This document shows, piece after piece, positions 1 through 64,000 of a stretch of DNA of 64,000 nucleotides; the first letter of the stretch is position 1, and each line of letters opens with the position of its first letter. Under the pieces are notes generated by a model. The model was not told the origin of the DNA. It saw nothing but the letters and a program-made list of their open reading frames with translations, and searched no databases. Made by a program: the position numbers and the translations under genes. This stretch comes from an uncultured Candidatus Cenarchaeum sp. Its GTDB lineage: Archaea > Thermoproteota > Nitrososphaeria > Nitrososphaerales > Nitrosopumilaceae. Where the stretch lies: assembly GCA_958295735.1 (NCBI GenBank), contig OY282369.1, positions 542,161 to 606,160 of the forward strand. Reading direction: 5' to 3'.

Positions 1-2218
1 CCAGTTCCTCTTCGTCCCACGCCCTCTTGCGGTCGTGCACCTCGTCCGCCGGCCCGTCGTACACGTCCCAGAGGGCCCCCGCCACCTGTATCTCCGTCTG
101 CCTGTCGAGGGAGTCGTCGTAGTCGAACAGGGGGATGACGCCGTTGTCGTTCACGATCAGCTCGCTTTCCATGTCGATGAAGGTGTGCCTGAGCTCGCGC
201 AGGAACGGGGAGCCGTCCACCGCGTGCGGGAAAAAGTCCGCAAAGCCCTCGCCGAACGCGCATCCCGGGGACAGTTTCTGGGTGAGGTAGTGCCTGCATC
301 CCTCGGATGCACCCCCGAGGTGGTTGTGCGCGTGGTGGGCGTACTCGTGCAGTATGACGTACCTGCTCTCCGACATGTCGTGCGACGCCCTCGACTCCCG
401 CCCGTCGAGGAATATCCAGGAGAGGCCCGATATGTAGAACGCGTCGCCGTCGAGCCCCCAGGCCTCGGCGACGCTCTCGCCGTACTGCCAGTGCACGTCG
501 ACCGGCGGGATCTCCGCGCCGACCTCCCCCCTGATGAAGGCCCTCGCGTCCGACACTGCGTCCACTATGCGCGCCGCCCCGTTCATCGCGCCCGTCTCCA
601 CGCGCATGTCGAGCCACACGTGTCCGGCTCCGCGATCCTCCAGGTAGTACGGGGCGCCCTCGGAGTACAGAAAGTCCAGGCTGTTCCAGACGCGCACGCC
701 GTCGCCGTACGAGAGCACCCGGATGGTCGGATCCGGCCCCGTCCCGTCCCCGTCCGGATCGGCGCCGTCCAAGGGCCCCAGCGCGTACAGGCCGTGCTCG
801 TTAGTGAACGTGCAGGCGGGCGCCCCGTCCTCGTACGCCATCAGCGTCTCGCCGCCGTCCTCCACGTTCCAGTCGGTGGCGCACACGCGCAGGCCGTGCG
901 CGGGCCCCGCAGCGTCCGAGTACGGGAGATCCGACCAGACCATCCCGTACAGCACGAGATCCCCGGCATCCGCGGCCGCCGCGCCGCTGCGTCCGCCGTG
1001 GCCGCGGGAGCCCGGGCCGCCCGCGGCGGGCTCGGGCTCCGGCGGCGCGGGGCGCCCGTGCCAGGCATGGGCTGCGGCGGCGGCGTGCCCCTCCCCGCTT
1101 CTCGCAAGGATCCCGGGAGCGGCGGGCGCCGGGACGGGCGCGCTGGCGCGGGACGCCTCGACGGCCGCCATCACGGCACCCTCCGGGCCGGGGCCGCCTG
1201 GCGGCCTTTCCCTCGGCAGGGCGCCCGGGCCCGGCGGATCCGGCGCCGCGGGGGACGGCGGCTGCGCCGGGGCGCCGCGGCCGGCGGCGGCTCCGAGCCC
1301 CGTCCCGCCTCCCGCGATCTCGGGGGCGGGCGAGCCCGCGCGGAGGGCCTCGACGGCGGCCATTATCGCGCCCTCCTTGCCCGGGCCGCCCGCGCGGAGG
1401 GCCTCGACGGCGGCCATCATCGCGTCCTCCGGGCCCGGGGCGCCGGGAGGCACCTCCCCCCGCGGGCCCGCCCGTTCCGGCGCCGCGGCGGACTGTATCT
1501 GCCCCGCGGCGTCGCGGCCGGCCGCCGGCGCCACGTCCAGGACCAGCCGTGCGGCCCCGCGCATGAACCCCGCCGCGTCGATCACGGTGACGCCCTCCTC
1601 TGACGGGACGACGGAGAACTCCAACCGGTACTCCAGGCCGGGAGTAGCAGCCAGCGTCCCCCCGATCTCCGTGTACGAGTTCCCGCCGGCCTCCCCGTAC
1701 GACGGCGCGCCGAGGGCCGGATCGGACGACAGCACGGTAACGTCCCCGCCGAACAGCACGTGGACGGAGGTGTCGGCCTCGTCCTCGTATGCGTCGGGGA
1801 ACTCGATCTTGCCGATGGTGCCGTTCCCGTGAAGCACCATGGCCGTCGGGGGAAGCGTCGTGGATAGAACCACGGTAAGCGGCTCGCCCGCGACCGGCGG
1901 GGAGGACGCGGAGATCGTCGTGTTGGACGGGTTGGGGAGATCCGCGTACCGGGACGACGCGCGGGGCGCCGCGCCCTCCGGCGGCGGCCGGGCGGCCGCG
2001 GGGGGCGGGCCCCCCGCGCACGCCGGATCCGCGGGATCCAGCATGCCGCACGCGGCGCCGGCCGCCCCCGCCTCGCCATGTTCTAGCGGGAGGGCTGCCG
2101 CCAGGACTGCCGCCGCGACGGCTACGGCGGCCGTGGCAACGGGCAGCATGGGCGCGGGGCGCCGCGGCGATGCGGGTGGTTCGCGTGATGTCGTGCGCGG
2201 GCGCGCGTGAATCAACAT
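1..2218 (-). CDS. Giant secreted metallopeptidase-type surface protein, member A (3' end outside window)
   Basis: Minus-strand reading frame open from ATG 2218 to the window edge, so only the first ~739 residues are visible. It starts MLIHARPRT, followed by a hydrophobic Ala/Val-rich signal segment (about residues 24-45). A beta-rich domain begins at NPSNTTISAS and a long Pro/Ala/Gly linker follows, containing a duplicated 54-nt segment encoding AAVEALRAG. Next come a DLVLYG transthyretin-like beta domain and a zinc-peptidase signature HEYAHHAHNH, with a downstream GEGFADFF motif that can supply the third ligand Glu (about 230-350 on the plus strand). This order is identical in the neighbouring paralogues. 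Role inferred: secreted, surface-associated gluzincin-like peptidase; substrate unknown. The signal peptide starts later than in the paralogues, so the N terminus is slightly longer. No poly-G tract is present here. The upstream 2219-2260 is AT-rich compared with the surroundings but has no clear TATA box. Confidence 0.85.
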   Translation of the reverse strand, partial: MLIHARPRTTSREPPASPRRPAPMLPVATAAVAVAAAVLAAALPLEHGEAGAAGAACGMLDPADPACAGGPPPAAARPPPEGAAPRASSRYADLPNPSNTTISASSPPVAGEPLTVVLSTTLPPTAMVLHGNGTIGKIEFPDAYEDEADTSVHVLFGGDVTVLSSDPALGAPSYGEAGGNSYTEIGGTLAATPGLEYRLEFSVVPSEEGVTVIDAAGFMRGAARLVLDVAPAAGRDAAGQIQSAAAPERAGPRGEVPPGAPGPEDAMMAAVEALRAGGPGKEGAIMAAVEALRAGSPAPEIAGGGTGLGAAAGRGAPAQPPSPAAPDPPGPGALPRERPPGGPGPEGAVMAAVEASRASAPVPAPAAPGILARSGEGHAAAAAHAWHGRPAPPEPEPAAGGPGSRGHGGRSGAAAADAGDLVLYGMVWSDLPYSDAAGPAHGLRVCATDWNVEDGGETLMAYEDGAPACTFTNEHGLYALGPLDGADPDGDGTGPDPTIRVLSYGDGVRVWNSLDFLYSEGAPYYLEDRGAGHVWLDMRVETGAMNGAARIVDAVSDARAFIRGEVGAEIPPVDVHWQYGESVAEAWGLDGDAFYISGLSWIFLDGRESRASHDMSESRYVILHEYAHHAHNHLGGASEGCRHYLTQKLSPGCAFGEGFADFFPHAVDGSPFLRELRHTFIDMESELIVNDNGVIPLFDYDDSLDRQTEIQVAGALWDVYDGPADEVHDRKRAWDEEEL

Positions 2219-2717
2219 ATGAATGTTTGGAATTGTGGATGTCCAATGCCGCGTCCGCCGCCCGGGCCGCCGCTCGCCGCGGGCGGCTGCACGCGCGGTC
2301 GAGCCGCGCGCTTCCAGCCGCGCCGTCCGGCAGGATGCCGGCGGGCCCGCCGCGCGGCCGGCAGGCGCCGTCCCCGGCGGGCATCCCGCCGCCGAACGGA
2401 TGCGGCCAAGTACGCGGATCCGGCCCCGCGCCGTCCACGGCCGGATCGGTCCCGCGGGGGCGCGGCGCGCGCGGGCGGGCGTCCGGCCCCGCATCATGCG
2501 GGCATCCCGGAGCCGCATCGCGGATCCGTGCGAGGCGCGCGCGCGGGCCGAAGTGCGGGATCTCTCGCCGGATCCGCCCGCGCGGCGCGATCGACTCGGT
2601 TGGTGATGGCCGCAGACCGCCGGCAGCGGATCTCCCGCCGGATCCGCCCGCGCGGCGCGATCGACGGCTTCCGCATCAGCCGCTGCGGCTGCGGGAGCCG
2701 GGGCCGCCCGCGGCGTG
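2219..2717. other. Intergenic region between members A and A2
   Basis: About 500 nt without a supportable gene. The part next to gene A (2211-2260) is an AT-rich patch, probably its promoter. On the minus strand just after the A2 stop codon, residues GGPGSRS can still be read, matching the linker of the intact paralogues, so this is a relic of the missing A2 coding sequence. The middle holds a pair of 38-bp direct repeats (separate entry). The rest is GC-rich sequence in which I see nothing. Confidence 0.6.
2558..2665. repeat. Direct-repeat pair, 38 bp, separated by 32 bp
   Basis: Copies at 2558-2595 and 2628-2665 differ at one base (T/C at the sixth position). The unique 32-bp segment between them is 2596-2627. 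Period is 70 bp. The repeat core contains GCCGGATCCGCCCGCGCGGC. It lies where the truncated member A2 loses homology to its paralogues. Geometry matches the repeat-spacer units in the other intergenic regions of this array, but the repeat sequence itself is different. Confidence 0.8.
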
Positions 2718-3725
2718 CTAGGGTTCCGTCGGCGCGGCGGGCGGATGCCCGGCCGGGCCGGCATCGTCGGGCGCCTTCCAGCCCCCCGCGGGGATCTCGT
2801 GGCCGGCGCCGGCTGGAATCGGGACGGGCGGGCTGGCGCGGGGCGACTCGATGGCCGCCCTGATCTCGTCCTCCAGGCTCGGGGCGGCAAGAGGCCCCTT
2901 TTCTCGCGGGTCCTCGCGCTCCGGCGGATCCGCCGCCGCGGACTGCTGCTGGCCCGCGGCGCCCCGGCCGGCGGCCGGCGCCACGTCGAGGACAAGCCGG
3001 GCGGCCCCGCGCATGAACCCCGCCGCGTCGATCACCGTCACTCCCGCCTCGGACGGGAGCACCGTGAACTCGAACCGGTACTCTTGGCCGGGCGTCACCG
3101 GCAGGGTCCCCCCGATCTCCGTGTACGAGTTCCCGCCGGCCTCCCCGTGGAACGGCGCGCCGAGGGCCGGATCGGACGACAGCACGGTAACGTCCCCGCC
3201 GAACAGCACGTGGACGGAGGTGTCTGCCTCGTCCTCGTATGCGTCGGGGAACTCGATCATGCCTATGCTGCCGTTCCCGCGCATTACCGTCGCGGTGAGG
3301 GGAAGCGTCGTGGCGACGACCACGTCGAACGGCTCGCCCGCGACCGGCCCGGAGGACGCGGAGATCGTCGTGTTGGACGGGTTGGGGAGGGCCGCGTACC
3401 CGGACGAGGCGCGGGGTGTTGCGAACTCCTGCGGCTGCAACTCCTGCCGGCCGGCGGCGCCGTCCGGCTGCCCGCCCGCGGGGGCCGCGGCGGGCGGGCC
3501 CGCGGGGGCCGCGGCGGGCGGGCCCGCGGCGCACGCCGGATCCGCGGGCGCCTGCCCATCGCCGCACGCGGCAGCGGCCGCATCCGGCCCGGCCGCATCG
3601 TGCTGGGGCGGGAGGGCCGCGGCCAGGGCGGCCGCCGCGACGACGACCGCGGCGGCGGCAACGGCGGCGAGCAGCAGGGGCGCGCGGCGCCGCGGCGCCG
3701 ATCTCCCGTGCCCGCGCGAAGCCAT
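2718..3725 (-). CDS. Truncated short member A2 of the surface-protein family
   Basis: 335 residues from ATG 3725 to TAG 2718-2720. The start is supported by a TATA-like box centred 26 nt upstream. Sequence begins MASRGHGRSAPRRRAPLLL, then an Ala/Val signal segment, a mature N terminus with C..G...ADPAC spacing, a GPPAAAPA duplication, then the same NPSNTTISAS beta domain as the long paralogues and a Pro-rich linker. It stops inside that linker. Beyond the stop the frame still resembles the paralogues for a few residues (GGPGSRS) before homology ends, so this looks like a 3'-truncated copy lacking the peptidase, HYR and PBP modules. It could still make a small secreted protein. It has no poly-G tract at the position where members B and D do. 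Confidence 0.75.
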   Translation of the reverse strand: MASRGHGRSAPRRRAPLLLAAVAAAAVVVAAAALAAALPPQHDAAGPDAAAAACGDGQAPADPACAAGPPAAAPAGPPAAAPAGGQPDGAAGRQELQPQEFATPRASSGYAALPNPSNTTISASSGPVAGEPFDVVVATTLPLTATVMRGNGSIGMIEFPDAYEDEADTSVHVLFGGDVTVLSSDPALGAPFHGEAGGNSYTEIGGTLPVTPGQEYRFEFTVLPSEAGVTVIDAAGFMRGAARLVLDVAPAAGRGAAGQQQSAAADPPEREDPREKGPLAAPSLEDEIRAAIESPRASPPVPIPAGAGHEIPAGGWKAPDDAGPAGHPPAAPTEP

Positions 3726-3747
3726 GCCGGGGGGCGGCGGCGCCGAG

Positions 3748-3754
3748 TAATAAA
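3748..3754 (-). promoter_or_regulatory. TATA-like box of member A2
   Basis: Minus-strand TTTATTA in a GC-rich background, centred 26 nt upstream of ATG 3725, suggesting a leaderless transcript. The same box and spacing occur before members B, C, D and E. Confidence 0.65.
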
Positions 3755-3757
3755 GCA

Positions 3758-3792
3758 GCGCAAGGGCCGGCGATCCGCGCCGGGCTGCCGCC
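3758..3792. repeat. Single copy of the array intergenic repeat
   Basis: One 35-bp copy of the element found three times in each of the spaces at 13.4, 20.0 and 26.8 kb, with core GGCGATCCGCGCCGGGCTGC and an imperfect palindrome CCGGCG...CGCCGG. It is flanked on one side by the TATA box of A2 and on the other by the GC-rich 3' flank of member B. This is probably the unexpanded form of the site. Confidence 0.75.
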
Positions 3793-3825
3793 CCGCGGCC
3801 GGCGGGGCGCGGGAGGCGGCCCCGG

Positions 3826-6800
3826 CTAGGAGCAGTTGACGACGAACGTGACGGTCTGCGATATGAAGTCGGCATCGAGCGCGTCCAGCCCATCCAGGTT
3901 GATCCGGAAGTCGACGTCCAGGCTGCCGCCCGGCGGCGTCCCGCCGGGTATCTCGGTGCCCGCGGCCAGCGGGGTTGAGTCGGCCCGCCTGGGGGAGGCG
4001 CCGTCCAGGCCCACGGCCATCTCCGTGTACGAGAACGGCAGCTGTCCCTGCACGGGGACGCCGTCCCTGAACTGCGCCCAGTCCGTGGCGGACACGGACA
4101 CCGCGGGCATCGGGGTGGTTCCCACGTTCGTCACGGTCTGCCGCGCCGGCCTGCTCGTGCTCCCCGCGGACAGCTCGGGGAGGGCGAGCGCCGACTTTTC
4201 CAGATCTATCCCGCACGAGTCCAGGCCCCGGAGCAGCTCGGGGGCCCGCGCCCACTCCGCCGCCGTATCGGACACGGACCACACGCCGTACGTCACGGGC
4301 AGCCGCAGGTCGCCAGCGCCGTCCACGCCCGTGCGGCCGAGCGGGCCGCCGTCGAGGGCCGCCGCTCCCGCCACATTCCCCCCCGCGAGGGACGGGTCGC
4401 CCCCCGCCAGCACCAGGGCGACGCCCAGCGCGCGGACGGCCTCGTACGCGGCGTAGGCCGGCGTGGATGCCGTAGCGGCGGCGGCGCCGACCGCGCCGTC
4501 TATGGCGTCGGTCGCGCCGCTCCGCTCCACGGCGAACTGCACCGCGGACAGCCGGGTGTCCCTGGCAAGCTGCACGGCCGCCGCATCCGAGAGCACCAGG
4601 GGGGATGCGGCCACCCCGCTGCCCGCCCCGGCTCCCGCGCCGCCGGCCGCGAACCACGCCGACCTCTCCCGCACCGGGCTGGCCGCGCCCGTGCTCCCGG
4701 CGATGGCCGCGAGCCCCGAGTCCGAGCCCACGTACACGACGGCCACGCTCCTGGCGGTACCGCTCCCGGCGGCCGCCCGCACGGCGGCCTCTACGGACCC
4801 GGCGGCCCCGGACGCGTCCGCGAACTCGACGGGCGGGCCGACGCGCACGCCGAGCGGCTCCAGGTCGGATGCCAGCGGCCCCAGCAGGCCGTACCCCGGG
4901 GAGGGGCCGCCGGCGGCGGCGGAGCCGTACAGGTCTGCCTGCACCACCGGCACGACCGCGCCGAACCCGCCCCGCGCGATCTCGGAGGCGATGACCCTGG
5001 CCATATGCGCCGCGCCCGGCTCCAGCCTGTATATGCCGTCCCCCTCGACGGCCAGCGAGCGCGCCGCCGACGAGTGCGAGACGAGCGTTATGCCGTTGGC
5101 GGCCGCGTACCCCGCCATGCCGTGCAGCGCGCCGTCCGAAGCCGGGCCCACGTACAGCGCGGGCCCCCGCCCGTTATCGTGGGCGCCCCGCAGCGCCGCC
5201 TCGGCCGCCGCCCCGGACGCGCCGGCCGGCAGGCCGTATTCGGAGACGGCCACCAGGAACGGGTACCCCCGCTCCGCCGACAGGGCGTTGAACGCGGAGG
5301 CCCCAAGCCTCGCCGCCTCGGCCGACGGGTCGCCGGGGCCGCCCGCGAACACGCCCACGCGCACGTGCGGCTTGGTGGCCACCGCGATTTCGCCGGGCCC
5401 GGGCAGCAGGCCCGGCTCGGCGGCCGGATCCGGAAGTTCCAGGTCGGCCGCCTCCCCGTGCGGCGAGGACACGGAGCCGCCGTTGAGGACGAGCGCCCCC
5501 GTCCCGGAATAGTCAAGGTCGGCGGCTACGTCGCCGGGCCTGACCGTGTACACGAACGCGAGCGAGTGCGTGCCGGAGCCGCCGGCGTACGCGGCGGCGG
5601 CCCCCGGCGAGCCGGCATCCAGCAGCAGTTCCGGGGAGCCCTCCACCATGACCGGCTCCGAAAAGTCGACCCGCATTCCTATGGCCTGGCCCTCGCCGTA
5701 CACGCCCGCCGTGGCGTTGGAAGATACTTGCACCACGCGCGGGACGGTGGCCACGGTGATTTTGCCTGGCCCGGGCAGCAGGCCCGGCTCGGCGGCCGGA
5801 TCCGGAAGTTCCAGGTCGGCCGCCTCCCCGTGCGGCGAGGACACGGAGCCGCCGTTGAGGACGAGCGCCCCCGTCCCGGAATAGTCAAGGTCGGCCGCCG
5901 CGTCGCCTGGCCGCACTACATACACGAACGCGGGGGAAGAAGTGCCGGAGCCGCCGGCGTACGCGGCGGCGGCCCCCGGCGAGCCGGCATCCAGCAGCAG
6001 TTCCGGGGAGCCCTCCACCAGGACCGGCTCCGAAAAGTCGACCCGCATTCCTATGGTCCGGCCCTCGCCGTACGCGCCCGCGGGGGCGTCCGAGGATACG
6101 GCCACCACGCGCGGGACGGTGGCCACGGTGATTTTGCCTGGCCCGGGCAGCAGGCCCGGCTCGGCGGCCGGATCCGGAAGTTCCAGGTCGGCGGCCGCCC
6201 CGTGCGGGGAGTATAAGGAGCCGCCGTTGAGGACGAGCGCCGCCGTCCCGGAATAGTCAAGGTCGGCCGCCGCGTCGCCTGGCCGCACTACATACACGAA
6301 CGCTAGCGAGTACGTGCCGGAGCCGTTCGCGTAGGTAGCGGCGGCCCCCGGCGAGCCGGCATCCAGCAGCAGTTCCGGGGAGCCGCTTACCACGACCGGC
6401 TCCGAAAAGTCGACCCGTATCCCTATAGTCCGGCCCTCGGCGTACGCGCCGGCGCCGGCGTCGGAGAATACGTCCACCACGCGCGGGATGCCCAGCGGCC
6501 CCGGAAGGCCCGGCGGCCTCGGGTCGGGAAGCTCCAGGCCGGCCCCCCGGTTGTCGGCCGCGCTCCGTATAGCGCACGGCCCGCCCAGCGCGCCCGCGCC
6601 GGCATAGTCGGGGGCCGCCTCGCCCGGCTGCACCGTATACGAGAACGTGAGGAGGTCCGTCCCGTTCCCGGACGCGTATATCGCGCTCCCGCCGCCGTCC
6701 ATTTCTAGGGACGGCACGAGGGAGCCCGGCGCCTCCCCGGGCATGGCGGCGGTCAGCGCCACGGGGTGCGAGAAATTCACGTGCACCATCAGGGTGGATC

Positions 6801-9800
6801 CCGGCTCGCGCGGCGCGCCCGGGTCGGCCCACGCCCGCACGGCCGACACCGGGACGCGCGGGGCGTCCGACCGCACCACCGTCACGTTCTGCTCGGCGGC
6901 TTCGAGGTTTCCCGAACGGTCGGCGGCCAGCCACGATACCGTGGTGGTGTTCCCCACGGGGAAGTGCAGGGGGCCGGCGTACAGCATGATGACGTCCGAG
7001 GCCGCGTCTTCGGCGGCGGCCGCACAATAGTCGCCGGCGGACAGGGAGACCTCCGCGCCGCCGGCGTATGCCGTATAGTCCGCGGGCGGCGCCACCGAGG
7101 GCGGCGTCGTGTCGAGGACGGCCACCAGCTGCGTGTCGCTGTCCGATTTGCCGGTCGCCGCGTCGGTGGCGGTCCACGTCACCGCGGTGGTCCCGAGCGG
7201 GAACGACTGCCCCGGCGGCTCGCGGGTTACGGCCAGCCCCGCTGCCGGGTACGTCGCCGGAACGCCGAGGTCCGCTATGGCGGCGCCGCCCGGCGACGCC
7301 GCCTCTGCCACCAGGTCGCCGGGAGCCTCGATCGCGGGGCCGGCGGGCGTGCCGGTGATGGTCACGTCGTCGATGGTCACGAGCAGGTCAAAAAAGTCGA
7401 CCGGCGCGCCCTTCGCCGCGAACTCGATTCTGAGATCCTCCGCTTCCATCAGTCCTGCCGGCAGCGGTACCGCTTCTGCCCGGAATCCCAACGTCGACTC
7501 GTTCGCGCCCCATTCCCTCACCAGATGCCGATCGTACGAGTCGTCCCACGCGTAGGCCCTCAGGTACGAGCCCGCCTCCAGGGGCGGCGAATGGCGGAGC
7601 AGCCCCAGCTCGGCCGACTCGTACGCGGTCATGTCGATGCCGCGATCCATGTACACGCTACGCTCTTCCGCCGCCCAAAACATGTAGAGGTCGGGATTGT
7701 CGAAATTGTCAAACGATGTGATCTTCCACGTGTCGTAAAAGCCGGAGCCGATCTCGCGAGACCAGTCGGCGAAGCCCCTGTCGAAGGTGGAGTTCAGCTG
7801 GACGGGGGCCCACTTCGGGGGATCCGTCACCGTGACGTCGACGCGGGCCAGCTCGATCTTCCCCGAGGAGTTGGCGCGCACCACCACGAAGTTTTCCCCC
7901 ACGTCGGCCTCGGCGGGGCGCAGGATCAGCGTCCCCGTGCCGTTCCCGTTGTCGTCCATGTCGGCGCCCCCGTACTCGTAGTCGCGCCAGTGCTCGAACC
8001 CCTGCCGCACGCTGAGCGATATTTCGGAGCCGTTGGGGCGGGTGGCCGACACCGGCACCGCCGCCTCCCCCGCATGGCTGACGGTTACGGCGGGAATGGC
8101 GTCAAACGCGGGAAGATCCGAGGAGTTGAACGGCATCTGGTGCAGGTCCATTATGTTGGCCATGCTCCCGAGCCCATCCTGCTTTTCCCACCGCGCGTAG
8201 AACTGCTCGGCGCTCTGCGGGCCGTCCTGCACGATGCGGATGATCTCGCCGGCCTCCACGTGTAGGTCGTCCAGATTCTCGTCATACACCATTACGTTAT
8301 CATCGACCAGATCCCACCTGAGGTCGTACAACTCGTCCGCCGGCTCGTCGTGCACGTCCCAGAGGGCCCCAGCCACCTGTATCTCCGTCTGCTTGTCGGT
8401 GGAGTTGTCGTAATCATACAAGACGTCAACGCGGTTCCCGACATGACGAAGCTCGCGCTCCAGATCGATGTATACGTCTTCGTACATGCGCAGGTACGGG
8501 GAGCCGTCCACCGCGTGCGGGAAAAAGTCCGCAAAGCCCTCGGTGAACGCGCATCCCGGCGACAGTTTCTGGGTGAGGCGGTGCTCGCAGCCCACGGGAT
8601 CTCCCCCCAGGTGGTTGTGCGCGTGGTGGGCGTACTCGTGCAGGATGACCCACCTGTTCTCCGACAAGTCAGACGTCGTATTGGAGTCCAGCCCGCTGAG
8701 GAATATCGTTGAGTTGCTCGCAACGTAGAATCCATCGCCGTCGCCCGCAGGTTCCGGCCAGGCATCCGCGACGCGCTCGCCGTGCTGCCAGAACGCCGTG
8801 ACCGGCGGGATCTCTACGCCGATCTCCCCCTTGATGAAGGCCCTCGCGTCGGATATCGCGTCCACTATCCGGGCAGCCCCGTTCATCGCGGCCGCGTCCA
8901 CGTACATGTCGAGCCGGGCGTTTCCGGCCTCGCGATCCGGCAGGTAGTGCGGGCTTCGCTCGTGGTACAGCGACCCCTCCTTGTCCCTGACAGACGCCCC
9001 GTCGCCTGACGAAAACACATCGATGCTCAGATCCGGCCCCGACCCGTCCAAGCCGGGATCTGTCCTGTCGAGGGGCCCCAGCACGTACAGGCCGCGCTCG
9101 TTCGTGTACGTGCAGGCGTGTGCCCCGCCTTCGTACATCACCCACGTGTCAATGCCGTAGTCTACGTCCACGTCGGTGGCGCACACGAGCAGGCCGTGCG
9201 CGGGCCCCCTCGAGTCGGAGTACGGGAACTCCGACCAGACATGCCCGAACAGCACCAGATCCCCGGCGTCGGCGTCGGGGGAGACGTCCACCACGCGCGG
9301 GATGCCCGGGGGCCCCGGAAGGCCCGGCGGCCCGGGGTCCGGCAGCTCCAAGTCGGCCCCCCTGTTGTCGGCCGCGCTGCGTATAGTGCACGGCCCGCCC
9401 AGCGCGCCCGTGCCGGCATAGTCGGGGGCCGTCTCGCCCGGCTGCACCGTATACGAGAAGGTGAGGCGGTCCGTCCCGTTTCCGTACGCGTATATAGCGC
9501 TCCCGCCGCCCTCCATTTCGAGGTGCGGCTCGAGGGAGCCGGGCGCCCCCCAAGGCAAGAGCCACGGGGTTATCACGGCGATGGGCGAGGCCAGATCCCA
9601 AGTGTTGTCAAGGGCGGCGGTCAGCACAACGGGATGCGAGAACTCCACGTGTATCATCAGGGTGGAGCCCGGCTCCCGCGGCGCGCTTGGGTCGGCCCAC
9701 GCCCGCACGGCCGACACCGGGACGTGGGGGGCGTCCGACCGCACCACTGTCACGTCGTGCTCGGCGGCTGCGGGGTTGCCCGAGCGGTCCATGGCCAGCC

Positions 9801-12800
9801 ACGATACCGTGGTGGTGTTCCCCACGGGAAAGTACGCGGGGGCGTCGTTCAGCACGATGACGTCCGAGACCGCGTCCTCGGCGGAGGCCGCACAGTAGTC
9901 GTCGGCGGACAGGTAGACCCCCGCGCCGGCGGCGTATGCCGTATAGTCCGCGGGCGGCGCCACCGAGGGCGGCGTCGTGTCGAGGACGGTCACCCGCTGC
10001 GTGTCGGTGTCGGATTCCCCGGTCGCCGCGTCGGTGGCGGTCCACGTCACTTCGGTAACCCCGAGATCGAAGAACGGCCACTGCGGCTCGCGGGTTACGG
10101 CCAGCCCCTCCGCGGGGTACGTCGCCGGAGCGCCGAGGTCAAACAAGATGGCGCCGTCCGGCCACGCCGCCTCGGCCTGCACGTCGTCGGGGGCCTCGAT
10201 CGCGGGGCCGGCGGGCGTGCCGGTGATGGTCACGTCGTCTATGGCGGCGGTGAAGTCGTGCAATAATGGGTCGGCCGGCAGGCCCTTCGCTTCGAACTGG
10301 ATGACTAGGCTTTCCGCGCCCATCAGGTCGTCCGGCAACGCGATCGTTTCCGCCCGGAATCTGTTCGTCACGCTGTTCCCGTCCCACTCCTCGATCAGTA
10401 GCCAATCAAGCGCGTCGTCCCACGCGTAGGCCCTCAGGTACGAGCCCGCCTCCAGGGGCGGCGAGTAGCGGAGCAGTCCCAGCTCGGCCGACTCGTACGC
10501 TGTCATGTCGATGCCGCGCTTCAGGTACACGCTGCCTTTTGCCTCGTCACTGAACCCGACGTGGGGGGAGGACGATCTGCTGCTAAAAGCGGGCTCCCAC
10601 CAAGCGCCCGATCTGGTCCAGTCAGTGAATTTCCTGTCGAATGTGGCGTTCAGCTGGACGGGGGCCCACTTCGGGGGGTCCGTCACCGTGACGTCGACGC
10701 GGGCCAGCTCGATCTTCCCCGAGGAGTTGGCGCGCACCACCACGAATCTTTCACCCACGTCGGCCTCGGCGGGGCGCAGGATCAGCGTCCCCGTGCCGTC
10801 CCCGTTGTCGTCCATGGTTGCCCCCCCGTACTTGTAGTCGCGCCGGATGTCGAACCCCTGGCGCACGCTGAGGGATGTCTCGGCGCCCCCGGGGGAGGCG
10901 GCCGACACCGGCACCGCGGCTTCCCCGGTATGGCTGACGGTCACGTGGGGGATCGGAGCGAACACCGGGAGGTCCCCTGAATTGAACGGCATCCGGTGCA
11001 GGTCCATTATGTTGGCCATGCTCCCGATCCATTCCGGGCTTTCCCACCAGAGCGGCACCGGGCCGGGATCCGTCGGTGTCGGGTCAGGATCCGTCGGTGT
11101 CGGGTCAGGAACTGTCGGTGTCGGACCGGGATCCGGCGGCACCAAGCCTGGATCCGGCGTCACCAAGCCTGGATCCGGCGGCACCGGGCCGGGATCCAGC
11201 GGCACCAAGTTGCCCACGCTCCAGATCTCCGCCTGCCTTTCCCACCGCGCGTAGAACTGCTCTGCGCTCTGCGGGCCGTCCCGCACGATCTGGATGATCT
11301 CGTTGGCCCCCATGTGGAGATCGTCCAGGATGCCCCCTTCCGTGACTGTTCGCTCGCCGTCCCACCACCTCTTGCGGTCGTGCACCTCGTCCGCCGGCCC
11401 GTCGTACACGTCCCAGAGGGCCCCCGCCACCTGTATCTCCGTCTGCTTGTCGGTGGAGTTGTCGTAACCGTACAGGACGTCAACGCGGTTCCCGAAATAA
11501 CGAAGCTCGCGCTCCAGATCGATGTATACGTCTTCGTACACGCGCAGGTACGGGGAGCCGCCCACCGCGTGCGGGAAAAAGTCCGCAAAGCCCTCGCCGA
11601 ACGCGCATCCCGGCGACAGTTTCTGGGTAAGGCGGTGCTTGCAAGCCACACCATCTCCCCCTAAGTGGTGGTGCGCGTGGTGGGCGTACTCGTGCTGTAT
11701 GACCCACCTGCTCTCCGACACGTCGCCCGTTGTCGGGACGGCATCCAGCCCGTTGAGGAATATCGTGGAGACAGACGCCCTGTAGAACGCGTTGCTGGTG
11801 CTGCCGCCCGGGCGCGGCGGCCAGGCATCTATGATGCGTTCGCCGTACTGCCAGGACACCAGGACCGGCGGGATCTCTGCACCGATCTCTTCCTTGAATA
11901 AGGCCCTCGCGTCCGATATCGCGTCCACTATCCGGGCGGCCCCGTTCATCTCTGGAGTTTTCACAACCATGTCGAGCCGCTCGTTTCCGGGCGCGAGATC
12001 CGGCTCGTAGTACCGGCCGGCCTCGCGGTACAGCCGCCCCTCCTTGTCCCTGACAGACACCCCGTCGCCGTACGAGTACGCGCGGATTCCCGGATCCGGC
12101 CCCGTCCCGTCCAAGTCGGGATCTGTCCCGTCGAGGGGCCCCAGCACGTACATGCCGTACCCGTTCGTGGACGTGCAGGCATCCGTCCCGTCCGCGTTGT
12201 ATATCAGCTCAGCGAGGCGGCCTTCCGCATTCACGTCAAAGGCGCACACGGACAGGCCGCGCGCGGGCCCCAGCAAGTCCGAATACGGAAGCTCCAGCCA
12301 GATCGTCCCGTACAGCACGAGATCTCCTGCGTCTGCATCCGCCGCGCCGCTGCGGCTGCCGGGGCCACTCGCGGCGGACTCGGACTTCGGCGGCGCGGCG
12401 CGCGGAGGCCCGGCCGGGGCGGAGCCGGAAGGCGCCGGGGCGGGCGCCGTCCAGCCTCCCGAAGGGATGCCGGAGCCGGAAGGCGCCGGGGCGGGCGCGC
12501 TGGCGCGTGGCGCCTCGACGTCCGCCCTGATCTCGTCATACAAGCTCGGGCCGGCCGGAGGCCCCATTTCTCGCGGGTCTTCGCGTTCCAAGGGATCCGG
12601 CGCCGCCGCCGACTGCGGCTGCCCCGGGGCGCCCCGGCCGGCCGCCGGCGCCACGTCCAGGACCAGCCGGGCAGCCCCGCGCATGAACCCCGCCGCGTCT
12701 ATCACCGTCGCGCCCGCCTCGGACGGGAGCACCGTGAACTTGAACCGGTACTCGCGGCCGGGCGTCGCCGCCAGCGTCCCCCCGATCTCCGTGTACGCGC

Positions 12801-13384
12801 TCCCGCCCGCCTCCCCATATGACGGCGCGCCGAGGGCCGGATCGGATGACAGCACGGTAACGTCCCCGCCGAACAGCACGCGCACCGATGTGTCCGCCTC
12901 GTCCGTATGCCCGTCGGGGAACTCGATCGCGCCGATGGTGCCGTTCCCGCGCATTACAGTCACCGTCGGGGGAAGCGTCGTGGCGACGACCACGACGAGC
13001 GGCTCGCCCGCGACCGGCCGGGAATGCGCGGAGATCGTCGTGTTGGACGGGTTGGGGAGATCCGCGTATCCTGACGTGGCGTAGGGCGCGGCGGGCTCCG
13101 GCAGCTGCCGCTCTTGCCTGCCTAGAGCGCCGTCAGGCGCCCCCCCCCCCCGACGGAGCGGCGGCGGGCGGGCCGGCCGCGCACGCCGGATCCGCCGGCG
13201 CCTGCCCCTCGCCGCACGCGGCATCGGCCGCCTCCGGCACGGCCGCATCGTGCTGGGGCGGGGGCGCGGCCAGGGCGGCCGCCGCGACCATGACCGCGGC
13301 GGCAACGGCCGCGGCGGCGGCGGCTCCGAGCAGCAGGGGCGCGGGGCGCCGCGGCGCCAATCTGGGGCGTTCGCGCAAAGCCAT
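3826..13384 (-). CDS. Giant surface protein member B: two peptidase modules plus PBP1-like domain; out of frame at a G12 tract
   Basis: Start ATG 13384 (MALRERPRLAPRRPAPLLL; TATA box 27 nt upstream). The signal-peptide frame runs only 83 codons, because a G12 tract (13140-13151) shifts it to an early stop. After the tract the other frame is open for about 3100 codons, to TAG 3826-3828. Restored product about 3185 residues. Domain order: signal peptide; NPSNTTISA beta domain; Pro-rich linker; DLVLYG beta domain; peptidase module 1 (HEYAHHAHHH, GEGFADFF); PDPG/PTPT linker (about 11050-11210); Ig-like; lectin/MAM-like beta domain; two HYR-like repeats (VTWTATDAATG, VSWLAMDRSGN); second DLVLFG beta domain; peptidase module 2 (HEYAHHAHNH, about 8610-8640); a second Ig/HYR block; three GSPELLLDAGSPGA repeats; PBP1-like domain (about 4260-5380); conserved C-terminal domain ending VVNCS. 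Function inferred: secreted or wall-associated protein degradation and ligand binding. A homopolymer sequencing error is the main alternative to a genuine OFF state. Confidence 0.85.
13140..13151. repeat. C12 tract (G12 in member B), candidate phase-variation switch
   Basis: Twelve consecutive C on the plus strand, directly after codons for PPAAAPS. With 12 G the signal-peptide frame ends SGGGGA-stop. With 11 or 14 G it would continue into GAPDGALGRQE, which matches the paralogue reading GGQPDGAAGRQE in member A2. The current assembled length is therefore OFF. Confidence 0.85.
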
Positions 13385-13407
13385 GCGGGAGGGCCCGCAG
13401 CGTCTAG

Positions 13408-13414
13408 TAATAAA
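13408..13414 (-). promoter_or_regulatory. TATA-like box of member B
   Basis: Minus-strand TTTATTA centred 27 nt upstream of ATG 13384. The first intergenic repeat copy begins only 3 nt beyond it. Confidence 0.65.
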
Positions 13415-13417
13415 GCG

Positions 13418-13595
13418 GCGCGGCGGGCCGGCGATCCGCGCCGGGCTGCCGCCGGGGGCGCAAGAGGAGAAGGGCCGTCCCGGCCGAGGCGCGGCGGGCC
13501 GGCGATCCGCGCCGGGCTGCCGCCGGGGGCGCGGGAGGAGAAGGGCCGTCTCGGCCGAGGCGCGGCGGGCCGGCGATCCGCGCCGGGCTGCCGCC
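13418..13595. repeat. Three 36-bp direct repeats with two 35-bp spacers
   Basis: Copies at 13418-13453, 13489-13524 and 13560-13595, period exactly 71 bp. Shared core GGCGATCCGCGCCGGGCTGC. The two spacers (13454-13488, 13525-13559) differ at only a few bases, so this locus may have grown by tandem duplication of a 71-bp unit rather than by new spacer acquisition. The array lies between the stop of member C and the TATA box of member B. Confidence 0.8.
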
Positions 13596-13636
13596 CCGCG
13601 GCCGGCCGCGGCGCGGGGGGGGCGCCCGGGATGCGC

Positions 13637-16600
13637 CTAGCAGCTCACGCCGTACGTGACGGTCTGCGATATGAAGTCGGCCTCGAGCCTGTCCAGATCC
13701 GACAGGTTGATCCGGAAGTCGACGTCCACCCTGCCGCCCGGCGGCGTCCCTCCAGGTATCTCGGTTCCCGCCTCCAGCGGGGCGGAGTCGGCTTCCCTGG
13801 GGGAGGCGCCGGCCAGGCCCACTGATATCTCCGTGTACGAGAACGGCAGCGGGGGCGCCGGCAGGGGGGCGCCGTCCCTGAACTGCGTCCAGTCCGTGGC
13901 GTGTATGGACACCGCGGCCGTCGGGACCGTCCCCGTGTTGGTTATGGTCTGACGCGCCGGCCTGCTCTTGCTCCCCGGGGACAGGGCGGGAAGCTCCAGT
14001 GACGACTTTTCCAGCGCTATCCCGCACGCGTCCATTCCGCGGAGCAGCGCGGGGGCCCGCTCCCACTCCGCCGCCGTGCCGGAGACAGACCACGCGCCGT
14101 ACGTCACGGGCAGCCGCAGGTCGCCGGAGCCGTCCACGCCCATGCGGCCGAGCGGGCCGCCGTCCAGGTCGGCCGCCCTTGCGACGTGGCCTCCAGCCCC
14201 CGTCGGATCGCCCCCGGCCAGCGCCAGGGCCCTGCCAATCACGCGCGCGGCCTCGTACGCGGCGTAGGCGGGCGTGGATGCCGCGGGGGTGGCCGCGGCG
14301 ACGGCGGCGTCTATGCCGTCGGTCACGCTGTTCCGCTCCACGGCGAACTGCACCGCGGCCAGCCGCGTGTCCCTGGCCATCTTGAGCGCCGCCGCATCCG
14401 ACAGCACGAGGGGGGATGCGGCCACCCCGCTCCCCGCGCCGGCCCCCGCGCCGCCGGCCGCGAACCACGCCGACCTTTCCCGCACGGGGCTGCCCGCTCC
14501 CGCATTCCCGGCGATGGCCGCGAGCGCCGAGTCCGAGCCGACGTACACGACGGCCACGTTCCTGGAGGTCCCGCTCCCGCCGGCCGCCAGCACGGCGGCC
14601 CCTATCGATCCCGCGGCGCCGGATCCGGGCGTTCCCGAGAACTCGACGGGCCGGCCTACCGGTATGCCCAGCGGCGCCAGGTCCGATGCCAGCGGCCCCA
14701 GCAGGCCGTACCCCGGGGAGGGGCCGCCGGCGGCGGCGGAGCCGTACAGGTCTGCCTGCACCGCCGGCACGACCGCATCGAACCCGCCCCGCGCGATCTC
14801 TAGGGCGAGGACCCTGGCCATATGCGCCGCGCCCGGCTCCAGCCTGTACATGCCGTCCCTTTCCACGGCCAGCGAGCGCGCCGCCGACGAGTGCGAGACG
14901 AGCGTTATGCCGTTGGCGGCCGCGTACCCCGCCATGCCGTGCAGCGCGCCGTCCGAGGCCGGGCCCACGTACAGCGCGGGCCCCCGCCCGCCGTCGTGGG
15001 CGCCCCTCAGCGCCGCCGCCGCTCCCGCGCCTGCCGGCAGGCTGTACTCGGATGCGTCGACGAAGAACGCGTATCCCCGCTCCGCGGACAGGCCGTTGAA
15101 AGCGGAGGCCCCCAGCCGCGCCGCCTCGGCCGACGGGTCGCCGGGGCCGCCCGAGAACACGCCCACGGGCACCTGCGGCTTGGTGCCCACCACGATCCTG
15201 CCCGGCCCGGCCAGAAGGCCCGGCTCGGCGGCCGGATCCGGCAGGGCCAGGTCGGCCGCCTCCCCGTGCAGTGAGGATATGGAGCCCCCGTTGAGTTTTA
15301 GCGCCCCCGTCCCGGAATAGTCCAGGTCGGCGGCGGCATCGGCGGCCCGCACCGCATACTCGAACGCGAGGGAAGAAGTGCCGGAGCCGCTTGCGTAGGT
15401 GGCGGCGGCCCCCGGAGCGCCGGCATCCAGCAGCAGTTCCGGCGAGCCGCTTACCGCGACCGGCTCCGAAAAGCCGACCCGCAGCCCCACGGTCCGGCCC
15501 GCGCCGTACACTCCCACGCCGGCATCGGAGGTGACGTCCACCACGCGCGGGATGCCCGGAGGCCCAGGGTCGGACGGCACCAAGGCGGCCGCGTCCGCGA
15601 GCGCGGGGGCCGAGGCCGGGAACGATCTCCGGGGCGGCATCATGGCAGCCGCGTCCTCGAGCGCCGGGGCCGAGGCCGGGAACGATCTCTCGGGAGGCCC
15701 CAGGGAGGCCCCGTCCGCAAACGCGGGGGCCGAGGACGGGAACGATCTCTCGGGAGGCTCCAGGTCGGCCGCGTCCGCAAACGCGGGGGCCGAGGCCGGG
15801 AACGATCTCTCGGGAGGCCCCAGGGAGGCCCCGTCCACAAGCGCCGGGGCCGAGGCCGGGAACGATCTCCGGGGCGGCATCAGGTCGGCCCCGTCCGCAA
15901 GCGCGGGGGCCGAGGCCGGGAACGATCTCTCGTGAAGCCCCAGGGAGGCCCCGTCCGCAAACGCGGGGGCCGAGGCCGGGAACGATCTCCGGGGCGGCAT
16001 CAGGTCGGCCGCGTCCGCAAGCGCGGGGGCCGAGGCCGGGAACGATCTCCGGGGCGGCATCAGGTCGGCCCCGTCCGCAAGCGCCGGGGCCGAGGCCGGG
16101 AACGATCTGGGGGGAAGCTCCAGGTCGGCCCCCCTGTTGTCGGCCGCGCTGCGTATGGTGCACGGCCCGCCCAGCGCGCCCGTGCCGGCATAGTCGGGGG
16201 CCGTCTCGCCCGGCTGCACCGTATACGAGAACGTGAGGCGGCCCGTCCCGTTCCCGGACGCGTATGCGGCGCTCCCGCCGCCCTTCATTTCAAGCGACGG
16301 CCTGAGGGAGCCCGGCGCCTCCCCGGACATGGCGGCGGTCAGCGCCACGGGGTGCGAGAAATCCACGTGCAGCATCATCGCGGAGCCCGGCTCGCGCGGC
16401 GAGCCCGGATCGGCCCACGCCCGCACAACCGAGACCGGAATGTGGGGGGCGTCCGACCGCACCACCGTCACGTTCTGCGTGGCGGTTCCCGGGTTGCCGG
16501 AACGGTCAAGGGCCAGCCACGTCACCGTGGAGGTGTTCCCCACGGGAAAGTCCGCGGCGGCCGAGCCGCCGGAGGGATCGGGGTCCGCGATCCAGACGGA

Positions 16601-19600
16601 GTTCTCGCCCGCGGGCGGGCCCGCGGTGGCGTTGTGCAGAACGACGACGCCAGATACCGCGTCCGTTGCGGAGGCCGCGCAGTAGTCGTTCGCCGACAGG
16701 GTGACCTCCGCGCCGCCGGCGCGCACCGTATAATCAGCGGGCGGCACCACCGAGGGCGGCGTCGCGTCGAGGACGGCCACCAGCTGCGTGTCGCTGTCCG
16801 ACTTGCCGGTCGCCGCGTCGGTAGCGGTCCACGTCACTTCGGTGGTGCCGAGGGGGAACGACTGCCACGGTGGCTCGCGGGTTATGGCCAGCCCCTCCGG
16901 ATCCGCCCTCGGCGCGCCGAGGTCGACCGCGGCGGGGCCGCCCCGCGGCGACGCCTCCGCCGCCACGTCGTCCGGGGCCTCGATCGCGGGGGCCGCGCTA
17001 CGCGTGCCGGTAATGACCACGTTGTCTATGAGCATGCCGGACGCGTGAAGGGGGTTGGCCGGCAGGCCCCGCGCCGTAAACCTGATGCCGAGTTCCTCCA
17101 CGTCCATGAGGTTGGCGGGCAGCGCGACCGTCTCCGTCTCGAACCTGATCGTCTGCTCGCCCGCGCCCCATTCTTCTATCAGCTGCCATCCCGTGCCGTT
17201 CCACGCGTGGGCCTCCAGGTACGATCCCGGCGACATCTGCGGCGCGTAGCGGGACAGTTCCAAGCTGGCCGACGAGTACGCGGTCATGTCGATGCCGAAC
17301 TTCGAGTACGCCTCGTGCGGCTCCGAGCCGTAGGACTCGAGGTGGGGGGATGACGGGTCGGCGCTCTCGACGATCCCCCACCCGGCGCCCGGCCGGATCC
17401 AGTCGGCGAGGTGCCTGTCGAACGTGGCGTTCATCTGGACGGGGGCCCATTTCGGGGGATCCGTCACCGTGACGTTGACGCGGGCCAGCTCGATCTTCCC
17501 CGAGGAGTCGGCGCGCACCACCACGAAGTTTTCCCCCACGTCGGCCCTGGCCGGATTCAGGATCAGCGTCCCCGTGCCGTCCCCGTTGTCGCGCATGGCG
17601 GCTCCCCCGTACCCGTCGTTGAGCAGGCTGTCGAACCCCTGGCGCACGCTGAGCGACGTTTCGGCGCCCGGGGGGGAGGCGGCCGACACCGGCACCGCCG
17701 CCTCCCCCGCATGGCTGACGGTCACGGCGGGAATGGCATCGAATGCCGGAAGATCCGAGGAGTTGAACGGCATCCGGTGCAGGTCCATTATGTTTTCCAT
17801 GCTGCCGAGCCCCGGCTGCCTTTCCCACCGCGCGTAGAACTGCTCGGCGGTCTGCGGGCCGTCCCGCACGATCTGCATGATCTCGTCGGCCCCCATGTGG
17901 AGGTCGTCCAAGTTGTCCCCCTCCGGGAACACCACGCCCGTCGGGTCGCCGAAGTTGTCGACATTCACCACGGTCTTCCTGCGGTCGTGCACCTCGGCCG
18001 CCGTCCCGTCGTAGACGTCCCAGAGGGCCCCCGCCACCTGTATCTCCGTCTGCTTGTCGGTGGAGTTGTCGTAGTCGAACAGGATGTAGTACGCGTTCCC
18101 CGAACGGTACAGTTCGCGCTCCATGTCGACGTAGGTGTCCTCGTACTCCCGCAGCACCGGGGAGGCATCCACCGCGTGCGGGACGAAGTACGCGAGGCCC
18201 TCGCCGAACGCGCATCCCGGGGATATTTTTTGCCTAAAATGATGCTTGCAGCCCTCGGCCTTCCCCCCCAGGTGGCTGTGCGCGTGGTGGCCGTACTCGT
18301 GCTGGATGACGTACCTGCTCTCCGACATGTCGCCCGTCGTCGGGACCGCGGCCAGCCCGTCGAGGAACATCCTGGAGTAGAATGCCTGGTAGTACGCGTG
18401 GGAAGTGCTGACGCGTGCCTGCCCCGGCCAGGCTTCTATGATGCGCTCGCCGTGCTGCCAGTATACCGCGACCGGCGGGATCTCGGCGCCGATCTCCTTT
18501 ACGAAGAAGGCCCTCGCGTCCGATATCGCGTCCACTATCCGGGCGGCCCCGTTCATCGCGGGCGTCCCCACGTCCATGTCGAGCCGCGCGTTTCCGGCCG
18601 CGCGATCCCGCAGGTGGGTGGTGGAGTTCTCCGAGTACAGCCAGTCCGTCGCGTTCTTGTTCCTGACGAGCACCCCGCCCCCAAACGAGTACACCTCGAT
18701 GCGCAGGTCCGGCCCCGTCCCGTCCCCGTCCGGATCCGTGTTGTTGAGGGGCCCCAGCACGTACATGCCGTACCCGTTCGTGAACGTGCAGGCATCCGTC
18801 CCGTCCTCGTACCCCACGTGCGAGGAGCCGCCGTCCGCGCCCACGTCGGAGGCGCACACGCGCAGGCCGTGCGCGGGCCCCGTCGAGTCGGAATACGGGA
18901 GATCCATCCGGATCTGCCCGTACAGCACGAGGTCCCCGGCGCCCGCATCCGCCGCGCCGCTGCCGTTGCCGGGGCCGGTCCGGGCGGGCTCGGGCCCCGG
19001 CTGCGCGGCGCGCTGATGCCCGGCCGGGGCGGCGCCTGCGCCGCCGGCGTGCCCCGCCCAGCTTCTTGCGGGGATCCAGGGGGCGGCGCCGGCGGGCGCC
19101 GGGACGGGCGCGCCCCCGCGGGGCGCCTCGAGGGCCGCCCTGGCCGCATCTGCCGAAACCGGGCCGCCTGGCGGCCCCGCGCCCCGCGGGCCCGCCCGCT
19201 CCGGCGGATCAGGCGCCGCGGCGGGCTGCGGCTGCCCCGCGGCACCCCTGCCGGCGGCCGGCGCCACGTCCAGGACCAGCCGGGCGGCCCCGCGCAGGAA
19301 CCCCGCCGCGTCGATCACGGTGATGCCCTCCTCGGCGGGAAGCACTGTGAACTCGAACCGGTACTCCCGGCCGGGCGTCGCCGCCAGCGTCCCCCCGATC
19401 TCCGTGTAGGCATTCCCGCCGGCCTCCCCGTGCGACGGCGCGCCGAGGGCCGGATCAGACGACAGCACAGTAACGTCCCCGCCGAACAGCACGCGGACGG
19501 AGGTGTCGGCCTCGTCCTCGTATGCGTCGGGGAACTCGATCGCGCCGATGGTGCCGTCCCCGCGCATTACCGCTGCGGTGAGGGGAAGCGTCGTGGCGAC

Positions 19601-19981
19601 GACCACGGAGAGCGGCTCGCCCGCGGCAGGCCGGGAGGACGCGGCGATCGTCGTGTTGGACGGGTTCGGGCGATCCGCGTACCCGGACGAGGCGTAGGGC
19701 GCCGCGCGCTCCGGCGGCCGCGGCTCTTGCAGGCCGGGGGAGGCCCCCTGCTGCCCCTCTGCGAGCGCTGCGGCAGGCGGGCCCGCGGCGCACGCCGGAT
19801 CCGAGGGCGCCCGCCCCGCGCCGCACGCCGCGTCGGACGCTGTCGGCCCCGCCGCATCGTTTTGGAGAGGCAGGGCCGCGGCCAGGGCGGGCGCCGCGAC
19901 GGCCGCGGCTGCAATGGTGGCAACGAGCAACCAAGGCGCGGGGCGCCGCGGCGCCGATCCGGCGCGCTCGTGCAGAGCCAC
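13637..19981 (-). CDS. Giant surface protein member C (2114 residues)
   Basis: Start taken at GTG 19981 (VALHERAGSAPRRPAPWLL), aligning with the ATG starts of paralogues and 26 nt from a TATA-like box. The frame is open further upstream into the intergenic repeats, which I reject as coding. Signal peptide; NPSNTTIAAS beta domain; linker; DLVLYG domain; peptidase module with HEYGHHAHSH (about 18270-18302) and GEGLAYFV, a variant of GEGFADFF that keeps the Glu; Ig-like; MAM-like beta domain; two HYR-like repeats; nine 20-residue repeats RSFPASAPALADGADLMPP (15578-16117); one GSPELLLDAG repeat; PBP1-like domain; C-terminal domain ending VSC. Intact, with no poly-G tract. Likely a secreted zinc peptidase or adhesin; family membership of the peptidase is inferred from motifs only. 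Confidence 0.85.
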   Translation of the reverse strand: MALHERAGSAPRRPAPWLLVATIAAAAVAAPALAAALPLQNDAAGPTASDAACGAGRAPSDPACAAGPPAAALAEGQQGASPGLQEPRPPERAAPYASSGYADRPNPSNTTIAASSRPAAGEPLSVVVATTLPLTAAVMRGDGTIGAIEFPDAYEDEADTSVRVLFGGDVTVLSSDPALGAPSHGEAGGNAYTEIGGTLAATPGREYRFEFTVLPAEEGITVIDAAGFLRGAARLVLDVAPAAGRGAAGQPQPAAAPDPPERAGPRGAGPPGGPVSADAARAALEAPRGGAPVPAPAGAAPWIPARSWAGHAGGAGAAPAGHQRAAQPGPEPARTGPGNGSGAADAGAGDLVLYGQIRMDLPYSDSTGPAHGLRVCASDVGADGGSSHVGYEDGTDACTFTNGYGMYVLGPLNNTDPDGDGTGPDLRIEVYSFGGGVLVRNKNATDWLYSENSTTHLRDRAAGNARLDMDVGTPAMNGAARIVDAISDARAFFVKEIGAEIPPVAVYWQHGERIIEAWPGQARVSTSHAYYQAFYSRMFLDGLAAVPTTGDMSESRYVIQHEYGHHAHSHLGGKAEGCKHHFRQKISPGCAFGEGLAYFVPHAVDASPVLREYEDTYVDMERELYRSGNAYYILFDYDNSTDKQTEIQVAGALWDVYDGTAAEVHDRRKTVVNVDNFGDPTGVVFPEGDNLDDLHMGADEIMQIVRDGPQTAEQFYARWERQPGLGSMENIMDLHRMPFNSSDLPAFDAIPAVTVSHAGEAAVPVSAASPPGAETSLSVRQGFDSLLNDGYGGAAMRDNGDGTGTLILNPARADVGENFVVVRADSSGKIELARVNVTVTDPPKWAPVQMNATFDRHLADWIRPGAGWGIVESADPSSPHLESYGSEPHEAYSKFGIDMTAYSSASLELSRYAPQMSPGSYLEAHAWNGTGWQLIEEWGAGEQTIRFETETVALPANLMDVEELGIRFTARGLPANPLHASGMLIDNVVITGTRSAAPAIEAPDDVAAEASPRGGPAAVDLGAPRADPEGLAITREPPWQSFPLGTTEVTWTATDAATGKSDSDTQLVAVLDATPPSVVPPADYTVRAGGAEVTLSANDYCAASATDAVSGVVVLHNATAGPPAGENSVWIADPDPSGGSAAADFPVGNTSTVTWLALDRSGNPGTATQNVTVVRSDAPHIPVSVVRAWADPGSPREPGSAMMLHVDFSHPVALTAAMSGEAPGSLRPSLEMKGGGSAAYASGNGTGRLTFSYTVQPGETAPDYAGTGALGGPCTIRSAADNRGADLELPPRSFPASAPALADGADLMPPRRSFPASAPALADAADLMPPRRSFPASAPAFADGASLGLHERSFPASAPALADGADLMPPRRSFPASAPALVDGASLGPPERSFPASAPAFADAADLEPPERSFPSSAPAFADGASLGPPERSFPASAPALEDAAAMMPPRRSFPASAPALADAAALVPSDPGPPGIPRVVDVTSDAGVGVYGAGRTVGLRVGFSEPVAVSGSPELLLDAGAPGAAATYASGSGTSSLAFEYAVRAADAAADLDYSGTGALKLNGGSISSLHGEAADLALPDPAAEPGLLAGPGRIVVGTKPQVPVGVFSGGPGDPSAEAARLGASAFNGLSAERGYAFFVDASEYSLPAGAGAAAALRGAHDGGRGPALYVGPASDGALHGMAGYAAANGITLVSHSSAARSLAVERDGMYRLEPGAAHMARVLALEIARGGFDAVVPAVQADLYGSAAAGGPSPGYGLLGPLASDLAPLGIPVGRPVEFSGTPGSGAAGSIGAAVLAAGGSGTSRNVAVVYVGSDSALAAIAGNAGAGSPVRERSAWFAAGGAGAGAGSGVAASPLVLSDAAALKMARDTRLAAVQFAVERNSVTDGIDAAVAAATPAASTPAYAAYEAARVIGRALALAGGDPTGAGGHVARAADLDGGPLGRMGVDGSGDLRLPVTYGAWSVSGTAAEWERAPALLRGMDACGIALEKSSLELPALSPGSKSRPARQTITNTGTVPTAAVSIHATDWTQFRDGAPLPAPPLPFSYTEISVGLAGASPREADSAPLEAGTEIPGGTPPGGRVDVDFRINLSDLDRLEADFISQTVTYGVSC
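15578..16117 (-). repeat. Nine in-frame 60-bp repeats in member C
   Basis: Tandem 60-nt units encode nine versions of RSFPASAPALADGADLMPP, with variation mainly in the last third (ADLMPPR, ASLGPPE, ADLEPPE). They sit between the HYR/beta region and the GSPELLLDAG repeat, where other members have short PDPG linkers, so they are probably an extended stalk. Unit-to-unit DNA identity is high, implying recent expansion. Confidence 0.85.
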
Positions 19982-20002
19982 GAAGGACGGTATGCGGCGC
20001 CG

Positions 20003-20010
20003 AATAATAA
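20003..20010 (-). promoter_or_regulatory. TATA-like box of member C
   Basis: Minus-strand TTATTATT centred about 26 nt upstream of GTG 19981. This spacing is the main reason for choosing the GTG start. Confidence 0.65.
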
Positions 20011-20014
20011 GGCG

Positions 20015-20186
20015 GCGCAGCGGGCCGGCGATCCGCGCCGGGCTGCCGCTTCGGCTTCGCGCACGCGCCGCCCGCGGGGGCGCAGCGGGCCGGCGATCCG
20101 CGCCGGGCTGCCGCCTCTTCACGCCCCGCACGCTGGCAATCCCCTCGGAGGCGCAGCGGGCCGGCGATCCGCGCCGGGCTGCCGCC
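20015..20186. repeat. Three 35-36 bp direct repeats with two unrelated spacers
   Basis: Copies at 20015-20049, 20080-20115 and 20151-20186 are nearly identical and begin GCGCAGCGGGCC. Spacers 20050-20079 (30 nt) and 20116-20150 (35 nt) show no similarity to each other. Periods are 65 and 71 bp. The site is between the stop of member E and the TATA box of member C. It looks like a minimal CRISPR array, but no cas gene is in the window. Confidence 0.8.
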
Positions 20187-20219
20187 CGGCGGCCGGCGGG
20201 GCGCGGGAGGCAGCCCCGG

Positions 20220-23200
20220 CTAGGAGCAGTTGGCGACGAACGTGACGGTCTGCGATATGATGTCGGCCTCGAGCGCGTCCAGGCCCCCCAGGTTGATCCG
20301 GAAGTCGACGTCCACGCTGCCGCCCGGCGGCGTCCCCCCGGGTATCACGGTGCCCGCGGCCAGCGGGGCGGAGTCGGCCCGCCGCGGGGAGGCGCCGTCC
20401 AGGCCCACGGCCATCTCCGTGTACGAGAACGGCAGCTGTCCAGGTATGGGGACGCCGTCCCTGAACTGCGCCCAGTCCGTGGCGGACACGGACACCGCGG
20501 GCATCGGGCCGGTTCCTATGTTCGTCACGGTCTGCCGCGCCGGCCTGCTCGTGCTCCCCGCGGACAGCTCGGGGAGGGCGAGCGCCGACTTTTCCAGATC
20601 TATCCCGCACGCGTCCAGGCCCCGGAGCAGCTCGGGGGCCCGCGCCCACTCCGCCGCCGTATCGGACACGGACCACGCGCCGTACGTCACGGGAAACCGC
20701 AGGTCGCCGGAGCCGTCCATGCCCGTGCGGCCGAGCGGGCCGCCGGTCAGGGCCGCCGCGCCCGCTATGTTCCCCCCCGCGAGGGACGGGTCGCCCCCGG
20801 CCCCCACCAGGGCGCCGCCCAGCGCGCGGACGGCCTCGTACGCGGCGTAGGCCGGCGTGGCCGATGTGGCGGGGCCGCGCGGGGCCGCGATGCGGTCTAT
20901 GTAGTCCGTCATGGAATTGCGCTCCACGGCGAACTGGACGGCGGACAGCCGCACGTCGCGGGCCAGCTGTATGGCCGCCGCATCGGCCAGTATGGCGGGC
21001 GACGCGGCCACCCCGTTCCCCGCGCCGGCCCCCGCGCCGCCGGCGGCGAACCACGCCGACCTCTCACGTATGGGGCCGTCCGCCGGCACGCTGCCGGCCA
21101 TCGCCGCGAGTTCCGCATCCGAGCCCATGTACACGACGGCGACGCTCCTGGCCGTCCCGCTCCCGGCGGCCGCCGCCACGGCGGTTTCTATGGGCGCGGC
21201 CGCCGCGCCGCCGCCGCCCCCGGCGAACGCGACGGGCTCGCCGACGGGTATCCCGAGCGCCTCCAGGTCCGATTCCAGCGATTCCAGCAGGCCGTACCCG
21301 GGGCCGTGCAGGCCGGCCTGCACCACGGGGACTACGGCGCCGTACCCGCCCCGCGCCACCTCCGTCGCGAGGGCCCTGGCCAGGTGCGCCGCGCCGGGCT
21401 CCATCCGGAATATCCCGTCGCCTTCCACGGCCAGCGAGCGCGACGCCGACGAGTGCGATATTATCGTGATGCCGTTCTCCGAGGCGTACCCGGCCATGCC
21501 GGCCAGCGCTATATCGGAGGCCGGGCCCACGTACAGGGAGGGGCCGCTCCCGCCCCCGTGCGCCCCGCGGAGCGCCGCCGCGCCGGAGGCGCCCGCCGGG
21601 AGATCGTGCGCGGACACGCTGACGTAGAACTGGTAGCCGCGCTCCTTCGAGACGGCGTTGAAGGCGGCAGCCCCCAGCCTCGCCGCCTCGGCCGACGGGT
21701 CGCCGGCGCCGCGCGCGAACACGCCCACCCGCACGGGCTGCTTGCCGGCCTGCCCGGTCCCGTCGGGCCCGCCGGTGGACTTTTCGCCGGGATTCTCTAC
21801 GGGGTTCCCGAAGGCGTCCGTGACGTTCGCGGACAGGTCGAATCCCACGGCGGAGCTGGCCGAGGCGGTCGTGCTCGCGTTCGCGTTCCACGACACTACC
21901 ACGTTGTTCCCGTACGCGGCCGCCCCGGAGGCGCCGCCGCTGTTCCCCGCTGCCGCGGCGCCGCCCACCGTGATGTTCGTATAGTGGGAGGGGACGGCAA
22001 GCACCGGCTCCGAATAGACGGCGGCCATAGAGCTGCCGTTCAGCACGAAGGCCAGCAGGAAGGACGGGCGGTCGGGATCGCGCGCGACGTCCAGCAGCGC
22101 CCGCTCCGGCGCGTGCGCCGCGCGGCCGTTGGTGACGAAGCCGGCGGGCAGCAGCAGCGTGGTGGACTCCTGATCCGAGAACGCGGCCGCGTCCAGCGCT
22201 TCCCGCACCCGGTCGGACACGAGAAGCACGAAGGTCCTGTCCCCCGTGCTGCCGGACTCGACGGACAGTATATCGGCGGCAGACAGAGAGACCGCGGCGT
22301 CGCCTCCCCAGCTCCGGCCGCGGATCTCGATCATTCCTGGGAACGACTGCGCGCCGGGCGCGGTCGCGGCCTCGTCAAACGTCATGACGAGCCGGCCCGC
22401 GTTGCCGCCGGCCGGCGCCAGGTTGAAGGATGCCGCGGCGAGGCGCGGGGGCGATGGATCCTGCACGTACGCGAGCGGGACGGCCGGCTGGCCGCCCGGC
22501 GCGTACCCGTTGCCGGATGCGTCGGACACGAAGGCGGCGGGCAGCTCGATGGTGGCGGAGCCCAGGTCCGCCGCGTTGAGCTCCACGCGCTTGGCGCCGG
22601 AGATGTCCAGCGCGAACGCCGCGTCCCCCGCGCGGCCCGATGCCACGGAGGGAATGTCGCCGCTGGACAGCGCAACCTCCCCGCCGCCTCCCCGTATTAC
22701 TATCTCCCCCGCGAACGACCGCACGTCCGGCGCGGCGGCGGCCGCCTCGCCGAACGTAATAGTGAGCCGGCCGTTCTCTCCGGCCGTCAGGTCGAGGGCG
22801 GCGGATTCGAGCAGGGGGGCCTGGCCGCCCGACGGCCCCGGGTCGGGCAGCTCCAGGTCGGCCCCCCTGTTGTCGGCCGCGCTCCGTATAGTGCACGGCC
22901 CGCCCAGCGCGTCCGTTCCGGCATAGTCGGGGGCCGTCTCGCCCGGCTGCACCGTGTACGAGAAAGTGAGGCGGTCCGTCCCGTTCCCGGACGCGTACGT
23001 GGCGCTCCCGCCGCCCTCCATTTCAAGGGACGGTTTGAGGGAGCCCGGCGCCTCCCCGGACATGGCGGCAGTCAGGGCCACGGGGTGCGTGAACTCTACG
23101 TGCATCGTCATCGCGGAGCCCGGCTCGCGCGGCGAGCCCGGATCGGCCCACGCCCGTACGGCTGACACGGGGACGTGCGGGTCGTCCGACCGCACCACCG

Positions 23201-26200
23201 TCACGTCCTGCGTGGCGGTTGCGGGGTTGCCTGAACGGTCCAGGGCCAGCCACTTTACCGTGGTGGTGCTTCCGACGGGAAAGTACAGCGGGGCATTGTC
23301 CGGTATGATGACGTCCGAGACCGCGTCCGCGGCGGTGGCCTCGCAGTAGTCGTCTATGTACAAGGCGACGTCTGCGCCGCTGGCGCGCACCGTATAGTCA
23401 GCGGGCGGCGTCACCGAGGGCGGCGTCGTGTCAATGACCGTCACCCGCTGAGTGTCGCTGTCGGATTCTCCGGTCGTCGTGTCGGTCGCGGTCCACGTCA
23501 CTTCGGTGGTCCCGAGCGGGAACGACTGCAACTGCGGCTCGCGGGTTATGGCCAGTCCCGTTTGGGGATCCGTCGTGGGCGCGCCGAGGTCTGCTATGGT
23601 GGTGCCGCCGGGCGAGGCCGCTTCCGCCCTCACGTCGCCCGGTGCCTCGATCGCCGGGTTTCCGCCGCGCGTGCCTGTGATGACCACGTCGTCGACGACC
23701 ACGCCGAACTGGTCCAGGGGGTCGGCCGGCAAGCCCCTCGCCACAAACACTATGGTAAAGTCCTCCACCATCAGGTCTGCCGGCAACACGACAGTCTCTG
23801 CCTCGAATCCGCCCGTTGCCGCATCCGCGCCCCACTCTTCGATCTGCTCCCACCCGCCCGTGCTGTTAAACGCGTATACCCGCAGGTAGGAGCCCGCCTC
23901 CAGAAGCGGAGCATCGCGGAAAAATTCCAGGGTGGCCGACGAGTGCGCCGTCATGTCTATGGGAGTTGATAATACGCATCCCAGGTTTTCTGACCTAAAC
24001 GCGAGGTGATAGTCGGGCGTGTCGCCAGACCATACGATCCTCCACTCGTCGCTGGCGCTGCAACCCGTTCCTTGGATCCAGTCGACAAGGCCCTTGTCGA
24101 ATGTGTCGTTCAGCTGGACGGGAGCCCACTTCGGGGGATCCGTCACCGTGACGTCGACGCGGGCCAGCTCGACGTTTCCGGAAGAGTTGGCGCGCACCAC
24201 TACGAATTTTTCCCCCACGTCGGCCCTGGCGGGGTTCAGGATCAGGGTCCCCGTGCCGTCCTCGTTGTCGTCCATGGCGGCCCCAACGTAATGCAAGTCG
24301 TACTCGTTTTCGAACCCCTGACGCACATCGAGCGATACGTCGGCGCCCCCCGGAATGGTAGCAGACACCGGCACCGCGGCCTCTCCGGTATGGCTGACGG
24401 TTACGGGAGGGATCGGAGCAAACGCCGGAAGGTCCCCCGTGGAGTTGAACGGCATCCGGTGCAGGTCCATTATGTTTTCCATGCTGCCGAGCCCCGGCCG
24501 CCTTTCCCAGCGCACGTAGAACTGCTCGGCGTTCTGAGGGCCGTCCCGCACGATCTGGATGATCTCGTCGGCCCCCATGTGGAGATCGTCCAAGATTCCA
24601 CTTTCCGGAACAGCTTGCCCGCCGGCCCACAACCTCTTGCGGTCGTGCGTTTCGTCCACATGCTCGTCGTACACGTCCCAGAGAGCCCCCACCACCTGTA
24701 TCTCCGTCTGCTTGTCGGTGGAGTCGTTGTAGTCGAACAGGGTGTAATAGTCGTCGCCTACGCGGTACAGTTCGCGCTCCATGTCGACGTAGGTGTCCTC
24801 GTATTCCCGCAGTTCCGGCGCGTCGTCCACCATATGCGGGACAAAGTACGCGAGGCCCTCGCCGAACGCGCATCCCGGGGATATTTTTTGATCGAAACGG
24901 TGCGTGCAGCCCTCGGGCGGCCCTCCCAGGTGGGCGTGCGCGTGGTGGCCGTACTCGTGCTGGATGACGTACCTGCTCTCCGACATGTCGTGTGTTGCAG
25001 ATGTGTCCAATCCGCCTAGGAATATCTCGGAGTCAAGTGCAACGTAGAACGCATCGCCGCTGTCTGCATGTTCTGGCCAGGCATTTGCGACCCGGCTACC
25101 GTAGTGCCAGAATACCGTGACCGGCGGGATCTCGGCCCCTAGATCTTCTTTGAAGTGGGCCTTCGTGTCCGATATTACGCCCACTATGCGGGCGGCCCCG
25201 TTCATCGCATCCGACTCCACGTCCATGTCGAGCCGCGCGTTTCCGGCCTCGCGATCCCGCAGGTAATGCGGGCTGGGCTCGTAGTACGGCAGTCGCGCGC
25301 TGTCCCTGACCGACACCCCGTCGCCGAACGAAGATACATCGATGCTCAGATCCGGCCCCGTCCCGTCCCCGTCCGGATCCGTGTTGTCGAGTGGCCCCAG
25401 CACGTACCAGCCGTGCTCGTTCGCGAATGTGCAGGCAACCGTCCCATCCGTGTAGTTCAACAGCGTCTCGCTGGCATCCACAAGGTTGTAGTCGGTAGCG
25501 CACACGAACAGGCCGTGCGCGGGCCCCCTCAAGTCGGAGTACGGGAGCTCCATCCGGATCTCCCCGTACAGCACGAGATCCCCGGCGCCCGCATCCGCCG
25601 CGCCGCTGCGGGAGCCGTGGCCGCCCGTGGCGGGTTCGGGCCCCGGCAGCGCGGCGCGCTGATGCCCTGACGGGCCGGGGCCGCCTCGCCCCGCCAGGCT
25701 GCCCGCTGGAATCCCGGAGTCGGCGCCGGCGGGTGCCGGGACGGGCGCGTCCTCGCGGGGCGCCTCGAGGGCCGCCCTGATCGCGTCGTCCAAGCTCGGG
25801 CCGCCTGGCGGCCCCGCGCCCCGCGGGCCCGCCCGCTCCGGCGTATCCGGCGCCGCGGCGGACTGCGGATTCCCCTGCGCGTTCCGGCCGGCGGCCGGCG
25901 CCACGTCCAGTACAAGCCGGGCCGCCCCGCGCAGGAACCCCGCCGCGTCGATCACCGTCGCGCCCGCCTCGGTGGGAAGCACCGTGAACTCGAACCGGTA
26001 CTCACGGCCGGGCGTCGCCGCCAGCGTCCCCCCGATCTCCGTGTACGTGTTCCCGCCGGCCTCCCCGTGCGACGGCGCGCCGAGTGCGGGATCCGATGAC
26101 AGTACCTTGACGTCCCCGCCGAACAGCACGTGGACGGAGGTGTCCGCCTCGTCCGTATGCCCGTCGGGGAACTCGATCTCTCCGATGCTTCCGTTCCCGT

Positions 26201-26609
26201 GCATTACCGCCGCGGTGAGGGGAAGCGTGGTAGTGAGAACCACGGAAAGCGGCTCGCCCGCGACCGGCTTGGAATGCACGGAGATCGTCGTGTTGGACGG
26301 GTTGGGGCGATCCGCGTACCCGGACGAGGCGTAGGGCGCCGCGCGCTCCGGCGGCCGCGGCTCTTGCAGGCCGGGGGAGGCCCCCTGCTGCCCTTCTGCG
26401 GGCGCTGCGGCAGGCGGGCCCGCGGCGCACGCCGGATCCGCGGGCGCCTGCCCCGCGCCGCACGCCGCGTCGGACGCTGTCGGCCCTGCCGCATCGTTTT
26501 GGAGAGGCATGGCCGCGGCCAGGGCGGCCGCCACGACGACCGCGGCGGCAACGAGCAACCAAGTCGCGGGGCGCCGCGGCGCCGATCCGGCGCGCTCGTG
26601 CAAAGCCAC
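20220..26609 (-). CDS. Giant surface protein member E (2129 residues)
   Basis: Start GTG 26609 (VALHERAGSAPRRPATWLL), 26 nt from a TATA-like box; stop TAG 20220-20222. Modules: Ala/Val-rich signal peptide; NPSNTTISVH beta domain; Pro-rich linker; DLVLYGEIRM transthyretin-like domain; zinc-peptidase module with HEYGHHAHAH and GEGLAYFV (about 24850-24960); Ig-like; MAM-like; two HYR-like domains; then a pair of ESAALDLTAGENGRLTITF-type beta domains shared with members D and the NHL protein at 46.3-58.8 kb but not with B or C; PBP1-like domain; C-terminal domain ending FVANCS. The N-terminal third is closest to member C and the middle to member D, so the gene is a mosaic. Secreted; peptidase and ligand-binding roles are inferred from modules. 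Confidence 0.85.
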   Translation of the reverse strand: MALHERAGSAPRRPATWLLVAAAVVVAAALAAAMPLQNDAAGPTASDAACGAGQAPADPACAAGPPAAAPAEGQQGASPGLQEPRPPERAAPYASSGYADRPNPSNTTISVHSKPVAGEPLSVVLTTTLPLTAAVMHGNGSIGEIEFPDGHTDEADTSVHVLFGGDVKVLSSDPALGAPSHGEAGGNTYTEIGGTLAATPGREYRFEFTVLPTEAGATVIDAAGFLRGAARLVLDVAPAAGRNAQGNPQSAAAPDTPERAGPRGAGPPGGPSLDDAIRAALEAPREDAPVPAPAGADSGIPAGSLAGRGGPGPSGHQRAALPGPEPATGGHGSRSGAADAGAGDLVLYGEIRMELPYSDLRGPAHGLFVCATDYNLVDASETLLNYTDGTVACTFANEHGWYVLGPLDNTDPDGDGTGPDLSIDVSSFGDGVSVRDSARLPYYEPSPHYLRDREAGNARLDMDVESDAMNGAARIVGVISDTKAHFKEDLGAEIPPVTVFWHYGSRVANAWPEHADSGDAFYVALDSEIFLGGLDTSATHDMSESRYVIQHEYGHHAHAHLGGPPEGCTHRFDQKISPGCAFGEGLAYFVPHMVDDAPELREYEDTYVDMERELYRVGDDYYTLFDYNDSTDKQTEIQVVGALWDVYDEHVDETHDRKRLWAGGQAVPESGILDDLHMGADEIIQIVRDGPQNAEQFYVRWERRPGLGSMENIMDLHRMPFNSTGDLPAFAPIPPVTVSHTGEAAVPVSATIPGGADVSLDVRQGFENEYDLHYVGAAMDDNEDGTGTLILNPARADVGEKFVVVRANSSGNVELARVDVTVTDPPKWAPVQLNDTFDKGLVDWIQGTGCSASDEWRIVWSGDTPDYHLAFRSENLGCVLSTPIDMTAHSSATLEFFRDAPLLEAGSYLRVYAFNSTGGWEQIEEWGADAATGGFEAETVVLPADLMVEDFTIVFVARGLPADPLDQFGVVVDDVVITGTRGGNPAIEAPGDVRAEAASPGGTTIADLGAPTTDPQTGLAITREPQLQSFPLGTTEVTWTATDTTTGESDSDTQRVTVIDTTPPSVTPPADYTVRASGADVALYIDDYCEATAADAVSDVIIPDNAPLYFPVGSTTTVKWLALDRSGNPATATQDVTVVRSDDPHVPVSAVRAWADPGSPREPGSAMTMHVEFTHPVALTAAMSGEAPGSLKPSLEMEGGGSATYASGNGTDRLTFSYTVQPGETAPDYAGTDALGGPCTIRSAADNRGADLELPDPGPSGGQAPLLESAALDLTAGENGRLTITFGEAAAAAPDVRSFAGEIVIRGGGGEVALSSGDIPSVASGRAGDAAFALDISGAKRVELNAADLGSATIELPAAFVSDASGNGYAPGGQPAVPLAYVQDPSPPRLAAASFNLAPAGGNAGRLVMTFDEAATAPGAQSFPGMIEIRGRSWGGDAAVSLSAADILSVESGSTGDRTFVLLVSDRVREALDAAAFSDQESTTLLLPAGFVTNGRAAHAPERALLDVARDPDRPSFLLAFVLNGSSMAAVYSEPVLAVPSHYTNITVGGAAAAGNSGGASGAAAYGNNVVVSWNANASTTASASSAVGFDLSANVTDAFGNPVENPGEKSTGGPDGTGQAGKQPVRVGVFARGAGDPSAEAARLGAAAFNAVSKERGYQFYVSVSAHDLPAGASGAAALRGAHGGGSGPSLYVGPASDIALAGMAGYASENGITIISHSSASRSLAVEGDGIFRMEPGAAHLARALATEVARGGYGAVVPVVQAGLHGPGYGLLESLESDLEALGIPVGEPVAFAGGGGGAAAAPIETAVAAAAGSGTARSVAVVYMGSDAELAAMAGSVPADGPIRERSAWFAAGGAGAGAGNGVAASPAILADAAAIQLARDVRLSAVQFAVERNSMTDYIDRIAAPRGPATSATPAYAAYEAVRALGGALVGAGGDPSLAGGNIAGAAALTGGPLGRTGMDGSGDLRFPVTYGAWSVSDTAAEWARAPELLRGLDACGIDLEKSALALPELSAGSTSRPARQTVTNIGTGPMPAVSVSATDWAQFRDGVPIPGQLPFSYTEMAVGLDGASPRRADSAPLAAGTVIPGGTPPGGSVDVDFRINLGGLDALEADIISQTVTFVANCS

Positions 26610-26630
26610 GAAAGATGGTCGGCAACGCCG

Positions 26631-26638
26631 AATAATAA
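26631..26638 (-). promoter_or_regulatory. TATA-like box of member E
   Basis: Minus-strand TTATTATT centred 26 nt upstream of GTG 26609; identical in layout to that of member C. Confidence 0.6.
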
Positions 26639-26727
26639 GGCGGCGCAACGGGTAGTCTCTCACAACCACGCCTACGACGACCGCGCCGGGGCAGTTTTCA
26701 CGCCTAAAATTCGAATTACGGGACGGG

Positions 26728-26904
26728 CTAGCGGCTGGACGGCGATCCGCTCCGGGCTGCCGACAGGACAGGATCGATCGGGCCGGCCGCGGCCTTTACT
26801 AGCAACGGCCAGAGATCCGCGCCGGGCTGCCGCATTTCCGCCGCCGTCCTTTTCACCTGCACCTCGGCGCTAGCAACGGCCAGAGATCCGCGCCGGGCTG
26901 CCGC
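26728..26904. repeat. Three 35-bp repeats with two unrelated 36-bp spacers
   Basis: Copies at 26728-26762, 26799-26833 and 26870-26904. The last two are identical (start CTAGCAACGGCCAGAG, end CGCCGGGCTGCCGC); the first is degenerate. Spacers 26763-26798 and 26834-26869 are unrelated to each other. Period is 71 bp. The left half of this intergenic region (26640-26727) is unusually AT-rich with no gene. A degenerate terminal copy plus identical inner copies is the pattern of a small CRISPR array. Confidence 0.8.
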
Positions 26905-26938
26905 CCCGCGGCCGGCGGGGCGCGGGAGGCGGCCCCGG

Positions 26939-29900
26939 CTAGGAGCAGTTGACGACGAACGTGACGGTCTGCGATATGAAGTCGGCATCGAGCGCGTCCA
27001 GGCCATCCAGGTTGATCCGGAAGTCGACGTCCAGGCTGCTGCCCGGCGGCGTCCCTCCCGGTATCTCGGTGCCCGCGGCCAGCGGGGTTGAGTCGGCCCG
27101 CCTGGGGGAGGCGCCGTCCAGGCCCACGGCCATCTCCGTGAGCGAGAACGGCAGCTGTCCCTGCACGGGGACGCCGTCCCTGAACTGCGCCCAGTCCGTG
27201 GCGGACACGGACACCGCGGGCATCGGGGTGGTTCCCACGTTCGTCACGGTCTGCCGCGCCGGCCTGCTCGTGCTCCCCGCGGACAGTTCGGGGAGGGCGA
27301 GCGCCGGCTTTTCCAGATCTATCCCGCACGAGTCCAGGCCTCGGAGCAGCGCGGGGGCGCGCTCCCACTCCGCCGAGGTATCCGAGACCGACCACGCGCC
27401 GTACGTCACGGGCAGCCGCAGGTCGCCGGAGCCGTCCATGCCCGTGCGGCCGAGCGGGCCGCCGACCAAGGCCGCCGCGCCCGCCACGTTCCCCCCCGCG
27501 AGGGACGGGTCGCCCCCGGCCAGCACCAGGGCGCCGCCCAGCGCGCGGACGGCCTCGTACGCGGCGTAGGCCGGAGTGGCCGATGTAGCGGGGCCGCGCG
27601 GGGCCGCGATGCGGTCGATGTAGTCCGTTATGCTGTTGCGCTCCACGGCGAACTGGACGGCGGACAGCTGTACGTCGCGGGCCAGCTGCATGGCCGCCGC
27701 ATCGGCCAGCACGGCGGGCGACGCGGCCACCCCGCTCCCCGCGCCGGCCCCCGCGCCGCCAACAGCGAACCATGCCGACCTCTCCCGTATGGGGCCGTCC
27801 GCCGGCACGCTGCCGGCCATCGCTGCGAGCTCCGCATCCGAGCCCATGTACACGACGGCGACGCTCCTGGCCGTCCCGCTCCCGGCGGCCGCCGCCACGG
27901 CGGCCCCCACGGGCGCGGCCGCCGCGCCGCCGCCCCCCGCGAACGCGACGGGCTCGCCTACGTGTATCCCGAGCGGTTCCAGGTCCGATTCCAGCTGTTC
28001 CAGCAGGCCGTACCCGGGGCCGTGCAGGTCGGTCTGCACCACGGGGACTATGGCGCCGTACCCGCCCCGCGCCACCTCGGCCGCGAGGACCCTGGCCAGG
28101 TGCGCCACGCCGGGCTCCATCCGGAATATGGGATCGCCCCCCATGGCAAGCGGGCGCGCCGCCGACGAGTGCGATATTATTGTTATCCCGTTCTCCGAGG
28201 CGTAGTCGGCCATGCCGGCCAGCGCCGTGTCGGAGGCCGGGCCCACGTACAGGGAGGGGCCGCTCCCGCCGCCGTGCGCCCCGCGGAGCGCCGCCGCGCC
28301 TAGAGCGCCCGCCGGGAGATCGTGCTCGGACACGTCGACGTAGAACGCGTAACCGCGCTCCACCGATACGGCGTTGAAAGCGGCGGCCCCCAGCCTCGCC
28401 GCCCCCATGGAGGGGTCGCCGGCGCCGCGCGCGAACACGCCCACCCGCACGGGCTGCTTGCCGGCCTGCCCGGTCCCGCCCGGCCCGGCGGTGTACTTTG
28501 CGCCGGGGTTTTCAAGCGGGTTACCGAAGGCGTCAGTGACGTTCGCGGACAGGTCGAATCCCACGGCGGAGCCGGCCGCGGCGGTCGTGCTCGCGTTCGC
28601 GTTCCACGACACTATAACGTTGTTCCCGAACGCGGCCGCGTCGGAGGCGCCGCCGCCGTTCCCCGCCGCCGCGGCGCCGTCCACCGTGATGTTCGCGTAG
28701 TGAGAGGGGACGGCAAGCACCGGCTCCGAATAGACGGCGGCTACGGAGCTGCCGTTCAGCACGAATGCCAGCAGGAAGGCCGGGCGGTTGGGATCGCGCG
28801 CGACGTCCAGCGGCGCCCGCTCCGGCGCGTGCGCCGCGCGGCCGTTGGTGACGAAGCCGGCGGGCAGCAGCAGCGTGGTGGACTCCGGATCCGAGAACGC
28901 GGCCGCGTCCAGCGCCGCCCGCGCCCGGTCGGACACGAGAAGCACGAAGGTCCTGTCCCCCGTGCTGCCGGACTCGACGGACAGTACGTCGTCGGCGGAC
29001 AGGGTGACCGCGGCGTCGCCTCCCCCGCTCCGGCCGCGGATCTCGATCATTCCGGGGAACGACTGCGCGCCGGGCGCGGTCGCGGCCTCGTCGAACGTTA
29101 TAACGAGCCGGCCCGCGGCGCCGCCGGCCGGCGCCAGGTTGAAGGATGCCGCGGTGAGGCGCGGGGGCGAGGGATCCGGCACGTACGCGAGCGGGACGGG
29201 CGGCTGGCCGCCCGGCGCGTACCCGTTGCCGGATGCGTCGGACACGAAGGCGGCGGGCAGCTCGATGGTGGCGGAGCCCAGATCGGGCCCGTTGAGCTCC
29301 ACGCGCTTGGCGCCGGAGATGTCCAGCGCGAACGCCGCGTCCCCCGCGCGGCCCGATGCCACGGAGGGAATGTCGCCGCTGGACAGCGCAACCTCCCCGC
29401 CGCCTCCCCGTATTACTATCTCCCCCGCGAACGACCGCACGTCCGGCGCGGCGGCGGCCGCCTCGCCGAACGTAATAGTGAGCCGGCCGTTCTCTCCGGC
29501 CGTCAGGTCAAGGGCGGCGGATTCGAGCAGGGGGGCCTGACCGCCCGACGGCCCCGGGTCGGTCGGCCCCGGGTCGGTCGGCCCCGGGTCGGTCGGCCCC
29601 GGGTCGGTCGGCCCCGGGTCGGTCGGCCCCGGGTCGGTCGGCCCCGGGTCGGGCAGCTCCAGGTCGGCCCCCCTGTTGTCTGCCATGCTCCGTATAGTGC
29701 ACGGCCCGCCCAGCGCATCCGTTCCAGCATAGTCGGGGGCCGTCTCGCCCGGCTGCACCGTATACGAGAAAGTGAGGCGGTCCGTCCCGTTCCCGGACGC
29801 GTATGTGGCGCTCCCGCCGCCGTCCATTTCAAGGGACGGCAAGAGGGAGCCGGGCGCCTCCCCCGACATGGCGGCGGTCAGCGCCACGGGATGCGTGAAC

Positions 29901-32900
29901 TCCACGTGCATCGTCATCGCGGAACCCGGCTCGCGCGGCGAGTCGGGGTCGGCCCACGCCCGCACGGCCGACACCGGGACATGCGGAGTGCCAGACTGCA
30001 CCACCGCCACATTCTGCGTGGCGGTTCCTTGGTTGCCCGAATAGTCCAGGGCCAGCCACGTCACCGTGGAGGTGCTCCCCACGGGGAAGCCCGCGGCGGC
30101 CGGGCCGCCGGAAGGATCAGGGTTCGCGATCCACGTGGAGTTCTCGCCCGCGGGCGGGCCCGCGGTGGCGTTGTGCAGCACGACGACGTCCGATACCGCG
30201 TCTGTTGCGGAGGCCGCGCAGTAGTCGTTGACGGACAGGGAGACCTCCGCGCCGCCGGCGTATACCGTATAGTCCGCGGGCGGCGCCACCGAGGGCGGCG
30301 TCGCGTCGAAGACGGTCACCCACTGCGTGTCCGTGTCCGATTTTCCGGTCTCCGGGTCGGTAGCGGTCCACGTCACTCTAGTGGTCCCGGGGGAGAAGGG
30401 CCCCTGCGGCTCGCGGGTTATGTCCAGCCCCGATGCGGGATGCGTCGTCGGCGCGCCGAGGACGACCGCGGTGGTGCTGCCCGGCGACGCCGCTTCCGCC
30501 TTCACGTCGTCGGGTGCCTCGATCGCGGGGCCGGCAAGAGTGCCGGTGATAGCCACGTCGTCTATTCGCACGCTGAACGGGTCAGAGGAGTTGGCCGGCA
30601 AGCCCTTCGCCACAAACGCAATGCGGAAGTTATCCACCAACAAGTCGGGCGGCAGCACAACTGACTCTTCTTCGAATCCAACCGTCACGTTGTCAGCGCC
30701 CCATCTGCCGATCAGCCACCAGTTCTCAAACAACCACCACTCTTCGACGGTCACCGCGTAGATATCCAGGTACGAGCCCGCCTCCAAGAGTGGCGCGCTG
30801 CGGAGCAGTCTCAACTCAGCCGATGCGTACGCAGTCATGTCTATGCTGCGTCTCATAAACGCGTCGCTCTCTCCATTGGCCTTGAACCGGAGGTGTGGAG
30901 CAGACGAGCCACCTTCCTGGTCGATCCACCACCCGTCGACGTCGCTCCACCGTGTGGAGAGCCAGTCGGCATCGTCCCTGTCGAAGGTGGAATTCAGCTG
31001 GACGGGGGCCCACTTCGGGGGTTCCGTCACCGTGACGTCGACGCGGGCCAGCTCGACGTTTCCAGAAGAGTTGGCGCGCACCACCACGAAGTTTTCCCCC
31101 ACGTCGGCCCTGGCGGGACGCAGGATCAGCGTTCCCGTGCCGTCCCCGTTGTCGTCTATGGTGGCACCCCCGTACGGGTCGTCGTGCTTGTCGTCGAACC
31201 CCTGGCGCACATCGAGTGATACGCTGGCGCCCCCCGGATGGGTGGCCGACACCGGCACCGCGGCCTCTCCCGTATGGCTGACGGTTACGGCTGGAATGGC
31301 GTCAAACACAGGGAGGTCCCCCGTGGCGTTGAACGGCATCCGGTGCAGGTCCATTATGTTGGCCATGCTTCCCAAATCCGCCTGCTTTTCCCACCGCACG
31401 TAGAACTGCTCGGCGTTCTGCGGGCCGTCCTGCACGATCTGGATGATCTCGTCGGCCCCCATGTGGAGGTCGTCCAAGATTCCACTTTCCGGAACAGTTT
31501 GCCCGCCGGCCCGCGACCTCTTGCGGTCGTGTGTTTCGTCAACATGCTCGTCGTACACGTCCCAGAGGGCCCCCGCCACCTGTATCTCCGTCTGCTTGTC
31601 GGTGGAGTTGTCGTAGTTGAACAGTATGTCAATGTAAGTACCATAATATGCCACCTCCTGCTCTATGTTAACGAAGACGTCCTCGTAGTCTCGCAGTTTC
31701 GCGGCGCCGTCAACCATATGCGGAATAAAATATGCGAGACCTTCGCCAAACGCGCATTCCGGGGATATCTTTTGCTTGAAATGGTGCGTGCAACCCTCGG
31801 ACGGCCCTCCTAAGTGGGTTTGCACATGGTGGCCGTACTCGTGCTGGATGGTGTACCTGCTCTCCGACCAGTCGTACGATGCGTTGGACTTCAACCCGTC
31901 GAGGAATATCCCACGTTGGGTGTAGAATGCCGTATCGCCGTCGTCCGCAAGTTTCGGCCAAGCTTTTGCGACGGGTTTGCCGTAATGCCAGAACACGTCG
32001 ACTGCCGGGATCTCGATGCCGAGCTCCTCCTCAAAGTAGGCCTTTGTGTCCGATATCGCGTCCACTATGCGGGCGGCCCCGTTCATCGCGTCATCCTCCA
32101 CATCCATGTCGAGCCGCGCGTTTCCGGCCTCGCGATCCCGCAGGTAATACGAGCTAGCTTCGTAGTACGGCAGCGTCGTGTTGTCCATGACGTACATCCC
32201 GTCGCCGGCAGAAAGCACGTAGATGCTCAGATCCGACCCCGTCCCGTCCCCGTCCGGATCCGTCCCGTCAAGGGGCCCCAGCACGTACCAGCCGTGCTCG
32301 TTCGCGAATGTGCAAGCGGCCGTCCCATCCGTGTAGTTCAACAGCGTCTCGCTGGCATCCACAATGTTGTAGTCGGTAGCGCACATGTACAGGCCGTGCG
32401 CGGGCCCCGTCAAGTTGGAGTACGGGAGCTCCATCCGGATCTGCCCGTACAGCACGAGATCCCCGGCGCCAGCATCCGCCGCGCCGCTGCGGCTGCCGGG
32501 GCCGCCCGGGGCGGGTTCAGGCCCAGGTAGCGCGGCGCGCGGATGCCCGGACGGGCCGGGGCCGCCGCGCCCCGCCAGGCTGCCGGCGGGAATCCCGGAG
32601 TCGGCGCCGGCGGGCGCCGGGACTGGCGCGCCCGCGCGGGGCGCCGCGAGGGCCGCCCTGATCGCGTCGTCCAAACTCGGGCCGCCTGGCGGCCCCCCGT
32701 CCCGCGGGCCCGCCCGTTCCGGCGGATCCGGCGCCGCGGCGGACTGTTGATTCCCTTGCGCGCTCAGGCCGGCGGCCGGCGCCACGTCCAGTACAAGCCG
32801 GGCCGCGCCGCGCAGGAACCCCGCCGCGTCGATCACGGTGACGCCCTCCTCGGCGGGAAGCACCGTGAACTCGAACCGGTACTCTTGGCCGGGCGTCGCT

Positions 32901-33506
32901 GCCAGCGTCCCCCCGATCTCCGTGTACGCGTTTCCGCCTGCCTCGCCGCGGAACGGCGCGCCAAGGGCCGGATCCGAGGTCAGCACCGCGACGTCCCCGC
33001 CGAACAGCACGTACACCGAGGTGTCGGCCTCGTCCGTATACCCGTCGGGGAACTCGATCACCCCAATGCTTCCGTTCCCGCGCATTACCGCCGCCGTCAG
33101 GGGAAGCGTCGTAGTAACGACCACGCCGAGCGGCTCGCCCGCGACCGGCCGGGAGGACGCTGAGATCGTCGTGTTGGACGGGTTGGGGCGATCCGCGGAC
33201 CTGGACGATGCGTACGGCGCTACGGGCTCCGGCAGCAGCTGCTCCTGACGGCCTGTAGTGCCGTCAGGATGTCCGCCCCCCCCCCCCCGAAGGAGCCGCG
33301 GCAGGCGGGCCCGCCGCGCATGCCGGATCCGCAGGCGCCTGCCCCGCGCCGCACGCGGCGGCAACCTCCGGCGCGGCCGCATCGTGCTGGGGCAGGGCCG
33401 CGGCCAGGGCGGCCGCCGCGACGACGGCCGCGGCGGCAACGGCAACGGCGGGCAACCAGAGCGCGGGGCGCCGCACTACCGTTCCGGCGCGCCCGTGCAA
33501 AGCCAT
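26939..33506 (-). CDS. Giant surface protein member D; out of frame at a G13 tract
   Basis: Start ATG 33506 (MALHGRAGTVVRRPALWLP; TATA box 27 nt upstream). The signal-peptide frame ends after 80 codons because of the G13 tract at 33276-33288. The frame beyond the tract is open to TAG 26939-26941, giving about 2188 residues if one G is lost. Modules: signal peptide; NPSNTTISAS beta domain; linker; DLVLYGQIRM domain; peptidase module HEYGHHVQTH with GEGLAYFI (about 31740-31842); Ig-like; MAM-like; two HYR-like; a Pro-Thr-Asp-Pro-Gly repeat linker (29556-29655); two ESAALDL beta domains; PBP1-like domain (about 27330-28470); C-terminal domain ending VVNCS. Very close to member E across the 3' half. 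The frameshift lies at the same protein position as that of member B. Confidence 0.85.
29556..29655 (-). repeat. 15-bp tandem repeat encoding PTDPG in member D
   Basis: Six to seven perfect 15-nt units (plus-strand GGTCGGTCGGCCCCG) encode repeated Pro-Thr-Asp-Pro-Gly. Member E has a single PDPGPSGG at the same place, so this is a recent in-frame expansion of a linker. Confidence 0.9.
33276..33288. repeat. C13 tract (G13 in member D), candidate phase-variation switch
   Basis: Thirteen consecutive C on the plus strand. From ATG 33506, 13 G leads to SGGGGRTS-stop. Twelve or fifteen G would join the signal peptide to HPDGTTGRQEQ and the rest of the protein. The assembled length is therefore OFF. 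Confidence 0.85.
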
Positions 33507-33529
33507 GCCGGAGGGCCCGCAGCGCCGCG

Positions 33530-33536
33530 TAATAAA
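33530..33536 (-). promoter_or_regulatory. TATA-like box of member D
   Basis: Minus-strand TTTATTA centred 27 nt upstream of ATG 33506. Just beyond it (about 33541-33567) is one degenerate copy of the array repeat. Confidence 0.6.
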
Positions 33537-33579
33537 CCGGCGCAACGTACAAGCGATCCGCGTCCGGCCGCCGCCCGGA

Positions 33580-34430
33580 GGCCGGCCCGCCGATGCCGCC
33601 GCCGACTCGGCCCGGAGGCAGCAGCCGCGGGCCCTGCCGAGGGAGCGGCCGCGGGCCGCCCGGCCGCGCTTCGCCGCCGCCCGCAGCCGGCCCCCCGCCC
33701 CCGCCAGCGCGGGCAGCCCCCGCCGAGGCGCAGATCCTCCGGACCCGGAAGGGATGCGGCGGCGTGCCCGGCAGTCCGCGCGCGCGATCCGGCCGAAAAG
33801 GCGGGCTTTTTGCCGGCGAACCGGCGCGCGGGCTGGGACGCCGAGGCGCAGCGGGAGTATCCCGCGCGCCTCGCGGCGCGCCGCCGGGACGATCCCGGGG
33901 CTCCCCTCCCGCTCCCAGGCCAAAGCGCGCGCCGGCGGGCTGCCGCAGCGAGCGGGCCGCCCCACACGCGGGTACGGCGCCCGGCGCCGGACGTGATCCC
34001 CGCCATGTACAGCAGGCAACGAGCGGGCCGCCCCACATGCGGGTACGGCGCCTCCCAGATAACCCCGAACCGGCAGCCAGTCCGCCCCGCCACGCCGTCC
34101 GGGAACTCCGGCGGCGGCGCACGCGGCGGCGCGGGTTGCGCGGCCCGTCCCCCCGCCCCCGATGCCGTGCGACGCGGGCGCCTCCCCCCGCCCGCCCCGT
34201 CCGCCGCGCGCCCGGCTCCCCCGTCCCGCGCGGCTCCCCGCCCGGCCGCGCCCGCGCGCCCTCCCGCCGGCACGGCTCGCGCGGCCCGCCGGGCCGCGGC
34301 CGGGACGCGGCAACCTTCGCCGGGCCGGAGCCCGCGCCGATCGCGGCCCCGCCCCGCCCCCTGCCGCGAGCCGGGTCCGGCGGCCCCGCGCTGCCGCCGC
34401 CCCGCCCGTCCGGGACGGGGGCGGGCGGAT
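33580..34430 (-). pseudogene. Decayed copy of the 5' half and promoter of ppx
   Basis: DNA here aligns along its length with the intact ppx gene (41538-43088). Recognisable fragments in different frames are EFPDGVAGRTGCRFGV (intact EFLDDVAGRTGYRFRV), GAARSLRQP, RFAGKKPAF (RFADKKSAF) and ASLPGPEDLRLGGG (ASLPGPEELGLGGG). The match continues upstream of the start through the promoter, where the intact CCCTATTTATTC has become GC-only sequence, so the TATA box is gone. Frames are broken by several indels, including a 71-bp insertion at 33950-34020. Most differences from the intact gene are A/T to G/C. The 3' half of ppx is absent. Not expected to make protein. Confidence 0.8.
33950..34052. repeat. 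32-bp duplication around a 39-bp insert inside the ppx pseudogene
   Basis: Copies at 33950-33981 and 34021-34052 differ at one base and start GAGCGGGCCGCCCCACA. The intact ppx has one such segment (about 42717-42749). The extra 71 bp is one target copy plus 39 bp (33982-34020) of sequence not present at that point in ppx, though part of the insert (CATGTACAGCAGG) resembles nearby ppx sequence. Confidence 0.8.
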
Positions 34431-34600
34431 GCCTTCCCGCGGGCCCGGATCCGCGCGGGGCCGCCCGGGCGCCGCGCGGGGCCGGCGTCCCCCGCACCGC
34501 GGGCGCGGGCCCGGATCGGCGGGATCGTTTTCGCGGGGGCCGCGCCGCGCCCGGCCGCCGCGCGGGAACAGGCGCGATTCCCGGGCGCGCCCGCCGAACG

Positions 34601-34608
34601 TTTTTTTA
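34601..34608 (+). promoter_or_regulatory. TATA-like box of the TPR gene
   Basis: TTTTTTTA in GC-rich sequence, centred 26 nt before GTG 34631. The 170 nt between the ppx relic and this box contains nothing I can recognise. Confidence 0.6.
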
Positions 34609-34630
34609 GATCGGCGGCGGGGGCCGCGCC

Positions 34631-35512
34631 GTGCCCGGCCGGGACTGGATCAGCGAGGTGAACCGCCTGGCGGGCATCGTCGAGGAGGGGATCGCCCTCA
34701 AGAACGCCGGCAGGTGCGGGGAGGCGATCCGGCGCTACGACGAGGTGCTGGAGGCCGCGCCGGATCACGCGGCGGCCATGGCGAACAAGGGCGTGGCCCT
34801 GGAGATCATGGGCAGGCACTGGGAGGCGATCCGGTGCTACGACGCCGCCCTGGAGTCCGACCCGAACATGCTGAGCGCAAGGGTGAACAAGGGCAACGCG
34901 CTCGCCGCGGCGGGCATGCACGCGGAGGCGGCGCGGTGCTACGACGCGGCGATGCGCATCGATCCCGGATCGGGGGCGCCGCACCTCAACAAGGGAATCA
35001 TGCACCACAGCCGGGGCCGCCACGCCGAGGCGCTCGAATGCCTAGAGGCCGCGCTCCGGCGGGATCCGGAAAACGCCCGCGCGGCGGCGCTCGCGGGCAG
35101 CGCCCTCTCGGCGCTGGGGCGCCACGACGATGCGCTCCCGTTCCTCGAGAGGGCGCGCCGGCTCGGGCCGGGCGACGCCGTGGCGGCGATGGAGGCGGGC
35201 GCCGCGCACGTGCGCGCGGGCAGGCGCAGGGAGGCCGCCGGGTGCTTCGAGGAGGCGCTGCGCCTCCGGCCCGGCGGCATCGACGTCCACATGTACGCCG
35301 GAGCGGCGTACCACGACGCGGGCATGTACAGGGAAGCCGCGAGGCACTACAAGCGGGCGCTGCGCATCGAGCCCGGCAACGCGAGCGCCACGCTGCTCAT
35401 GGCGGCCGCGCTTGGATGCTTCGGCAAGGGCGGCGGGGCGGCGGGGCGCTCCGGCGGCGCCAGGGACTCGATCCCGGCAAGGCGGCGGCGCGCCCGAAGG
35501 GCGCCGCGCTGA
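34631..35512 (+). CDS. TPR-repeat protein
   Basis: 293 residues, starting at GTG 34631 (position fits the TATA box; leaderless). Almost the whole protein is tetratricopeptide repeats, about eight 34-residue units, with typical A..G......A...Y..AL...P spacing, for example NKGVALEIMGRHWEAIRCY and NKGNALAAAGMHAEAARCY. The C-terminal ~40 residues are Gly/Ser and then Arg-rich (RRRRARRAPR). No signal peptide or membrane segment, so probably a cytoplasmic scaffold for protein-protein contacts. Stands alone between the ppx relic and the convergent DUF3467 gene; no specific partner can be named. Confidence 0.85.
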   Translation: MPGRDWISEVNRLAGIVEEGIALKNAGRCGEAIRRYDEVLEAAPDHAAAMANKGVALEIMGRHWEAIRCYDAALESDPNMLSARVNKGNALAAAGMHAEAARCYDAAMRIDPGSGAPHLNKGIMHHSRGRHAEALECLEAALRRDPENARAAALAGSALSALGRHDDALPFLERARRLGPGDAVAAMEAGAAHVRAGRRREAAGCFEEALRLRPGGIDVHMYAGAAYHDAGMYREAARHYKRALRIEPGNASATLLMAAALGCFGKGGGAAGRSGGARDSIPARRRRARRAPR

Positions 35513-35702
35513 GGGGCGCGGGGCGGCGCCGCACGCGCCGGGCCGGAACGAGGCGGCCGGCTGCCCCTGGCGATCGTTGTTGCCCGGGCCGCGGCGCGCC
35601 GGCGCCACATAGGCCGCGGGACTCGCGTGCGCGGGGCCGGGGCGCATCGGCGATGCCGCGTCCCGCCGCTCCGGAGGCGCGGCCGGCCGCGGGAACCGGC
35701 CC

Positions 35703-36038
35703 CTACTGGTTGGGATCGCGCGAGGCCTTGGACTGGAGCTCCTCGGGGGACGGGATGGTGCCGTACACGCGCTCGTACTCCTTTACCAGGTTCCCGAGCC
35801 ACTGGTGGGTGCTCTTCATCTGCACGGGATCCAGCACTATGGAGGCCTCCAGCGTGCGCATTATGACGGTCCTCCCCATGTTGGGCGGCTGCGACTCGAG
35901 GGCCTTCACAAAGTCGGACTCCTCGGAGTACAGCGTGGCCTCGAGCCCGTACGGGCGCACGCCGCCTGTGACCCCCGCCACTATGATGCGCTTGAAGCCC
36001 TCGGCCCTCCTGCTGGAGAATTCGGGCTGTATGGACAC
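35703..36038 (-). CDS. DUF3467-like small protein
   Basis: 111 residues from GTG 36038 to TAG 35703-35705. The start is chosen because a TATA-like box lies 26 nt upstream; the longer open frame upstream would run through that box. Sequence begins VSIQPEFSSRR and ends with a segment reading IVLDPVQMKSTHQWLGNLVKEYERVYG-like, the helix-rich C-terminal pattern of DUF3467 proteins (short, function unknown, common in archaea and bacteria). Its promoter overlaps the end of the upstream aquaporin-like gene, so it probably has its own transcript. Confidence 0.7.
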   Translation of the reverse strand: MSIQPEFSSRRAEGFKRIIVAGVTGGVRPYGLEATLYSEESDFVKALESQPPNMGRTVIMRTLEASIVLDPVQMKSTHQWLGNLVKEYERVYGTIPSPEELQSKASRDPNQ

Positions 36039-36060
36039 GGCGGGACGGCGCGGGCGCGCT

Positions 36061-36070
36061 ATTTTAACTA
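36061..36070 (-). promoter_or_regulatory. TATA-like box of the DUF3467 gene
   Basis: Minus-strand TAGTTAAAAT, centred about 26 nt from GTG 36038. Its first three bases are the TAG stop codon of the aquaporin-like gene, so stop and promoter are shared. Confidence 0.65.
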
Positions 36071-36811
36071 GGCGGGCCCGGCGCCCCCGCCGCGGGGCCC
36101 GCGCTGCGGATCGGATCCCGCGCGCGGCGCGAACCGCGCCCCGTACGCGGCGGCGACCGCCAGCGAGCCGGCGAACGGGGCCGTCCAGTACAGCCACAGG
36201 TGGCCCGTCATCCCGGACACGGCGGCCGGCGCCAGCGAGCGGATCGGGTTCATCGACCCTCCGGAGACGGGGCCGAACAGCGCGACGTCCAGCGCCACCG
36301 CCCCGGCTATGGCCGAGGCCGCGGCCCAGACCGGGAGCCCCCGCAGGCTCGCTGCTACGAGTATGGTCCCCATCAGGATCGCGGTCGCCGCGGCCTCGGC
36401 GCCGAACAGCACCGCCGTATGATGCGATGCGGCGTCGGGGACGCTGGCGCCTAACCCCGCGTAGTCGCCCACCACGTGCAGCACGAAGAGGCTGCCCGGC
36501 ACGGCCCCGGCCGCCTGCGCCGCGATATACGGCAGGACCAGCCGCGGGCGGATGAGCCCGGCCAGCGCGAACCCCACCGTCACGGCGGGGTTGAAGTGCG
36601 CCATGGAGTACCTCCCGAAGGCGGCCACGAGCACGGCCAGCCCGGCAAAGTGCATCGCGGCCACGAACGGCAGGCCCAGCGAGAACCCGGCGCGGGCGTC
36701 CAGCACGATGGAGCCGGTGGCGGCCACCACCAGGCCGAACGTGCCGGCGGCCTCGGCGCCGAGCGCCCTGGCAGCAGCGCCGGCGCCGGGGCCGGGGCGG
36801 GGGCCGCTCAA
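36068..36811 (-). CDS. Aquaporin / MIP-family channel
   Basis: 247 residues with six hydrophobic segments and two hemichannel loops. The first has HFNPAVT (NPA at residues 74-76). The second has GGSMNPIRSLAPA, so the usual second NPA is NPI (188-190), followed by the conserved selectivity-filter Arg 191. Length is typical for the major intrinsic protein family. It should move water or small neutral solutes across the cytoplasmic membrane; water versus glycerol or ammonia selectivity cannot be decided from this alone. The start is uncertain: the frame begins at TTG 36811, and no ATG or GTG suits a full first helix. It lies 52 nt downstream of phoU on the same strand with no clear TATA box, so co-transcription with phoU is likely. 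Confidence 0.85.
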   Translation of the reverse strand: MSGPRPGPGAGAAARALGAEAAGTFGLVVAATGSIVLDARAGFSLGLPFVAAMHFAGLAVLVAAFGRYSMAHFNPAVTVGFALAGLIRPRLVLPYIAAQAAGAVPGSLFVLHVVGDYAGLGASVPDAASHHTAVLFGAEAAATAILMGTILVAASLRGLPVWAAASAIAGAVALDVALFGPVSGGSMNPIRSLAPAAVSGMTGHLWLYWTAPFAGSLAVAAAYGARFAPRAGSDPQRGPRGGGAGPA

Positions 36812-36863
36812 CCCCGGCCGCCGCCCGGATCCCCCGCCCCGGCCGCCGGCCCGCCGCGCGCGG

Positions 36864-37526
36864 TCAGGGGGCGCCGCCGCCGGGCGGGGCCTGCGAGCGC
36901 GACGGCCTGCGGTGCCTGCCGGTCACTATGTAGTTGACGGCATCGCTCATGAACAGGGCGTGGTCCGCTATGCGCTCCAGGTACCGCAGCAGCAGCGCCT
37001 CGGCCAGCGCGCACTTCGTGTCGTCCGTGGCGAGGAGCTCGGAGAGCCGCTCGTGGTACGTCCTGTCCACCGTGTCCTCGGCCTTGCGGATCTCCACGGC
37101 CTTGCGTATGTCCAGCTCGGAGAACGAGCGGATCGCGTCCCGTATCATCCCCTGCACCCTCTCGGAAATGTCGCACAGGGCGGCGGTCTTGCAGCCGGAT
37201 ATGTCGCCGAAGTGGTCCCTGACCAGCGTGATGTCGTACGCGTACCTGCCGAACCGCGAGTAGGCGTACGATATCTCGATGGACGAGCGCACCATGCGGT
37301 AGTCGTCGGCCAGCGGCTGGTACCTCAGCATCATCTCGAAGGTGAGGTCGGCCACCTCGTAGTACCGCCCCATGATGCGGCCGGAGATCTCGTGGACGCG
37401 CGCGGACGTGCCGCGCTCCCCCAGGTACGATTCTATGGCCAGCGCCACGCACTGGGTCGCCATCTCCCCCATCTCGGAGAGCATCGCCGAGAGCTTTTCC
37501 AGGGAGGGATCTATGAGCCTGCCCAC
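36864..37526 (-). CDS. phoU: PhoU-family phosphate regulator (copy 1)
   Basis: 220 residues from GTG 37526, 26 nt from a TATA-like box. Begins MGRLIDPSLEKLSAML and is helical throughout, with the PhoU hallmark near the C terminus (ALLLRYLERIADHALFMSDAVNYIVTG), an E-R-x-A-D metal-binding-like helix. PhoU proteins couple Pst transport status to phosphate signalling and polyphosphate level. The second copy in this window (59766-60365), within the pst operon, is clearly paralogous (YQPLADDYR vs YQPAAEEFR; DLTFEMML in both). This copy is away from pst, upstream of the aquaporin-like gene. The Arg/Pro-rich tail is non-conserved. Confidence 0.9.
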   Translation of the reverse strand: MGRLIDPSLEKLSAMLSEMGEMATQCVALAIESYLGERGTSARVHEISGRIMGRYYEVADLTFEMMLRYQPLADDYRMVRSSIEISYAYSRFGRYAYDITLVRDHFGDISGCKTAALCDISERVQGMIRDAIRSFSELDIRKAVEIRKAEDTVDRTYHERLSELLATDDTKCALAEALLLRYLERIADHALFMSDAVNYIVTGRHRRPSRSQAPPGGGAP

Positions 37527-37548
37527 CGCTCCCGGCGCGGGCGGCTGG

Positions 37549-37555
37549 GTTTAAG
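37549..37555 (-). promoter_or_regulatory. TATA-like box of phoU copy 1
   Basis: Minus-strand CTTAAAC, centred 26 nt upstream of GTG 37526, suggesting a leaderless transcript. Confidence 0.6.
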
Positions 37556-37641
37556 CGTAGCTCGCGGCGGCATCCGGGCGGGGGAGGGGCGCCCGGTCCC
37601 CCCCTAGCGCCCCAAGGCCGCGCGGTCCCGGCCCGGCGGCA

Positions 37642-38352
37642 ATGTATTTTTGGCTGGCGTTTTCAGGGCGGGCGGCTTTGGCGGGCGATGCGGGATCCGA
37701 GGAGGCGCCGGAGGCGCGGTTGCCGAGGGGGGAGAAAGGGCGGGCGCTCGAGGGAAAGGAGCGGGAGCTCGAGGGAAAGGAGCGGCAGCAGGACGAGACG
37801 GATCGGCTGCTCAGGAGGAGGTCGCGTTTGCTCAGGAAGAGTGCGCGGCTGTCCAGGAGTAGTGCGCGGCTGCTCGGGGCGATAGAGCAGCAGCAGGACG
37901 AGATCGGGCGGCGGCAGGACGAGATCGGGCGGCGGCTCGAGGATAAGGAGCGGCGGCTGGAAGAGGTGGGGCGGCGGCTCGAGGAGAAGGAGCGGCGGCT
38001 CGAGGAGAAGGAGCAGCAACTGGAAGAGATGGGGCGGCTGCTCGAGGATAAGGAGCGGCGGCTGGAAGAGAAGGAGCGGCTGCTCGAGGATAAGGAACGG
38101 CCGCTCGAGGAGGGGGAGGCGCGCGGAGGGGACGCGGAGGAAGCCCGGACCGCGGGAATGGGGGCCGGGATCGCCGGGCGCGGGGCCGCGCCTGGCGGGA
38201 GCGTTTCCGGGCCCGCCCCGCCCGCGGATGCGGGCGCGCATCCGTCGGGGATCCCCCGGCCCGGCGCCCAGAGGAGCAGGCCCGGCGGGCGGTGGGGAAG
38301 GGGCGGGGGGCCGGCGCCCCCGGACGGCGGGGCGCGCCGCGCTCGAGTCTGA
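37642..38352 (+). CDS. Coiled-coil protein with tandem heptads
   Basis: Up to 236 residues (ATG 37642). A TATA-like TGTATTTTT overlaps that ATG, and TTG 37678, 28 nt beyond it in frame, may be the true start. The central part is a run of Arg/Glu/Lys heptads such as RRLEEKERRLEEKEQQ and LLEDKERRLEEKER, predicted as a long parallel coiled coil. The C-terminal third is Pro/Gly/Ala-rich and disordered. DNA of the coil is built from near-identical 21-nt units (CGGCTCGAGGAGAAGGAG type). No signal peptide or known domain. Composition suits a structural or tethering protein; function unknown. Divergent from phoU copy 1. Confidence 0.6.
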   Translation: MYFWLAFSGRAALAGDAGSEEAPEARLPRGEKGRALEGKERELEGKERQQDETDRLLRRRSRLLRKSARLSRSSARLLGAIEQQQDEIGRRQDEIGRRLEDKERRLEEVGRRLEEKERRLEEKEQQLEEMGRLLEDKERRLEEKERLLEDKERPLEEGEARGGDAEEARTAGMGAGIAGRGAAPGGSVSGPAPPADAGAHPSGIPRPGAQRSRPGGRWGRGGGPAPPDGGARRARV

Positions 38353-38495
38353 TCCCCAGGGCGCCCCGCGGGACGGCGGAGTGCGGGGCCGCGCCGCGGC
38401 GGGCTGCCGGGAAGCGCGATCGGGGGCGGCCCGGCCCGCGGCCCCGGTTCCGGGCCGGGGGCGCCGCCGCGCGATATAGTAGCGGATACAAACGC

Positions 38496-38504
38496 TTTAT
38501 TTAG
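38496..38504 (+). promoter_or_regulatory. TATA-like box of the Lys/Ala repeat gene
   Basis: TTTATTTAG, centred 26 nt before ATG 38525, in a locally AT-richer stretch (38473-38505). Strong example of the leaderless spacing. Confidence 0.7.
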
Positions 38505-38524
38505 AACGGGCCCCGCGCGGCCGC

Positions 38525-39298
38525 ATGTCGGAGCGGTACGCCGCCGTGAAAAAGCAGGAGGCGGCGAAGGTGAAGGCGCTCAAGGCCCAGGCCAGGGACG
38601 CGCGGGCCAGGGCGAGGCAGGCAGAAAAGGATGCGAAGGCGAAGATCCGCGGGGCCAGAAAGGCGGACGCCAAGGCCGCGAAGGATGCGAAGGCGAAGAT
38701 CCGCGGGGCCAGAAAGGCGGACGCCAAGGCCGCGAAGGATGCGAAGGCGAAGATCCGCGGGGCCAGAAAGGCGGACGCCAAGGCCGCGAAGGATGCGAAG
38801 GCGAAGATCCGCGGGGCCAGAAAGGCGGACGCCAAGGCCGCGAAGGATGCGAAGGCGAAGATCCGCGGGGCCAGAAAGGCGGACGCCAAGGCCGCGAAGG
38901 ATGCGAAGGCGAAGATCCGCGGGGCCAGAAAGGCGGACGCCAAGGCCGCGAAGGATGCGAAGGCGAAGATCCGCGGGGCCAGAAAGGCGGACGCCAAGGC
39001 CGCGAAGGATGCGAAGGCGAAGATCCGCGGGGCCAGAAAGGCGGACGCCAAGGCCGCGAAGGATGCGAAGGCGAAGATCCGCGGGGCCAGAAAGGCGGAC
39101 GCCAAGGCCGCGAAGGATGCGAAGGCGAAGATCCGCGGGGCCAGAAAGGCGGACGCCAAGGCCGGGGCCGGGGAGCCCGGGCTGGAAAAGGGGCGGGCCG
39201 GGCGCGGGGCCGGGAAGGCGAGGCCGTCCAAGCGGCCCGGGGAGGCCGCGGGGGGCGCCGAGCCCGGGAAGCGGGCGGGGCGCCGGCCTACGGCCTGA
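38525..39298 (+). CDS. Lys/Ala-rich repeat protein, histone-H1-tail-like
   Basis: 257 residues from ATG 38525. Residues 1-35 are a basic helix (MSERYAAVKKQEAAKVKALK...). Residues 36-213 are ten copies of the 18-residue unit DAKAKIRGARKADAKAAK, the last lacking its final AK. The final 44 residues are Gly/Lys/Arg-rich. Strongly basic, no signal peptide. The composition resembles bacterial histone-H1-like and AlgP/HU-tail proteins that bind DNA or polyanions, so a nucleoid or polyphosphate-binding role is plausible but unproven. It overlaps the convergent CHAD gene by 11 nt. That is of interest because CHAD domains bind polyphosphate and a basic repeat protein could as well. Confidence 0.75.
   Translation: MSERYAAVKKQEAAKVKALKAQARDARARARQAEKDAKAKIRGARKADAKAAKDAKAKIRGARKADAKAAKDAKAKIRGARKADAKAAKDAKAKIRGARKADAKAAKDAKAKIRGARKADAKAAKDAKAKIRGARKADAKAAKDAKAKIRGARKADAKAAKDAKAKIRGARKADAKAAKDAKAKIRGARKADAKAAKDAKAKIRGARKADAKAGAGEPGLEKGRAGRGAGKARPSKRPGEAAGGAEPGKRAGRRPTA
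38630..39163 (+). repeat. Ten 54-bp perfect tandem repeats
   Basis: Identical 54-nt units beginning GATGCGAAGGCGAAGATCCG; the tenth is cut short by 6 nt. Units are identical at every base I compared, including third codon positions, so expansion or homogenisation is recent and copy number is likely to vary. Confidence 0.95.
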
Positions 39299-40079
39299 TC
39301 AGCGAGACGAGCCGCTCGTAGCCGCGCAGCCTCTCCCTCCTCGCGTCGCGGATCGCCGCGTCGAGCGCCGGGGATCCCCCGGTCCTCTTCCGCAGGTCCT
39401 CCAGGCACCCCGCGGCGGCGTCGCAGTCGCGCACCGCCCCCAGCACCCGCTGGAGCCGCTTGAGCTTGGCCAGCAGCGGGATCGCGGGGGCCCCTTCTCC
39501 GGGCGGCGCGGACGCCACCTCCAGCAGGTACCTCAGCTTTTTGCAGTCCTTGCGCAGGCGGTGCAGCCGCTCGACCAGCGCGGGATCCGAGGCGACGGCA
39601 GGCATGTCGCGCCCCATGCGGCGGATCAGCCTGACCGCCTCCCTCTCGAACCGGGCCTGCGCGCCGGCGTCCGGCCCCGCGCCGCCGGGGACCCCGGGCG
39701 GCGGCCCGCCCGCGAGCAGGGCCGAGGCGGCCCCCCGCGCCCGGCGCAGCGCCCTCCCCCTGAGCTCCTCCAGGACGGCGAGCGGGGCGGCGGCATCCTC
39801 CCCCGCTCCGCGCAGCCGCTCGGCGGCCGCGTCCATGTCGCGGATCGGGCCGCAGAGCCCGAAGAGCCGGCGGCAGCGCCGCCGGAACGCGGCGGGCCCG
39901 GATCCGGCGCCCCCGCGCGCGCGCCTCGGGAGGAGCTTCCACGCCGCTTCCAGGCGCCGCGCGGCGGTGCGCACGCCGCGGGCGCTGCCCGGCCCCGGAT
40001 CGGCGGCCCACGCCGCGGTCCGCTCCGCCACGCGCGCGGCGTGCCGGCCGAACGCGGCCGCCGCCGCCCCCGCCTCCAC
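39288..40079 (-). CDS. CHAD-domain protein
   Basis: 263 residues from GTG 40079 to TAG 39288-39290. Alpha-helical with conserved basic residues in two related halves: VRTAARRLEAAWKLL with GPIRDMDAAAERL, and LHRLRKDCKKLRYLLE with LGAVRDCDAAAGCL, the R-x-x-x-R-R-L and L-G-x-x-R-D-x-D pattern of CHAD (conserved histidine alpha-helical domain). CHAD proteins bind inorganic polyphosphate through these basic surfaces. It is last in the ppx - kinase - kinase - CHAD gene run, 27 nt after the preceding stop. Role inferred: polyphosphate binding in the cytoplasm or on granules. Confidence 0.85.
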   Translation of the reverse strand: MEAGAAAAAFGRHAARVAERTAAWAADPGPGSARGVRTAARRLEAAWKLLPRRARGGAGSGPAAFRRRCRRLFGLCGPIRDMDAAAERLRGAGEDAAAPLAVLEELRGRALRRARGAASALLAGGPPPGVPGGAGPDAGAQARFEREAVRLIRRMGRDMPAVASDPALVERLHRLRKDCKKLRYLLEVASAPPGEGAPAIPLLAKLKRLQRVLGAVRDCDAAAGCLEDLRKRTGGSPALDAAIRDARRERLRGYERLVSLIRP

Positions 40080-40106
40080 GCTCGGCGCGCCCGCCCCGCT
40101 CCCCCC

Positions 40107-40853
40107 CTAGGCGTGCCGCCCCAGGTAGGAGTCGATCCTGCCCTGGAGGGCCGCGCTGGTGTCCTCTATGCCCCCGCTGCCGTCTATGGTGATGAGGCCG
40201 TACTTTTTCTGCATGGACTTGAACTCGCGCGCCAGCCTGCCCTGGTACACCATGAACGACTCGAACATGTCGTCGGATATGCCGAGGTCGGCCCCCGACT
40301 CGTAGTGGTCCAGCGACATGTGCTTCTCGAAGACGCGGTGGACGAGCTTGGGCGGGTCGACGTCCAGGTAAAAGACCAGGTCGGGGACCATCGCAAAGCT
40401 GTACAGGTCGTGCGACCACCTGCGGCTTATGCCGCGGACGGCGTTCCTGGCCATCAGCGTGTAGACGTACCTGTCCGCCAGCACGACGAACCCGGCCTGC
40501 AGCGCGGGGATTATCTTGTGCTCGAGCTGGTCGGCAAAGTCCGCCGCGTAGAACAGCGCCAGCGTCCTCTTGCCCAGCGAGACGTTCCTCTTGGCCTCCA
40601 GTATGCCCCTGCCCATCAGCTCCGAGCGCTTGAGGCCGGTGTTGAGGACGGCGTGGCCGTCGGCCTCCAGTTTCGCGGTTATCCGCGTTATCTGGGTGCT
40701 CCTCCCCGACGCGTCCGGCCCCTCCACCACGATCAGCCGGCCCCCTATCTCCAGGTCGTGCAGGTAGGGTATGCCGTCCTTGAGGCCGTCGCCGTACCAG
40801 CGTATGGGCCGGTGGCCGCCGCCGCTCCGAACGGCGCCCCGCGCCGCCCCCAT
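40107..40853 (-). CDS. Thymidylate-kinase-like P-loop kinase, altered P-loop
   Basis: 248 residues from ATG 40853, which begins 1 nt after the stop of the upstream kinase (TAG-T-ATG). Thymidylate-kinase fold: P-loop at 45-53 reads GPDASGRST, where the catalytic Lys of GxxxxGK[ST] is Arg; FYAADFADQLEHKI; DRYVYTLMARNA (DR-Y motif); LVFYLDVDPP. About 40 extra residues precede the P-loop. Because of the K-to-R change, normal dTMP kinase activity is doubtful; it may be regulatory or act with its neighbour. The genomic setting with ppx and CHAD suggests a link to polyphosphate rather than dTTP synthesis (inference). Confidence 0.8.
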   Translation of the reverse strand: MGAARGAVRSGGGHRPIRWYGDGLKDGIPYLHDLEIGGRLIVVEGPDASGRSTQITRITAKLEADGHAVLNTGLKRSELMGRGILEAKRNVSLGKRTLALFYAADFADQLEHKIIPALQAGFVVLADRYVYTLMARNAVRGISRRWSHDLYSFAMVPDLVFYLDVDPPKLVHRVFEKHMSLDHYESGADLGISDDMFESFMVYQGRLAREFKSMQKKYGLITIDGSGGIEDTSAALQGRIDSYLGRHA

Positions 40854-40854
40854 A

Positions 40855-41538
40855 CTAGGGCGCCCCCCCTGCCGGGAGCAGCGGCGCGACGCGCTCCCTC
40901 ATCGCCGACTGCTGCTCCCTTATCCCCGCCGCCGCGTCGATCACGGCGAACCCCTCGGGGCCGGCCATCGACTCGTACTGGTCCACTATGCGGCTCTGGA
41001 ATATGCGGTAGCTCTCGTACGGATCCCGGCTCAGGTCCAGGTCCATCCCGGCCTCGTAGTACTTCAGCTTGGGCCTCCCCACCAGGATCCTCGATATGGC
41101 GACGTCCACGGGGACCCGGAAGTAGAACGCGATGTCCGGCTTCAGGGCGAAGCCGTATATCTTCTTCACCCACCGCGGGTTGCACCCGCGCGTGATGTCC
41201 CGGGCGTACGCGGTGTAGATGTACCTGTCGGCCAGCACGAAGTATCCGGCGCGGAGCAGCGGCAGGATGTTCCTCTCGTACCTGTCCGCGAAGTCCGTGG
41301 CGTGGAGGAGGCTGAACGTGGTGGGCGTCAGGTTGGCCTTCTTCTTGCCGCGCGACGTGATCTCCCTCACCATCTCCGACGAGTTCCACTCGGTCAGAAA
41401 GACGTCGTGGCCGCCGTGCCGGAGCCACTTCTCCATCAGCCTGATCTGGGTGGACTTGCCGGAGCCGTCCACCCCCTCCACCACCACGAGCTTGCCCGGT
41501 ATCTCGTACCGGCTGGAGCTGGCCGGCGTGTGGCGCAC
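40855..41538 (-). CDS. tmk: Thymidylate-kinase-like P-loop kinase, intact motifs
   Basis: 227 residues from GTG 41538, whose first base is the last base of the ppx stop (TAGTG), implying translational coupling. P-loop GVDGSGKST (22-30), LLHATDFADRYERNI, DRYIYTAYARDITRG and LKPDIAFYFRVPVDVAISRI are all thymidylate-kinase family features. Length is close to the usual ~210. Biochemically it should phosphorylate a nucleoside monophosphate with ATP; dTMP is the default assumption. The operon partners (Ppx before, kinase paralogue and CHAD after) raise the possibility of a nucleotide/polyphosphate phosphotransferase. An open frame upstream within ppx is a shadow. Confidence 0.85.
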   Translation of the reverse strand: MRHTPASSSRYEIPGKLVVVEGVDGSGKSTQIRLMEKWLRHGGHDVFLTEWNSSEMVREITSRGKKKANLTPTTFSLLHATDFADRYERNILPLLRAGYFVLADRYIYTAYARDITRGCNPRWVKKIYGFALKPDIAFYFRVPVDVAISRILVGRPKLKYYEAGMDLDLSRDPYESYRIFQSRIVDQYESMAGPEGFAVIDAAAGIREQQSAMRERVAPLLPAGGAP

Positions 41539-43088
41539 TAGGCCCGCCCCCCGCCCCGCCGGCCCGCGGCGGCCTCCGGCCGCGGCGCGCCGCCCCGCCG
41601 CGGCGCGCAGGCGACCTCCAGCCCCAGCGCGCCCGACAGCCGGGAGCAGGCCTCCCCGAACAGCGCCCACGGGAACCCGCTCCCGGCCCCCGGCAGCCCG
41701 ATCTCCGCCCCTCCCCGCCCGTCCAGCGACACCCGCGCGTCGGTCCCCGCCCGCTCCAGCACGGCGCAGGCGGCGGCCAGCGCCGAGATCTTGCGCACGG
41801 ACCGCGCGCGCCACTCGCCCAGCACGGCGCCGTACCTCTCGAACAGCCCCTCGGCCACCTTCCTCCTGCGCGAGTGCACGGCGGCCAGGGCGGCCACGAG
41901 CTGCTCCGCGTGGGAGAGGTGGCTGTCCTCGTCGAGCAATACGCGCAGCAGGGTCTCCAGGTTCCCGAACGAGTCGAGGCGCGGCACGTACCGGAGGGAC
42001 TGGGCCAGCACGGCCCGCTCCGATCCGGAAAGGAGGCCGGCGGCGGCCAGCGGGGCCGCCAGGCTCTCCGCGTGGCGCGGCGGGGCGTCCGGCTCGCAGG
42101 CGAACCGCACCGAGTCCTGCACCTGCACCGTGTGCGGCACGGTCTCGCCGGAGAACTCGTGCGGGAATGCGAGCGAGGCGGCCAGCGCCCCCTCGCGGAG
42201 GCCCTGCGCCCCCACTATGATCTCCCTCGACCCCAGCTTCCCGGCCAGCGCGTGCGCCACGCACGCGCCCGCCGCGACGGTCTCCGCCCTGCCGGGGCTC
42301 ACCGTCCCCAGCAGGGCCGCCCGCTTGGGCCCCATCCGGGCCAGCGCCCCGCCGATGGACCCCGCCGACCCGGCCCGGAGGCGGTAGTTGTGCACCTTGC
42401 CGAGCGGGTAGCCGCGGGCAGCCTGGTCGTGCTTCGCCACCGCCCGCAAAGAGCCCCCCACCCCCACCAGCGCGGGCCGCGGGCCGCCGCCCAGGCCCAG
42501 CTCCTCGGGGCCCGGGAGGGACGCGGCGACGTGCTCGGCCATCCGCCCGTACGACTCGGCCGTGAAGGCGGACTTTTTGTCGGCGAACCGGCGCGTGAGC
42601 CGGAGGGCGCCGAGGCGCAGCGAGAGCACCTTCCTGACCTCGTAGTGCTCCGCCGAGACGATCTCGAGGCTCCCGCCGCCCAGGTCAAAGTACACGGCGG
42701 TGGGCTGCCGCAGGGAGCGGGCCGCCCCCATGTACGAGTACAGCGCCTCCTCCCTCTCGGAGAGCACCCTGAACCGGTAGCCCGTCCTCCCCGCCACGTC
42801 GTCCAGGAATTCGGCGCCGTTGGCCGCGTCCCTGACGGCGCTGGTGGCCACGGGGACCACGTGGCTTATCCCCTCGCCCCTTATGATGTCGCGGTACAGC
42901 GCGAGCGCCCCCGCCGTCCGCTCCATCTGCTGCGCGCCGAGCTCCCCCGTCTCGTGCAGATCCCCGCCCAGCCTGGTCCGCGCGCCCTCCTGCCGGTACG
43001 GCGCGCCCGGCCCGTCCGGCCCCACCAGGAACGCGGCCATCTTCACCGAGTTGGAGCCCATGTCGATCACGGCCGCCCGCCCGATCAC
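41538..43088 (-). CDS. ppx: Exopolyphosphatase / pppGpp phosphohydrolase family (Ppx/GppA)
   Basis: 516 residues from GTG 43088 (VIGRAAVIDMGSNSVK); TTG 43112 is an alternative start 24 nt upstream. The actin-like ATPase fold is clear: phosphate-1 loop DMGSNSVK, VVPVATSAVRDAANG, the second loop DLGGGSLEIV, and VGVGGSLRAVA. The C-terminal half has the HD-like helical region (SHAEQLVAALAAVHSRRRK). The family removes terminal phosphate from polyphosphate and/or pppGpp. First gene of a tightly packed run with two TMK-like kinases and CHAD. A decayed partial copy lies at 33580-34430. TATA-like box at 43146-43153 leaves a leader of roughly 35 nt to the GTG. Confidence 0.9.
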   Translation of the reverse strand: MIGRAAVIDMGSNSVKMAAFLVGPDGPGAPYRQEGARTRLGGDLHETGELGAQQMERTAGALALYRDIIRGEGISHVVPVATSAVRDAANGAEFLDDVAGRTGYRFRVLSEREEALYSYMGAARSLRQPTAVYFDLGGGSLEIVSAEHYEVRKVLSLRLGALRLTRRFADKKSAFTAESYGRMAEHVAASLPGPEELGLGGGPRPALVGVGGSLRAVAKHDQAARGYPLGKVHNYRLRAGSAGSIGGALARMGPKRAALLGTVSPGRAETVAAGACVAHALAGKLGSREIIVGAQGLREGALAASLAFPHEFSGETVPHTVQVQDSVRFACEPDAPPRHAESLAAPLAAAGLLSGSERAVLAQSLRYVPRLDSFGNLETLLRVLLDEDSHLSHAEQLVAALAAVHSRRRKVAEGLFERYGAVLGEWRARSVRKISALAAACAVLERAGTDARVSLDGRGGAEIGLPGAGSGFPWALFGEACSRLSGALGLEVACAPRRGGAPRPEAAAGRRGGGRA

Positions 43089-43145
43089 AGTCCGCCCCGC
43101 CCCCCGCCGCAAGCCAAGTCCAGCGGCCCCGCGCCGCCGCCGCCC

Positions 43146-43153
43146 TATTTATT
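43146..43153 (-). promoter_or_regulatory. TATA-like box of the ppx operon
   Basis: Minus-strand AATAAATA. Expected transcription start about 43123, so unlike most genes here the transcript would have a short leader. The corresponding site in the ppx relic is mutated to GC-only sequence. Confidence 0.6.
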
Positions 43154-43297
43154 CAGGACGGAGGCGGGCGCCGGCCGCCTCAGGGCGCCCCCGCCGTTCC
43201 GCCGCGGCCGGCGCGGGGGCCGGCGGGCTCCCGGGGGCGCGCGCCGCGCAAGGCCGGCGCCGCCCCGCCCGGGGCCGCCGGCGCCCGCGGGCGCACG

Positions 43298-43304
43298 CTT
43301 TAAT
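43298..43304 (+). promoter_or_regulatory. TATA-like box of the vsr-like gene
   Basis: CTTTAAT centred 27 nt before TTG 43328. It supports the TTG start over GTG 43334. Confidence 0.6.
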
Positions 43305-43327
43305 CCGCGCCCCCGGGATGCCCCGCG

Positions 43328-43894
43328 TTGGACGTGTTCACCAAGGAAAAGCGATCCGAGGTGATGTCGAAGATCAGGAGCAGCGGGACCTGGCCGGAGC
43401 GGGAGGCGGCGCGGCTCATGAGGGGCGGCGGGATCCGGTACAGGTCCCACCCGAGGCTGCACGGCTCGCCCGATTTCATCGTGGAGGGCAGGCTGGTCCT
43501 GTTCTGCGACGGCTCGTTCTGGCACGGGAGGGACTGGCCCGGGCTCAGGGCGCGGCTCGCCGCCGGCAACAACCCCGAATACTGGCTGCGGCACATAGGG
43601 GGCAACAGGAGGCGCGACAGGAGGGTCAACGCGCGGCTGCGGAAGGACGGCTACCTGATCCTCCGCCTCTGGGACTCGGACATAAGGAAGCGGCCGGAAT
43701 GGTGCGTGCGGGCGATCCGCGCGGCGCTGGACGGGGGGCGCCAGGGCGCCCGATGCCGCCCGCGCGGGCGGGGGAGCGGGGAGCGGGCCGGCAAGCCGGC
43801 CGCGCGCGCCGGATCCCCCGGCGCGGGGGCGGGCCGGCCGCGGCGCCCGGATCCCGCGCCGCGCGGGCGGGCGGCGCCGCGGGGGCGCGCGTAG
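43328..43894 (+). CDS. vsr: Vsr-type DNA endonuclease
   Basis: 188 residues from TTG 43328. Residues 1-140 follow the very-short-patch-repair endonuclease fold: KRSEVMSKIRSSGTWPE (Glu 24), HGSPDFIV (catalytic Asp 49), LFCDGSFWHGRDW (His 66), N....N..RD, and LILRLWDSDI. Vsr enzymes nick at T:G mismatches made by deamination of 5-methylcytosine, or act as restriction nucleases in R-M operons. The last ~45 residues are Gly/Arg/Pro-rich and non-conserved. It precedes the C5-methyltransferase by 132 nt on the same strand, and the methyltransferase has its own TATA box. The pairing with a GHKL ATPase gene favours a restriction-system role. Confidence 0.88.
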   Translation: MDVFTKEKRSEVMSKIRSSGTWPEREAARLMRGGGIRYRSHPRLHGSPDFIVEGRLVLFCDGSFWHGRDWPGLRARLAAGNNPEYWLRHIGGNRRRDRRVNARLRKDGYLILRLWDSDIRKRPEWCVRAIRAALDGGRQGARCRPRGRGSGERAGKPAARAGSPGAGAGRPRRPDPAPRGRAAPRGRA

Positions 43895-43921
43895 GCCCGG
43901 GCCCGGGCCGGAGCCGCCCCC

Positions 43922-43941
43922 GGCAGCGGCAGGCCGCTGCC
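43922..43941 (+). terminator. GC hairpin after vsr
   Basis: Perfect 9-bp inverted repeat GGCAGCGGC / GCCGCTGCC with a 2-nt loop, 28 nt after the vsr stop and 56 nt before the methyltransferase TATA box. There is no T-run, so termination is only a guess. It could equally be a protein-binding palindrome. Confidence 0.3.
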
Positions 43942-43996
43942 CGATCCCGCGCCGGATCGCGGCGGGCGCGAGCCCGCGCCCGCGCGCCGCCGCCGT

Positions 43997-44005
43997 CTTA
44001 AAATA
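43997..44005 (+). promoter_or_regulatory. TATA-like box of the methyltransferase gene
   Basis: CTTAAAATA centred 26 nt before ATG 44027. Confidence 0.65.
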
Positions 44006-44026
44006 CCGCGCGGGGCGGGCGCGCGC

Positions 44027-45268
44027 ATGGCGCAGGTTGACGGCCGCCCCGGATCCGCGAGCCGCGCGGCCAGGCGCCGGCACTTGACCGTCCTGGACCT
44101 GTTCTCGGGACCCGGCGGGATGTCCCTGGGCATCAAGGCCGCCCGGAACCACGGTTTCCGGTTCAAGGTGGTAGTGGCCAGCGACTACGACGAGGGCGCC
44201 GAGGCCACGTACACGAAGAACCACGGGGACGTCGAGTTCGTGCGCGGGGACATCACGGAGGAGGGGACGAAGAAGGCGATCATCGCGGCCGTGAAGCGGC
44301 GGACCGGCGGCGGGACGGTGGATCTGGTGACCGGCGGGCCCCCGTGCAAGGGATTCTCCATAGAGAACAAGATGACCAGGCACATGGGGAACCCCATGAA
44401 CCACCTCGTAACGCACTACGCCGACATGATAAGGCGCACCGGGCCCTCCGCGTTCGTCATGGAGAACGTGCCGGGCATACTCGCGATGCAGAAAGGCGCG
44501 GTGGTCGACTCCCTCGTGCGCAAATTCGTGGGCATGGGCTACCGCAACGCCGCCCCCTGGCTGCTCAACGCCGCGGACTACGGCGTGCCGCAGCTGCGGA
44601 AAAGGGCCTTCATAGTCGGGTCCAAGGGCGGCTCCGCGATCGCCCCGCCGAAAAAGACGCACGGCGGCGGGGCGGGAAAAAACCAGATGCCGGAATACGC
44701 CAAGCTTGGCGATGCCATAGGCGATCTGCCCGGGATCGCTCCCGGGGAGGCCGCCCCCGGCACCGACGCGTACGCGGCGGATCCGAAGAACGGCTTCCAG
44801 AGGAGGATGCGCGCGGGGTCGAGCCGGGTCACCGACCACGTGATCACGAGGAACAGGCCCCCTGTAGTCGACAGGATAAAGTCGGTCCCGCCGGGAGGGA
44901 ACTGGAGCAGCGTGCCCCCCGAACTGATGCGGGCGGACGGCAAGTACGCCAAGCTGGGCCTGGCGCACAGCATGATCTACAGGAGGCTGCTCCGGGACAG
45001 GCCGTCGGTCACCATCACGAACTTCAGGAAGGCCATGATCATACACCCGGACCAGCACCGGCTGCTCTCCGTCAGGGAGGCCGCGAGGATCCAGACCTTC
45101 CCCGACCGCTACAAGTTCGGCGGGGGCATAAGCGGGATGCAGCAGCAGGTGTCGGATGCGGTCCCGGTCGACTTGGCCAGAAGCGTCGGCAACGCCATGC
45201 TGCTCCACATGCACGGGATCGCGGAAGCCGCCCCCGTTCCCGCGACCCGGAGCCGGCGGGGCGCCTAG
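44027..45268 (+). CDS. dcm: DNA (cytosine-5) methyltransferase
   Basis: 413 residues from ATG 44027. All main C5-methyltransferase motifs are present: I DLFSGPGGMSLG (24-35, AdoMet binding), IV GGPPCKGFS with catalytic Cys 107, VI ENVPG (146-150), VIII QLRKRAF, and X SVGNAM near 390. Target-recognition region is roughly residues 225-330. It methylates cytosine in a specific duplex site; the site cannot be predicted. Flanked by the Vsr-like nuclease and a GHKL ATPase with only 3 nt to the latter's probable GTG start. This arrangement is known for R-M systems with MutL/MORC-type ATPases. Confidence 0.93.
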   Translation: MAQVDGRPGSASRAARRRHLTVLDLFSGPGGMSLGIKAARNHGFRFKVVVASDYDEGAEATYTKNHGDVEFVRGDITEEGTKKAIIAAVKRRTGGGTVDLVTGGPPCKGFSIENKMTRHMGNPMNHLVTHYADMIRRTGPSAFVMENVPGILAMQKGAVVDSLVRKFVGMGYRNAAPWLLNAADYGVPQLRKRAFIVGSKGGSAIAPPKKTHGGGAGKNQMPEYAKLGDAIGDLPGIAPGEAAPGTDAYAADPKNGFQRRMRAGSSRVTDHVITRNRPPVVDRIKSVPPGGNWSSVPPELMRADGKYAKLGLAHSMIYRRLLRDRPSVTITNFRKAMIIHPDQHRLLSVREAARIQTFPDRYKFGGGISGMQQQVSDAVPVDLARSVGNAMLLHMHGIAEAAPVPATRSRRGA

Positions 45269-45271
45269 CGG

Positions 45272-46356
45272 GTGGCCGCCTTGGGAAAAGAGTTCGGCAC
45301 GGACATGGGCACCACGCACGCCTGAAGGATTTTCTGGATGCGTGCGACGACCACCCGGAAATCGTAGTGACGGAGGCGGCCGCCAACGCCATAGACGCGA
45401 AGGCCGCGCGGGTCGACGTGGAACTGAAGACGCATTTCGACGACAAGGCGATCTCGTTCCACAACGACGGGCCGCCGATGAGCGAGGAGCAGTTCAGTGA
45501 CTATCACGTGATAGCCCGATCAAGCAAGTCGAGGGGGACGGGCATAGGGTTTGCGGGCATCGGCGCCAAAGTGTACCTGGCGGCGTGGGACAGGACGGCC
45601 ATGCGGACGGAGACTTCCGACGGGAACGCCGCGCTCGGCTCCGAGATGTACGTCAAGAACGGCAAGCTGAAGGCCACGTACACGGACTCCGCCATGAGAA
45701 AGCGCGGGACGCTGTACCGGGTTTCGCTAAAGCCTGACGACTACGCCTACCTGGAAAAAAACGCGCACGGCCTGATCTCCGACGCGTTCGATCCCGCGAT
45801 ATCGGGAAAACTCGCGGTGACCCTCAACGGCAGGCGCATCAAGCCGTGGAATCCCAGGCGCGGACTCAAAAAATCGTTCACCGTGACCGCGCAGGGCGAG
45901 AAATTCCGGGTCCTGCTGTCCGTGACGGAAGACGACATGGAGGCCAAGAAGCTGCACGTGCAGTACCACGTGAGCGGAAAGGTGATATCGACCAAAAGGC
46001 CGGACTGGATCCCGGAGGTAAAGCCCGAATACGCCAGGCGGATCCACGCGTACGTGGATGCCGTGGCGAACTCCCAGCATCTCAACCTCAACAAGACTGG
46101 CTTCAAGGCGGGCACGTCGCGAGCCGTCGGGCTAATGTTCAAGGAGGTAGACCGCCGCGTGTACGACGTGCTGAAAAATGAAGGATACGTGGACGGCGAT
46201 CCGATGAGAAAATTCGAGAGGACCAGTCTTACGAGGTTCTTTGAGCGCCTCTTCAAGGATCCCAAATACGCGTTCCTCAACCCGAACGCCCGAGGAGGGC
46301 GCGGACCGGGAAGCGGCCCCGGCGCCGGCGGCGCGGGGGGCGGCGGCCCCGGCTAG
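45272..46356 (+). CDS. GHKL (MutL/MORC-like) ATPase, apparent frameshift near start
   Basis: Conserved frame ends at TAG 46354-46356 and covers about 345 residues: EAAANAIDAKA (motif I with Asn and Asp), FHNDGPPMSEEQF (motif II), SSKSRGTGIGFAGIGAKVYLAAW (ATP lid), then a transducer-like region and a helical C terminus. That frame has no ATG, GTG or TTG near its beginning. The only sensible start is GTG 45272 (VAALGKEFGTDMGTTHA), 3 nt after the methyltransferase stop, but this is in another frame and stops at 45323-45325. The two pieces join smoothly as GTTHA-RLKDFLDAC if one base is adjusted near 45316-45322. So the gene is either broken, recoded, or carries a sequencing error. The Gly-rich C-terminal tail runs into the 3' flank of the convergent gene. 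Expected role: ATP-driven clamp in the R-M module. Confidence 0.8.
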
Positions 46357-49300
46357 GAGCAGTTGACGACGAACGTGACGGTCTGCGATATGAAGTCGGC
46401 CTCGAGCGCGTCCAGCCCCGCCAGGTTGATCCGGAAGTCGACGTCCACGCTGCCGCCCGGCGGCGTCCCCCCCGGTATCACGGTGCCCGCGGCCAGCGGG
46501 GTAGAGTCGGCCCGCCGCGGGGAGGCGCCGTCCAGGCCCACGGCCATCTCCGTGTACGAGAACGGCAGCAGTCCCTGCACGGGGACGCCGTCCTTGAACT
46601 GCGCCCAGTCCGTGGCGGACACGGACACCGCGGGCATCGGGCCGGTCCCTATGTTCGTCACGGTCTGCCGCGCCGGCCTGCTCGTGCTCCCCGCGGACAG
46701 GTTTGGGAGGGCGAGCGCCGACTTTTCCAGGTCTATCCCGCACGAGTCCAGGCCCCGGAGCAGCTCGGGCGCCCGCTCCCACTCCGCCGCCGTACCGGAC
46801 ACGGACCACGCGCCGTACGTTATGGGCAGCCGCAGGTCGCCGGCGCCGTTCACGCCCGTGCGCCCGAGCGGGCCGCCGTCCGAGTCGGCCGCCCTCGCGA
46901 CGTGGCCTCCCGCCCCCGACGGATCGCCCCCGGCCAGCGCCAGGGCCCTGCCGAGTATGCGCGCGGCCTCGTACGCGGCGTAGGCCGGCGTGGCCGACGC
47001 GGCGGGGCCAGGAGCGCCCGCTGGGCCGTACGCGGCATAGTCGACGAAGTCCGTCGCGGCGTTCCGCTCCACGGCGAACTGCACCGCGGACAGCCGCACG
47101 TCCCTGGCCAGCTGCACGGCCGCCGCGTCCCGCAGCACTAGGGGGGACGCGGCCACCCCGCCGCCCGCCCCCGCCCCCGCGCCGCCGGCCGCGAACCATA
47201 CGGACCTGTCCCGCACGGGGCTGCCCGCCCCCGCGCCCCCCGCGATGGCGGCCAGCCCCGAGTCGGAGCCGGCGTACACGACGGCCACGCTCCTGGCGGT
47301 CCCGCTGCCGGCCGCCTCCCGCACGGCGTCCCCTATGGGCGCGGCGGCCGCGCCGCCCCCGCCTCCCGAAAACTCGACGGGCGGGCCGACGCGCACGCCT
47401 AGCGGCCCCAAGTCGGACGCCAGCGGCCCCAGCAGGCCGTATTCCGGGCCGCGCGCGTCCGTCTGCACCACCGGCACGACCGCGCCGAACCCGCCCCGCG
47501 CGATCTCGACGGCGAGGACCCTGGCCAGGTGCGCCGCGCCCGGCTCCAGCCGGTATATGCCGTCCCCCTCCACGGCCAGCGAGCGCGCCGCGGACGAGTG
47601 CGACACCAGGGTTATCCCGTTCGCCCCGGCGTACCCCGCCATGCCGCGCAGCGCCGCATCCGAGGCCGGGCCCACGTACAGCGCGGGCCCCCGCCCGCCG
47701 TCGTGGGCGTCCCGGAGCGCCGCCCCGGCGGCGGCCCCGGACGCGCCGGCCGGGAGCGCGTATTCCGTGACGTTGACGAGGAACGCGTAGCCGCGCTCCT
47801 CCGAGAGGGCGTTGAAGGCGGCGGCGCCGAGCCGCGCCGCCCCGGCCGAGGGGTCTCCCGGGCCGCGCGAAAAGGCGCCCACCAGCACGCTCCGCTTGTT
47901 GCCCTCCTGCCCGCCCGCGGACTTTGGGCCGGGGTTTTCGATGGGGTTCCCGAAGGCGTCGGTGACGTTCCCCGACACGTCGAACCGCACCTCGGAGCCG
48001 GCCGAGGCGGTCGTCCCGATGCCCGCGTTCCACGACACCACGACGTTGTTCCCGAACGCGGCGGCCCCCGAGGCGGCGCCGCGGTTGCCTTCCGCGGGGG
48101 CGCCGTCCACCCTGACGTTGGAATAGTGGGCCGGAACGGCCAGCACCGGCTCGTCGTACACGGCCGCGACGGAGCTGCCGTTCAGCACGAAGGCCCACAC
48201 GAACGACGGGCCGTCGGAGTCGCGGCCGGCGGACAGCGGCGCCGGCTCCCGCTCGTGCGCCGAGCGGCCGTTCGTGACGAAGCCGTCGGGCAGCGACACG
48301 GTGGTGGACAGCGGGTCGGAGTACTCGGCGGCCCCGAGCGCCTCCGCCTTCGGGCCCGGCACGGGCAGCGCGAAGGTCCTGCCCCCCTCGCTGCCGGATG
48401 CGGCCGACTCGAAGTCGCCGGCGGACAGGGCCAGCGTCGCGTCGCCGCCCCCGCTCCGGCCGCGGATCTCGATCTCGCCCGCGAACGACCGCGCGTCCGG
48501 CATCGTGACCGCCTCGTCGAACGTGACGGTGAGCCGCCCCGTGCTGCTGCTTCCCGGCTCCAGGTTGATCGCCGCCGCGGCGAGGCGCGGGGGCGAGGGA
48601 TCCTGCGCGTGCGCGAGCGGGACGGGGGGCAGGCCGCCCCGCGCGTACGGGCTGCCGCCCGCATCCGACACGAAGCCGTCGGGCAGCGACACGGTGGCCG
48701 AGCCCAGGTCCGCCCCGTTGAGCTGCACCCTCTTGGCGCCCGATATGTCCAGCGCGAACGCCGCATCCCCCGGGTGGCCCGACGCGACGGAGGGGACGTC
48801 CGCGGCGGACAGGGCGACCTCCCCGCCGCCGCCGCGTATCACGATCTCTCCCGCGAACGACCGCGCGTCCGGCATCGTGACCGCCCCGCCGAACGTGACG
48901 GTGAGCCGGCCGTTGCTGCCCGCTTCCAGGTCTAGTCTGGCGGCTTCGAGCAGGACGCCCGCGGCGGGGGCCGCGCCCTCGTACGTTATCGAGAACCTGG
49001 CCGCGCCGGAGCCGATGCCCGTCGCCGCGCTCCGCGCCGCGCCCGCGGGGACGTCGACCAGTATGGTCCCGCCGATCGTGGGCGAGACGTCGAAGGAATA
49101 CGAGTCGCCGCTGCCCGCGAAGTTGGCCGCGCCGCCGTGCGCGGTATCGTTTGAAAGCTCGATGTCGCCTGCCTCGAACCCGGTGACGGGCTCGGTAAAG
49201 TTCACCCGGAAGTTGATCGTGGTCGCGTTGGTCGGGCTCTGCTGGGCAGCCGTGATGGTCGGGGTCGGGACCGAGCTGTCGTACGTTATCGAGAACTGGT

Positions 49301-52300
49301 CCGCCGCGGTGTTGCCGTTTCCTGTAGCATCTTGGGCTGCGTTCGCGGGGACGTCGACCAGTATGGTCCCGTCGGTCGCGGGCGAGACGTCGAACGCGTA
49401 CAGGGAGCCGCTGCCCGAGAAGTTGCCGACGCCGCCGCTGGAGGCACTCCCGGAAAGCTCGATGTCGCCTGCCTCGAACCCGGTGACGGGCTCGGTAAAG
49501 TTCACCTGGAAGTTGATCATCGCCGCGCCGGTCGGGCTCCGCTGCGCAGCCGTGATGTTCGGGGCCGGGGCCGTGCCGCCGTATATCATCGAGAACTGTT
49601 TTGCCTGTGTGTTGTTGTTTCCGGCAGCATCTCGGGCTGCGCCCGCGGGGACGTCGACCAGTATCGCGCCGTCGGCCGTGGGCGAGACGTCGAAGGAGTA
49701 CGAGGCGCCGCTGCCCGAGAAGTTGCCGACGCCGCCGTGCGCGGTATCGTTTGAAAGCTCGATGTCGACTGCCTCGAACCCGGTGACGTTCTCCTCGAAT
49801 TTCACCTGGAAGTTGATCGTCGCCGCGTTTGTAGGGCTCTGCTGGGTAGCCGTGATGTTCGGGGCAGGGGCCGTGCCGTCGTACGTGATCGAGAACTGGG
49901 CCGACTTGGTGCTGCTGGTGTTTGTTGCCGCACTCCGCGCCGCGCCCGCGGGGACGTCGACCAGTATGGTGCCGTCGGCCGTGGGCGAGACGTCGAACGT
50001 GTACAGGGAGCCGCTGCCCGAGAAGTTGCCGACGCCGCCGTGCGCGGTATCGTTTGAAAGCTCGATGTCGCCCTGTTCGAACCCGGTGACGTCATCCTTG
50101 AATTTCACTTGGAAGTTGATCGTCGCCGCGTTTGTCGGGCTCTGTTGGGCAGCCGTGACGGTCGGGGTCGGGACCGAGCTGTCGTATGTTATCGAGAACT
50201 GGTCCGCCGCGGTGTTGCCGTTTCCTGCCTTGTCCTGAGCTCCGTCCGCGGGGACGTCGACCAGTATGGTCCCGTCGGTCGTGGGCGAGACGTCGAAGGA
50301 GTACGAGGCGCCGCTGCCCGAGAAGTTGCCGACGCCGCCGTGCTCGGTATCGTTTGAAAGCTCGATGTCGCCTGCCTCGAACCCGGTGACGGGCTCGGTA
50401 AACTCCACCGTGAACGGGATGGTGGCGGCGCCGGTCGGGCCGGGCAGCGCGGAGGTCACGTTGGGGGCGGGGGCGGTCCTGTCTATGCTGATGCTCGCGG
50501 TGTTGGAGGCCCCGTTCGGGTTTCCGGCCGCATCCTGCACGAGGCCGGGCGGCAGGCTCACCGTGAGCGCCTGCCCGTCGGCCGGATCCGCCACGTCGAA
50601 CTCGGCGCGCGCCGCATCGAACAGCGTGACGCGGTGGTTGTCCCCGTCTGCCGCGTACACGCGGCCCGATGAGTCCACCGCCACGCCCGTCACGTTGTTG
50701 GGCGAGTTGGCGAGGCTGGCGACGGGCTGCCCCGCTGAGTCGAACGCCCGGACGCGGCCGTTGCCGGCATCGGCGACGAACACGTTGCCCGCGGGGTCCA
50801 CGTCCACGGCGGACGGGGAGCCGAGCGAGTCGTAAATGTCGCGGACGGGCTGCCCCGCGGCATCGTACACGCGGACGCTGCCGTTGTTCGAGTCGGCCAC
50901 GTACACGCTGCCCGAGCCGTCGACCGCGACGCCGCTCGGCTGGTCGTGCGGGCCGCCGACGTCGCGGACGTGCCGCCACGCGTGGTCGAACACCTGGACG
51001 CGGCCGTTGCCCCTGTCGGCCACGTACGCGTTGCCCGAGGAGTCTACCGCCACGCTGCTCGGGGCGCTGAAGTTTTCGATGTCGTGGACGTGTTCCCACG
51101 CGGAGTCGAATACCCGGACGCTGTTGCCGCCGGCGTCGGCCACGTACACGCGGCCGTACGGGCCGCCTACCGCCACGTCCAGCGGGGACGCAAGGCCGCC
51201 GATGTCGCCGGCGTGGTGCCCCGCCCTGCTGAATATGGAGACGCGGTGGTTGCCGGCGTCGGCCACGTATATGCGGCCCTCGGCATCCACGGCCACGCCG
51301 CGCGGCCCGTCGAACTGGCCGCCGCCCGAGCCGGGGCTTCCAAAGTCGGCGCCGTGCGGCCACACGGTGCCCAGGTTCTGCACGGTGCCCGAGGAGGTTT
51401 CCATGTGGGAGGCCTCGAGCGCGGTCGCGTTCACGGGCTCGCCGAATGTCAGGTTGAAGGGCACCGCCGCCAGGTTGGTGGGGCCCGGCTGCATCGGGGC
51501 GATCGCCGGGGCAGGGGGCGTGCCGTCGTACGTCATCAGGAACCGGGTTGCCACGTCGACGGGGTTGCCCGGCGCGTCCCGCGCCGCGCCCGCGGGAATA
51601 TTCACCAGTATGGTCCCGTCTAACGCGGGCGAGGCGCCGGGCGAGGGCGAGACGTCGAACGCGTACGAGGCGCCGCCGCCCGAGAAGCTGCCGACGCTTC
51701 TGCCGGAGGCCGTTCCCGAAAGCTCGATGTCGCCTGCATCGAACCCGGTGACGTTCTCCTCGAATTTCACCTGGAAATTGATCGTGGCCGCGTTGGTCGG
51801 GCTCTGCTGGGTAGCCGTGATGGTCGGGGCAGGGGCCGTGGTGTCGTGTATCATCGAGAACTGTTTTGCCCGTGTGTTGTTGTTGCCGGCCGCATCTTGG
51901 GCTGCGCCCGCGGGTATGTCGACCAGTATTGTCCCGTCGGATTCCGGCGAGACGTCGAACGCGTACGTCGTGGAGTTGAGGGCCGAGAAGTTGGCCGCGC
52001 CGCCGTGCGCGGCAGTCCCCGAAAGCTTGATGTCGCCCTGCTCTAACCCGGTGACGTTCTCCTCGAATTTCACCTGGAAGTTGATCGTGGCCGCGTTGGT
52101 CGGGCTCTGCTGGGTAGCCGTGATGGTCGGGGTCGGGGCCGTGATGTCGTACGTTATCGAGAACTGTTTTGCCGGGGCGTTGCCGTTTCCGGCCTCGTCC
52201 CGCGCTCCGCCCGCGGGGACGTCGACCAGTATGGTCACGTGCAACGTGGGCGAGACGTCGAAGGAATACGAGTCGCCGCTGCCCGCGAAGTCGTCTACGC

Positions 52301-55300
52301 CGCCGTGCGCGGTATCGTTTGAAAGCTCGATGTCGCCTGCCACGAACCCGGTGACGTTCTCGTTGAATTTCACCTGGAAATTGATCGTGGCCGCGTTGGT
52401 CGGGCTCTGCTGGGTAGCCGTGATGGTCGGGACCGGAGCCTTGCCGTCGTACGTTATCATGAACTGTTTCGCCGGGGCATTCCTGTTTCCGGCATCATCT
52501 CGGGCCGCGCCCGCGGGGACGTCGACCAGTATGGTCCCGTTGGTCGCGGGCGAGACGTAGAACGTGTACGAGTCGCCGCTGCCCGAGAAGTTGCCGACGC
52601 CGCCGTGCGTGGCGGTCCCCGAAAGATCGATGTCGCCTGCCTCGAACTCGGTGACGGGCACGCTGAAGCTCACCTGGAAGATGATCGTGGCCGCGTTGGT
52701 CGGGCTCTGCTGGGCGGCCGTGATGGTCGGGACCGGGACCGTGGTGTTGTATATTATCGAGAACTGTTCTGCCGCGGTGTTGCCGTTTCCGGCATCATCT
52801 CGGGCCACGTTCGCGGGGACGTCGACCAGTATGGTCCCGTTGGTCGCGGGCGAGACGTAGAACGTGTACAGGGAGCCGCTGCCCGAGAAGTTGCCGACGC
52901 CGCCGTGCGCGGTATCGTTTGAAAGATCGATGTCGACTGCCTCGAACCCGGTGACGTTCTCGCCAAAGTCCACCGTGAACGGGATGGTGGGGGCGGCGGT
53001 CGGGCCGAGCAGCGCGGACGTTACGTTGGGGGCGGGGGCGGTCCTGTCTATGCGGATGCTCTCCGCATCGGAGGCGGCGTTCGCGTTTCCCGCCACGTCC
53101 AGCACGCGGCCGGCCGGCAGGCCCACCGTTAGCGTCCGCCCGTCGGCCGGATCCGCCACCTCGAAGGCGAAGTCGCGCGCCGCGTCGTGGGCCTTGATGC
53201 GGTGGGCCGGCCTTTCGGTCACGTACAGGGCGCCCGAGGCGGGGTCGACCGCCGCGGCGTGCGGGCCGCTGAGCCCCGCGACGTCGACGGAGTGGTCCCA
53301 CGAGGAGTCGTACACGCGGACGCGGCCGTTGTCGAAGTCGGCCACGTACGAGTAGCCGGAGGCGTCCACGGCCACGCCGTACGGCTGGCCGAACGGGTCC
53401 GCGGCGTCGGCGATGTCGGCGACTTTGGTCATGTTGGGGTCGTACACGCGGACGGCGTGGGCGTTGGTGTCGGCCACGTACAAGTAGCCGGAGGCGTTGA
53501 CCGCCGCGCCGCGCGGCTGGCTGAACCCGGTGATGTCTCCGACGCGGGCCAGGGCGGAGTCGTACACGCGGACGCGGTTGTTGCCGTAGTCGACCACGTA
53601 GGCGTGGCCCGACGGGCCGCCGACCGCCACGGCGGTCGGCTGGGAGAACCCGTCCGTGATGTCGGCGACTTTGGTCCTGTTGGTGTCGTACACGCGGACG
53701 GCGTGGGCGTTGGTGTCGGCCACGTACAGGTAGCCGGAGGCGTTGACCGCCACGCCGTTCGGCCAGGCGAGCCCCGTGATGTCGGCCACGTGGCCTCCGG
53801 CGGAGTCGAGCACCTGGACGCGGTTGTTGTTCCTGTCGGCCACGTATACCGCGCCGGAGGCGTCGACGGCTATTCCGGACGGCTCGTCGAACTGGCCGGG
53901 GCCCGAGCCGGGGCCGCTGCCGAAGGTCGCGTTGTGCCGCCACGCGTCGCGCAGGTTCCGCACGGTCCCCGAGGTCGCGTTTATGTCCGAGGCCTCGAGG
54001 GTGGACGCGTTCACGGGCTCGCTGAAGGTCAGGTTGAAGGGCACCGCCGTCAGGTTGGTGGGGCCGGGCGCCTCCGCGGCGAAGGCGGGGACGGGGGCCG
54101 TGCCGTCGTACCTTATGGAGAACCGTTCCGCCGCGGTGTTGTTGTTCCCGGCCTCGTCCCGCGCCCCGCCCGCGGGGACGTCGACCAGTATGGTCCCGTC
54201 GGCCGCGGGCGAGGCGCCGAACGCGTACGAGGCGCCGCTGCCCGAGAAGTCGGTCGCGTTGCCGGGCGCGGCCGCCCCCGAAAGCGCGACGTCGCCTGGT
54301 TCGAACCCGGTGACTGGCTCGCTGAAGGCGACCGTGAAATTGATCGTCCTGGCGTTGGTCGGGCCCCGCTGCGCGGCCGTGATGGTCGGGGCCGGGGCCG
54401 TGCCGTCGTACGTCATCGGGAACTGGGCCGACTTGGTGCTGTTGATGCCCGCATCAATCCGCGCCGCGCCCGCTGGGACGTCGACCAGTATGGTGCCGTC
54501 GGCCGTGGGCGAGACGTCGAACGTGTACGAGTCGCCGCTGCCCGAGAAGTTGCCGACGCCGCCGTGCGTGGCGGTCCCCGAAAGCTCGATGCCGTCTGCC
54601 GTGAACTCGATGACGGGTTTGCTGAAGTTCACCTGGAAATTGATCGTCGCCGCGTTGGTGGGGCTCTGCTGCGTGGCCGTGACGGTCGGGGTCGAGACCG
54701 CGCTGTTGTACGTTATCGAGAACTGGTCCGCCGCGGTGTTGATGTTTCCGGCCCCATCATGGGTTACGTTCGCGGGGACGTCGACCAGTATGGTCCCGTT
54801 GGTCGCGGGCGAGACGTAGAACGTGTACGAGTCGCCGCTGCCCGAGAAGTTGCCGACGCCGCCGCTGGAAGCATTCCCCGAAAGAACGATGTCGCTTGCC
54901 TCGAACCCGGTGACGTTCTCGCCAAAGTCCACCGCGAACGGGATGGTGGGGGCGGCGGTCGGGCCGGGCAGCGCGGAAGTTACGTTGGGGGCGGGGGCGG
55001 TCCTGTCTGTGCGGATGCTCTCCGCATCGGAGGCGGCGTTCTCGTTTCCCGCCAGGTCGTGCACGAGGCCTGCCGGCAGGCTCACCGCGAGCACCTGCCC
55101 GTCGGCCGGATCCGCCACGTTGAACTCGACGTGCGGCGCATCGAATGTCCGGATGCGGTGGGCGGTCCTTTCGGTCACGTACAGGGCTCCCGCGGCGCCG
55201 TCGACCTCCACGCCGTACGGGCCGCTGAGCCCGGTGATGTCGGCGACGCGGGCCCTCGAGGAGTCGTACACGCGGACGCGGTCGCTGCCGTAGTCCGCCA

Positions 55301-58300
55301 CGTATATGCTGCCGAAGGCATCTACCTCCACGCCGTACGGGCTGCTGAGCCCGGTGATGTAGCCGGCGATGGTAAAGTTGGGGTGGTATATGCGGACGCG
55401 GTTGCTGTCCCTCTCGGTCACGTACATGATGCCGGAGGCATCCACCGCCACGCCGAACGGTTTGTTGAACCCGGTGATCTCGCCGACGCGGTTCAGGGAG
55501 GAGTCGTACACGCGGACGCGGTCGTTGCCGAAGTCGACCACGTGTATGCGGCCCGACGGGCCGCCCACCGCCACGTCGGACGGCTGGGCGAAGTCGTCGT
55601 CCAGTAGGGCGACTTGGGTTCTGCGGTGGTCGTATATGCGGACGACGTCGGCGCTGAAGTCGGCCACGTATATGCGGCCCGACGGGCCGTCGATCGTCAC
55701 GCCGGTCGGGTGGTCGAGCCACGGAATGTGGGCGACGTATCCCTTGGAGGAGTTGAGCACCTGGATGCGGTTGTTTTCCCGGTCGGCCACGTAGATGTTT
55801 CCCGAGCCGTCGACGGCGATGCCGGACGGCGTGTCGAACTGCACGGGGCCGGATCCTTGGTCGCCGAAGGTCGCGTTGGGCGGCCACACGCTGGTCAGGT
55901 TCTGCACCGTTCCGGAGGAGGCGACGACGTCCGAGGCCGCGAGGGCGATCGCGTTTGCGGGCTCGCTGAAGGTCAGGTTGAAGGGCACCGCCGTCAGGTT
56001 GGTGGGGCCGGGCGCCTCCGCGGCGAGCGCCGGGACCGGGGCCGTCTCGTCGTACGTGATCGAGAACCGTTCCGCGGGGGCGTTGCCGTTTCCGGCCTCG
56101 TCCCGCGCCCCGCCCGCGGGGACGTCGACCAGTATGGTCCCGTCGGTCGAGGGCGAGGCGCCGAACGTGTACGAGGCGCCGCTGCCCGCGAAGTCGGTCG
56201 CGTTGCCGGGCGCGGCCGTCCCCGAAAGCGCGATGCCGGCCAGTTCGAACCCGGTGACGGGCTCGCTGAAGGCGACCGTGAAATTGATCGTCCTGGCGTT
56301 GGTCGGGCTGGACTGCGCGGAGGTTGTGGCGGGCATCGGGGCCGTCCTGTCTACGTCGATCTCCGCCGTGTTGGATTCCTCGTTCCCGATCCCGGCCGTG
56401 TCCTCCACGAGGCCGGCAGGCAGGCTCACCGCGAGCCGCCCGTCGGCCGGATCCGCCACGTCGAACGCGTACGCGAGATCAAGCGCCTTTACGGTGTTGT
56501 CGCTTGTCACGTACAGTGTGCCCGAGGAGTCGTCGACTGCCACGCCGCGCGGTTCGCCAAATCCGGTGATGTTGGCGGCCGACTGCAGTGCGGAACTGTA
56601 GATCCGGACCGTGTCGCTTCCCGTGTCGGCCACGTATATCGCGCCCGAGCCGTCGACTGCCACGCCGCGCGGTTCGCTAAATCCGGTGATGTTGGCGGCC
56701 GACTGCAGTGCGGAACTGTAGATCCGGACCGTGTCGCTTCCCGTGTCGGCCACGTACACGGCGCCCGAGCCGTCGACTGCCACGCCGCTTGGCTGGCTGA
56801 GCCCGCTGATGGTGTCGGCGCTGCTCCCGTCGGGGTTGAACTTGCGGACGTTGCCGGCATCCCTGTCGGCCACGTACACCGCGCCCGAGCCGTCGACTGC
56901 CACGCCGCTTGGCTGGCTGAGCCCGCTGATGGTGTCGGCGCTGCTCCCGTCGGGGTTGAACTTGCGGACGTTGCCGGCATCCCTGTCGGCCACGTACACC
57001 GCGCCCGAGTCGCTTACCGCCACGCCGGTTGGTCTGGTGAACCCGGCAATGCTGCCGTTGTAAGTCCCGTCGGGGCGGAATATTTGGACGCGCGAGTTGT
57101 CTTGGTCGGCCACGTGTATGAAGCCCGAGCCGTTCACGGCCACGCCGCGCGGATCTCCGAACTCGCCGTCTCCGCTGCCGGGCGCGCCGATGGTGCGGGT
57201 GTGGAGCGGCGACACGCGCAGGTTCTGCACCGTGCCGGAAGAGGCGCTTATGTCGGACGCGTCGAGGGTCGCGGGGCGTATCGGCTCGTTGAATTTCAGG
57301 CGGAATGGCACCGCCGCCAAGTTGGTGGGGCCGGGCTGGGCGGGGGTGGTGATGGTGGCCGTCGGGCTCCTCTCTATGACGATCACTTTCGTGTTGGATG
57401 CCTCGTTCGCGTTGCCGCCCGCATCCTGCACGCGGCCGGCAGGCAGGCTCACCGTGAGCCGCCCGGCGGCAGGATCCGCCACGTCGAACGCGTACGCGGT
57501 GTCGAATATCCAGATGCGTTCCACACTCCCATCTGCCACGTATATCTTGCCCGTGGCGCCGTCGACGTCCACGTCGCTCGGGAATTGAAACGTGCCGGGA
57601 AGGTCGGCGACGTAATGCTGCGTGGAGTTGAATATCTTGACGCGTCTGTTGCTCGAGTCGGCCACGTATATCGTGCCAGAGGTGTCGTCGACTGCCACGC
57701 CGTACGGCCCGCGGAATGTGCCCGGGAGAAGGCCGGTGCTCTCGCGGGCCGAGTTGAACGTATCCACCGTGTGGTTGTCCGTGTTGGCCACGTATATCGC
57801 TCCCGTGCCGTCGACGGCCACGCCGGACGGCCTGGTGAACCCGGTGATGTTGGTGACGTAGTTCCTGCCGGAATCATATATGCTTACTGTGTTGGTATCC
57901 CTGTCGGCCACGTGTATGTGGCCCGAGCCGCTCACCGCCACGTCGGCCGGCCTGGTGAACCCGGTGATGTCGGCGACGTGGCTCCCGTCGGAATCGAAGA
58001 TCCTGACGCGGCCGTTCCACGTGTCGGCCACGTATAGGGAGCCCGAGCCGTCGACCTCCACGCCGTACGGATAGCTGAAAGATGGAGAAGATGCGACGAT
58101 GCTGGTGGCGTGGCTCCCGTTGGAATGGAAGACTTGGACGCGGTGGTTGTACGTGTCGGCCACGTATATCCTGCCGGACGTGCCGTCTGCCTCCACGCCG
58201 CGCGGCCGGTCTATCTGGTCGGTGCCCGAGCCGCGGCCGCTGAAGGCTGCGTTGAATTGCGGCATTACGCGCAGGTTATGCACGGTGCCCGAGGAGGCGA

Positions 58301-58763
58301 CGATGTCTGACGCGCTGAGGGTCGTGTAGTCTACGCCCTTGTTGAACTTCATGACGAACGGCACGGACGCCAAGGCGGTGGGGGAGTCCGTGCCGTTTGA
58401 GATCTCGGCGGTCAGCTGGTGGCTGTCCGCGTGCGCGGGCGGCGCGGAAGCGGGGGCCGCGAGGAAGAGGGCCGCGGACGGGATCAGGACTGCGGCGAGC
58501 AACAGCAGGCGCCGCGATGCCGACGGCCCCGGGATTTTGGAGGGCGCGGCCCCTTCATTCTTTCCGTTTCCCTCCCCCCCCCCCCGCCTGGACGCGGGAT
58601 TGCGCGCGCCGGAGGATCGCCCCCGGCAACCGCTTGGCGCGGCCTTGCCGCCGGCGCGCGCGCCCCCGCCCGGAGGCACGGGGCGCCGCTTTTCGCCGGC
58701 CCGCGGGATCCCGCGCGCGGATGCCGCGGCAGGCAACCCCAAGCCATCCCGGTCCCGCGGCAT
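46353..58763 (-). CDS. Giant NHL-propeller/Ig surface protein with PBP1-like domain (4136 residues)
   Basis: ATG 58763, 26 nt from a TATA-like box, to TAG 46353-46355. An ~80-residue Pro/Gly/Arg N-terminal extension containing the G12 tract precedes a signal peptide (RRLLLLAAVLIPSAALFLAA). Then five NHL beta-propellers (about 57520-58250, 56500-57210, 55150-55890, 53180-53950, 50600-51370) with blades like GVAVDGSGAVYVADTGSDTV. They alternate with bacterial Ig-like repeats of the Big_12 type (SPTNAATINFQVKF...GDIELS...GTILVDVPAGAARD), single or in blocks of up to about seven. Near the C terminus are two EAARLDLEAG-type beta domains shared with members D and E, the PBP1-like domain (about 46870-47890) and the terminal domain ending VVNCS shared by the whole family. 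Secreted; probably an extended adhesin or ligand-binding surface protein. Currently in frame (ON). Its stop overlaps the convergent ATPase stop by 4 nt. Confidence 0.9.
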   Translation of the reverse strand: MPRDRDGLGLPAAASARGIPRAGEKRRPVPPGGGARAGGKAAPSGCRGRSSGARNPASRRGGGEGNGKNEGAAPSKIPGPSASRRLLLLAAVLIPSAALFLAAPASAPPAHADSHQLTAEISNGTDSPTALASVPFVMKFNKGVDYTTLSASDIVASSGTVHNLRVMPQFNAAFSGRGSGTDQIDRPRGVEADGTSGRIYVADTYNHRVQVFHSNGSHATSIVASSPSFSYPYGVEVDGSGSLYVADTWNGRVRIFDSDGSHVADITGFTRPADVAVSGSGHIHVADRDTNTVSIYDSGRNYVTNITGFTRPSGVAVDGTGAIYVANTDNHTVDTFNSARESTGLLPGTFRGPYGVAVDDTSGTIYVADSSNRRVKIFNSTQHYVADLPGTFQFPSDVDVDGATGKIYVADGSVERIWIFDTAYAFDVADPAAGRLTVSLPAGRVQDAGGNANEASNTKVIVIERSPTATITTPAQPGPTNLAAVPFRLKFNEPIRPATLDASDISASSGTVQNLRVSPLHTRTIGAPGSGDGEFGDPRGVAVNGSGFIHVADQDNSRVQIFRPDGTYNGSIAGFTRPTGVAVSDSGAVYVADRDAGNVRKFNPDGSSADTISGLSQPSGVAVDGSGAVYVADRDAGNVRKFNPDGSSADTISGLSQPSGVAVDGSGAVYVADTGSDTVRIYSSALQSAANITGFSEPRGVAVDGSGAIYVADTGSDTVRIYSSALQSAANITGFGEPRGVAVDDSSGTLYVTSDNTVKALDLAYAFDVADPADGRLAVSLPAGLVEDTAGIGNEESNTAEIDVDRTAPMPATTSAQSSPTNARTINFTVAFSEPVTGFELAGIALSGTAAPGNATDFAGSGASYTFGASPSTDGTILVDVPAGGARDEAGNGNAPAERFSITYDETAPVPALAAEAPGPTNLTAVPFNLTFSEPANAIALAASDVVASSGTVQNLTSVWPPNATFGDQGSGPVQFDTPSGIAVDGSGNIYVADRENNRIQVLNSSKGYVAHIPWLDHPTGVTIDGPSGRIYVADFSADVVRIYDHRRTQVALLDDDFAQPSDVAVGGPSGRIHVVDFGNDRVRVYDSSLNRVGEITGFNKPFGVAVDASGIMYVTERDSNRVRIYHPNFTIAGYITGLSSPYGVEVDAFGSIYVADYGSDRVRVYDSSRARVADITGLSGPYGVEVDGAAGALYVTERTAHRIRTFDAPHVEFNVADPADGQVLAVSLPAGLVHDLAGNENAASDAESIRTDRTAPAPNVTSALPGPTAAPTIPFAVDFGENVTGFEASDIVLSGNASSGGVGNFSGSGDSYTFYVSPATNGTILVDVPANVTHDGAGNINTAADQFSITYNSAVSTPTVTATQQSPTNAATINFQVNFSKPVIEFTADGIELSGTATHGGVGNFSGSGDSYTFDVSPTADGTILVDVPAGAARIDAGINSTKSAQFPMTYDGTAPAPTITAAQRGPTNARTINFTVAFSEPVTGFEPGDVALSGAAAPGNATDFSGSGASYAFGASPAADGTILVDVPAGGARDEAGNNNTAAERFSIRYDGTAPVPAFAAEAPGPTNLTAVPFNLTFSEPVNASTLEASDINATSGTVRNLRDAWRHNATFGSGPGSGPGQFDEPSGIAVDASGAVYVADRNNNRVQVLDSAGGHVADITGLAWPNGVAVNASGYLYVADTNAHAVRVYDTNRTKVADITDGFSQPTAVAVGGPSGHAYVVDYGNNRVRVYDSALARVGDITGFSQPRGAAVNASGYLYVADTNAHAVRVYDPNMTKVADIADAADPFGQPYGVAVDASGYSYVADFDNGRVRVYDSSWDHSVDVAGLSGPHAAAVDPASGALYVTERPAHRIKAHDAARDFAFEVADPADGRTLTVGLPAGRVLDVAGNANAASDAESIRIDRTAPAPNVTSALLGPTAAPTIPFTVDFGENVTGFEAVDIDLSNDTAHGGVGNFSGSGSLYTFYVSPATNGTILVDVPANVARDDAGNGNTAAEQFSIIYNTTVPVPTITAAQQSPTNAATIIFQVSFSVPVTEFEAGDIDLSGTATHGGVGNFSGSGDSYTFYVSPATNGTILVDVPAGAARDDAGNRNAPAKQFMITYDGKAPVPTITATQQSPTNAATINFQVKFNENVTGFVAGDIELSNDTAHGGVDDFAGSGDSYSFDVSPTLHVTILVDVPAGGARDEAGNGNAPAKQFSITYDITAPTPTITATQQSPTNAATINFQVKFEENVTGLEQGDIKLSGTAAHGGAANFSALNSTTYAFDVSPESDGTILVDIPAGAAQDAAGNNNTRAKQFSMIHDTTAPAPTITATQQSPTNAATINFQVKFEENVTGFDAGDIELSGTASGRSVGSFSGGGASYAFDVSPSPGASPALDGTILVNIPAGAARDAPGNPVDVATRFLMTYDGTPPAPAIAPMQPGPTNLAAVPFNLTFGEPVNATALEASHMETSSGTVQNLGTVWPHGADFGSPGSGGGQFDGPRGVAVDAEGRIYVADAGNHRVSIFSRAGHHAGDIGGLASPLDVAVGGPYGRVYVADAGGNSVRVFDSAWEHVHDIENFSAPSSVAVDSSGNAYVADRGNGRVQVFDHAWRHVRDVGGPHDQPSGVAVDGSGSVYVADSNNGSVRVYDAAGQPVRDIYDSLGSPSAVDVDPAGNVFVADAGNGRVRAFDSAGQPVASLANSPNNVTGVAVDSSGRVYAADGDNHRVTLFDAARAEFDVADPADGQALTVSLPPGLVQDAAGNPNGASNTASISIDRTAPAPNVTSALPGPTGAATIPFTVEFTEPVTGFEAGDIELSNDTEHGGVGNFSGSGASYSFDVSPTTDGTILVDVPADGAQDKAGNGNTAADQFSITYDSSVPTPTVTAAQQSPTNAATINFQVKFKDDVTGFEQGDIELSNDTAHGGVGNFSGSGSLYTFDVSPTADGTILVDVPAGAARSAATNTSSTKSAQFSITYDGTAPAPNITATQQSPTNAATINFQVKFEENVTGFEAVDIELSNDTAHGGVGNFSGSGASYSFDVSPTADGAILVDVPAGAARDAAGNNNTQAKQFSMIYGGTAPAPNITAAQRSPTGAAMINFQVNFTEPVTGFEAGDIELSGSASSGGVGNFSGSGSLYAFDVSPATDGTILVDVPANAAQDATGNGNTAADQFSITYDSSVPTPTITAAQQSPTNATTINFRVNFTEPVTGFEAGDIELSNDTAHGGAANFAGSGDSYSFDVSPTIGGTILVDVPAGAARSAATGIGSGAARFSITYEGAAPAAGVLLEAARLDLEAGSNGRLTVTFGGAVTMPDARSFAGEIVIRGGGGEVALSAADVPSVASGHPGDAAFALDISGAKRVQLNGADLGSATVSLPDGFVSDAGGSPYARGGLPPVPLAHAQDPSPPRLAAAAINLEPGSSSTGRLTVTFDEAVTMPDARSFAGEIEIRGRSGGGDATLALSAGDFESAASGSEGGRTFALPVPGPKAEALGAAEYSDPLSTTVSLPDGFVTNGRSAHEREPAPLSAGRDSDGPSFVWAFVLNGSSVAAVYDEPVLAVPAHYSNVRVDGAPAEGNRGAASGAAAFGNNVVVSWNAGIGTTASAGSEVRFDVSGNVTDAFGNPIENPGPKSAGGQEGNKRSVLVGAFSRGPGDPSAGAARLGAAAFNALSEERGYAFLVNVTEYALPAGASGAAAGAALRDAHDGGRGPALYVGPASDAALRGMAGYAGANGITLVSHSSAARSLAVEGDGIYRLEPGAAHLARVLAVEIARGGFGAVVPVVQTDARGPEYGLLGPLASDLGPLGVRVGPPVEFSGGGGGAAAAPIGDAVREAAGSGTARSVAVVYAGSDSGLAAIAGGAGAGSPVRDRSVWFAAGGAGAGAGGGVAASPLVLRDAAAVQLARDVRLSAVQFAVERNAATDFVDYAAYGPAGAPGPAASATPAYAAYEAARILGRALALAGGDPSGAGGHVARAADSDGGPLGRTGVNGAGDLRLPITYGAWSVSGTAAEWERAPELLRGLDSCGIDLEKSALALPNLSAGSTSRPARQTVTNIGTGPMPAVSVSATDWAQFKDGVPVQGLLPFSYTEMAVGLDGASPRRADSTPLAAGTVIPGGTPPGGSVDVDFRINLAGLDALEADFISQTVTFVVNCS
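56521..57000 (-). repeat. 120-bp tandem NHL-blade duplications
   Basis: Four consecutive 120-nt blades in NHL propeller 2. Copies 56761-56880 and 56881-57000 are identical base for base, and the two preceding copies are nearly identical to each other. One propeller blade is 40 residues, so whole blades have been duplicated recently. Confidence 0.9.
58574..58585. repeat. C12 tract (G12 in the NHL gene), candidate phase-variation switch
   Basis: Twelve C on the plus strand, encoding part of RRGGGEGN about 60 codons after ATG 58763 and before the signal peptide. With 12 G the frame is continuous to the end, so this gene is ON. Any change not a multiple of three would end it before the signal peptide. 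No in-frame ATG or GTG lies between the tract and the signal peptide. Confidence 0.85.
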
Positions 58764-58784
58764 GCGCGCCCGTCGCGCCGCCGC

Positions 58785-58792
58785 TAGTTAAA
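58785..58792 (-). promoter_or_regulatory. TATA-like box of the NHL gene
   Basis: Minus-strand TTTAACTA, centred about 26 nt from ATG 58763. It supports translation starting upstream of the G12 tract. Confidence 0.6.
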
Positions 58793-59247
58793 CATGGCTG
58801 CGGGCGCGGCGGCGCGGGGAGGCCCGCGGCGCTGCGGGCGCGGCGGCGGATGCGCCCTGCGGCGCGGCGGCGATCCGCCGCGCGGGGGGCGATCCGGCAC
58901 CTCCCCGGCGCGGACTTCGGGCGCGGGATCGCGCGGCCCTGCAGTTATTGCGCAAAAATCCGCGCTGCCAAGCATTCGGATCCCCGCGGCGGCGGAGCCG
59001 GGCGCCGGCGGGCCGGTTTCCGCGCGCCGGGGAGCCCGCGCGGGGAGCCCGCGAAGCCGGGCATCGGGGCGCCCGGGGCGCGGCGCGCCGGCCCCGCCGC
59101 GGGAAGGGCGGGGCGGCCGGGAGGGAACGCGGGTCCGGCGGGCGGGAGGCGCGGCGCGCCCCGGACGCGCCCGGCCGCCCGCGCGCGCCGCGGATGCGGG
59201 CGGCGCGATCGGGCCCCCCGGCGGGCGCCGCCGCCGGCCGCCGCGGG
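58793..59247. other. Intergenic region, nothing recognised
   Basis: About 450 nt of very GC-rich sequence between the sixA-like stop and the NHL gene promoter. The only AT-richer patch is around 58938-58965. Long open frames cross it on both strands, but none has family resemblance, a sensible start or a promoter. Confidence 0.5.
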
Positions 59248-59751
59248 TCACGCGAGGCGCCTCAGCTGCCTCGGCGTCGCCAGCCACCGGAGCTGGCCCC
59301 GCGGCGCGGGCGAGAGCGAGAGCATCCGCAGCTTGGCCATGCCCCCCTTCTTCACGGCCAGCGACGGGGGCGCCCGCCCCGCCCGCGCGGCGGGGCCGGC
59401 CGCCGCCATGATGCTGCCCACCAGCGCGCCGAGGCCCGGCTCGTGGCCCACCAGCAGCGCGGACGGGCCGAACGGCAGCCCCGCTATCCGGGACAGGGCC
59501 GCCCCCGGCGCGGCCTCCGGCTTGAGCTCGTCCCACAGTTCCACGCGGCGGCGGCCCTTCCGGCCCGGCGCCACGATCTCGGCCGTCTGGACCGCCCTGC
59601 TGAGCGGGCTGGACGCCACGAAGTCGAACGCGATGCCGGCCCGCGCGAGCGCCGCCGAGATCTCGGCCGCCTCCGCTTTCCCGGCCGCGTTCAGCGGGCG
59701 CCGCCCGTCGTCGGGATGGGGCGATCCGGCCCCCGCCTTGCCGTGGCGCAT
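59248..59751 (-). CDS. sixA: SixA-like phosphohistidine phosphatase (histidine phosphatase superfamily)
   Basis: About 167 residues. MRHGKAGAG carries the catalytic R-H-G motif; then SPLSRAVQTAEI (second Arg) and LLVGHEPGLGAL (second catalytic His), the full signature of small SixA-type phosphatases. The first beta strand reads LTDLFAMRHG, so the real start is probably upstream of ATG 59751. The in-frame codon at that place is CTG 59769, overlapping the phoU stop as CTGA; no ATG or GTG is available. Last gene of the pst operon. SixA proteins dephosphorylate phosphohistidine, and homologues often neighbour CHAD, Ppx and PhoU genes. Link to phosphate signalling is inferred from position. Confidence 0.85.
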   Translation of the reverse strand: MRHGKAGAGSPHPDDGRRPLNAAGKAEAAEISAALARAGIAFDFVASSPLSRAVQTAEIVAPGRKGRRRVELWDELKPEAAPGAALSRIAGLPFGPSALLVGHEPGLGALVGSIMAAAGPAARAGRAPPSLAVKKGGMAKLRMLSLSPAPRGQLRWLATPRQLRRLA

Positions 59752-59765
59752 CGCGAACAGGTCCG

Positions 59766-60365
59766 TCAGGCGGCACCCCCGGTCGGGCGCGGGCCGTGCA
59801 TGCCCGTTATGATGTAGGAGACGGAGGCGCTCATGAACACGGCGTGGTCGGCCAGCCGCTCCAAATACCTGAGCACGAGCGTCTCGGCCAGGGCGCAGGC
59901 CGTGCTCTCCGAGCGCATCAGCACGGGGAGCCTCTCCCGGTACATGCGGTCCACGAAGTCCTCCCTCCGGCGTATCCGGCCGGCCCTGCCGGCGTCGAGC
60001 TCGGCGAAGGAGTACACGGCGTCGTTTATCATCACCTTGACCTCGCCGGCCACCCCGGACAGCCACCCCTTGTCGCAGCCGGAGAGGTCGCCGAACCGGT
60101 CCCTGACCAGCGCGATGTCGTAGGCGTAGCGGCCCAGCCTGGAAAAGGCGTACGATATCTCCGTGGACGACCGTATCAGGCGGAACTCCTCGGCGGCCGG
60201 CTGGTACGTCAGCATCATCTCGAAGGTGAGGTCGTCCAGGCGGTAGTACCCGTCCCGTATCTCGTCGGACATGCGCTTCACCTCGTGGACGGCGTTGTTG
60301 CCCGCCAGGTACGAGTCTATGGCCAGGGTGGTGCACGCGATGGCCTTGCGGCCCATCCCGGACAT
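59766..60365 (-). CDS. phoU: PhoU-family phosphate regulator (copy 2)
   Basis: 199 residues counted from ATG 60365, but homology to copy 1 extends about 15-20 residues upstream (RLIDPSLRTLSGL vs RLIDPSLEKLSAM). In copy 1 that segment starts GTG GGC AGG; here the same place reads GCG GCC AGG, so the usual start is lost. The upstream frame has no ATG, GTG or TTG after its last stop inside the 3' end of pstB. Either a non-standard start (ACG or ATA) is used or the protein is shortened to ATG 60365. The rest is typical PhoU, including LVLRYLERLADHAVFM near the C terminus. Located between pstB and sixA; expected to bridge PstB and phosphate signalling. Confidence 0.85.
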   Translation of the reverse strand: MSGMGRKAIACTTLAIDSYLAGNNAVHEVKRMSDEIRDGYYRLDDLTFEMMLTYQPAAEEFRLIRSSTEISYAFSRLGRYAYDIALVRDRFGDLSGCDKGWLSGVAGEVKVMINDAVYSFAELDAGRAGRIRRREDFVDRMYRERLPVLMRSESTACALAETLVLRYLERLADHAVFMSASVSYIITGMHGPRPTGGAA

Positions 60366-60426
60366 GAGGCCGGAGAGCGTCCGCAGGGACGGGTCTATGA
60401 GCCTGGCCGCGGCCGTCCCCCCCGGT

Positions 60427-61281
60427 CTACCCGAACTGGCCCTGGACGTACTTGGAGGTCAGCTCGTTGCGCGGCTGCGTGAATATGCTGGTGGTGGGCC
60501 CGAACTCGACGAGCTTGCCCAGGTACATGAACCCGGTATAGTCGGAGCAGCGGACGGCCTGCTGCATGTTGTGCGTCACTATGATTATGCAGTAGTCCCG
60601 CTTCAGCTCGGTTATGGTCTCCTCTATCCTCTGCGTGGCTATCGGGTCCAGCGCGGAGGCCGGCTCGTCCATGAGCAGCACCTCGGGCTGGATGGCCAGC
60701 GCCCTCGCTATGCACAGCCTCTGCTGCTGGCCGCCGGACAGCTCGATCGCCGGCTTTTTCAGGCCGTCCTTCACCTCGTCCCAGAGGTACGCCATCTCCA
60801 GCGTGTCCCTGACTATCTCGTCGAGGATCCGGCGGTCGCGCACGCCGTTCAGGCGCACGCCGGCCACCACGTTGTCGTACACGGACATGGTGGGGAACGG
60901 GTTGGGCTTCTGGAAGACCATGCCGACCTTCCTCCTGTGGTATATGGGGTCCACGCCGCGGTCGTACAGGTCGGCGCCGTCTATCATCACGCGGCCCTCG
61001 ACGCGCGCGCTGCTCGTCATGTCGTGCATGCGGTTGAGGCAGCGCAGGAACGTGGTCTTGCCGCAGCCGGACGGCCCTATCAGCGCCGTCACCGACCTCT
61101 CCGGGAACGACGCGGTCACGCCGCTGACCGCCGGGATCCCGCCGTAGTACACGCTGACCCCCTCGGCCGTCATCTTGGGGCGGGCCGCCTGCTCGGCGGC
61201 CCCGCCGCGGCCGCTGCCGCGCGCCGCCCCGAGCGCGGCGGGCGCCGCGGCGCGCCTCGCCCCCTCAGTCACCGCCGCCAT
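60427..61281 (-). CDS. pstB: Phosphate ABC transporter ATP-binding protein
   Basis: 284 residues from ATG 61281, which overlaps the end of pstA by 13 nt; ATG 61173 ([12 protein letters not shown]) is a shorter alternative matching the usual PstB length. Walker [10 protein letters not shown] (69-77), Q-loop [10 protein letters not shown], signature LSGGQQQR (181-188), Walker B VLLMDEP (201-207), [10 protein letters not shown]-loop, and switch THNM. Substrate-specific PstB features include [12 protein letters not shown] and the C-terminal G...E.GPT..IFTQP. Energises PstC/PstA for high-affinity phosphate uptake at the cytoplasmic membrane. Confidence 0.95.
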
Positions 61282-62228
61282 TCCGCCGCTCCCGCCGCCG
61301 AGACCCTGGACATTAAACCCTTTCCCCCGCCGCCGCGCAGGAACCAGAACCTGACGCCCACGTGTATGGCGAGTATGAGCAGGACGAGCACGAGGGCCGC
61401 GCCCCAGCCGGCCAGCCTGGCCTCGTCGTACGGCTGCAGCGAGAGCCGCCACACGCGCAGCGGCAGCGCGTCCATCGGGCTGTCCAGCCCCGCGAAGAAC
61501 TGGCTGCTGCCCAATACCGTCATTATGAGCGGCGCCGTCTCCCCGCCCACCCTGGATATGGACAGGAGCACGCCGGTCACTATTCCCCTCTTGGCGGCGG
61601 GCAGCACCACCCTGGTTATGACCACCCACTCGCGCAGGCCCAGCGCCGCGCCGGCCTCGCGGAGCGAGCGCGGGACCATCTTCATGGCCTCCTCGGTGGA
61701 GCGGGCCACTATCGGGAACATTATCAGCGACAGGGCGAAGGCGCCGGCCCACAGCGAAAAGTGCCCCAGCAGCAGGACGATGGCCAGGAACGCGAATATT
61801 CCCAGTATTATCGACGGGAACTCCATGAAGACGTCCATGAAGAACCGCACCTGCCGGGCCAGCCTGCCCCTCCCGAACTCGGCCAGGTAGACGCCCCCCA
61901 TCACGCCGACGGGCAGCCCGAGCGCCGAGGAGAGGCCTATGATTATCACGGTCCCCTGGAGCGCGGGGCCCACCGCGAGCGGCACCCCCGAGCCGACGGC
62001 CCCCGGCGTCTCGGTGAGGAACTGCCAGCTCAGCGCCTCGGCGCCCCCCGCGAACAGCGTGGCCAGTATCCACACGAGCGGGGCTATGGCCAGGAGCGCG
62101 CACGACATCACCACCCCCGTCATCACCCGGTCGACGGCGAGCCTCCTCCCCACGTTCGCCTTGAACATGGCCCTGTACCTGGCGCGCTTCTCGCCGCGGG
62201 AGGCGCCCACGGCGGGCGGCGGGATCAC
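61269..62228 (-). CDS. pstA: Phosphate ABC transporter permease PstA
   Basis: 319 residues from GTG 62228; its GTGA overlaps the pstC stop (TGA) by 4 nt, indicating translational coupling. Six hydrophobic segments, and the permease EAA-type loop [17 protein letters not shown]...[12 protein letters not shown], where GGETAP is characteristic of PstA. N-terminal ~35 residues are basic and cytoplasmic. Forms the membrane channel with PstC. Confidence 0.95.
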
Positions 62229-63217
62229 GCGTTTATCGCCCCCTCGCGTATGCGGAGCATCCGGACCACCAAAAAGTGGGCCGCGACGTTCACGGCTATG
62301 GCCACCAGCAGCAGGACCAGCCCCACCGCTATCAGGGCGGGCACGTGGAACACGAGATCGGCCTCGATGAACTCGTTGGCGATGATGCTGGCCATGGACT
62401 GGCCGGGGTCGAAGAGCGACCCCGGTATGGCCCGCGCCCCCGTCGCGTTGCCGATGAGCATCGTCACGGCCATCGTCTCGCCGACGGCCCTCCCCAGGCC
62501 CAGCACCGAGGCGCCGATGAGCCCCGCCTTCGAGTACGGGAACACCGCCAGCCTGAACATCTCCCAGGTGGTGGAGCCGAGCATGTACGCCGCCTCCCTC
62601 TGCTGCTGGGGGACGGCCGTCATGACCTCGCGCGAGACGGCCGATATGGTGGGTATTATCATTATGGCCAGTATGATGCTGGCGGACAGCACGTCGAGGC
62701 CGAACGGGGCGCCCGAGAACAGGAATATCGAGTCGCCGAACGCCTCGTGGAGGGGCGCCTCGATCCAGTCCCTCAGGTACACGCGGAACACGAACAGGCC
62801 CCACAGCCCGAACACGACGCTGGGGACGGCCTCTATGAGCTCGACCAGGTACCCGAGCGGGGCCCCTATCCGCCTGGGCGCGATCATCACGAACATCGCT
62901 ATGCCTATGCTCAGCGGGACGCCTATCGCCATGGCGATCCCCGCGGTCAGGAGCGTGCCCACCACGTACGGCAGCGCCCCGAACGAGTCCCTTCCCGGAA
63001 CGGGGTTCCAGTCGGTCCCCCACAGGAACCCGGCCCCCTCCTTTTCCCATATGGGGACGGACTCTATCCCGAGCTGCAGCACCACCACGAGCACCATGGC
63101 CAGGACGTAGGCGCCGGCCAGCGTCGCGCCCCACTTGAAGATCTTGTCCGTTATCGGCCTGCCCGCCGCCGCCGGGGGTAGCCGACGCCGCGCCGGGCGC
63201 GCCGCTGGTGCCGCCAC
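62225..63217 (-). CDS. pstC: Phosphate ABC transporter permease PstC
   Basis: 330 residues from GTG 63217. Basic N terminus, first membrane segment around residues 33-53, then a periplasmic loop with [20 protein letters not shown], characteristic of PstC, and five further membrane segments with the EAA loop [15 protein letters not shown]...[16 protein letters not shown]. First gene of pstC-A-B-phoU-sixA. The phosphate-binding protein gene pstS is not in this window. A TATA-like AGATAA lies about 28 nt upstream. Confidence 0.95.
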
Positions 63218-63240
63218 GCCGCCGTACGGGCGGGCGGGGT

Positions 63241-63290
63241 GGTTATCTGGGGTTGGGGGGGGTTTTACCGGCGGGATATAGTGCTATATA
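63241..63290. promoter_or_regulatory. Divergent promoter region pstC / PhoU-AbrB regulator
   Basis: Minus-strand AGATAA (63243-63248) is about 28 nt from GTG 63217 of pstC. Plus-strand TATATA (63285-63290) serves the regulator gene. Between them are a G8 run and a second AT element GATATAGTGCTATATA, a near-palindrome at 63275-63290 that could be an operator. Co-regulation of pst and the regulator is likely. Confidence 0.55.
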
Positions 63291-63335
63291 GATCACCTGC
63301 CAAACCGTAATAGGAGCCACGGATCCACGCGGGGC

Positions 63336-64000
63336 GTGGAACCGGAGGCGGGCGGGAGGCAGGTGAGGAGGCTGCAGGTGAGCGGCGGCTCCACGTTCAC
63401 GGTGTCCCTCCCGAAGGCGTGGGTCGAGGGCATGGGCATGGGCGCCGGGGACGGGGTGGCCATATCGAGGGGCTCGGGCGGCTCGCTCGTGCTGAACCCC
63501 GACTCGGATGCCGCGGGCGCGGGCGGGCGGGCGGTCGTGACGGCCGGGCGGAAGGACGCCGCCGGGTCGCTGGGCCGCAGGATCGTCGCCACGTACCTGG
63601 CAGGGTACGGGTCCATACTGGTGAGGTCGGGGGGCGGGGCGATCCCGCCGGGGCACGCGCGGGAGGTCAGGGATCTGGCGAGGTCCTCGCTCATAGGAAC
63701 CGAGATAGTCGAGGAGGGCCCCGGGGCGATCACCATGCAGGTGCTCACCAGGCTGCCCGATCTCTCGTTCGATGCGGCGATGAGGAAGATGGCCCTCACC
63801 GCGGCCTGCATGCACAGGGAGGCCGTGGAATGCCTCGCGGCGGGCGACGCGGCGCGGGCCGCGGGCGTGGCGGGCATGGGCGAGGAGGTGGTCAGGTTCA
63901 GCCTGTACATGAGGAGGAACCTCTCCCTTGCCGTGCAGGACGCCGGCGTGCTGGCCTGCATGGGGATAGCCAGGCCGGCGGACTGCCTCGGGCACAGGTA
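63336..64000 (+). CDS. PhoU-family regulator with N-terminal AbrB/SpoVT-like DNA-binding domain (partial)
   Basis: 221 residues visible, running off the window. Start taken at GTG 63336, about 20 nt after a purine-rich TAGGAG; GTG 63363 is an alternative. Residues about 10-55 (RRLQVSGGSTFTVSLPKAWV...GAGDGVAISRG...LVLNP) form an AbrB/SpoVT-type swapped-hairpin domain. The rest is PhoU-like helices (FDAAMRKMALTAACMHREAVECL). Such AbrB-PhoU fusions are common in archaea beside pst genes and are thought to regulate phosphate genes. Divergent from pstC. Confidence 0.85.
   Translation, partial: MEPEAGGRQVRRLQVSGGSTFTVSLPKAWVEGMGMGAGDGVAISRGSGGSLVLNPDSDAAGAGGRAVVTAGRKDAAGSLGRRIVATYLAGYGSILVRSGGGAIPPGHAREVRDLARSSLIGTEIVEEGPGAITMQVLTRLPDLSFDAAMRKMALTAACMHREAVECLAAGDAARAAGVAGMGEEVVRFSLYMRRNLSLAVQDAGVLACMGIARPADCLGHR

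Follow-up and report, generated by a model that had tools for sequence, protein, structure and literature searches.

Translational phase variation by poly-G/C tracts occurs in Neisseria. Phase-variable genes of Neisseria (compare PMC5953494) carry a poly-G/C tract at the 5' end, are switched ON or OFF by a single base and occupy many loci. Campylobacter jejuni NCTC11168 carries 29 tracts, 23 of them in coding regions (PMC8437040). C. jejuni tracts, of approximately 7-14 G or C, are located in the 5' portion of the coding sequence of surface-related genes; a single base turns ON to OFF, and each genome has many such loci (PMC8437040). The genes described here resemble both systems in these respects. 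They differ from both in that the organism is an archaeon with leaderless-type promoters, the proteins are giant and secreted rather than glycan enzymes or porins, and the tracts of the 72% GC genome (178 of 11 or more G) lie mostly outside genes; we infer switching here from sequence.

A survey of 99 genomes, 18 of them archaeal, found in the passages relevant here that homopolymers concentrate near gene 5' ends, and proposed that genes, including archaeal ones, could be inactivated in this way (PMC2831843). The effect described in those passages is one of short A and T tracts (3-7, to approximately 9 bases). The same passages make no mention of surface genes with 11-18-G tracts in an ammonia-oxidising archaeon. 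A 2025 review treated the archaeal spread of phase variation as a future matter (PMC11868660). Searches of the open-licence full-text literature for phase variation together with Cenarchaeum or Nitrosopumilus returned nothing relevant. A preliminary description of this DNA had judged the phenomenon not to be, as far as known to its author, a standard theme in ammonia-oxidising archaea. Slippage phase variation is documented in bacteria and apparently undescribed for archaea.

The DNA analysed was a 64,000-nt stretch (the window) of a Candidatus Cenarchaeum genome. The genome is that of an ammonia oxidiser (AmoA match, E = 1.7e-118). Cenarchaeum is named in a sponge study (PMC12181767), which shows no link to this genome. 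C12 was present on the plus strand exactly at 13140-13151, corresponding to G12 on the coding (minus) strand of gene B. The features of gene B were as follows.

13407..13414, minus strand: TATA-like box of gene B (TTTATTAC), read from the sequence, 30 nt before the ATG; putative promoter
13265..13384, minus strand: start codon of gene B (ATG, 13382-13384) and signal peptide (MALRERPRLAPRRPAPLLLGAAAAAAVAAAVMVAAAALAA), homologous to the in-frame signal peptides of paralogues A1, C and D
13140..13151, minus strand: G12 tract of gene B, proposed frameshift switch, in frame at 11 or 14 G
13133..13135, minus strand: TGA closing the signal-peptide frame of gene B at G12
3826..13139, minus strand: body of gene B in the other frame, approximately 3100 codons, with HYR domain and M36-like peptidase region

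From the ATG at 13384, the signal-peptide frame passes through the signal peptide, a proline/alanine-rich linker and the tract (SGGGGA) to the TGA at 13135-13133, ending ...APSGGGGA* after 83 aa. The body frame has no stop between 13305 and 3826, and the codon model scores its stretch from 13122 onward, 3098 codons, as coding. The preliminary description had stated that the G12 tract splits the gene, with a stop three codons on in the signal-peptide frame and approximately 3100 open codons in the other, and that 11 or 14 G would join the two. All of this was borne out. The tract had also been placed directly after the signal peptide, which required correction: it lies 233 nt past the ATG, approximately 37 residues beyond the hydrophobic core.

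Only three runs longer than 8 were found in the window, in gene B (G12), its paralogue E (G13) and giant gene F (G12). Run lengths reached 8 and then went straight to 12, 12 and 13. Four G12-mers were observed against 0.11 expected, a count reached by 0 of 100 dinucleotide shuffles, and G8-mers were without excess (18 observed, 20 expected). The runs are therefore far longer than chance provides, and a lone chance run was ruled out as the source of the B tract. Restriction of the tract to one gene was likewise ruled out, since E and F also carry runs. Each of the three lies at most approximately 235 nt from the start of a giant gene, on the coding strand. The features of E and F were as follows.

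33529-33536, minus strand: TATA-like box of gene E, with the same spacing to the start as in B
26939..33506, minus strand: gene E, with ATG at 33506, signal peptide, tract, and body (26939-33275) in another frame
33276..33288, minus strand: G13 tract of gene E, at the place homologous to the B tract; out of frame, in frame at 12
58785-58792, minus strand: TATA-like box of gene F (TTTAACTA); the F family shows B-type spacing
46353..58763, minus strand: gene F, giant secreted-type gene of 4136 aa with NHL and Ig-like repeats
58574..58585, minus strand: G12 tract of gene F, between start and signal peptide; in frame

The B family comprises eight copies in this genome and was found in none of 60 relatives, which included one same-genus genome; a scan of the GTDB 220 contigs with the family alignment likewise gave no relative. 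Copies free of the tract served as controls, and four of these lie in the window.

1..2218, minus strand: paralogue A2, which lacks a tract, has its signal peptide in frame and extends past the window edge
2718..3725, minus strand: paralogue A1, which lacks a tract, has its signal peptide in frame and is truncated at 335 aa
13637..19981, minus strand: paralogue C, which starts with GTG, lacks a tract and has its signal peptide in frame
20220..26609, minus strand: paralogue D, which starts with GTG, lacks a tract and has its signal peptide in frame

The real frame of B and E is known because the tract-free copies show it. The signal peptide was in frame with the conserved domain in all six tract-free copies (A1, A2, C, D, L015 and L016), and both tract-bearing copies, B at G12 and E at G13, were out of frame (Fisher p = 0.036, with paralogues that are not independent samples). 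B and E are the clean cases, in which the signal peptide precedes the tract and one G more or less would shift the reading frame of a gene that is intact apart from this. In the N-terminal 750 codons, dN/dS was 0.49-0.55 for B against C, D and E and 0.57 for C against D; the shifted-frame control gave approximately 1.05-1.1. The body of B, at dN/dS of approximately 0.5, resembles the intact paralogues, and B and E are therefore not old pseudogenes. A pseudogene would lack constraint or carry further disruptions, and the B body retains 3098 open codons under constraint. Paralogue A1 retains promoter, signal peptide and N-terminal domain and ends after 335 codons, just upstream of A2.

Tract contexts were sampled genome-wide as random stretches around tracts (60 of 107 clusters), and approximately ten further F-type genes were found in this sample. 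Alignment of the F-type upstream regions gave a conserved element, TTTATCTACCGGCGGGACGGCGGGCGCGC, followed by the start codon. The first 14 bases of this element were used to search for F-type genes blind to tracts, which returned 20 genes, 18 of the F type and two unrelated. In nearly every F-type copy, the distance from the first base of the element to the start codon was 30 nt. The tract was present in 13 of the 18 or, once F and L059 were added, in 15 of 20, at G10-G15; L059 and F carry a variant of the element.

F-type frame calls rest on the inferred start codon. On this basis, five of the 15 tract-bearing genes were in frame from the start (F, L059, L097, L103 and L106) and ten were out of frame (L094, L095, L096, L098, L099, L101, L102, L107, L108 and L109); tract-free F-type genes were in frame in 3/5 cases. 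With both families pooled, 9/11 tract-free and 5/17 tract-bearing genes were in frame (p = 0.018; paralogues not independent). The latter proportion is close to the one-third expected from freely drifting length. Several F-type copies have an ATG or GTG downstream of the tract, and L098, L102 and L109 have a body-frame stop between tract and signal peptide, beyond removal by slippage; in such copies the tract may therefore be untranslated. F-family leaders contained one stop in the start frame against 10 and 2 in the other frames, an openness that weakly favours a translated leader frame. In L094, L101, L102 and L107, the TGA that closes the out-of-frame leader shares bases with an ATG or GTG further on (ATGCCGCTGA; ATG or GTG, CCG, CTG, A). 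Speculatively, this overlap would suit coupled re-initiation.

This genome has 178 tracts of 11 or more G; its same-genus relative has 15, and each of 79 further relatives has 0-9. Counts of 982 G 9-mers and 464 11-mers leave at most 162 runs of 9-10, and the long tracts are therefore a separate class. On the genome contig (G000:C1), G-tracts lie mostly on the minus strand over approximately 0-1.3 Mb and on the plus strand over approximately 1.2-2.9 Mb, a split that looks like replication-strand bias. The strand of the leader tracts, with G on the coding strand, was left out as evidence because it is confounded with this bias.

Leaders of surface genes held 16 tracts in approximately 4.4 kb, against approximately 0.4 expected from the non-coding background (a rough figure; paralogues not independent). 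Tracts are in this sense concentrated in surface-structure genes, though such leaders account for only approximately 14% of the sampled tracts. The others are intergenic or at insertion-sequence ends, so general instability of poly-G also plays a part. The candidate reading that all tracts serve surface genes was rejected on this share, another share being accounted for by the insertion sequence. Ends of this insertion-sequence-like element, 17 in number, carried G9 to G13 with the same flanking bases for each end type, and part of the genome's G-tracts are therefore insertion-sequence ends. Length also differed among other near-identical flanks (G9/G9/G11/G12 in a 37-39-nt repeat, G17/G15, G14/G13 and G15/G12). 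Such between-copy differences are what slippage would give, and consensus error could give some of them.

The dispersed element measures 2.1 kb, with inverted ends (GTACACACTTACCTCCCCCCCC...TCCCG) and a frame of roughly 590 codons that looks like an IS66-type transposase. It was present at L018 3001-5105, L019 7228-9332, L023 3001-5105 and 7501-9606, L033 3000-5104, L043 3742-5845 and L061 613-2715. A second repeated context, mostly intergenic, comprised G12-G14 followed by TGCTGACCTCATAC in L024, L029, L035, L037 and L071. Tandem repeats of 37-76 nt, each with a G-run of varying length, were located upstream of genes or between them (L048 3002-3153, L050 5972-6062 and L028 5827-5951).

MutS and NucS were not found in the genome, and the same searches gave matches in control genomes. 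Most of the family likewise lacks NucS; its absence would therefore permit instability and cannot explain the excess of tracts in this genome.

Similar tracts were found in other ammonia-oxidising archaea. The same-genus genome (G001; 2,045,086 bp) has G11 immediately upstream of the signal peptide in two giant secreted genes, whose frames are open for 1944 and >1022 codons, G12 3 nt before the ATG of another giant secreted gene and G11 between two in-frame ATGs of a fourth gene. The same genome also has, in L083/L084, G12 at the junction of two adjacent open frames resembling sugar-metabolism genes and another G12 in frame within a methyltransferase-like gene. A genome of another genus (G013; 40% GC) carries C11, C14, C14, C13 and C11 at the starts of five paralogous secreted-protein genes, of which one is in frame from an ATG, another two are in frame from a GTG or TTG, and the remaining two are out of frame. 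Both phases are thus present among copies of the F type (5 in, 10 out) and among the G013 paralogues, each a set of paralogues from one genome. G010 has G11-G16 tracts near signal-peptide genes. That one genus has G and another C speaks for more than one origin of the tracts.

Taken together, the G12 tract of gene B is probably a hypermutable switch that controls a giant secreted protein by frameshift. The run would gain or lose a G during replication slippage, and slipped lengths would escape correction, as neither MutS- nor NucS-type mismatch repair was found. At 11 or 14 G, gene B would yield signal peptide and whole protein for export, and at 12 or 13 G a stub of approximately 80 residues. 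If approximately 17 such genes were set independently, a population would hold many surface-protein combinations, which might be useful against viruses or in an animal host. The preliminary description had proposed contingency-locus phase variation. The layout was confirmed and recurs in many giant surface genes; the switching part is a reading of the sequence, with which the paralogue frames, the constraint on the body and the between-copy length variation are consistent. The B locus would work like a contingency locus, and its membership of that class is provisional. A broader proposal, which we consider evenly balanced, is that ammonia-oxidising archaea own phasomes, that is, sets of giant surface proteins switched singly by poly-G/poly-C slippage. 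These would have arisen more than once and would give host-associated archaea a bacteria-like combinatorial surface variation.

Several other readings were weighed against a frameshift switch. An assembly error had been allowed for from the outset, and as a lone slip it cannot explain the tracts, since they recur across genes here, in the same-genus relative and, as poly-C, elsewhere. A miscounted G at B is still a rival: the tracts would be real and the true length at B (and E) fixed and in frame. Runs of 12-13 G are error-prone and hard for any sequencer, one base puts B or E in frame, and random miscounting would also give the in-frame share of 5/17. Miscounting leaves unexplained both the genome-wide excess of tracts and the long tracts at the starts of giant secreted genes in this and other genera, and a tract of such length would be unstable even if miscounted; we regard it as unlikely. 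Equally improbable is instability free of selection, by which G-runs would grow, without mismatch repair, in unconstrained stretches including leaders and linkers, and the out-of-frame genes would be broken or breaking. The absence of MutS and NucS, the intergenic position of most tracts, the G9 to G13 range at insertion-sequence ends and the existence of degenerate copies (L095, L096 and A1) all suit such drift. It would not be expected to place 16 tracts in the leaders, to leave the bodies of B, E and most F-type genes long, open and constrained, or to give poly-C at paralogues in a 40% GC genome.

Programmed recoding, in which polymerase or ribosome would slip at the G-run and yield a fixed fraction of product from an out-of-frame gene, has a precedent in that slippage can occur at homopolymers; for magnesium chelatase genes of bacterial and archaeal genera, poly-A runs have been measured to cause frameshifting (PMC3711429). 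Length and phase would both be preserved at a recoding site, so the variation of both counts against it: lengths range from 10 to 15 among paralogues with both frame states, and the tract is absent from 6/8 B-family copies. The conserved slip-site length and phase of a programmed ribosomal frameshift were thus not found, and recoding is very improbable as the explanation, although some leaky expression from out-of-frame genes is possible.

A frameshift switch at these genes, if true, would mean a genome-wide on/off set of surface genes in an ammonia oxidiser, and would point to strong and changing pressure on the cell surface from viruses, host or neighbours. Annotation of frameshifted giant genes in archaeal assemblies would change. 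The same reading predicts mixtures of tract lengths in existing read archives and is therefore testable without culture.

The 3' ends of B, D, E and F (minus strand; window 3826-5000, 20220-21400, 26939-28100 and 46353-47500) were near-identical, at 93-98% identity over the last approximately 600 bases, with the remainder diverging. These ends look as if swapped by gene conversion.

Follow-up and report, generated by a model that had tools for sequence, protein, structure and literature searches.

A CRISPR-like locus between two giant genes

The gap between giant genes D and C carries direct repeats and intervening spacers in the form of a small CRISPR array, which raises the question of whether it is such an array or was made in some other way. 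Throughout, the window denotes the whole 64,000-nucleotide stretch that was analysed. We conclude that the locus is very probably a footprint left by the cell's own type I-G adaptation complex (a Cas4/1 fusion plus Cas2), which would have integrated spacers off target here more than once. On the minus strand, the gap is bounded by the end of gene D at 26939 and the start of gene C near 26669, and its layout from the D stop side towards C is a 38-nt flank, repeat, spacer, repeat, spacer, degenerate repeat and the TATA box of gene C. The parts are as follows (window coordinates).

26939–33445, minus strand: giant gene D, upstream of the locus
26905–26942, minus strand: 38-nt flank, from the gene D stop codon to the first repeat; identical at 38/38 positions to the flank of the single-copy gap and at 36/38 to that of gap C/B
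26870–26904, minus strand: repeat copy 1, nearest the stop codon, 35 nt; all 35 positions agree with copy 2, at a distance of 71
26834–26869, minus strand: spacer D1, 36 nt, the putative newest insert
26799–26833, minus strand: repeat copy 2, 35 nt
26764–26798, minus strand: spacer D2, 35 nt, the putative older insert
26728–26763, minus strand: repeat copy 3, degenerate

Coordinates and alignment bear out what a sequence-only reading had described: two identical 35-nt repeats and one degenerate terminal copy at a period of 71 (start-to-start spacings of 71 and 71), placed between a stop codon and the TATA box of the gene that follows. That reading also gave two unrelated 36-bp spacers. They are indeed unrelated (D1 aligned to D2 in the same orientation scores no better than shuffles), with lengths of 36 and 35 nt, D2 being one base shorter than stated. 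An exact 35-nt repeat in this gap lies far above chance expectation; a candidate fourth, older repeat copy is weak, equalled by 51 of 2,000 shuffles. Since the repeats around D1 are identical and the outer repeat is degenerate, D1 is probably the newer insert, having entered on the stop-codon side. No Rfam families or tRNAs were found in the 64-kb window.

A complete type I-G system with an unrelated repeat

The genome is a single contig (C1) of 3,166,131 bases with one Cas1 match (Pfam, E 5.5e-87; C1:2982586–2983428), which lies outside the window, about 2.4 Mb along the contig from the locus. The sequence-only remark that no cas gene is in the window would hold for the window only. The protein is a Cas4/1 fusion that best fits the Cas1g model (E 3.5e-172). 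Cas2 (Cas2g) adjoins it and Cas3g, Cas8g, Cas7g and Cas56g lie across a giant array, making a complete type I-G system. The sequence-only reading would have turned to a minisatellite-like product if cas genes were lacking everywhere and the spacers matched only neighbouring sequence; instead the full system is present, and D1 and D2 each occur at one place in the whole genome, with no other copy at ≤3 mismatches.

The native repeat, GCTTCAATGGGGCCGCAACATGAGAGTTGCGGAAAG (36 nt), is unrelated to the repeat of gap D/C. The proposed link to CRISPR was right, but the locus does not belong to the resident system as one of its arrays: its repeat duplicates the local sequence that adjoins the downstream TATA box. 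A 28-nt core of the native repeat matches the genome 532 times; all but two of the matches listed fall inside the array that starts at C1:2941291, and its final copies run up to cas2. Native spacers measure 33–39 nt (mode 35; 411 read), so that with a 36-nt repeat the native period is 71–72, the period seen in gap D/C. Insert lengths of 35 and 36 nt in gap D/C fall within this native range, with one spacer in a sister gap at 29 nt. The duplicated stretch is 35 nt in gap D/C and 36 nt in the sister gaps, and its genome-wide mode of 36 equals the native repeat length.

The array itself (C1:2941291–2981981; sampled stretches L072, L073 and L022) contains most of the 532 native-repeat matches, is interrupted between 2946164 and 2947509, and includes a block of 14 spacers that is present twice. 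A lone native-repeat-like sequence with 3 mismatches lies at C1:110142–110169, about 2.8 Mb along the contig from the array. On the cas3 side of the array, the target of one footprint (L072:16634–16815; C1:2939634 on) runs across the end of an isolated native repeat and is present in three copies at spacings of 70 and 72. A 20-bp tandem repeat array (L022:15925–16484) sits a few kilobases from cas1.

Homologous repeats in the giant-gene row

Genes A–D and F are paralogues of 2149–4136 aa, and three further gaps of this gene row hold copies of the gap D/C repeat, two as sister loci and one as a single copy, all missed by the sequence-only reading.

3826–13305: paralogue A
13637–20131: paralogue B
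20220–26669: paralogue C
46353–58763: paralogue F
20014–20185, minus strand: sister locus in gap C/B, three identical 36-nt repeats (at 20014, 20079 and 20150) with unrelated spacers of 29 and 35 nt
13417–13594, minus strand: sister locus in gap B/A, a 36-nt repeat in three identical copies, its two 35-nt spacers nearly identical (32/35)
3756–3791, minus strand: single target copy in the gap below gene A, a natural empty site in the order 38-nt flank, target, TATA box

The empty site belongs to a paralogous gap and is not an allele of gap D/C. A 24-nt core of the repeat is found ten times in the gene row: once below A and three times each in gaps B/A, C/B and D/C. Outside the row it is absent from the genome at ≤2 mismatches, and 40 relatives lack it at ≤3 mismatches; three other genomic matches, at 3 mismatches, resemble chance hits in GC-rich sequence. 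Searching the genome for cas1 and for larger arrays built on the gap repeat, as had been suggested, recovered cas1 and cas2; the repeat core stayed confined to the gene row at ≤2 mismatches.

The stop-side flanks of A and D are identical (38/38) and that of C matches either at 36/38, with the flank of B more diverged (33–35 of 47 aligned columns). Despite these near-identical flanks (three of the four gaps, 36–38/38), spacers of different gaps are unrelated. The repeats are identical within gap B/A, within gap C/B and in two of the three copies of gap D/C, and they differ between gaps. Seven of the ten copies carry a perfect hairpin, CCGGCG-ATCCG-CGCCGG, which is broken in all three copies of gap D/C. 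Gap B/A may be read as one insert that was afterwards copied as a unit.

The window contains two more footprints, unrelated in sequence:

2558–2665, no strand assigned: 38-nt repeat (1 mismatch), distance 70, 32-nt spacer
33949–34052, no strand assigned: 33-nt repeat (1 mismatch), distance 71, 38-nt spacer

Off-array repeats peak at the native period

Direct repeats at distances of 40 to 110 were listed in 1,316,001 bases of the genome (42%), made up of the window and 63 further stretches. Three classes were left out before counting: low-complexity pairs, pairs with the native repeat, and any match whose length exceeded 0.75 of the distance; the last filter takes out gap B/A and the repeat at L024:600–1131. 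The remaining off-array pairs number 17 at 70 bp, 37 at 71 and 26 at 72, and the range 69–74 holds 90 pairs, compared with 14 at 55–66 and 20 at 77–88. Background per distance (outside 66–76) averages 2.84 where the distance is a multiple of 3 and 0.56 where it is not, which summed over 69–74 accounts for about 8 of the 90. Repeat length peaks at 36 and then declines over 37–40, a profile that fits a 36-bp duplication with chance extension.

Removing L064 (one tandem family) and repeats outside 28–42 nt left 81 pairs at 72 sites, some of which are probably coding tandem repeats (for example, L121:449712, with 45-bp spacings). The repeats are perfect in 57 of the 81 pairs, and with the repeat set at 36 the spacers measure 33–38 nt, with a mode of 35 (37/81). 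A few sites hold three or even four repeat copies spaced at the native period. By a crude gene caller, 56 of the 72 sites are intergenic, compared with 27.5% of random windows. Arithmetic scaling of 72 sites in 42% of the sequence gives an estimate of ~170 sites in the whole genome.

Motif and folding signals at the targets are weak. A C-rich motif directly following the duplication outscores all 10 random controls by a small margin (576 versus 412–532), and off-array targets show no significant excess of foldability over GC-matched segments (p 0.10). At L024:600–1131, a 71-bp unit is repeated 7.5 times and ends in one extra repeat, as if a repeat–spacer–repeat had later been amplified.

Off-array inserts include the host's own DNA

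For ten of the 81 off-array spacers, another place in the sampled chromosome gives a match whose homology ends at the spacer ends (a confined match, defined as ≥75% of the spacer at ≥90% identity and stopping at its ends). Confined matches are rarer among controls, at 31 of 6,000 random segments and 6 of 645 taken close to the sites. The matching stretches are 29–36 nt long. Only this confined measure is raised, any match elsewhere being found for 12 of 81 off-array spacers and 1,297 of 6,000 random segments. By comparison, not one of the 397 distinct spacers of the array has a match outside it in the sampled chromosome (limits of 70% coverage and E 1e-4). Off-array inserts thus include host DNA, of which none is visible in the array. 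The self fraction seen is 12%, and may lie near 30% when scaled from 42% of the genome.

By eye, no clear PAM flanks the ten self-derived protospacers. Viral searches with both spacers of gap D/C, another suggested route to their origin, gave no source for either: D1 has no exact 24-mer in IMG/VR and no phage match, and D2 has a 21-mer match in one viral contig that extends to only 25/35 over the spacer, plus a 24-nt phage match at E 0.4.

Control genomes

The pattern accompanies Cas1 and Cas2 in this genome and is absent from a same-genus genome without cas1 (0 pairs at 66–77 bp in 400,000 bases). Relatives that do carry cas1 were sampled on a small scale and show none or one unlike pair. One of these (G008) has no such pair in 200,000 bases, and another (G025), whose own array has a 30-nt repeat, has a single unlike pair, 62 bp apart, and seven pairs spaced by 87 and 90 bp. 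A relative with the same Cas4/1 kind (G015) shows only its own 36-nt repeat in 96,791 bases and no footprint, so neither carrying cas1 nor having the Cas4/1 kind is by itself a predictor of footprint density. GC differs among these control genomes, and neighbouring distances within the same genome are the better control.

Probable off-target integration and its alternatives

At a CRISPR array, Cas1–Cas2 joins the spacer to opposite strands at both ends of a repeat, and gap filling doubles the repeat. We propose that the same chemistry would act off the array: Cas1–Cas2 would join a DNA piece of ~35 nt to both strands of a target at points ~36 bp apart, just as on a CRISPR repeat, and gap repair would duplicate the 36-bp target into repeat–spacer–repeat. 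The target here would be the sequence that separates the stop-side flank from the TATA box of the following giant gene, and in gap D/C it would have been hit at least twice, later inserts entering on the stop-codon side like new spacers at the leader end of a real array. The homologous targets of two sister gaps would have been hit independently, with the fourth gap still empty, and later copying of a finished unit could explain gap B/A and the 71-bp unit at L024:600–1131. Integration at a foreign target predicts the repeat and spacer lengths, the lack of shared sequence, an empty site, and repeats identical within gaps and not between them, all of which are seen. Lying between a stop codon and a promoter, the inserts are probably tolerated and without function, and processing to guide RNA is unlikely since they carry no native repeat.

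A minisatellite would form if slippage or unequal recombination duplicated a 71-bp unit, whose spacers then diverged as selection kept the repeats. Tandem copying of such a unit does occur at L024:600–1131, the spacers of gap B/A are nearly identical and most repeat copies have a perfect hairpin, all of which this reading would accommodate. It also demands homology of the whole unit between copies, which is found only in gap B/A and at L024:600–1131 and not at D/C. Within and between gaps C/B and D/C the spacers are unrelated, although the adjoining non-coding flank is conserved at 36–38/38; as the spacers differ while that 38-nt flank is kept in three of the four gaps, a pure minisatellite is ruled out for gap D/C. 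Nor can slippage place a spacer-length copy of distant chromosomal DNA between repeats, or account for a 70–72-bp peak of 36-nt repeats of unrelated sequence across the sampled genome, and the extra terminal repeat of the L024 array is what later amplification of a repeat–spacer–repeat would leave. We therefore regard this origin as very unlikely.

Still less probable is a functional orphan mini-array used in trans by the type I-G machinery. The repeat–spacer geometry, the two unrelated spacers and the degenerate end repeat are those of true arrays, and the effector complex is encoded in the genome; however, the gap repeat is unrelated to the native one and is explained by local sequence, which stands as a single copy in a sister gap, the cas genes are not adjacent, and 10 of 81 comparable inserts carry self DNA that a working array should not keep. 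Alternatively, tandem operators or hairpins might serve the gene row as a regulatory or terminator element conserved for function, as its location in four gaps, after the stop codon and ahead of the TATA box, its confinement to the row at ≤2 mismatches and the hairpin in 7 of 10 copies would allow. We give this reading the least credence of the three, as the repeats are alike within gaps B/A and C/B and differ between gaps, the hairpin is broken in gap D/C, and integration accounts for both the copy number (1 or 3) and the 71-bp period. Transposon insertion was rejected on inserts that lack a common sequence, and casposon integration on a target duplication of 36 bp, compared with the ~14–15 bp typical of casposons.

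Relation to known integration systems

Nivala, Shipman and Church (2018, Nat Microbiol 3:310) reportedly induced hundreds of sites in E. coli and found a few putative natural cases. Insertion of spacers outside the array by Cas1–Cas2, termed non-canonical integration or "neo-CRISPR" loci, is described where PMC11788318 and PMC9456107 cite that work. The locus studied here resembles such loci in that Cas1–Cas2 would have placed its spacers off the array. It differs from those of E. coli in being natural, in an archaeon with a type I-G system and at 72 sites in 42% of one genome, with homologous targets reused and a self-DNA fraction that can be measured. In vitro, S. thermophilus Cas1–Cas2 integrates broadly into non-CRISPR DNA with a preference for sequence resembling a leader–repeat junction, and its products are probably half-site and on plasmids, whereas those here are apparently complete and fixed in the chromosome (PMC6895254). 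The M. barkeri type I-G Cas4/1–Cas2, a fused integrase of the same kind, trims prespacers at a PAM and then integrates them (PMC10504553); unlike the present case, that work deals with directional integration at the array, and the term "off-target" is absent from it. For Sulfolobus, an accessory factor is proposed to normally prevent off-array integration (PMC9456107).

Integration outside arrays is known from induced and in vitro systems (PMC11788318, PMC9456107, PMC6895254, PMC10504553 and PMC11687729). Full-text literature searches, with most subscription papers outside their scope, brought up no published account of natural footprints collected across a genome. The process is known; its natural scale and the self-DNA contrast appear to be new.

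We lean towards one joint reading of these data, in which the CRISPR integrase of this archaeon is so permissive that it works as a mobile-DNA machine across the genome. Such an integrase would have left ~170 fixed footprints, spread self DNA and hit favoured targets again, with arrays arising and lengthening away from the cas locus. The footprints would then be a natural, unselected record of captured DNA, and the true array would be free of self DNA in the sample as self-targeting cells died. A single genome with dozens of natural footprints makes site choice, donor choice and fate directly readable. With self spacers off the array and none found within it, avoidance of self-immunity, whether by selection after capture or by bias before it, becomes testable from sequence, and a target hit repeatedly shows how a new array could begin. 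CRISPR finders may label such loci as orphan arrays.

Coding features of the gene row

A domain scan of A, C and D found an HYR domain in A and C and none in D. The listed open reading frames of A and D start in a frame other than that of the signal-peptide-like start of C, and ATGGCTTTGCACGG stands just upstream of the listed frame of gene D (window 33380–33445). This difference suggests a frameshift or a different true start.

Follow-up and report, generated by a model that had tools for sequence, protein, structure and literature searches.

Within the window, the whole stretch of 64,000 nucleotides that was analysed, a gene for a giant protein with a signal peptide, here termed member D, is broken soon after that signal peptide by a long run of G. 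This raises the question of whether the run is a reversible on/off device, as the original prediction proposed, or can be explained by chance, by sequencing error or by the way in which such runs expand.

Member D and its paralogues

The tract lies at 33276-33288 and consists of exactly 13 C on the plus strand, i.e. G13 on the minus strand, on which D is encoded. A leaderless ATG at 33506, with a TATA-like box and putative promoter element (TTTATTA, 33530-33536, minus strand) 30 nucleotides 5' of it, opens a coding part with a signal peptide (33289-33506), which runs into the tract after 72 codons. In the ATG frame a stop codon follows within a few codons of the tract (PPAAAPSGGGGRTS*), and the G13, as assembled, sets this ATG out of frame with a downstream ORF that stays open for more than 2,100 codons, as far as 26939 (26939-33275, minus strand). 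Any length divisible by three, for example 12, would connect the two frames. The letters and frames hence confirm both the architecture originally described, namely signal peptide, G13 and frameshift, and the claim that 12 G would bring D into frame.

Judged by substitution patterns, D is intact and under selection on both sides of the tract. In comparisons with paralogues A and C, which have no tract, omega is 0.38 and 0.46, respectively, before the tract and 0.41-0.51 after it, so either side evolves under coding constraint. At 72% GC, chance is also unlikely to leave more than 2,100 codons open. Given this coding character of both sides, it can be argued that the frameshift in D is recent, can be reversed or stems from an error in the assembled length. 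The body of D contains an HExxH region, a candidate metallopeptidase site, and its QHEYGHH and GEG motifs are kept in all four paralogues of the window, B having a single G-to-A change; for D, Pfam gives a weak HYR-domain match alone, and the AlphaFold model of the HExxH region has a pLDDT of 28. A PDB sequence search with the D protein gave no match, and a scan of the genome contigs with the N-terminal domain gave no relative. Of 25 genomes, two contain relatives of the D-type domain, this one and, as a weak match, G006, leaving no orthologue in which the D tract could be compared. Rfam and tRNA scans of the window gave no matches. Further, partly broken relatives of the A-D domain extend across the left edge of the window (window 1-3470; G000 541874-545627), one of them with an internal TAG.

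Paralogue B, also on the minus strand, carries G12 at the homologous position (13140-13151), between a coding part with an ATG start and signal peptide (13152-13384) and its post-tract ORF (3826-13139), and is likewise out of frame, whereas A (20220-26609, minus strand) and C (13637-19981, minus strand) have GTG starts and continuous ORFs without a tract. Thus, B and D do have runs of different length at the same place, both in the off register, and A and C do lack one. Member E, for which the prediction had noted no run at that place, carries G12 (58574-58585, minus strand), in frame and located before its signal peptide. The further claim that B and D retained their runs independently fails on closer comparison. 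dS between B and D is 0.22 before the tract and 0.49 in the post-tract bodies; A and C show the same pattern (0.05 and 0.30), and dS between the two groups before the tract is 0.36-0.61. The 5' ends fall into a run-bearing group (B, D) and a run-less group (A, C) that do not track the bodies. Since B and D have diverged less at the 5' end than in the body, they share the tract-bearing end by descent or gene conversion, and one such event would be enough to explain both tracts.

The genome-wide population of long G runs

The density of runs in the window, three of at least 12 in 64 kb, is about the average for the genome, a single contig of 3,166,131 bases with 129 such runs: 46 of exactly 12, 41 of exactly 13 and 42 of at least 14. 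GC skew is weak and irregular in the stretches examined, so the sole Cdc6 match (1.328 Mb) was used as the origin marker for assigning the leading strand, with the terminus placed at its antipode. The relatives of this cdc6 are from Nitrosopumilales, with best identities of 69-70%. The runs change strand at 1.27-1.36 Mb, where this match sits, and again near the antipode. Under this assignment the leading-strand share climbs with length, from 40 of 46 at 12 to 41 of 41 at 13 and 42 of 42 at 14 or more (123 of 129 in total, and 83 of 83 at 13 or more). Extrapolation from runs of 4-8 nucleotides predicts about 0.05 leading-strand and about 0.2 lagging-strand runs of at least 13 in the genome, as against the 83 and zero observed, and a chance homopolymer in GC-rich DNA can thus be rejected. 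Nine-G words as such are not very unusual in the window (13 matches against 6.1 expected, with six of 100 shuffles equally high); it is the run length that counts. The G13 of D is a mononucleotide run far beyond chance length, sited where a change in length alters the reading frame.

The lengths are bimodal, with a trough at 8-10 and a hump at 11-14. Across evenly spaced stretches totalling 560 kb, the noncoding G runs of the leading strand number 727 at length 4, then 2, 0 and 2 at lengths 8, 9 and 10, and 5, 5 and 3 at lengths 11, 12 and 13. Density is mildly higher towards the presumed terminus (KS p=0.012). G13 occurs in 56 of 398 genomes of the phylum, with the most overlapping matches, 157, in this one, and G14 in five of 41 genomes, this one included. 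Two candidate causes were set aside. Loss of NucS/EndoMS is not discriminating, as the enzyme is absent here but also from 20 of the 25 genomes searched, including G001, a relative from the same genus; and flanking direct repeats, as a source of the runs, are found at 11 of 64 against 489 of 4860 (p=0.09).

This distribution might be explained by neutral expansion during replication, whereby slippage lengthens G runs beyond about 11 nucleotides only if the leading strand carries the G, and the runs accumulate wherever frameshifts are tolerated, D having been hit by, or having inherited, such a run with no selected switching. The climb of polarity with length is in line with this, as is the position of the runs relative to genes. 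No run of at least 11 lies in coding DNA of the 560 kb sample, and 120 of the 123 leading-strand runs of at least 12 fall outside predicted coding segments, a figure that overstates their intergenic position, since the gene calls come from a 3-periodic model that was trained on the giant ORFs of the window, marks short N-termini as noncoding and labels the runs of B, D and E noncoding. Moreover, near-runs and G4 motifs lacking a long run are unpolarised in noncoding DNA (8:10 and 144:150), so that pure homopolymers are special; on the same grounds G-quadruplex strength was rejected as the cause of the polarity. Against neutral expansion, 47 of these 120 runs are near a sense gene start, as compared with 21% of random noncoding positions (p=1e-5). 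The other 73 lie more than 250 bp from any sense gene start, and many runs therefore need not switch anything.

Some runs are parts of repeats. In ten of the 129, TG[CT][CT]GACC occurs within 30 nucleotides on the 3' side, mostly as TGCTGACCTCATAC or a close variant straight after the run, and these ten often have a common GGCGCCGCGGCCGGC-like 5' flank, constituting a dispersed repeat that carries the G run (G000:C1:231496, 404084, 1155380, 1170872, 1255645, 1290770, 1946050, 2199034, 2721582 and 2797232). Tandem units of about 40-75 bp with a G run in each are found at G000:C1:1831583-1831736, 1923440-1923530, 1272167-1272245 and 346437-346489. Two copies of a transposase-like coding segment (G000:C1:138612 and 2798625; the Pfam scan was on the first copy) have G14 and G13 at the same place.

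Run-bearing gene families and the sister species

The tract of E belongs to a second family. Its ORF (46353-58763, minus strand; 4136 aa) begins with a leaderless ATG 29 nucleotides 3' of TTTAACTA, followed by the G12, the signal peptide, and NHL and Big_12 domains. A profile of the leader and first Ig-like domain of this NHL/Ig-like family, built from 10 run-bearing members, defined 24 leader-bearing members as the listed matches that start at model position 18 or earlier (L280-L303), a partial match from model position 15 at 1,144,770 being left out. A run of at least 11 lies within 150 nucleotides 5' of the matched leader in 16 of the 24, compared with 5 of 342 other gene starts; two more members have G10 and six have no run. 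When the 10 profile seeds and one further member that was picked for its run are set apart, the proportion is 5 of 13 (p=6e-6). Both members encoded on the lagging strand (2 of 24) are without a G run of even 6 near the leader. Neutral expansion does not predict a run at one place in so many members of a secreted family, and leaves unexplained why runs are placed at signal peptides in two families and, as described below, in two species; we regard it as an unlikely explanation of the D tract.

The 14 run-bearing members with a clear start have a TTTATCTA-type box 28-29 nucleotides before an ATG or GTG, and downstream of the start lie, in order, a spacer, the run of G, some 20 codons and the signal peptide. 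Read from this promoter-defined start, six of the 14 are in frame and eight out of frame, with run lengths of 11-15, so that both states are present among run-bearing genes, D and B being out. This count excludes L298, L301 and L302, which have no clear start, and the ambiguous L297 and L300; L284 was counted on a spacing of 28 nucleotides, and L295, which has no run, on 34. With B and D added, the ratio of in to out is 6:10, which equals the expectation for random frames (p=0.79) and thus also fits neutral drift in length.

These frames bear on two further explanations. Homopolymers of 12-13 are hard to call, and D and B are both one base over an in-frame length; it is conceivable, then, that the true runs are one base shorter and the genes plainly on. 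Many family members are nevertheless in frame as assembled with equally long runs, and miscalled lengths cannot create runs, their positions or their strand polarity. Even if the length were miscalled, a locus with a hypermutable run could still switch, and we consider such an error very improbable as the explanation. Alternatively, the RNA polymerase or the ribosome might slip on the G run and yield some in-frame product at any DNA length. Long homopolymers are known slip sites, and recoding of this kind would account for the intact bodies of D and B despite their being out of frame. However, a fixed slippage site should have a fixed register, whereas a single family has run lengths of 11-15 and members in either register, and A and C manage without a run; this possibility appears remoter still.

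Runs at 5' ends or frame changes extend to other kinds of genes, as seen among 20 downstream or overlapping proteins examined from 33 listed. A type IIG restriction-modification gene, whose two halves both match PADLOC, changes frame at an internal G13, and a type II methyltransferase gene has another G13 at its N-terminus. A DndB-type gene has G14 six codons in and is out of frame, and G runs are found upstream of a type II restriction enzyme gene and of PDC-M33A.

In the sister species G001 (2,045,086 bases) we found 18 runs of at least 9, with lengths of 9 (one), 10 (two), 11 (five), 12 (six), 13 (three) and 17 (one), 15 of them being 11 or more; a 400 kb sample has 41 runs of 7, two of 8 and none of 9 or more. 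Four of the 18 precede signal peptides by at most 100 nucleotides, against 1.1% in the control (p=5e-5), and one (L256) comes after the signal peptide, as in D. Another ends a glycosyltransferase ORF at its C-terminus, and one lies in frame within a methyltransferase, the relative of which in the present genome, as judged by eye, has an N-terminal G13. The strand polarity of the G001 runs is not significant (12 of 17 runs of at least 10, p=0.14). At L255 (G001:C1:1681999) the gene of a secreted protein carries G11 after a TTATAA box and before its ATG, where a change in length would shift the spacing of promoter and start rather than the frame. The two genomes also differ in composition: this one has about 72% GC in the window and 3.17 Mb, far above G001 with 57.9% in the 400 kb sampled and 2.05 Mb.

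The original prediction of a switching device shared within the array can now be reframed. A leaderless start, a G run, a giant secreted protein and mixed frames recur in a second family and in the sister species, in keeping with a common device, but the runs form a genome-wide leading-strand population and are not specific to the array.

A candidate archaeal contingency system

Taken together, these features make it likely that the G13 of D is a hypermutable mononucleotide contingency locus, one of a genome-wide archaeal set of phase-variable loci. Replication slippage would alter the run by one or a few G, and, as it lies between the translated signal peptide and the giant body, each such change would move the body in or out of frame. 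Cells would thus alternate between secreting and not secreting the D protein, the assembly having captured the off register. The changes in length and their rate, as well as the protein phenotype and its benefit to the cell, are inferred. The set to which D would belong appears to cover giant surface proteins, restriction-modification and other defence genes, on the leading strand only.

Poly-G contingency loci constitute the phasomes of Campylobacter, Helicobacter and Neisseria, where genes for surface proteins, glycans and restriction-modification carry G runs of about 9-15 within or close to their 5' ends, some in the on and some in the off frame. The present runs resemble these (PMC6321876, PMC2823697 and PMC5084427) in their length, 5' location, target gene classes and mixed frames; several genes here, from the surface, glycan and restriction-modification classes that phasomes usually comprise, have the same device. 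Unlike the bacterial phasomes, the present set is found in an archaeon, with leaderless starts and a giant NHL/Ig-like family; its limit to the leading strand is a result for this genome. Homopolymeric tracts at prokaryotic gene 5' ends were surveyed with 18 archaeal genomes included; that survey (PMC2831843) gives poly(A)/poly(T) of up to 7 nucleotides as enriched and poly(C)/poly(G) as generally under-represented in coding genes. The runs found here, in contrast to those A/T tracts, are G11-G18.

A reconstituted yeast replisome is stalled by G homopolymers on the leading-strand template from about 20 units and by C from about 30 (PMC9296464). The dependence on strand and on a threshold length is shared with our runs; that system, however, consists of yeast proteins in vitro, with thresholds longer than the 12-13 seen here, and provides a possible cause of the polarity only. 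The archaeal replisome might stall in the same manner at shorter lengths, in which case long G tracts would be retained solely with C on the leading template, matching the observed polarity.

Multi-locus phase variation has been described mostly in host-associated bacteria, and Pyrobaculum aerophilum reportedly has hypervariable G/C runs, making it another archaeal genome with long G runs; we know of no link there to the 5' ends of a secreted family or to the leading strand, such as is found here. A limited literature search (one library, a few phrases) found no paper on phase variation in archaea or in Cenarchaeum. A 2025 review (PMC11868660) states that explanations may be informed by future expansion of the known distribution, and names archaeal phylogenies. 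We give roughly even weight to the broader proposition that this is the first phasome of an archaeon. In this view a Cenarchaeum-like ammonia oxidiser, which probably dwells in sponges, would have a poly-G contingency system across its genome, common to its sister species, that controls giant surface proteins and phage-defence genes and is tied to the leading strand of replication, leaving genes on the lagging strand unable to become switches. If the proposition is true, an animal-associated archaeon diversifies its surface and its defences through slippage in the way that bacteria do. A trick known mainly from bacteria would then be represented here by over a hundred switch-like runs that lie by surface-protein and defence genes and could flip. 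Further, the strict polarity, with 83 natural runs of at least 13 and none on the lagging strand, would make a link between replication asymmetry and homopolymer stability testable.

One target stands apart from these classes. At L026 (G000:C1:1422616), an NFACT (Rqc2-type) gene has a G14 directly against its first codons, with no in-frame ATG visible between them, and a gene of this core type is an odd target for switching.
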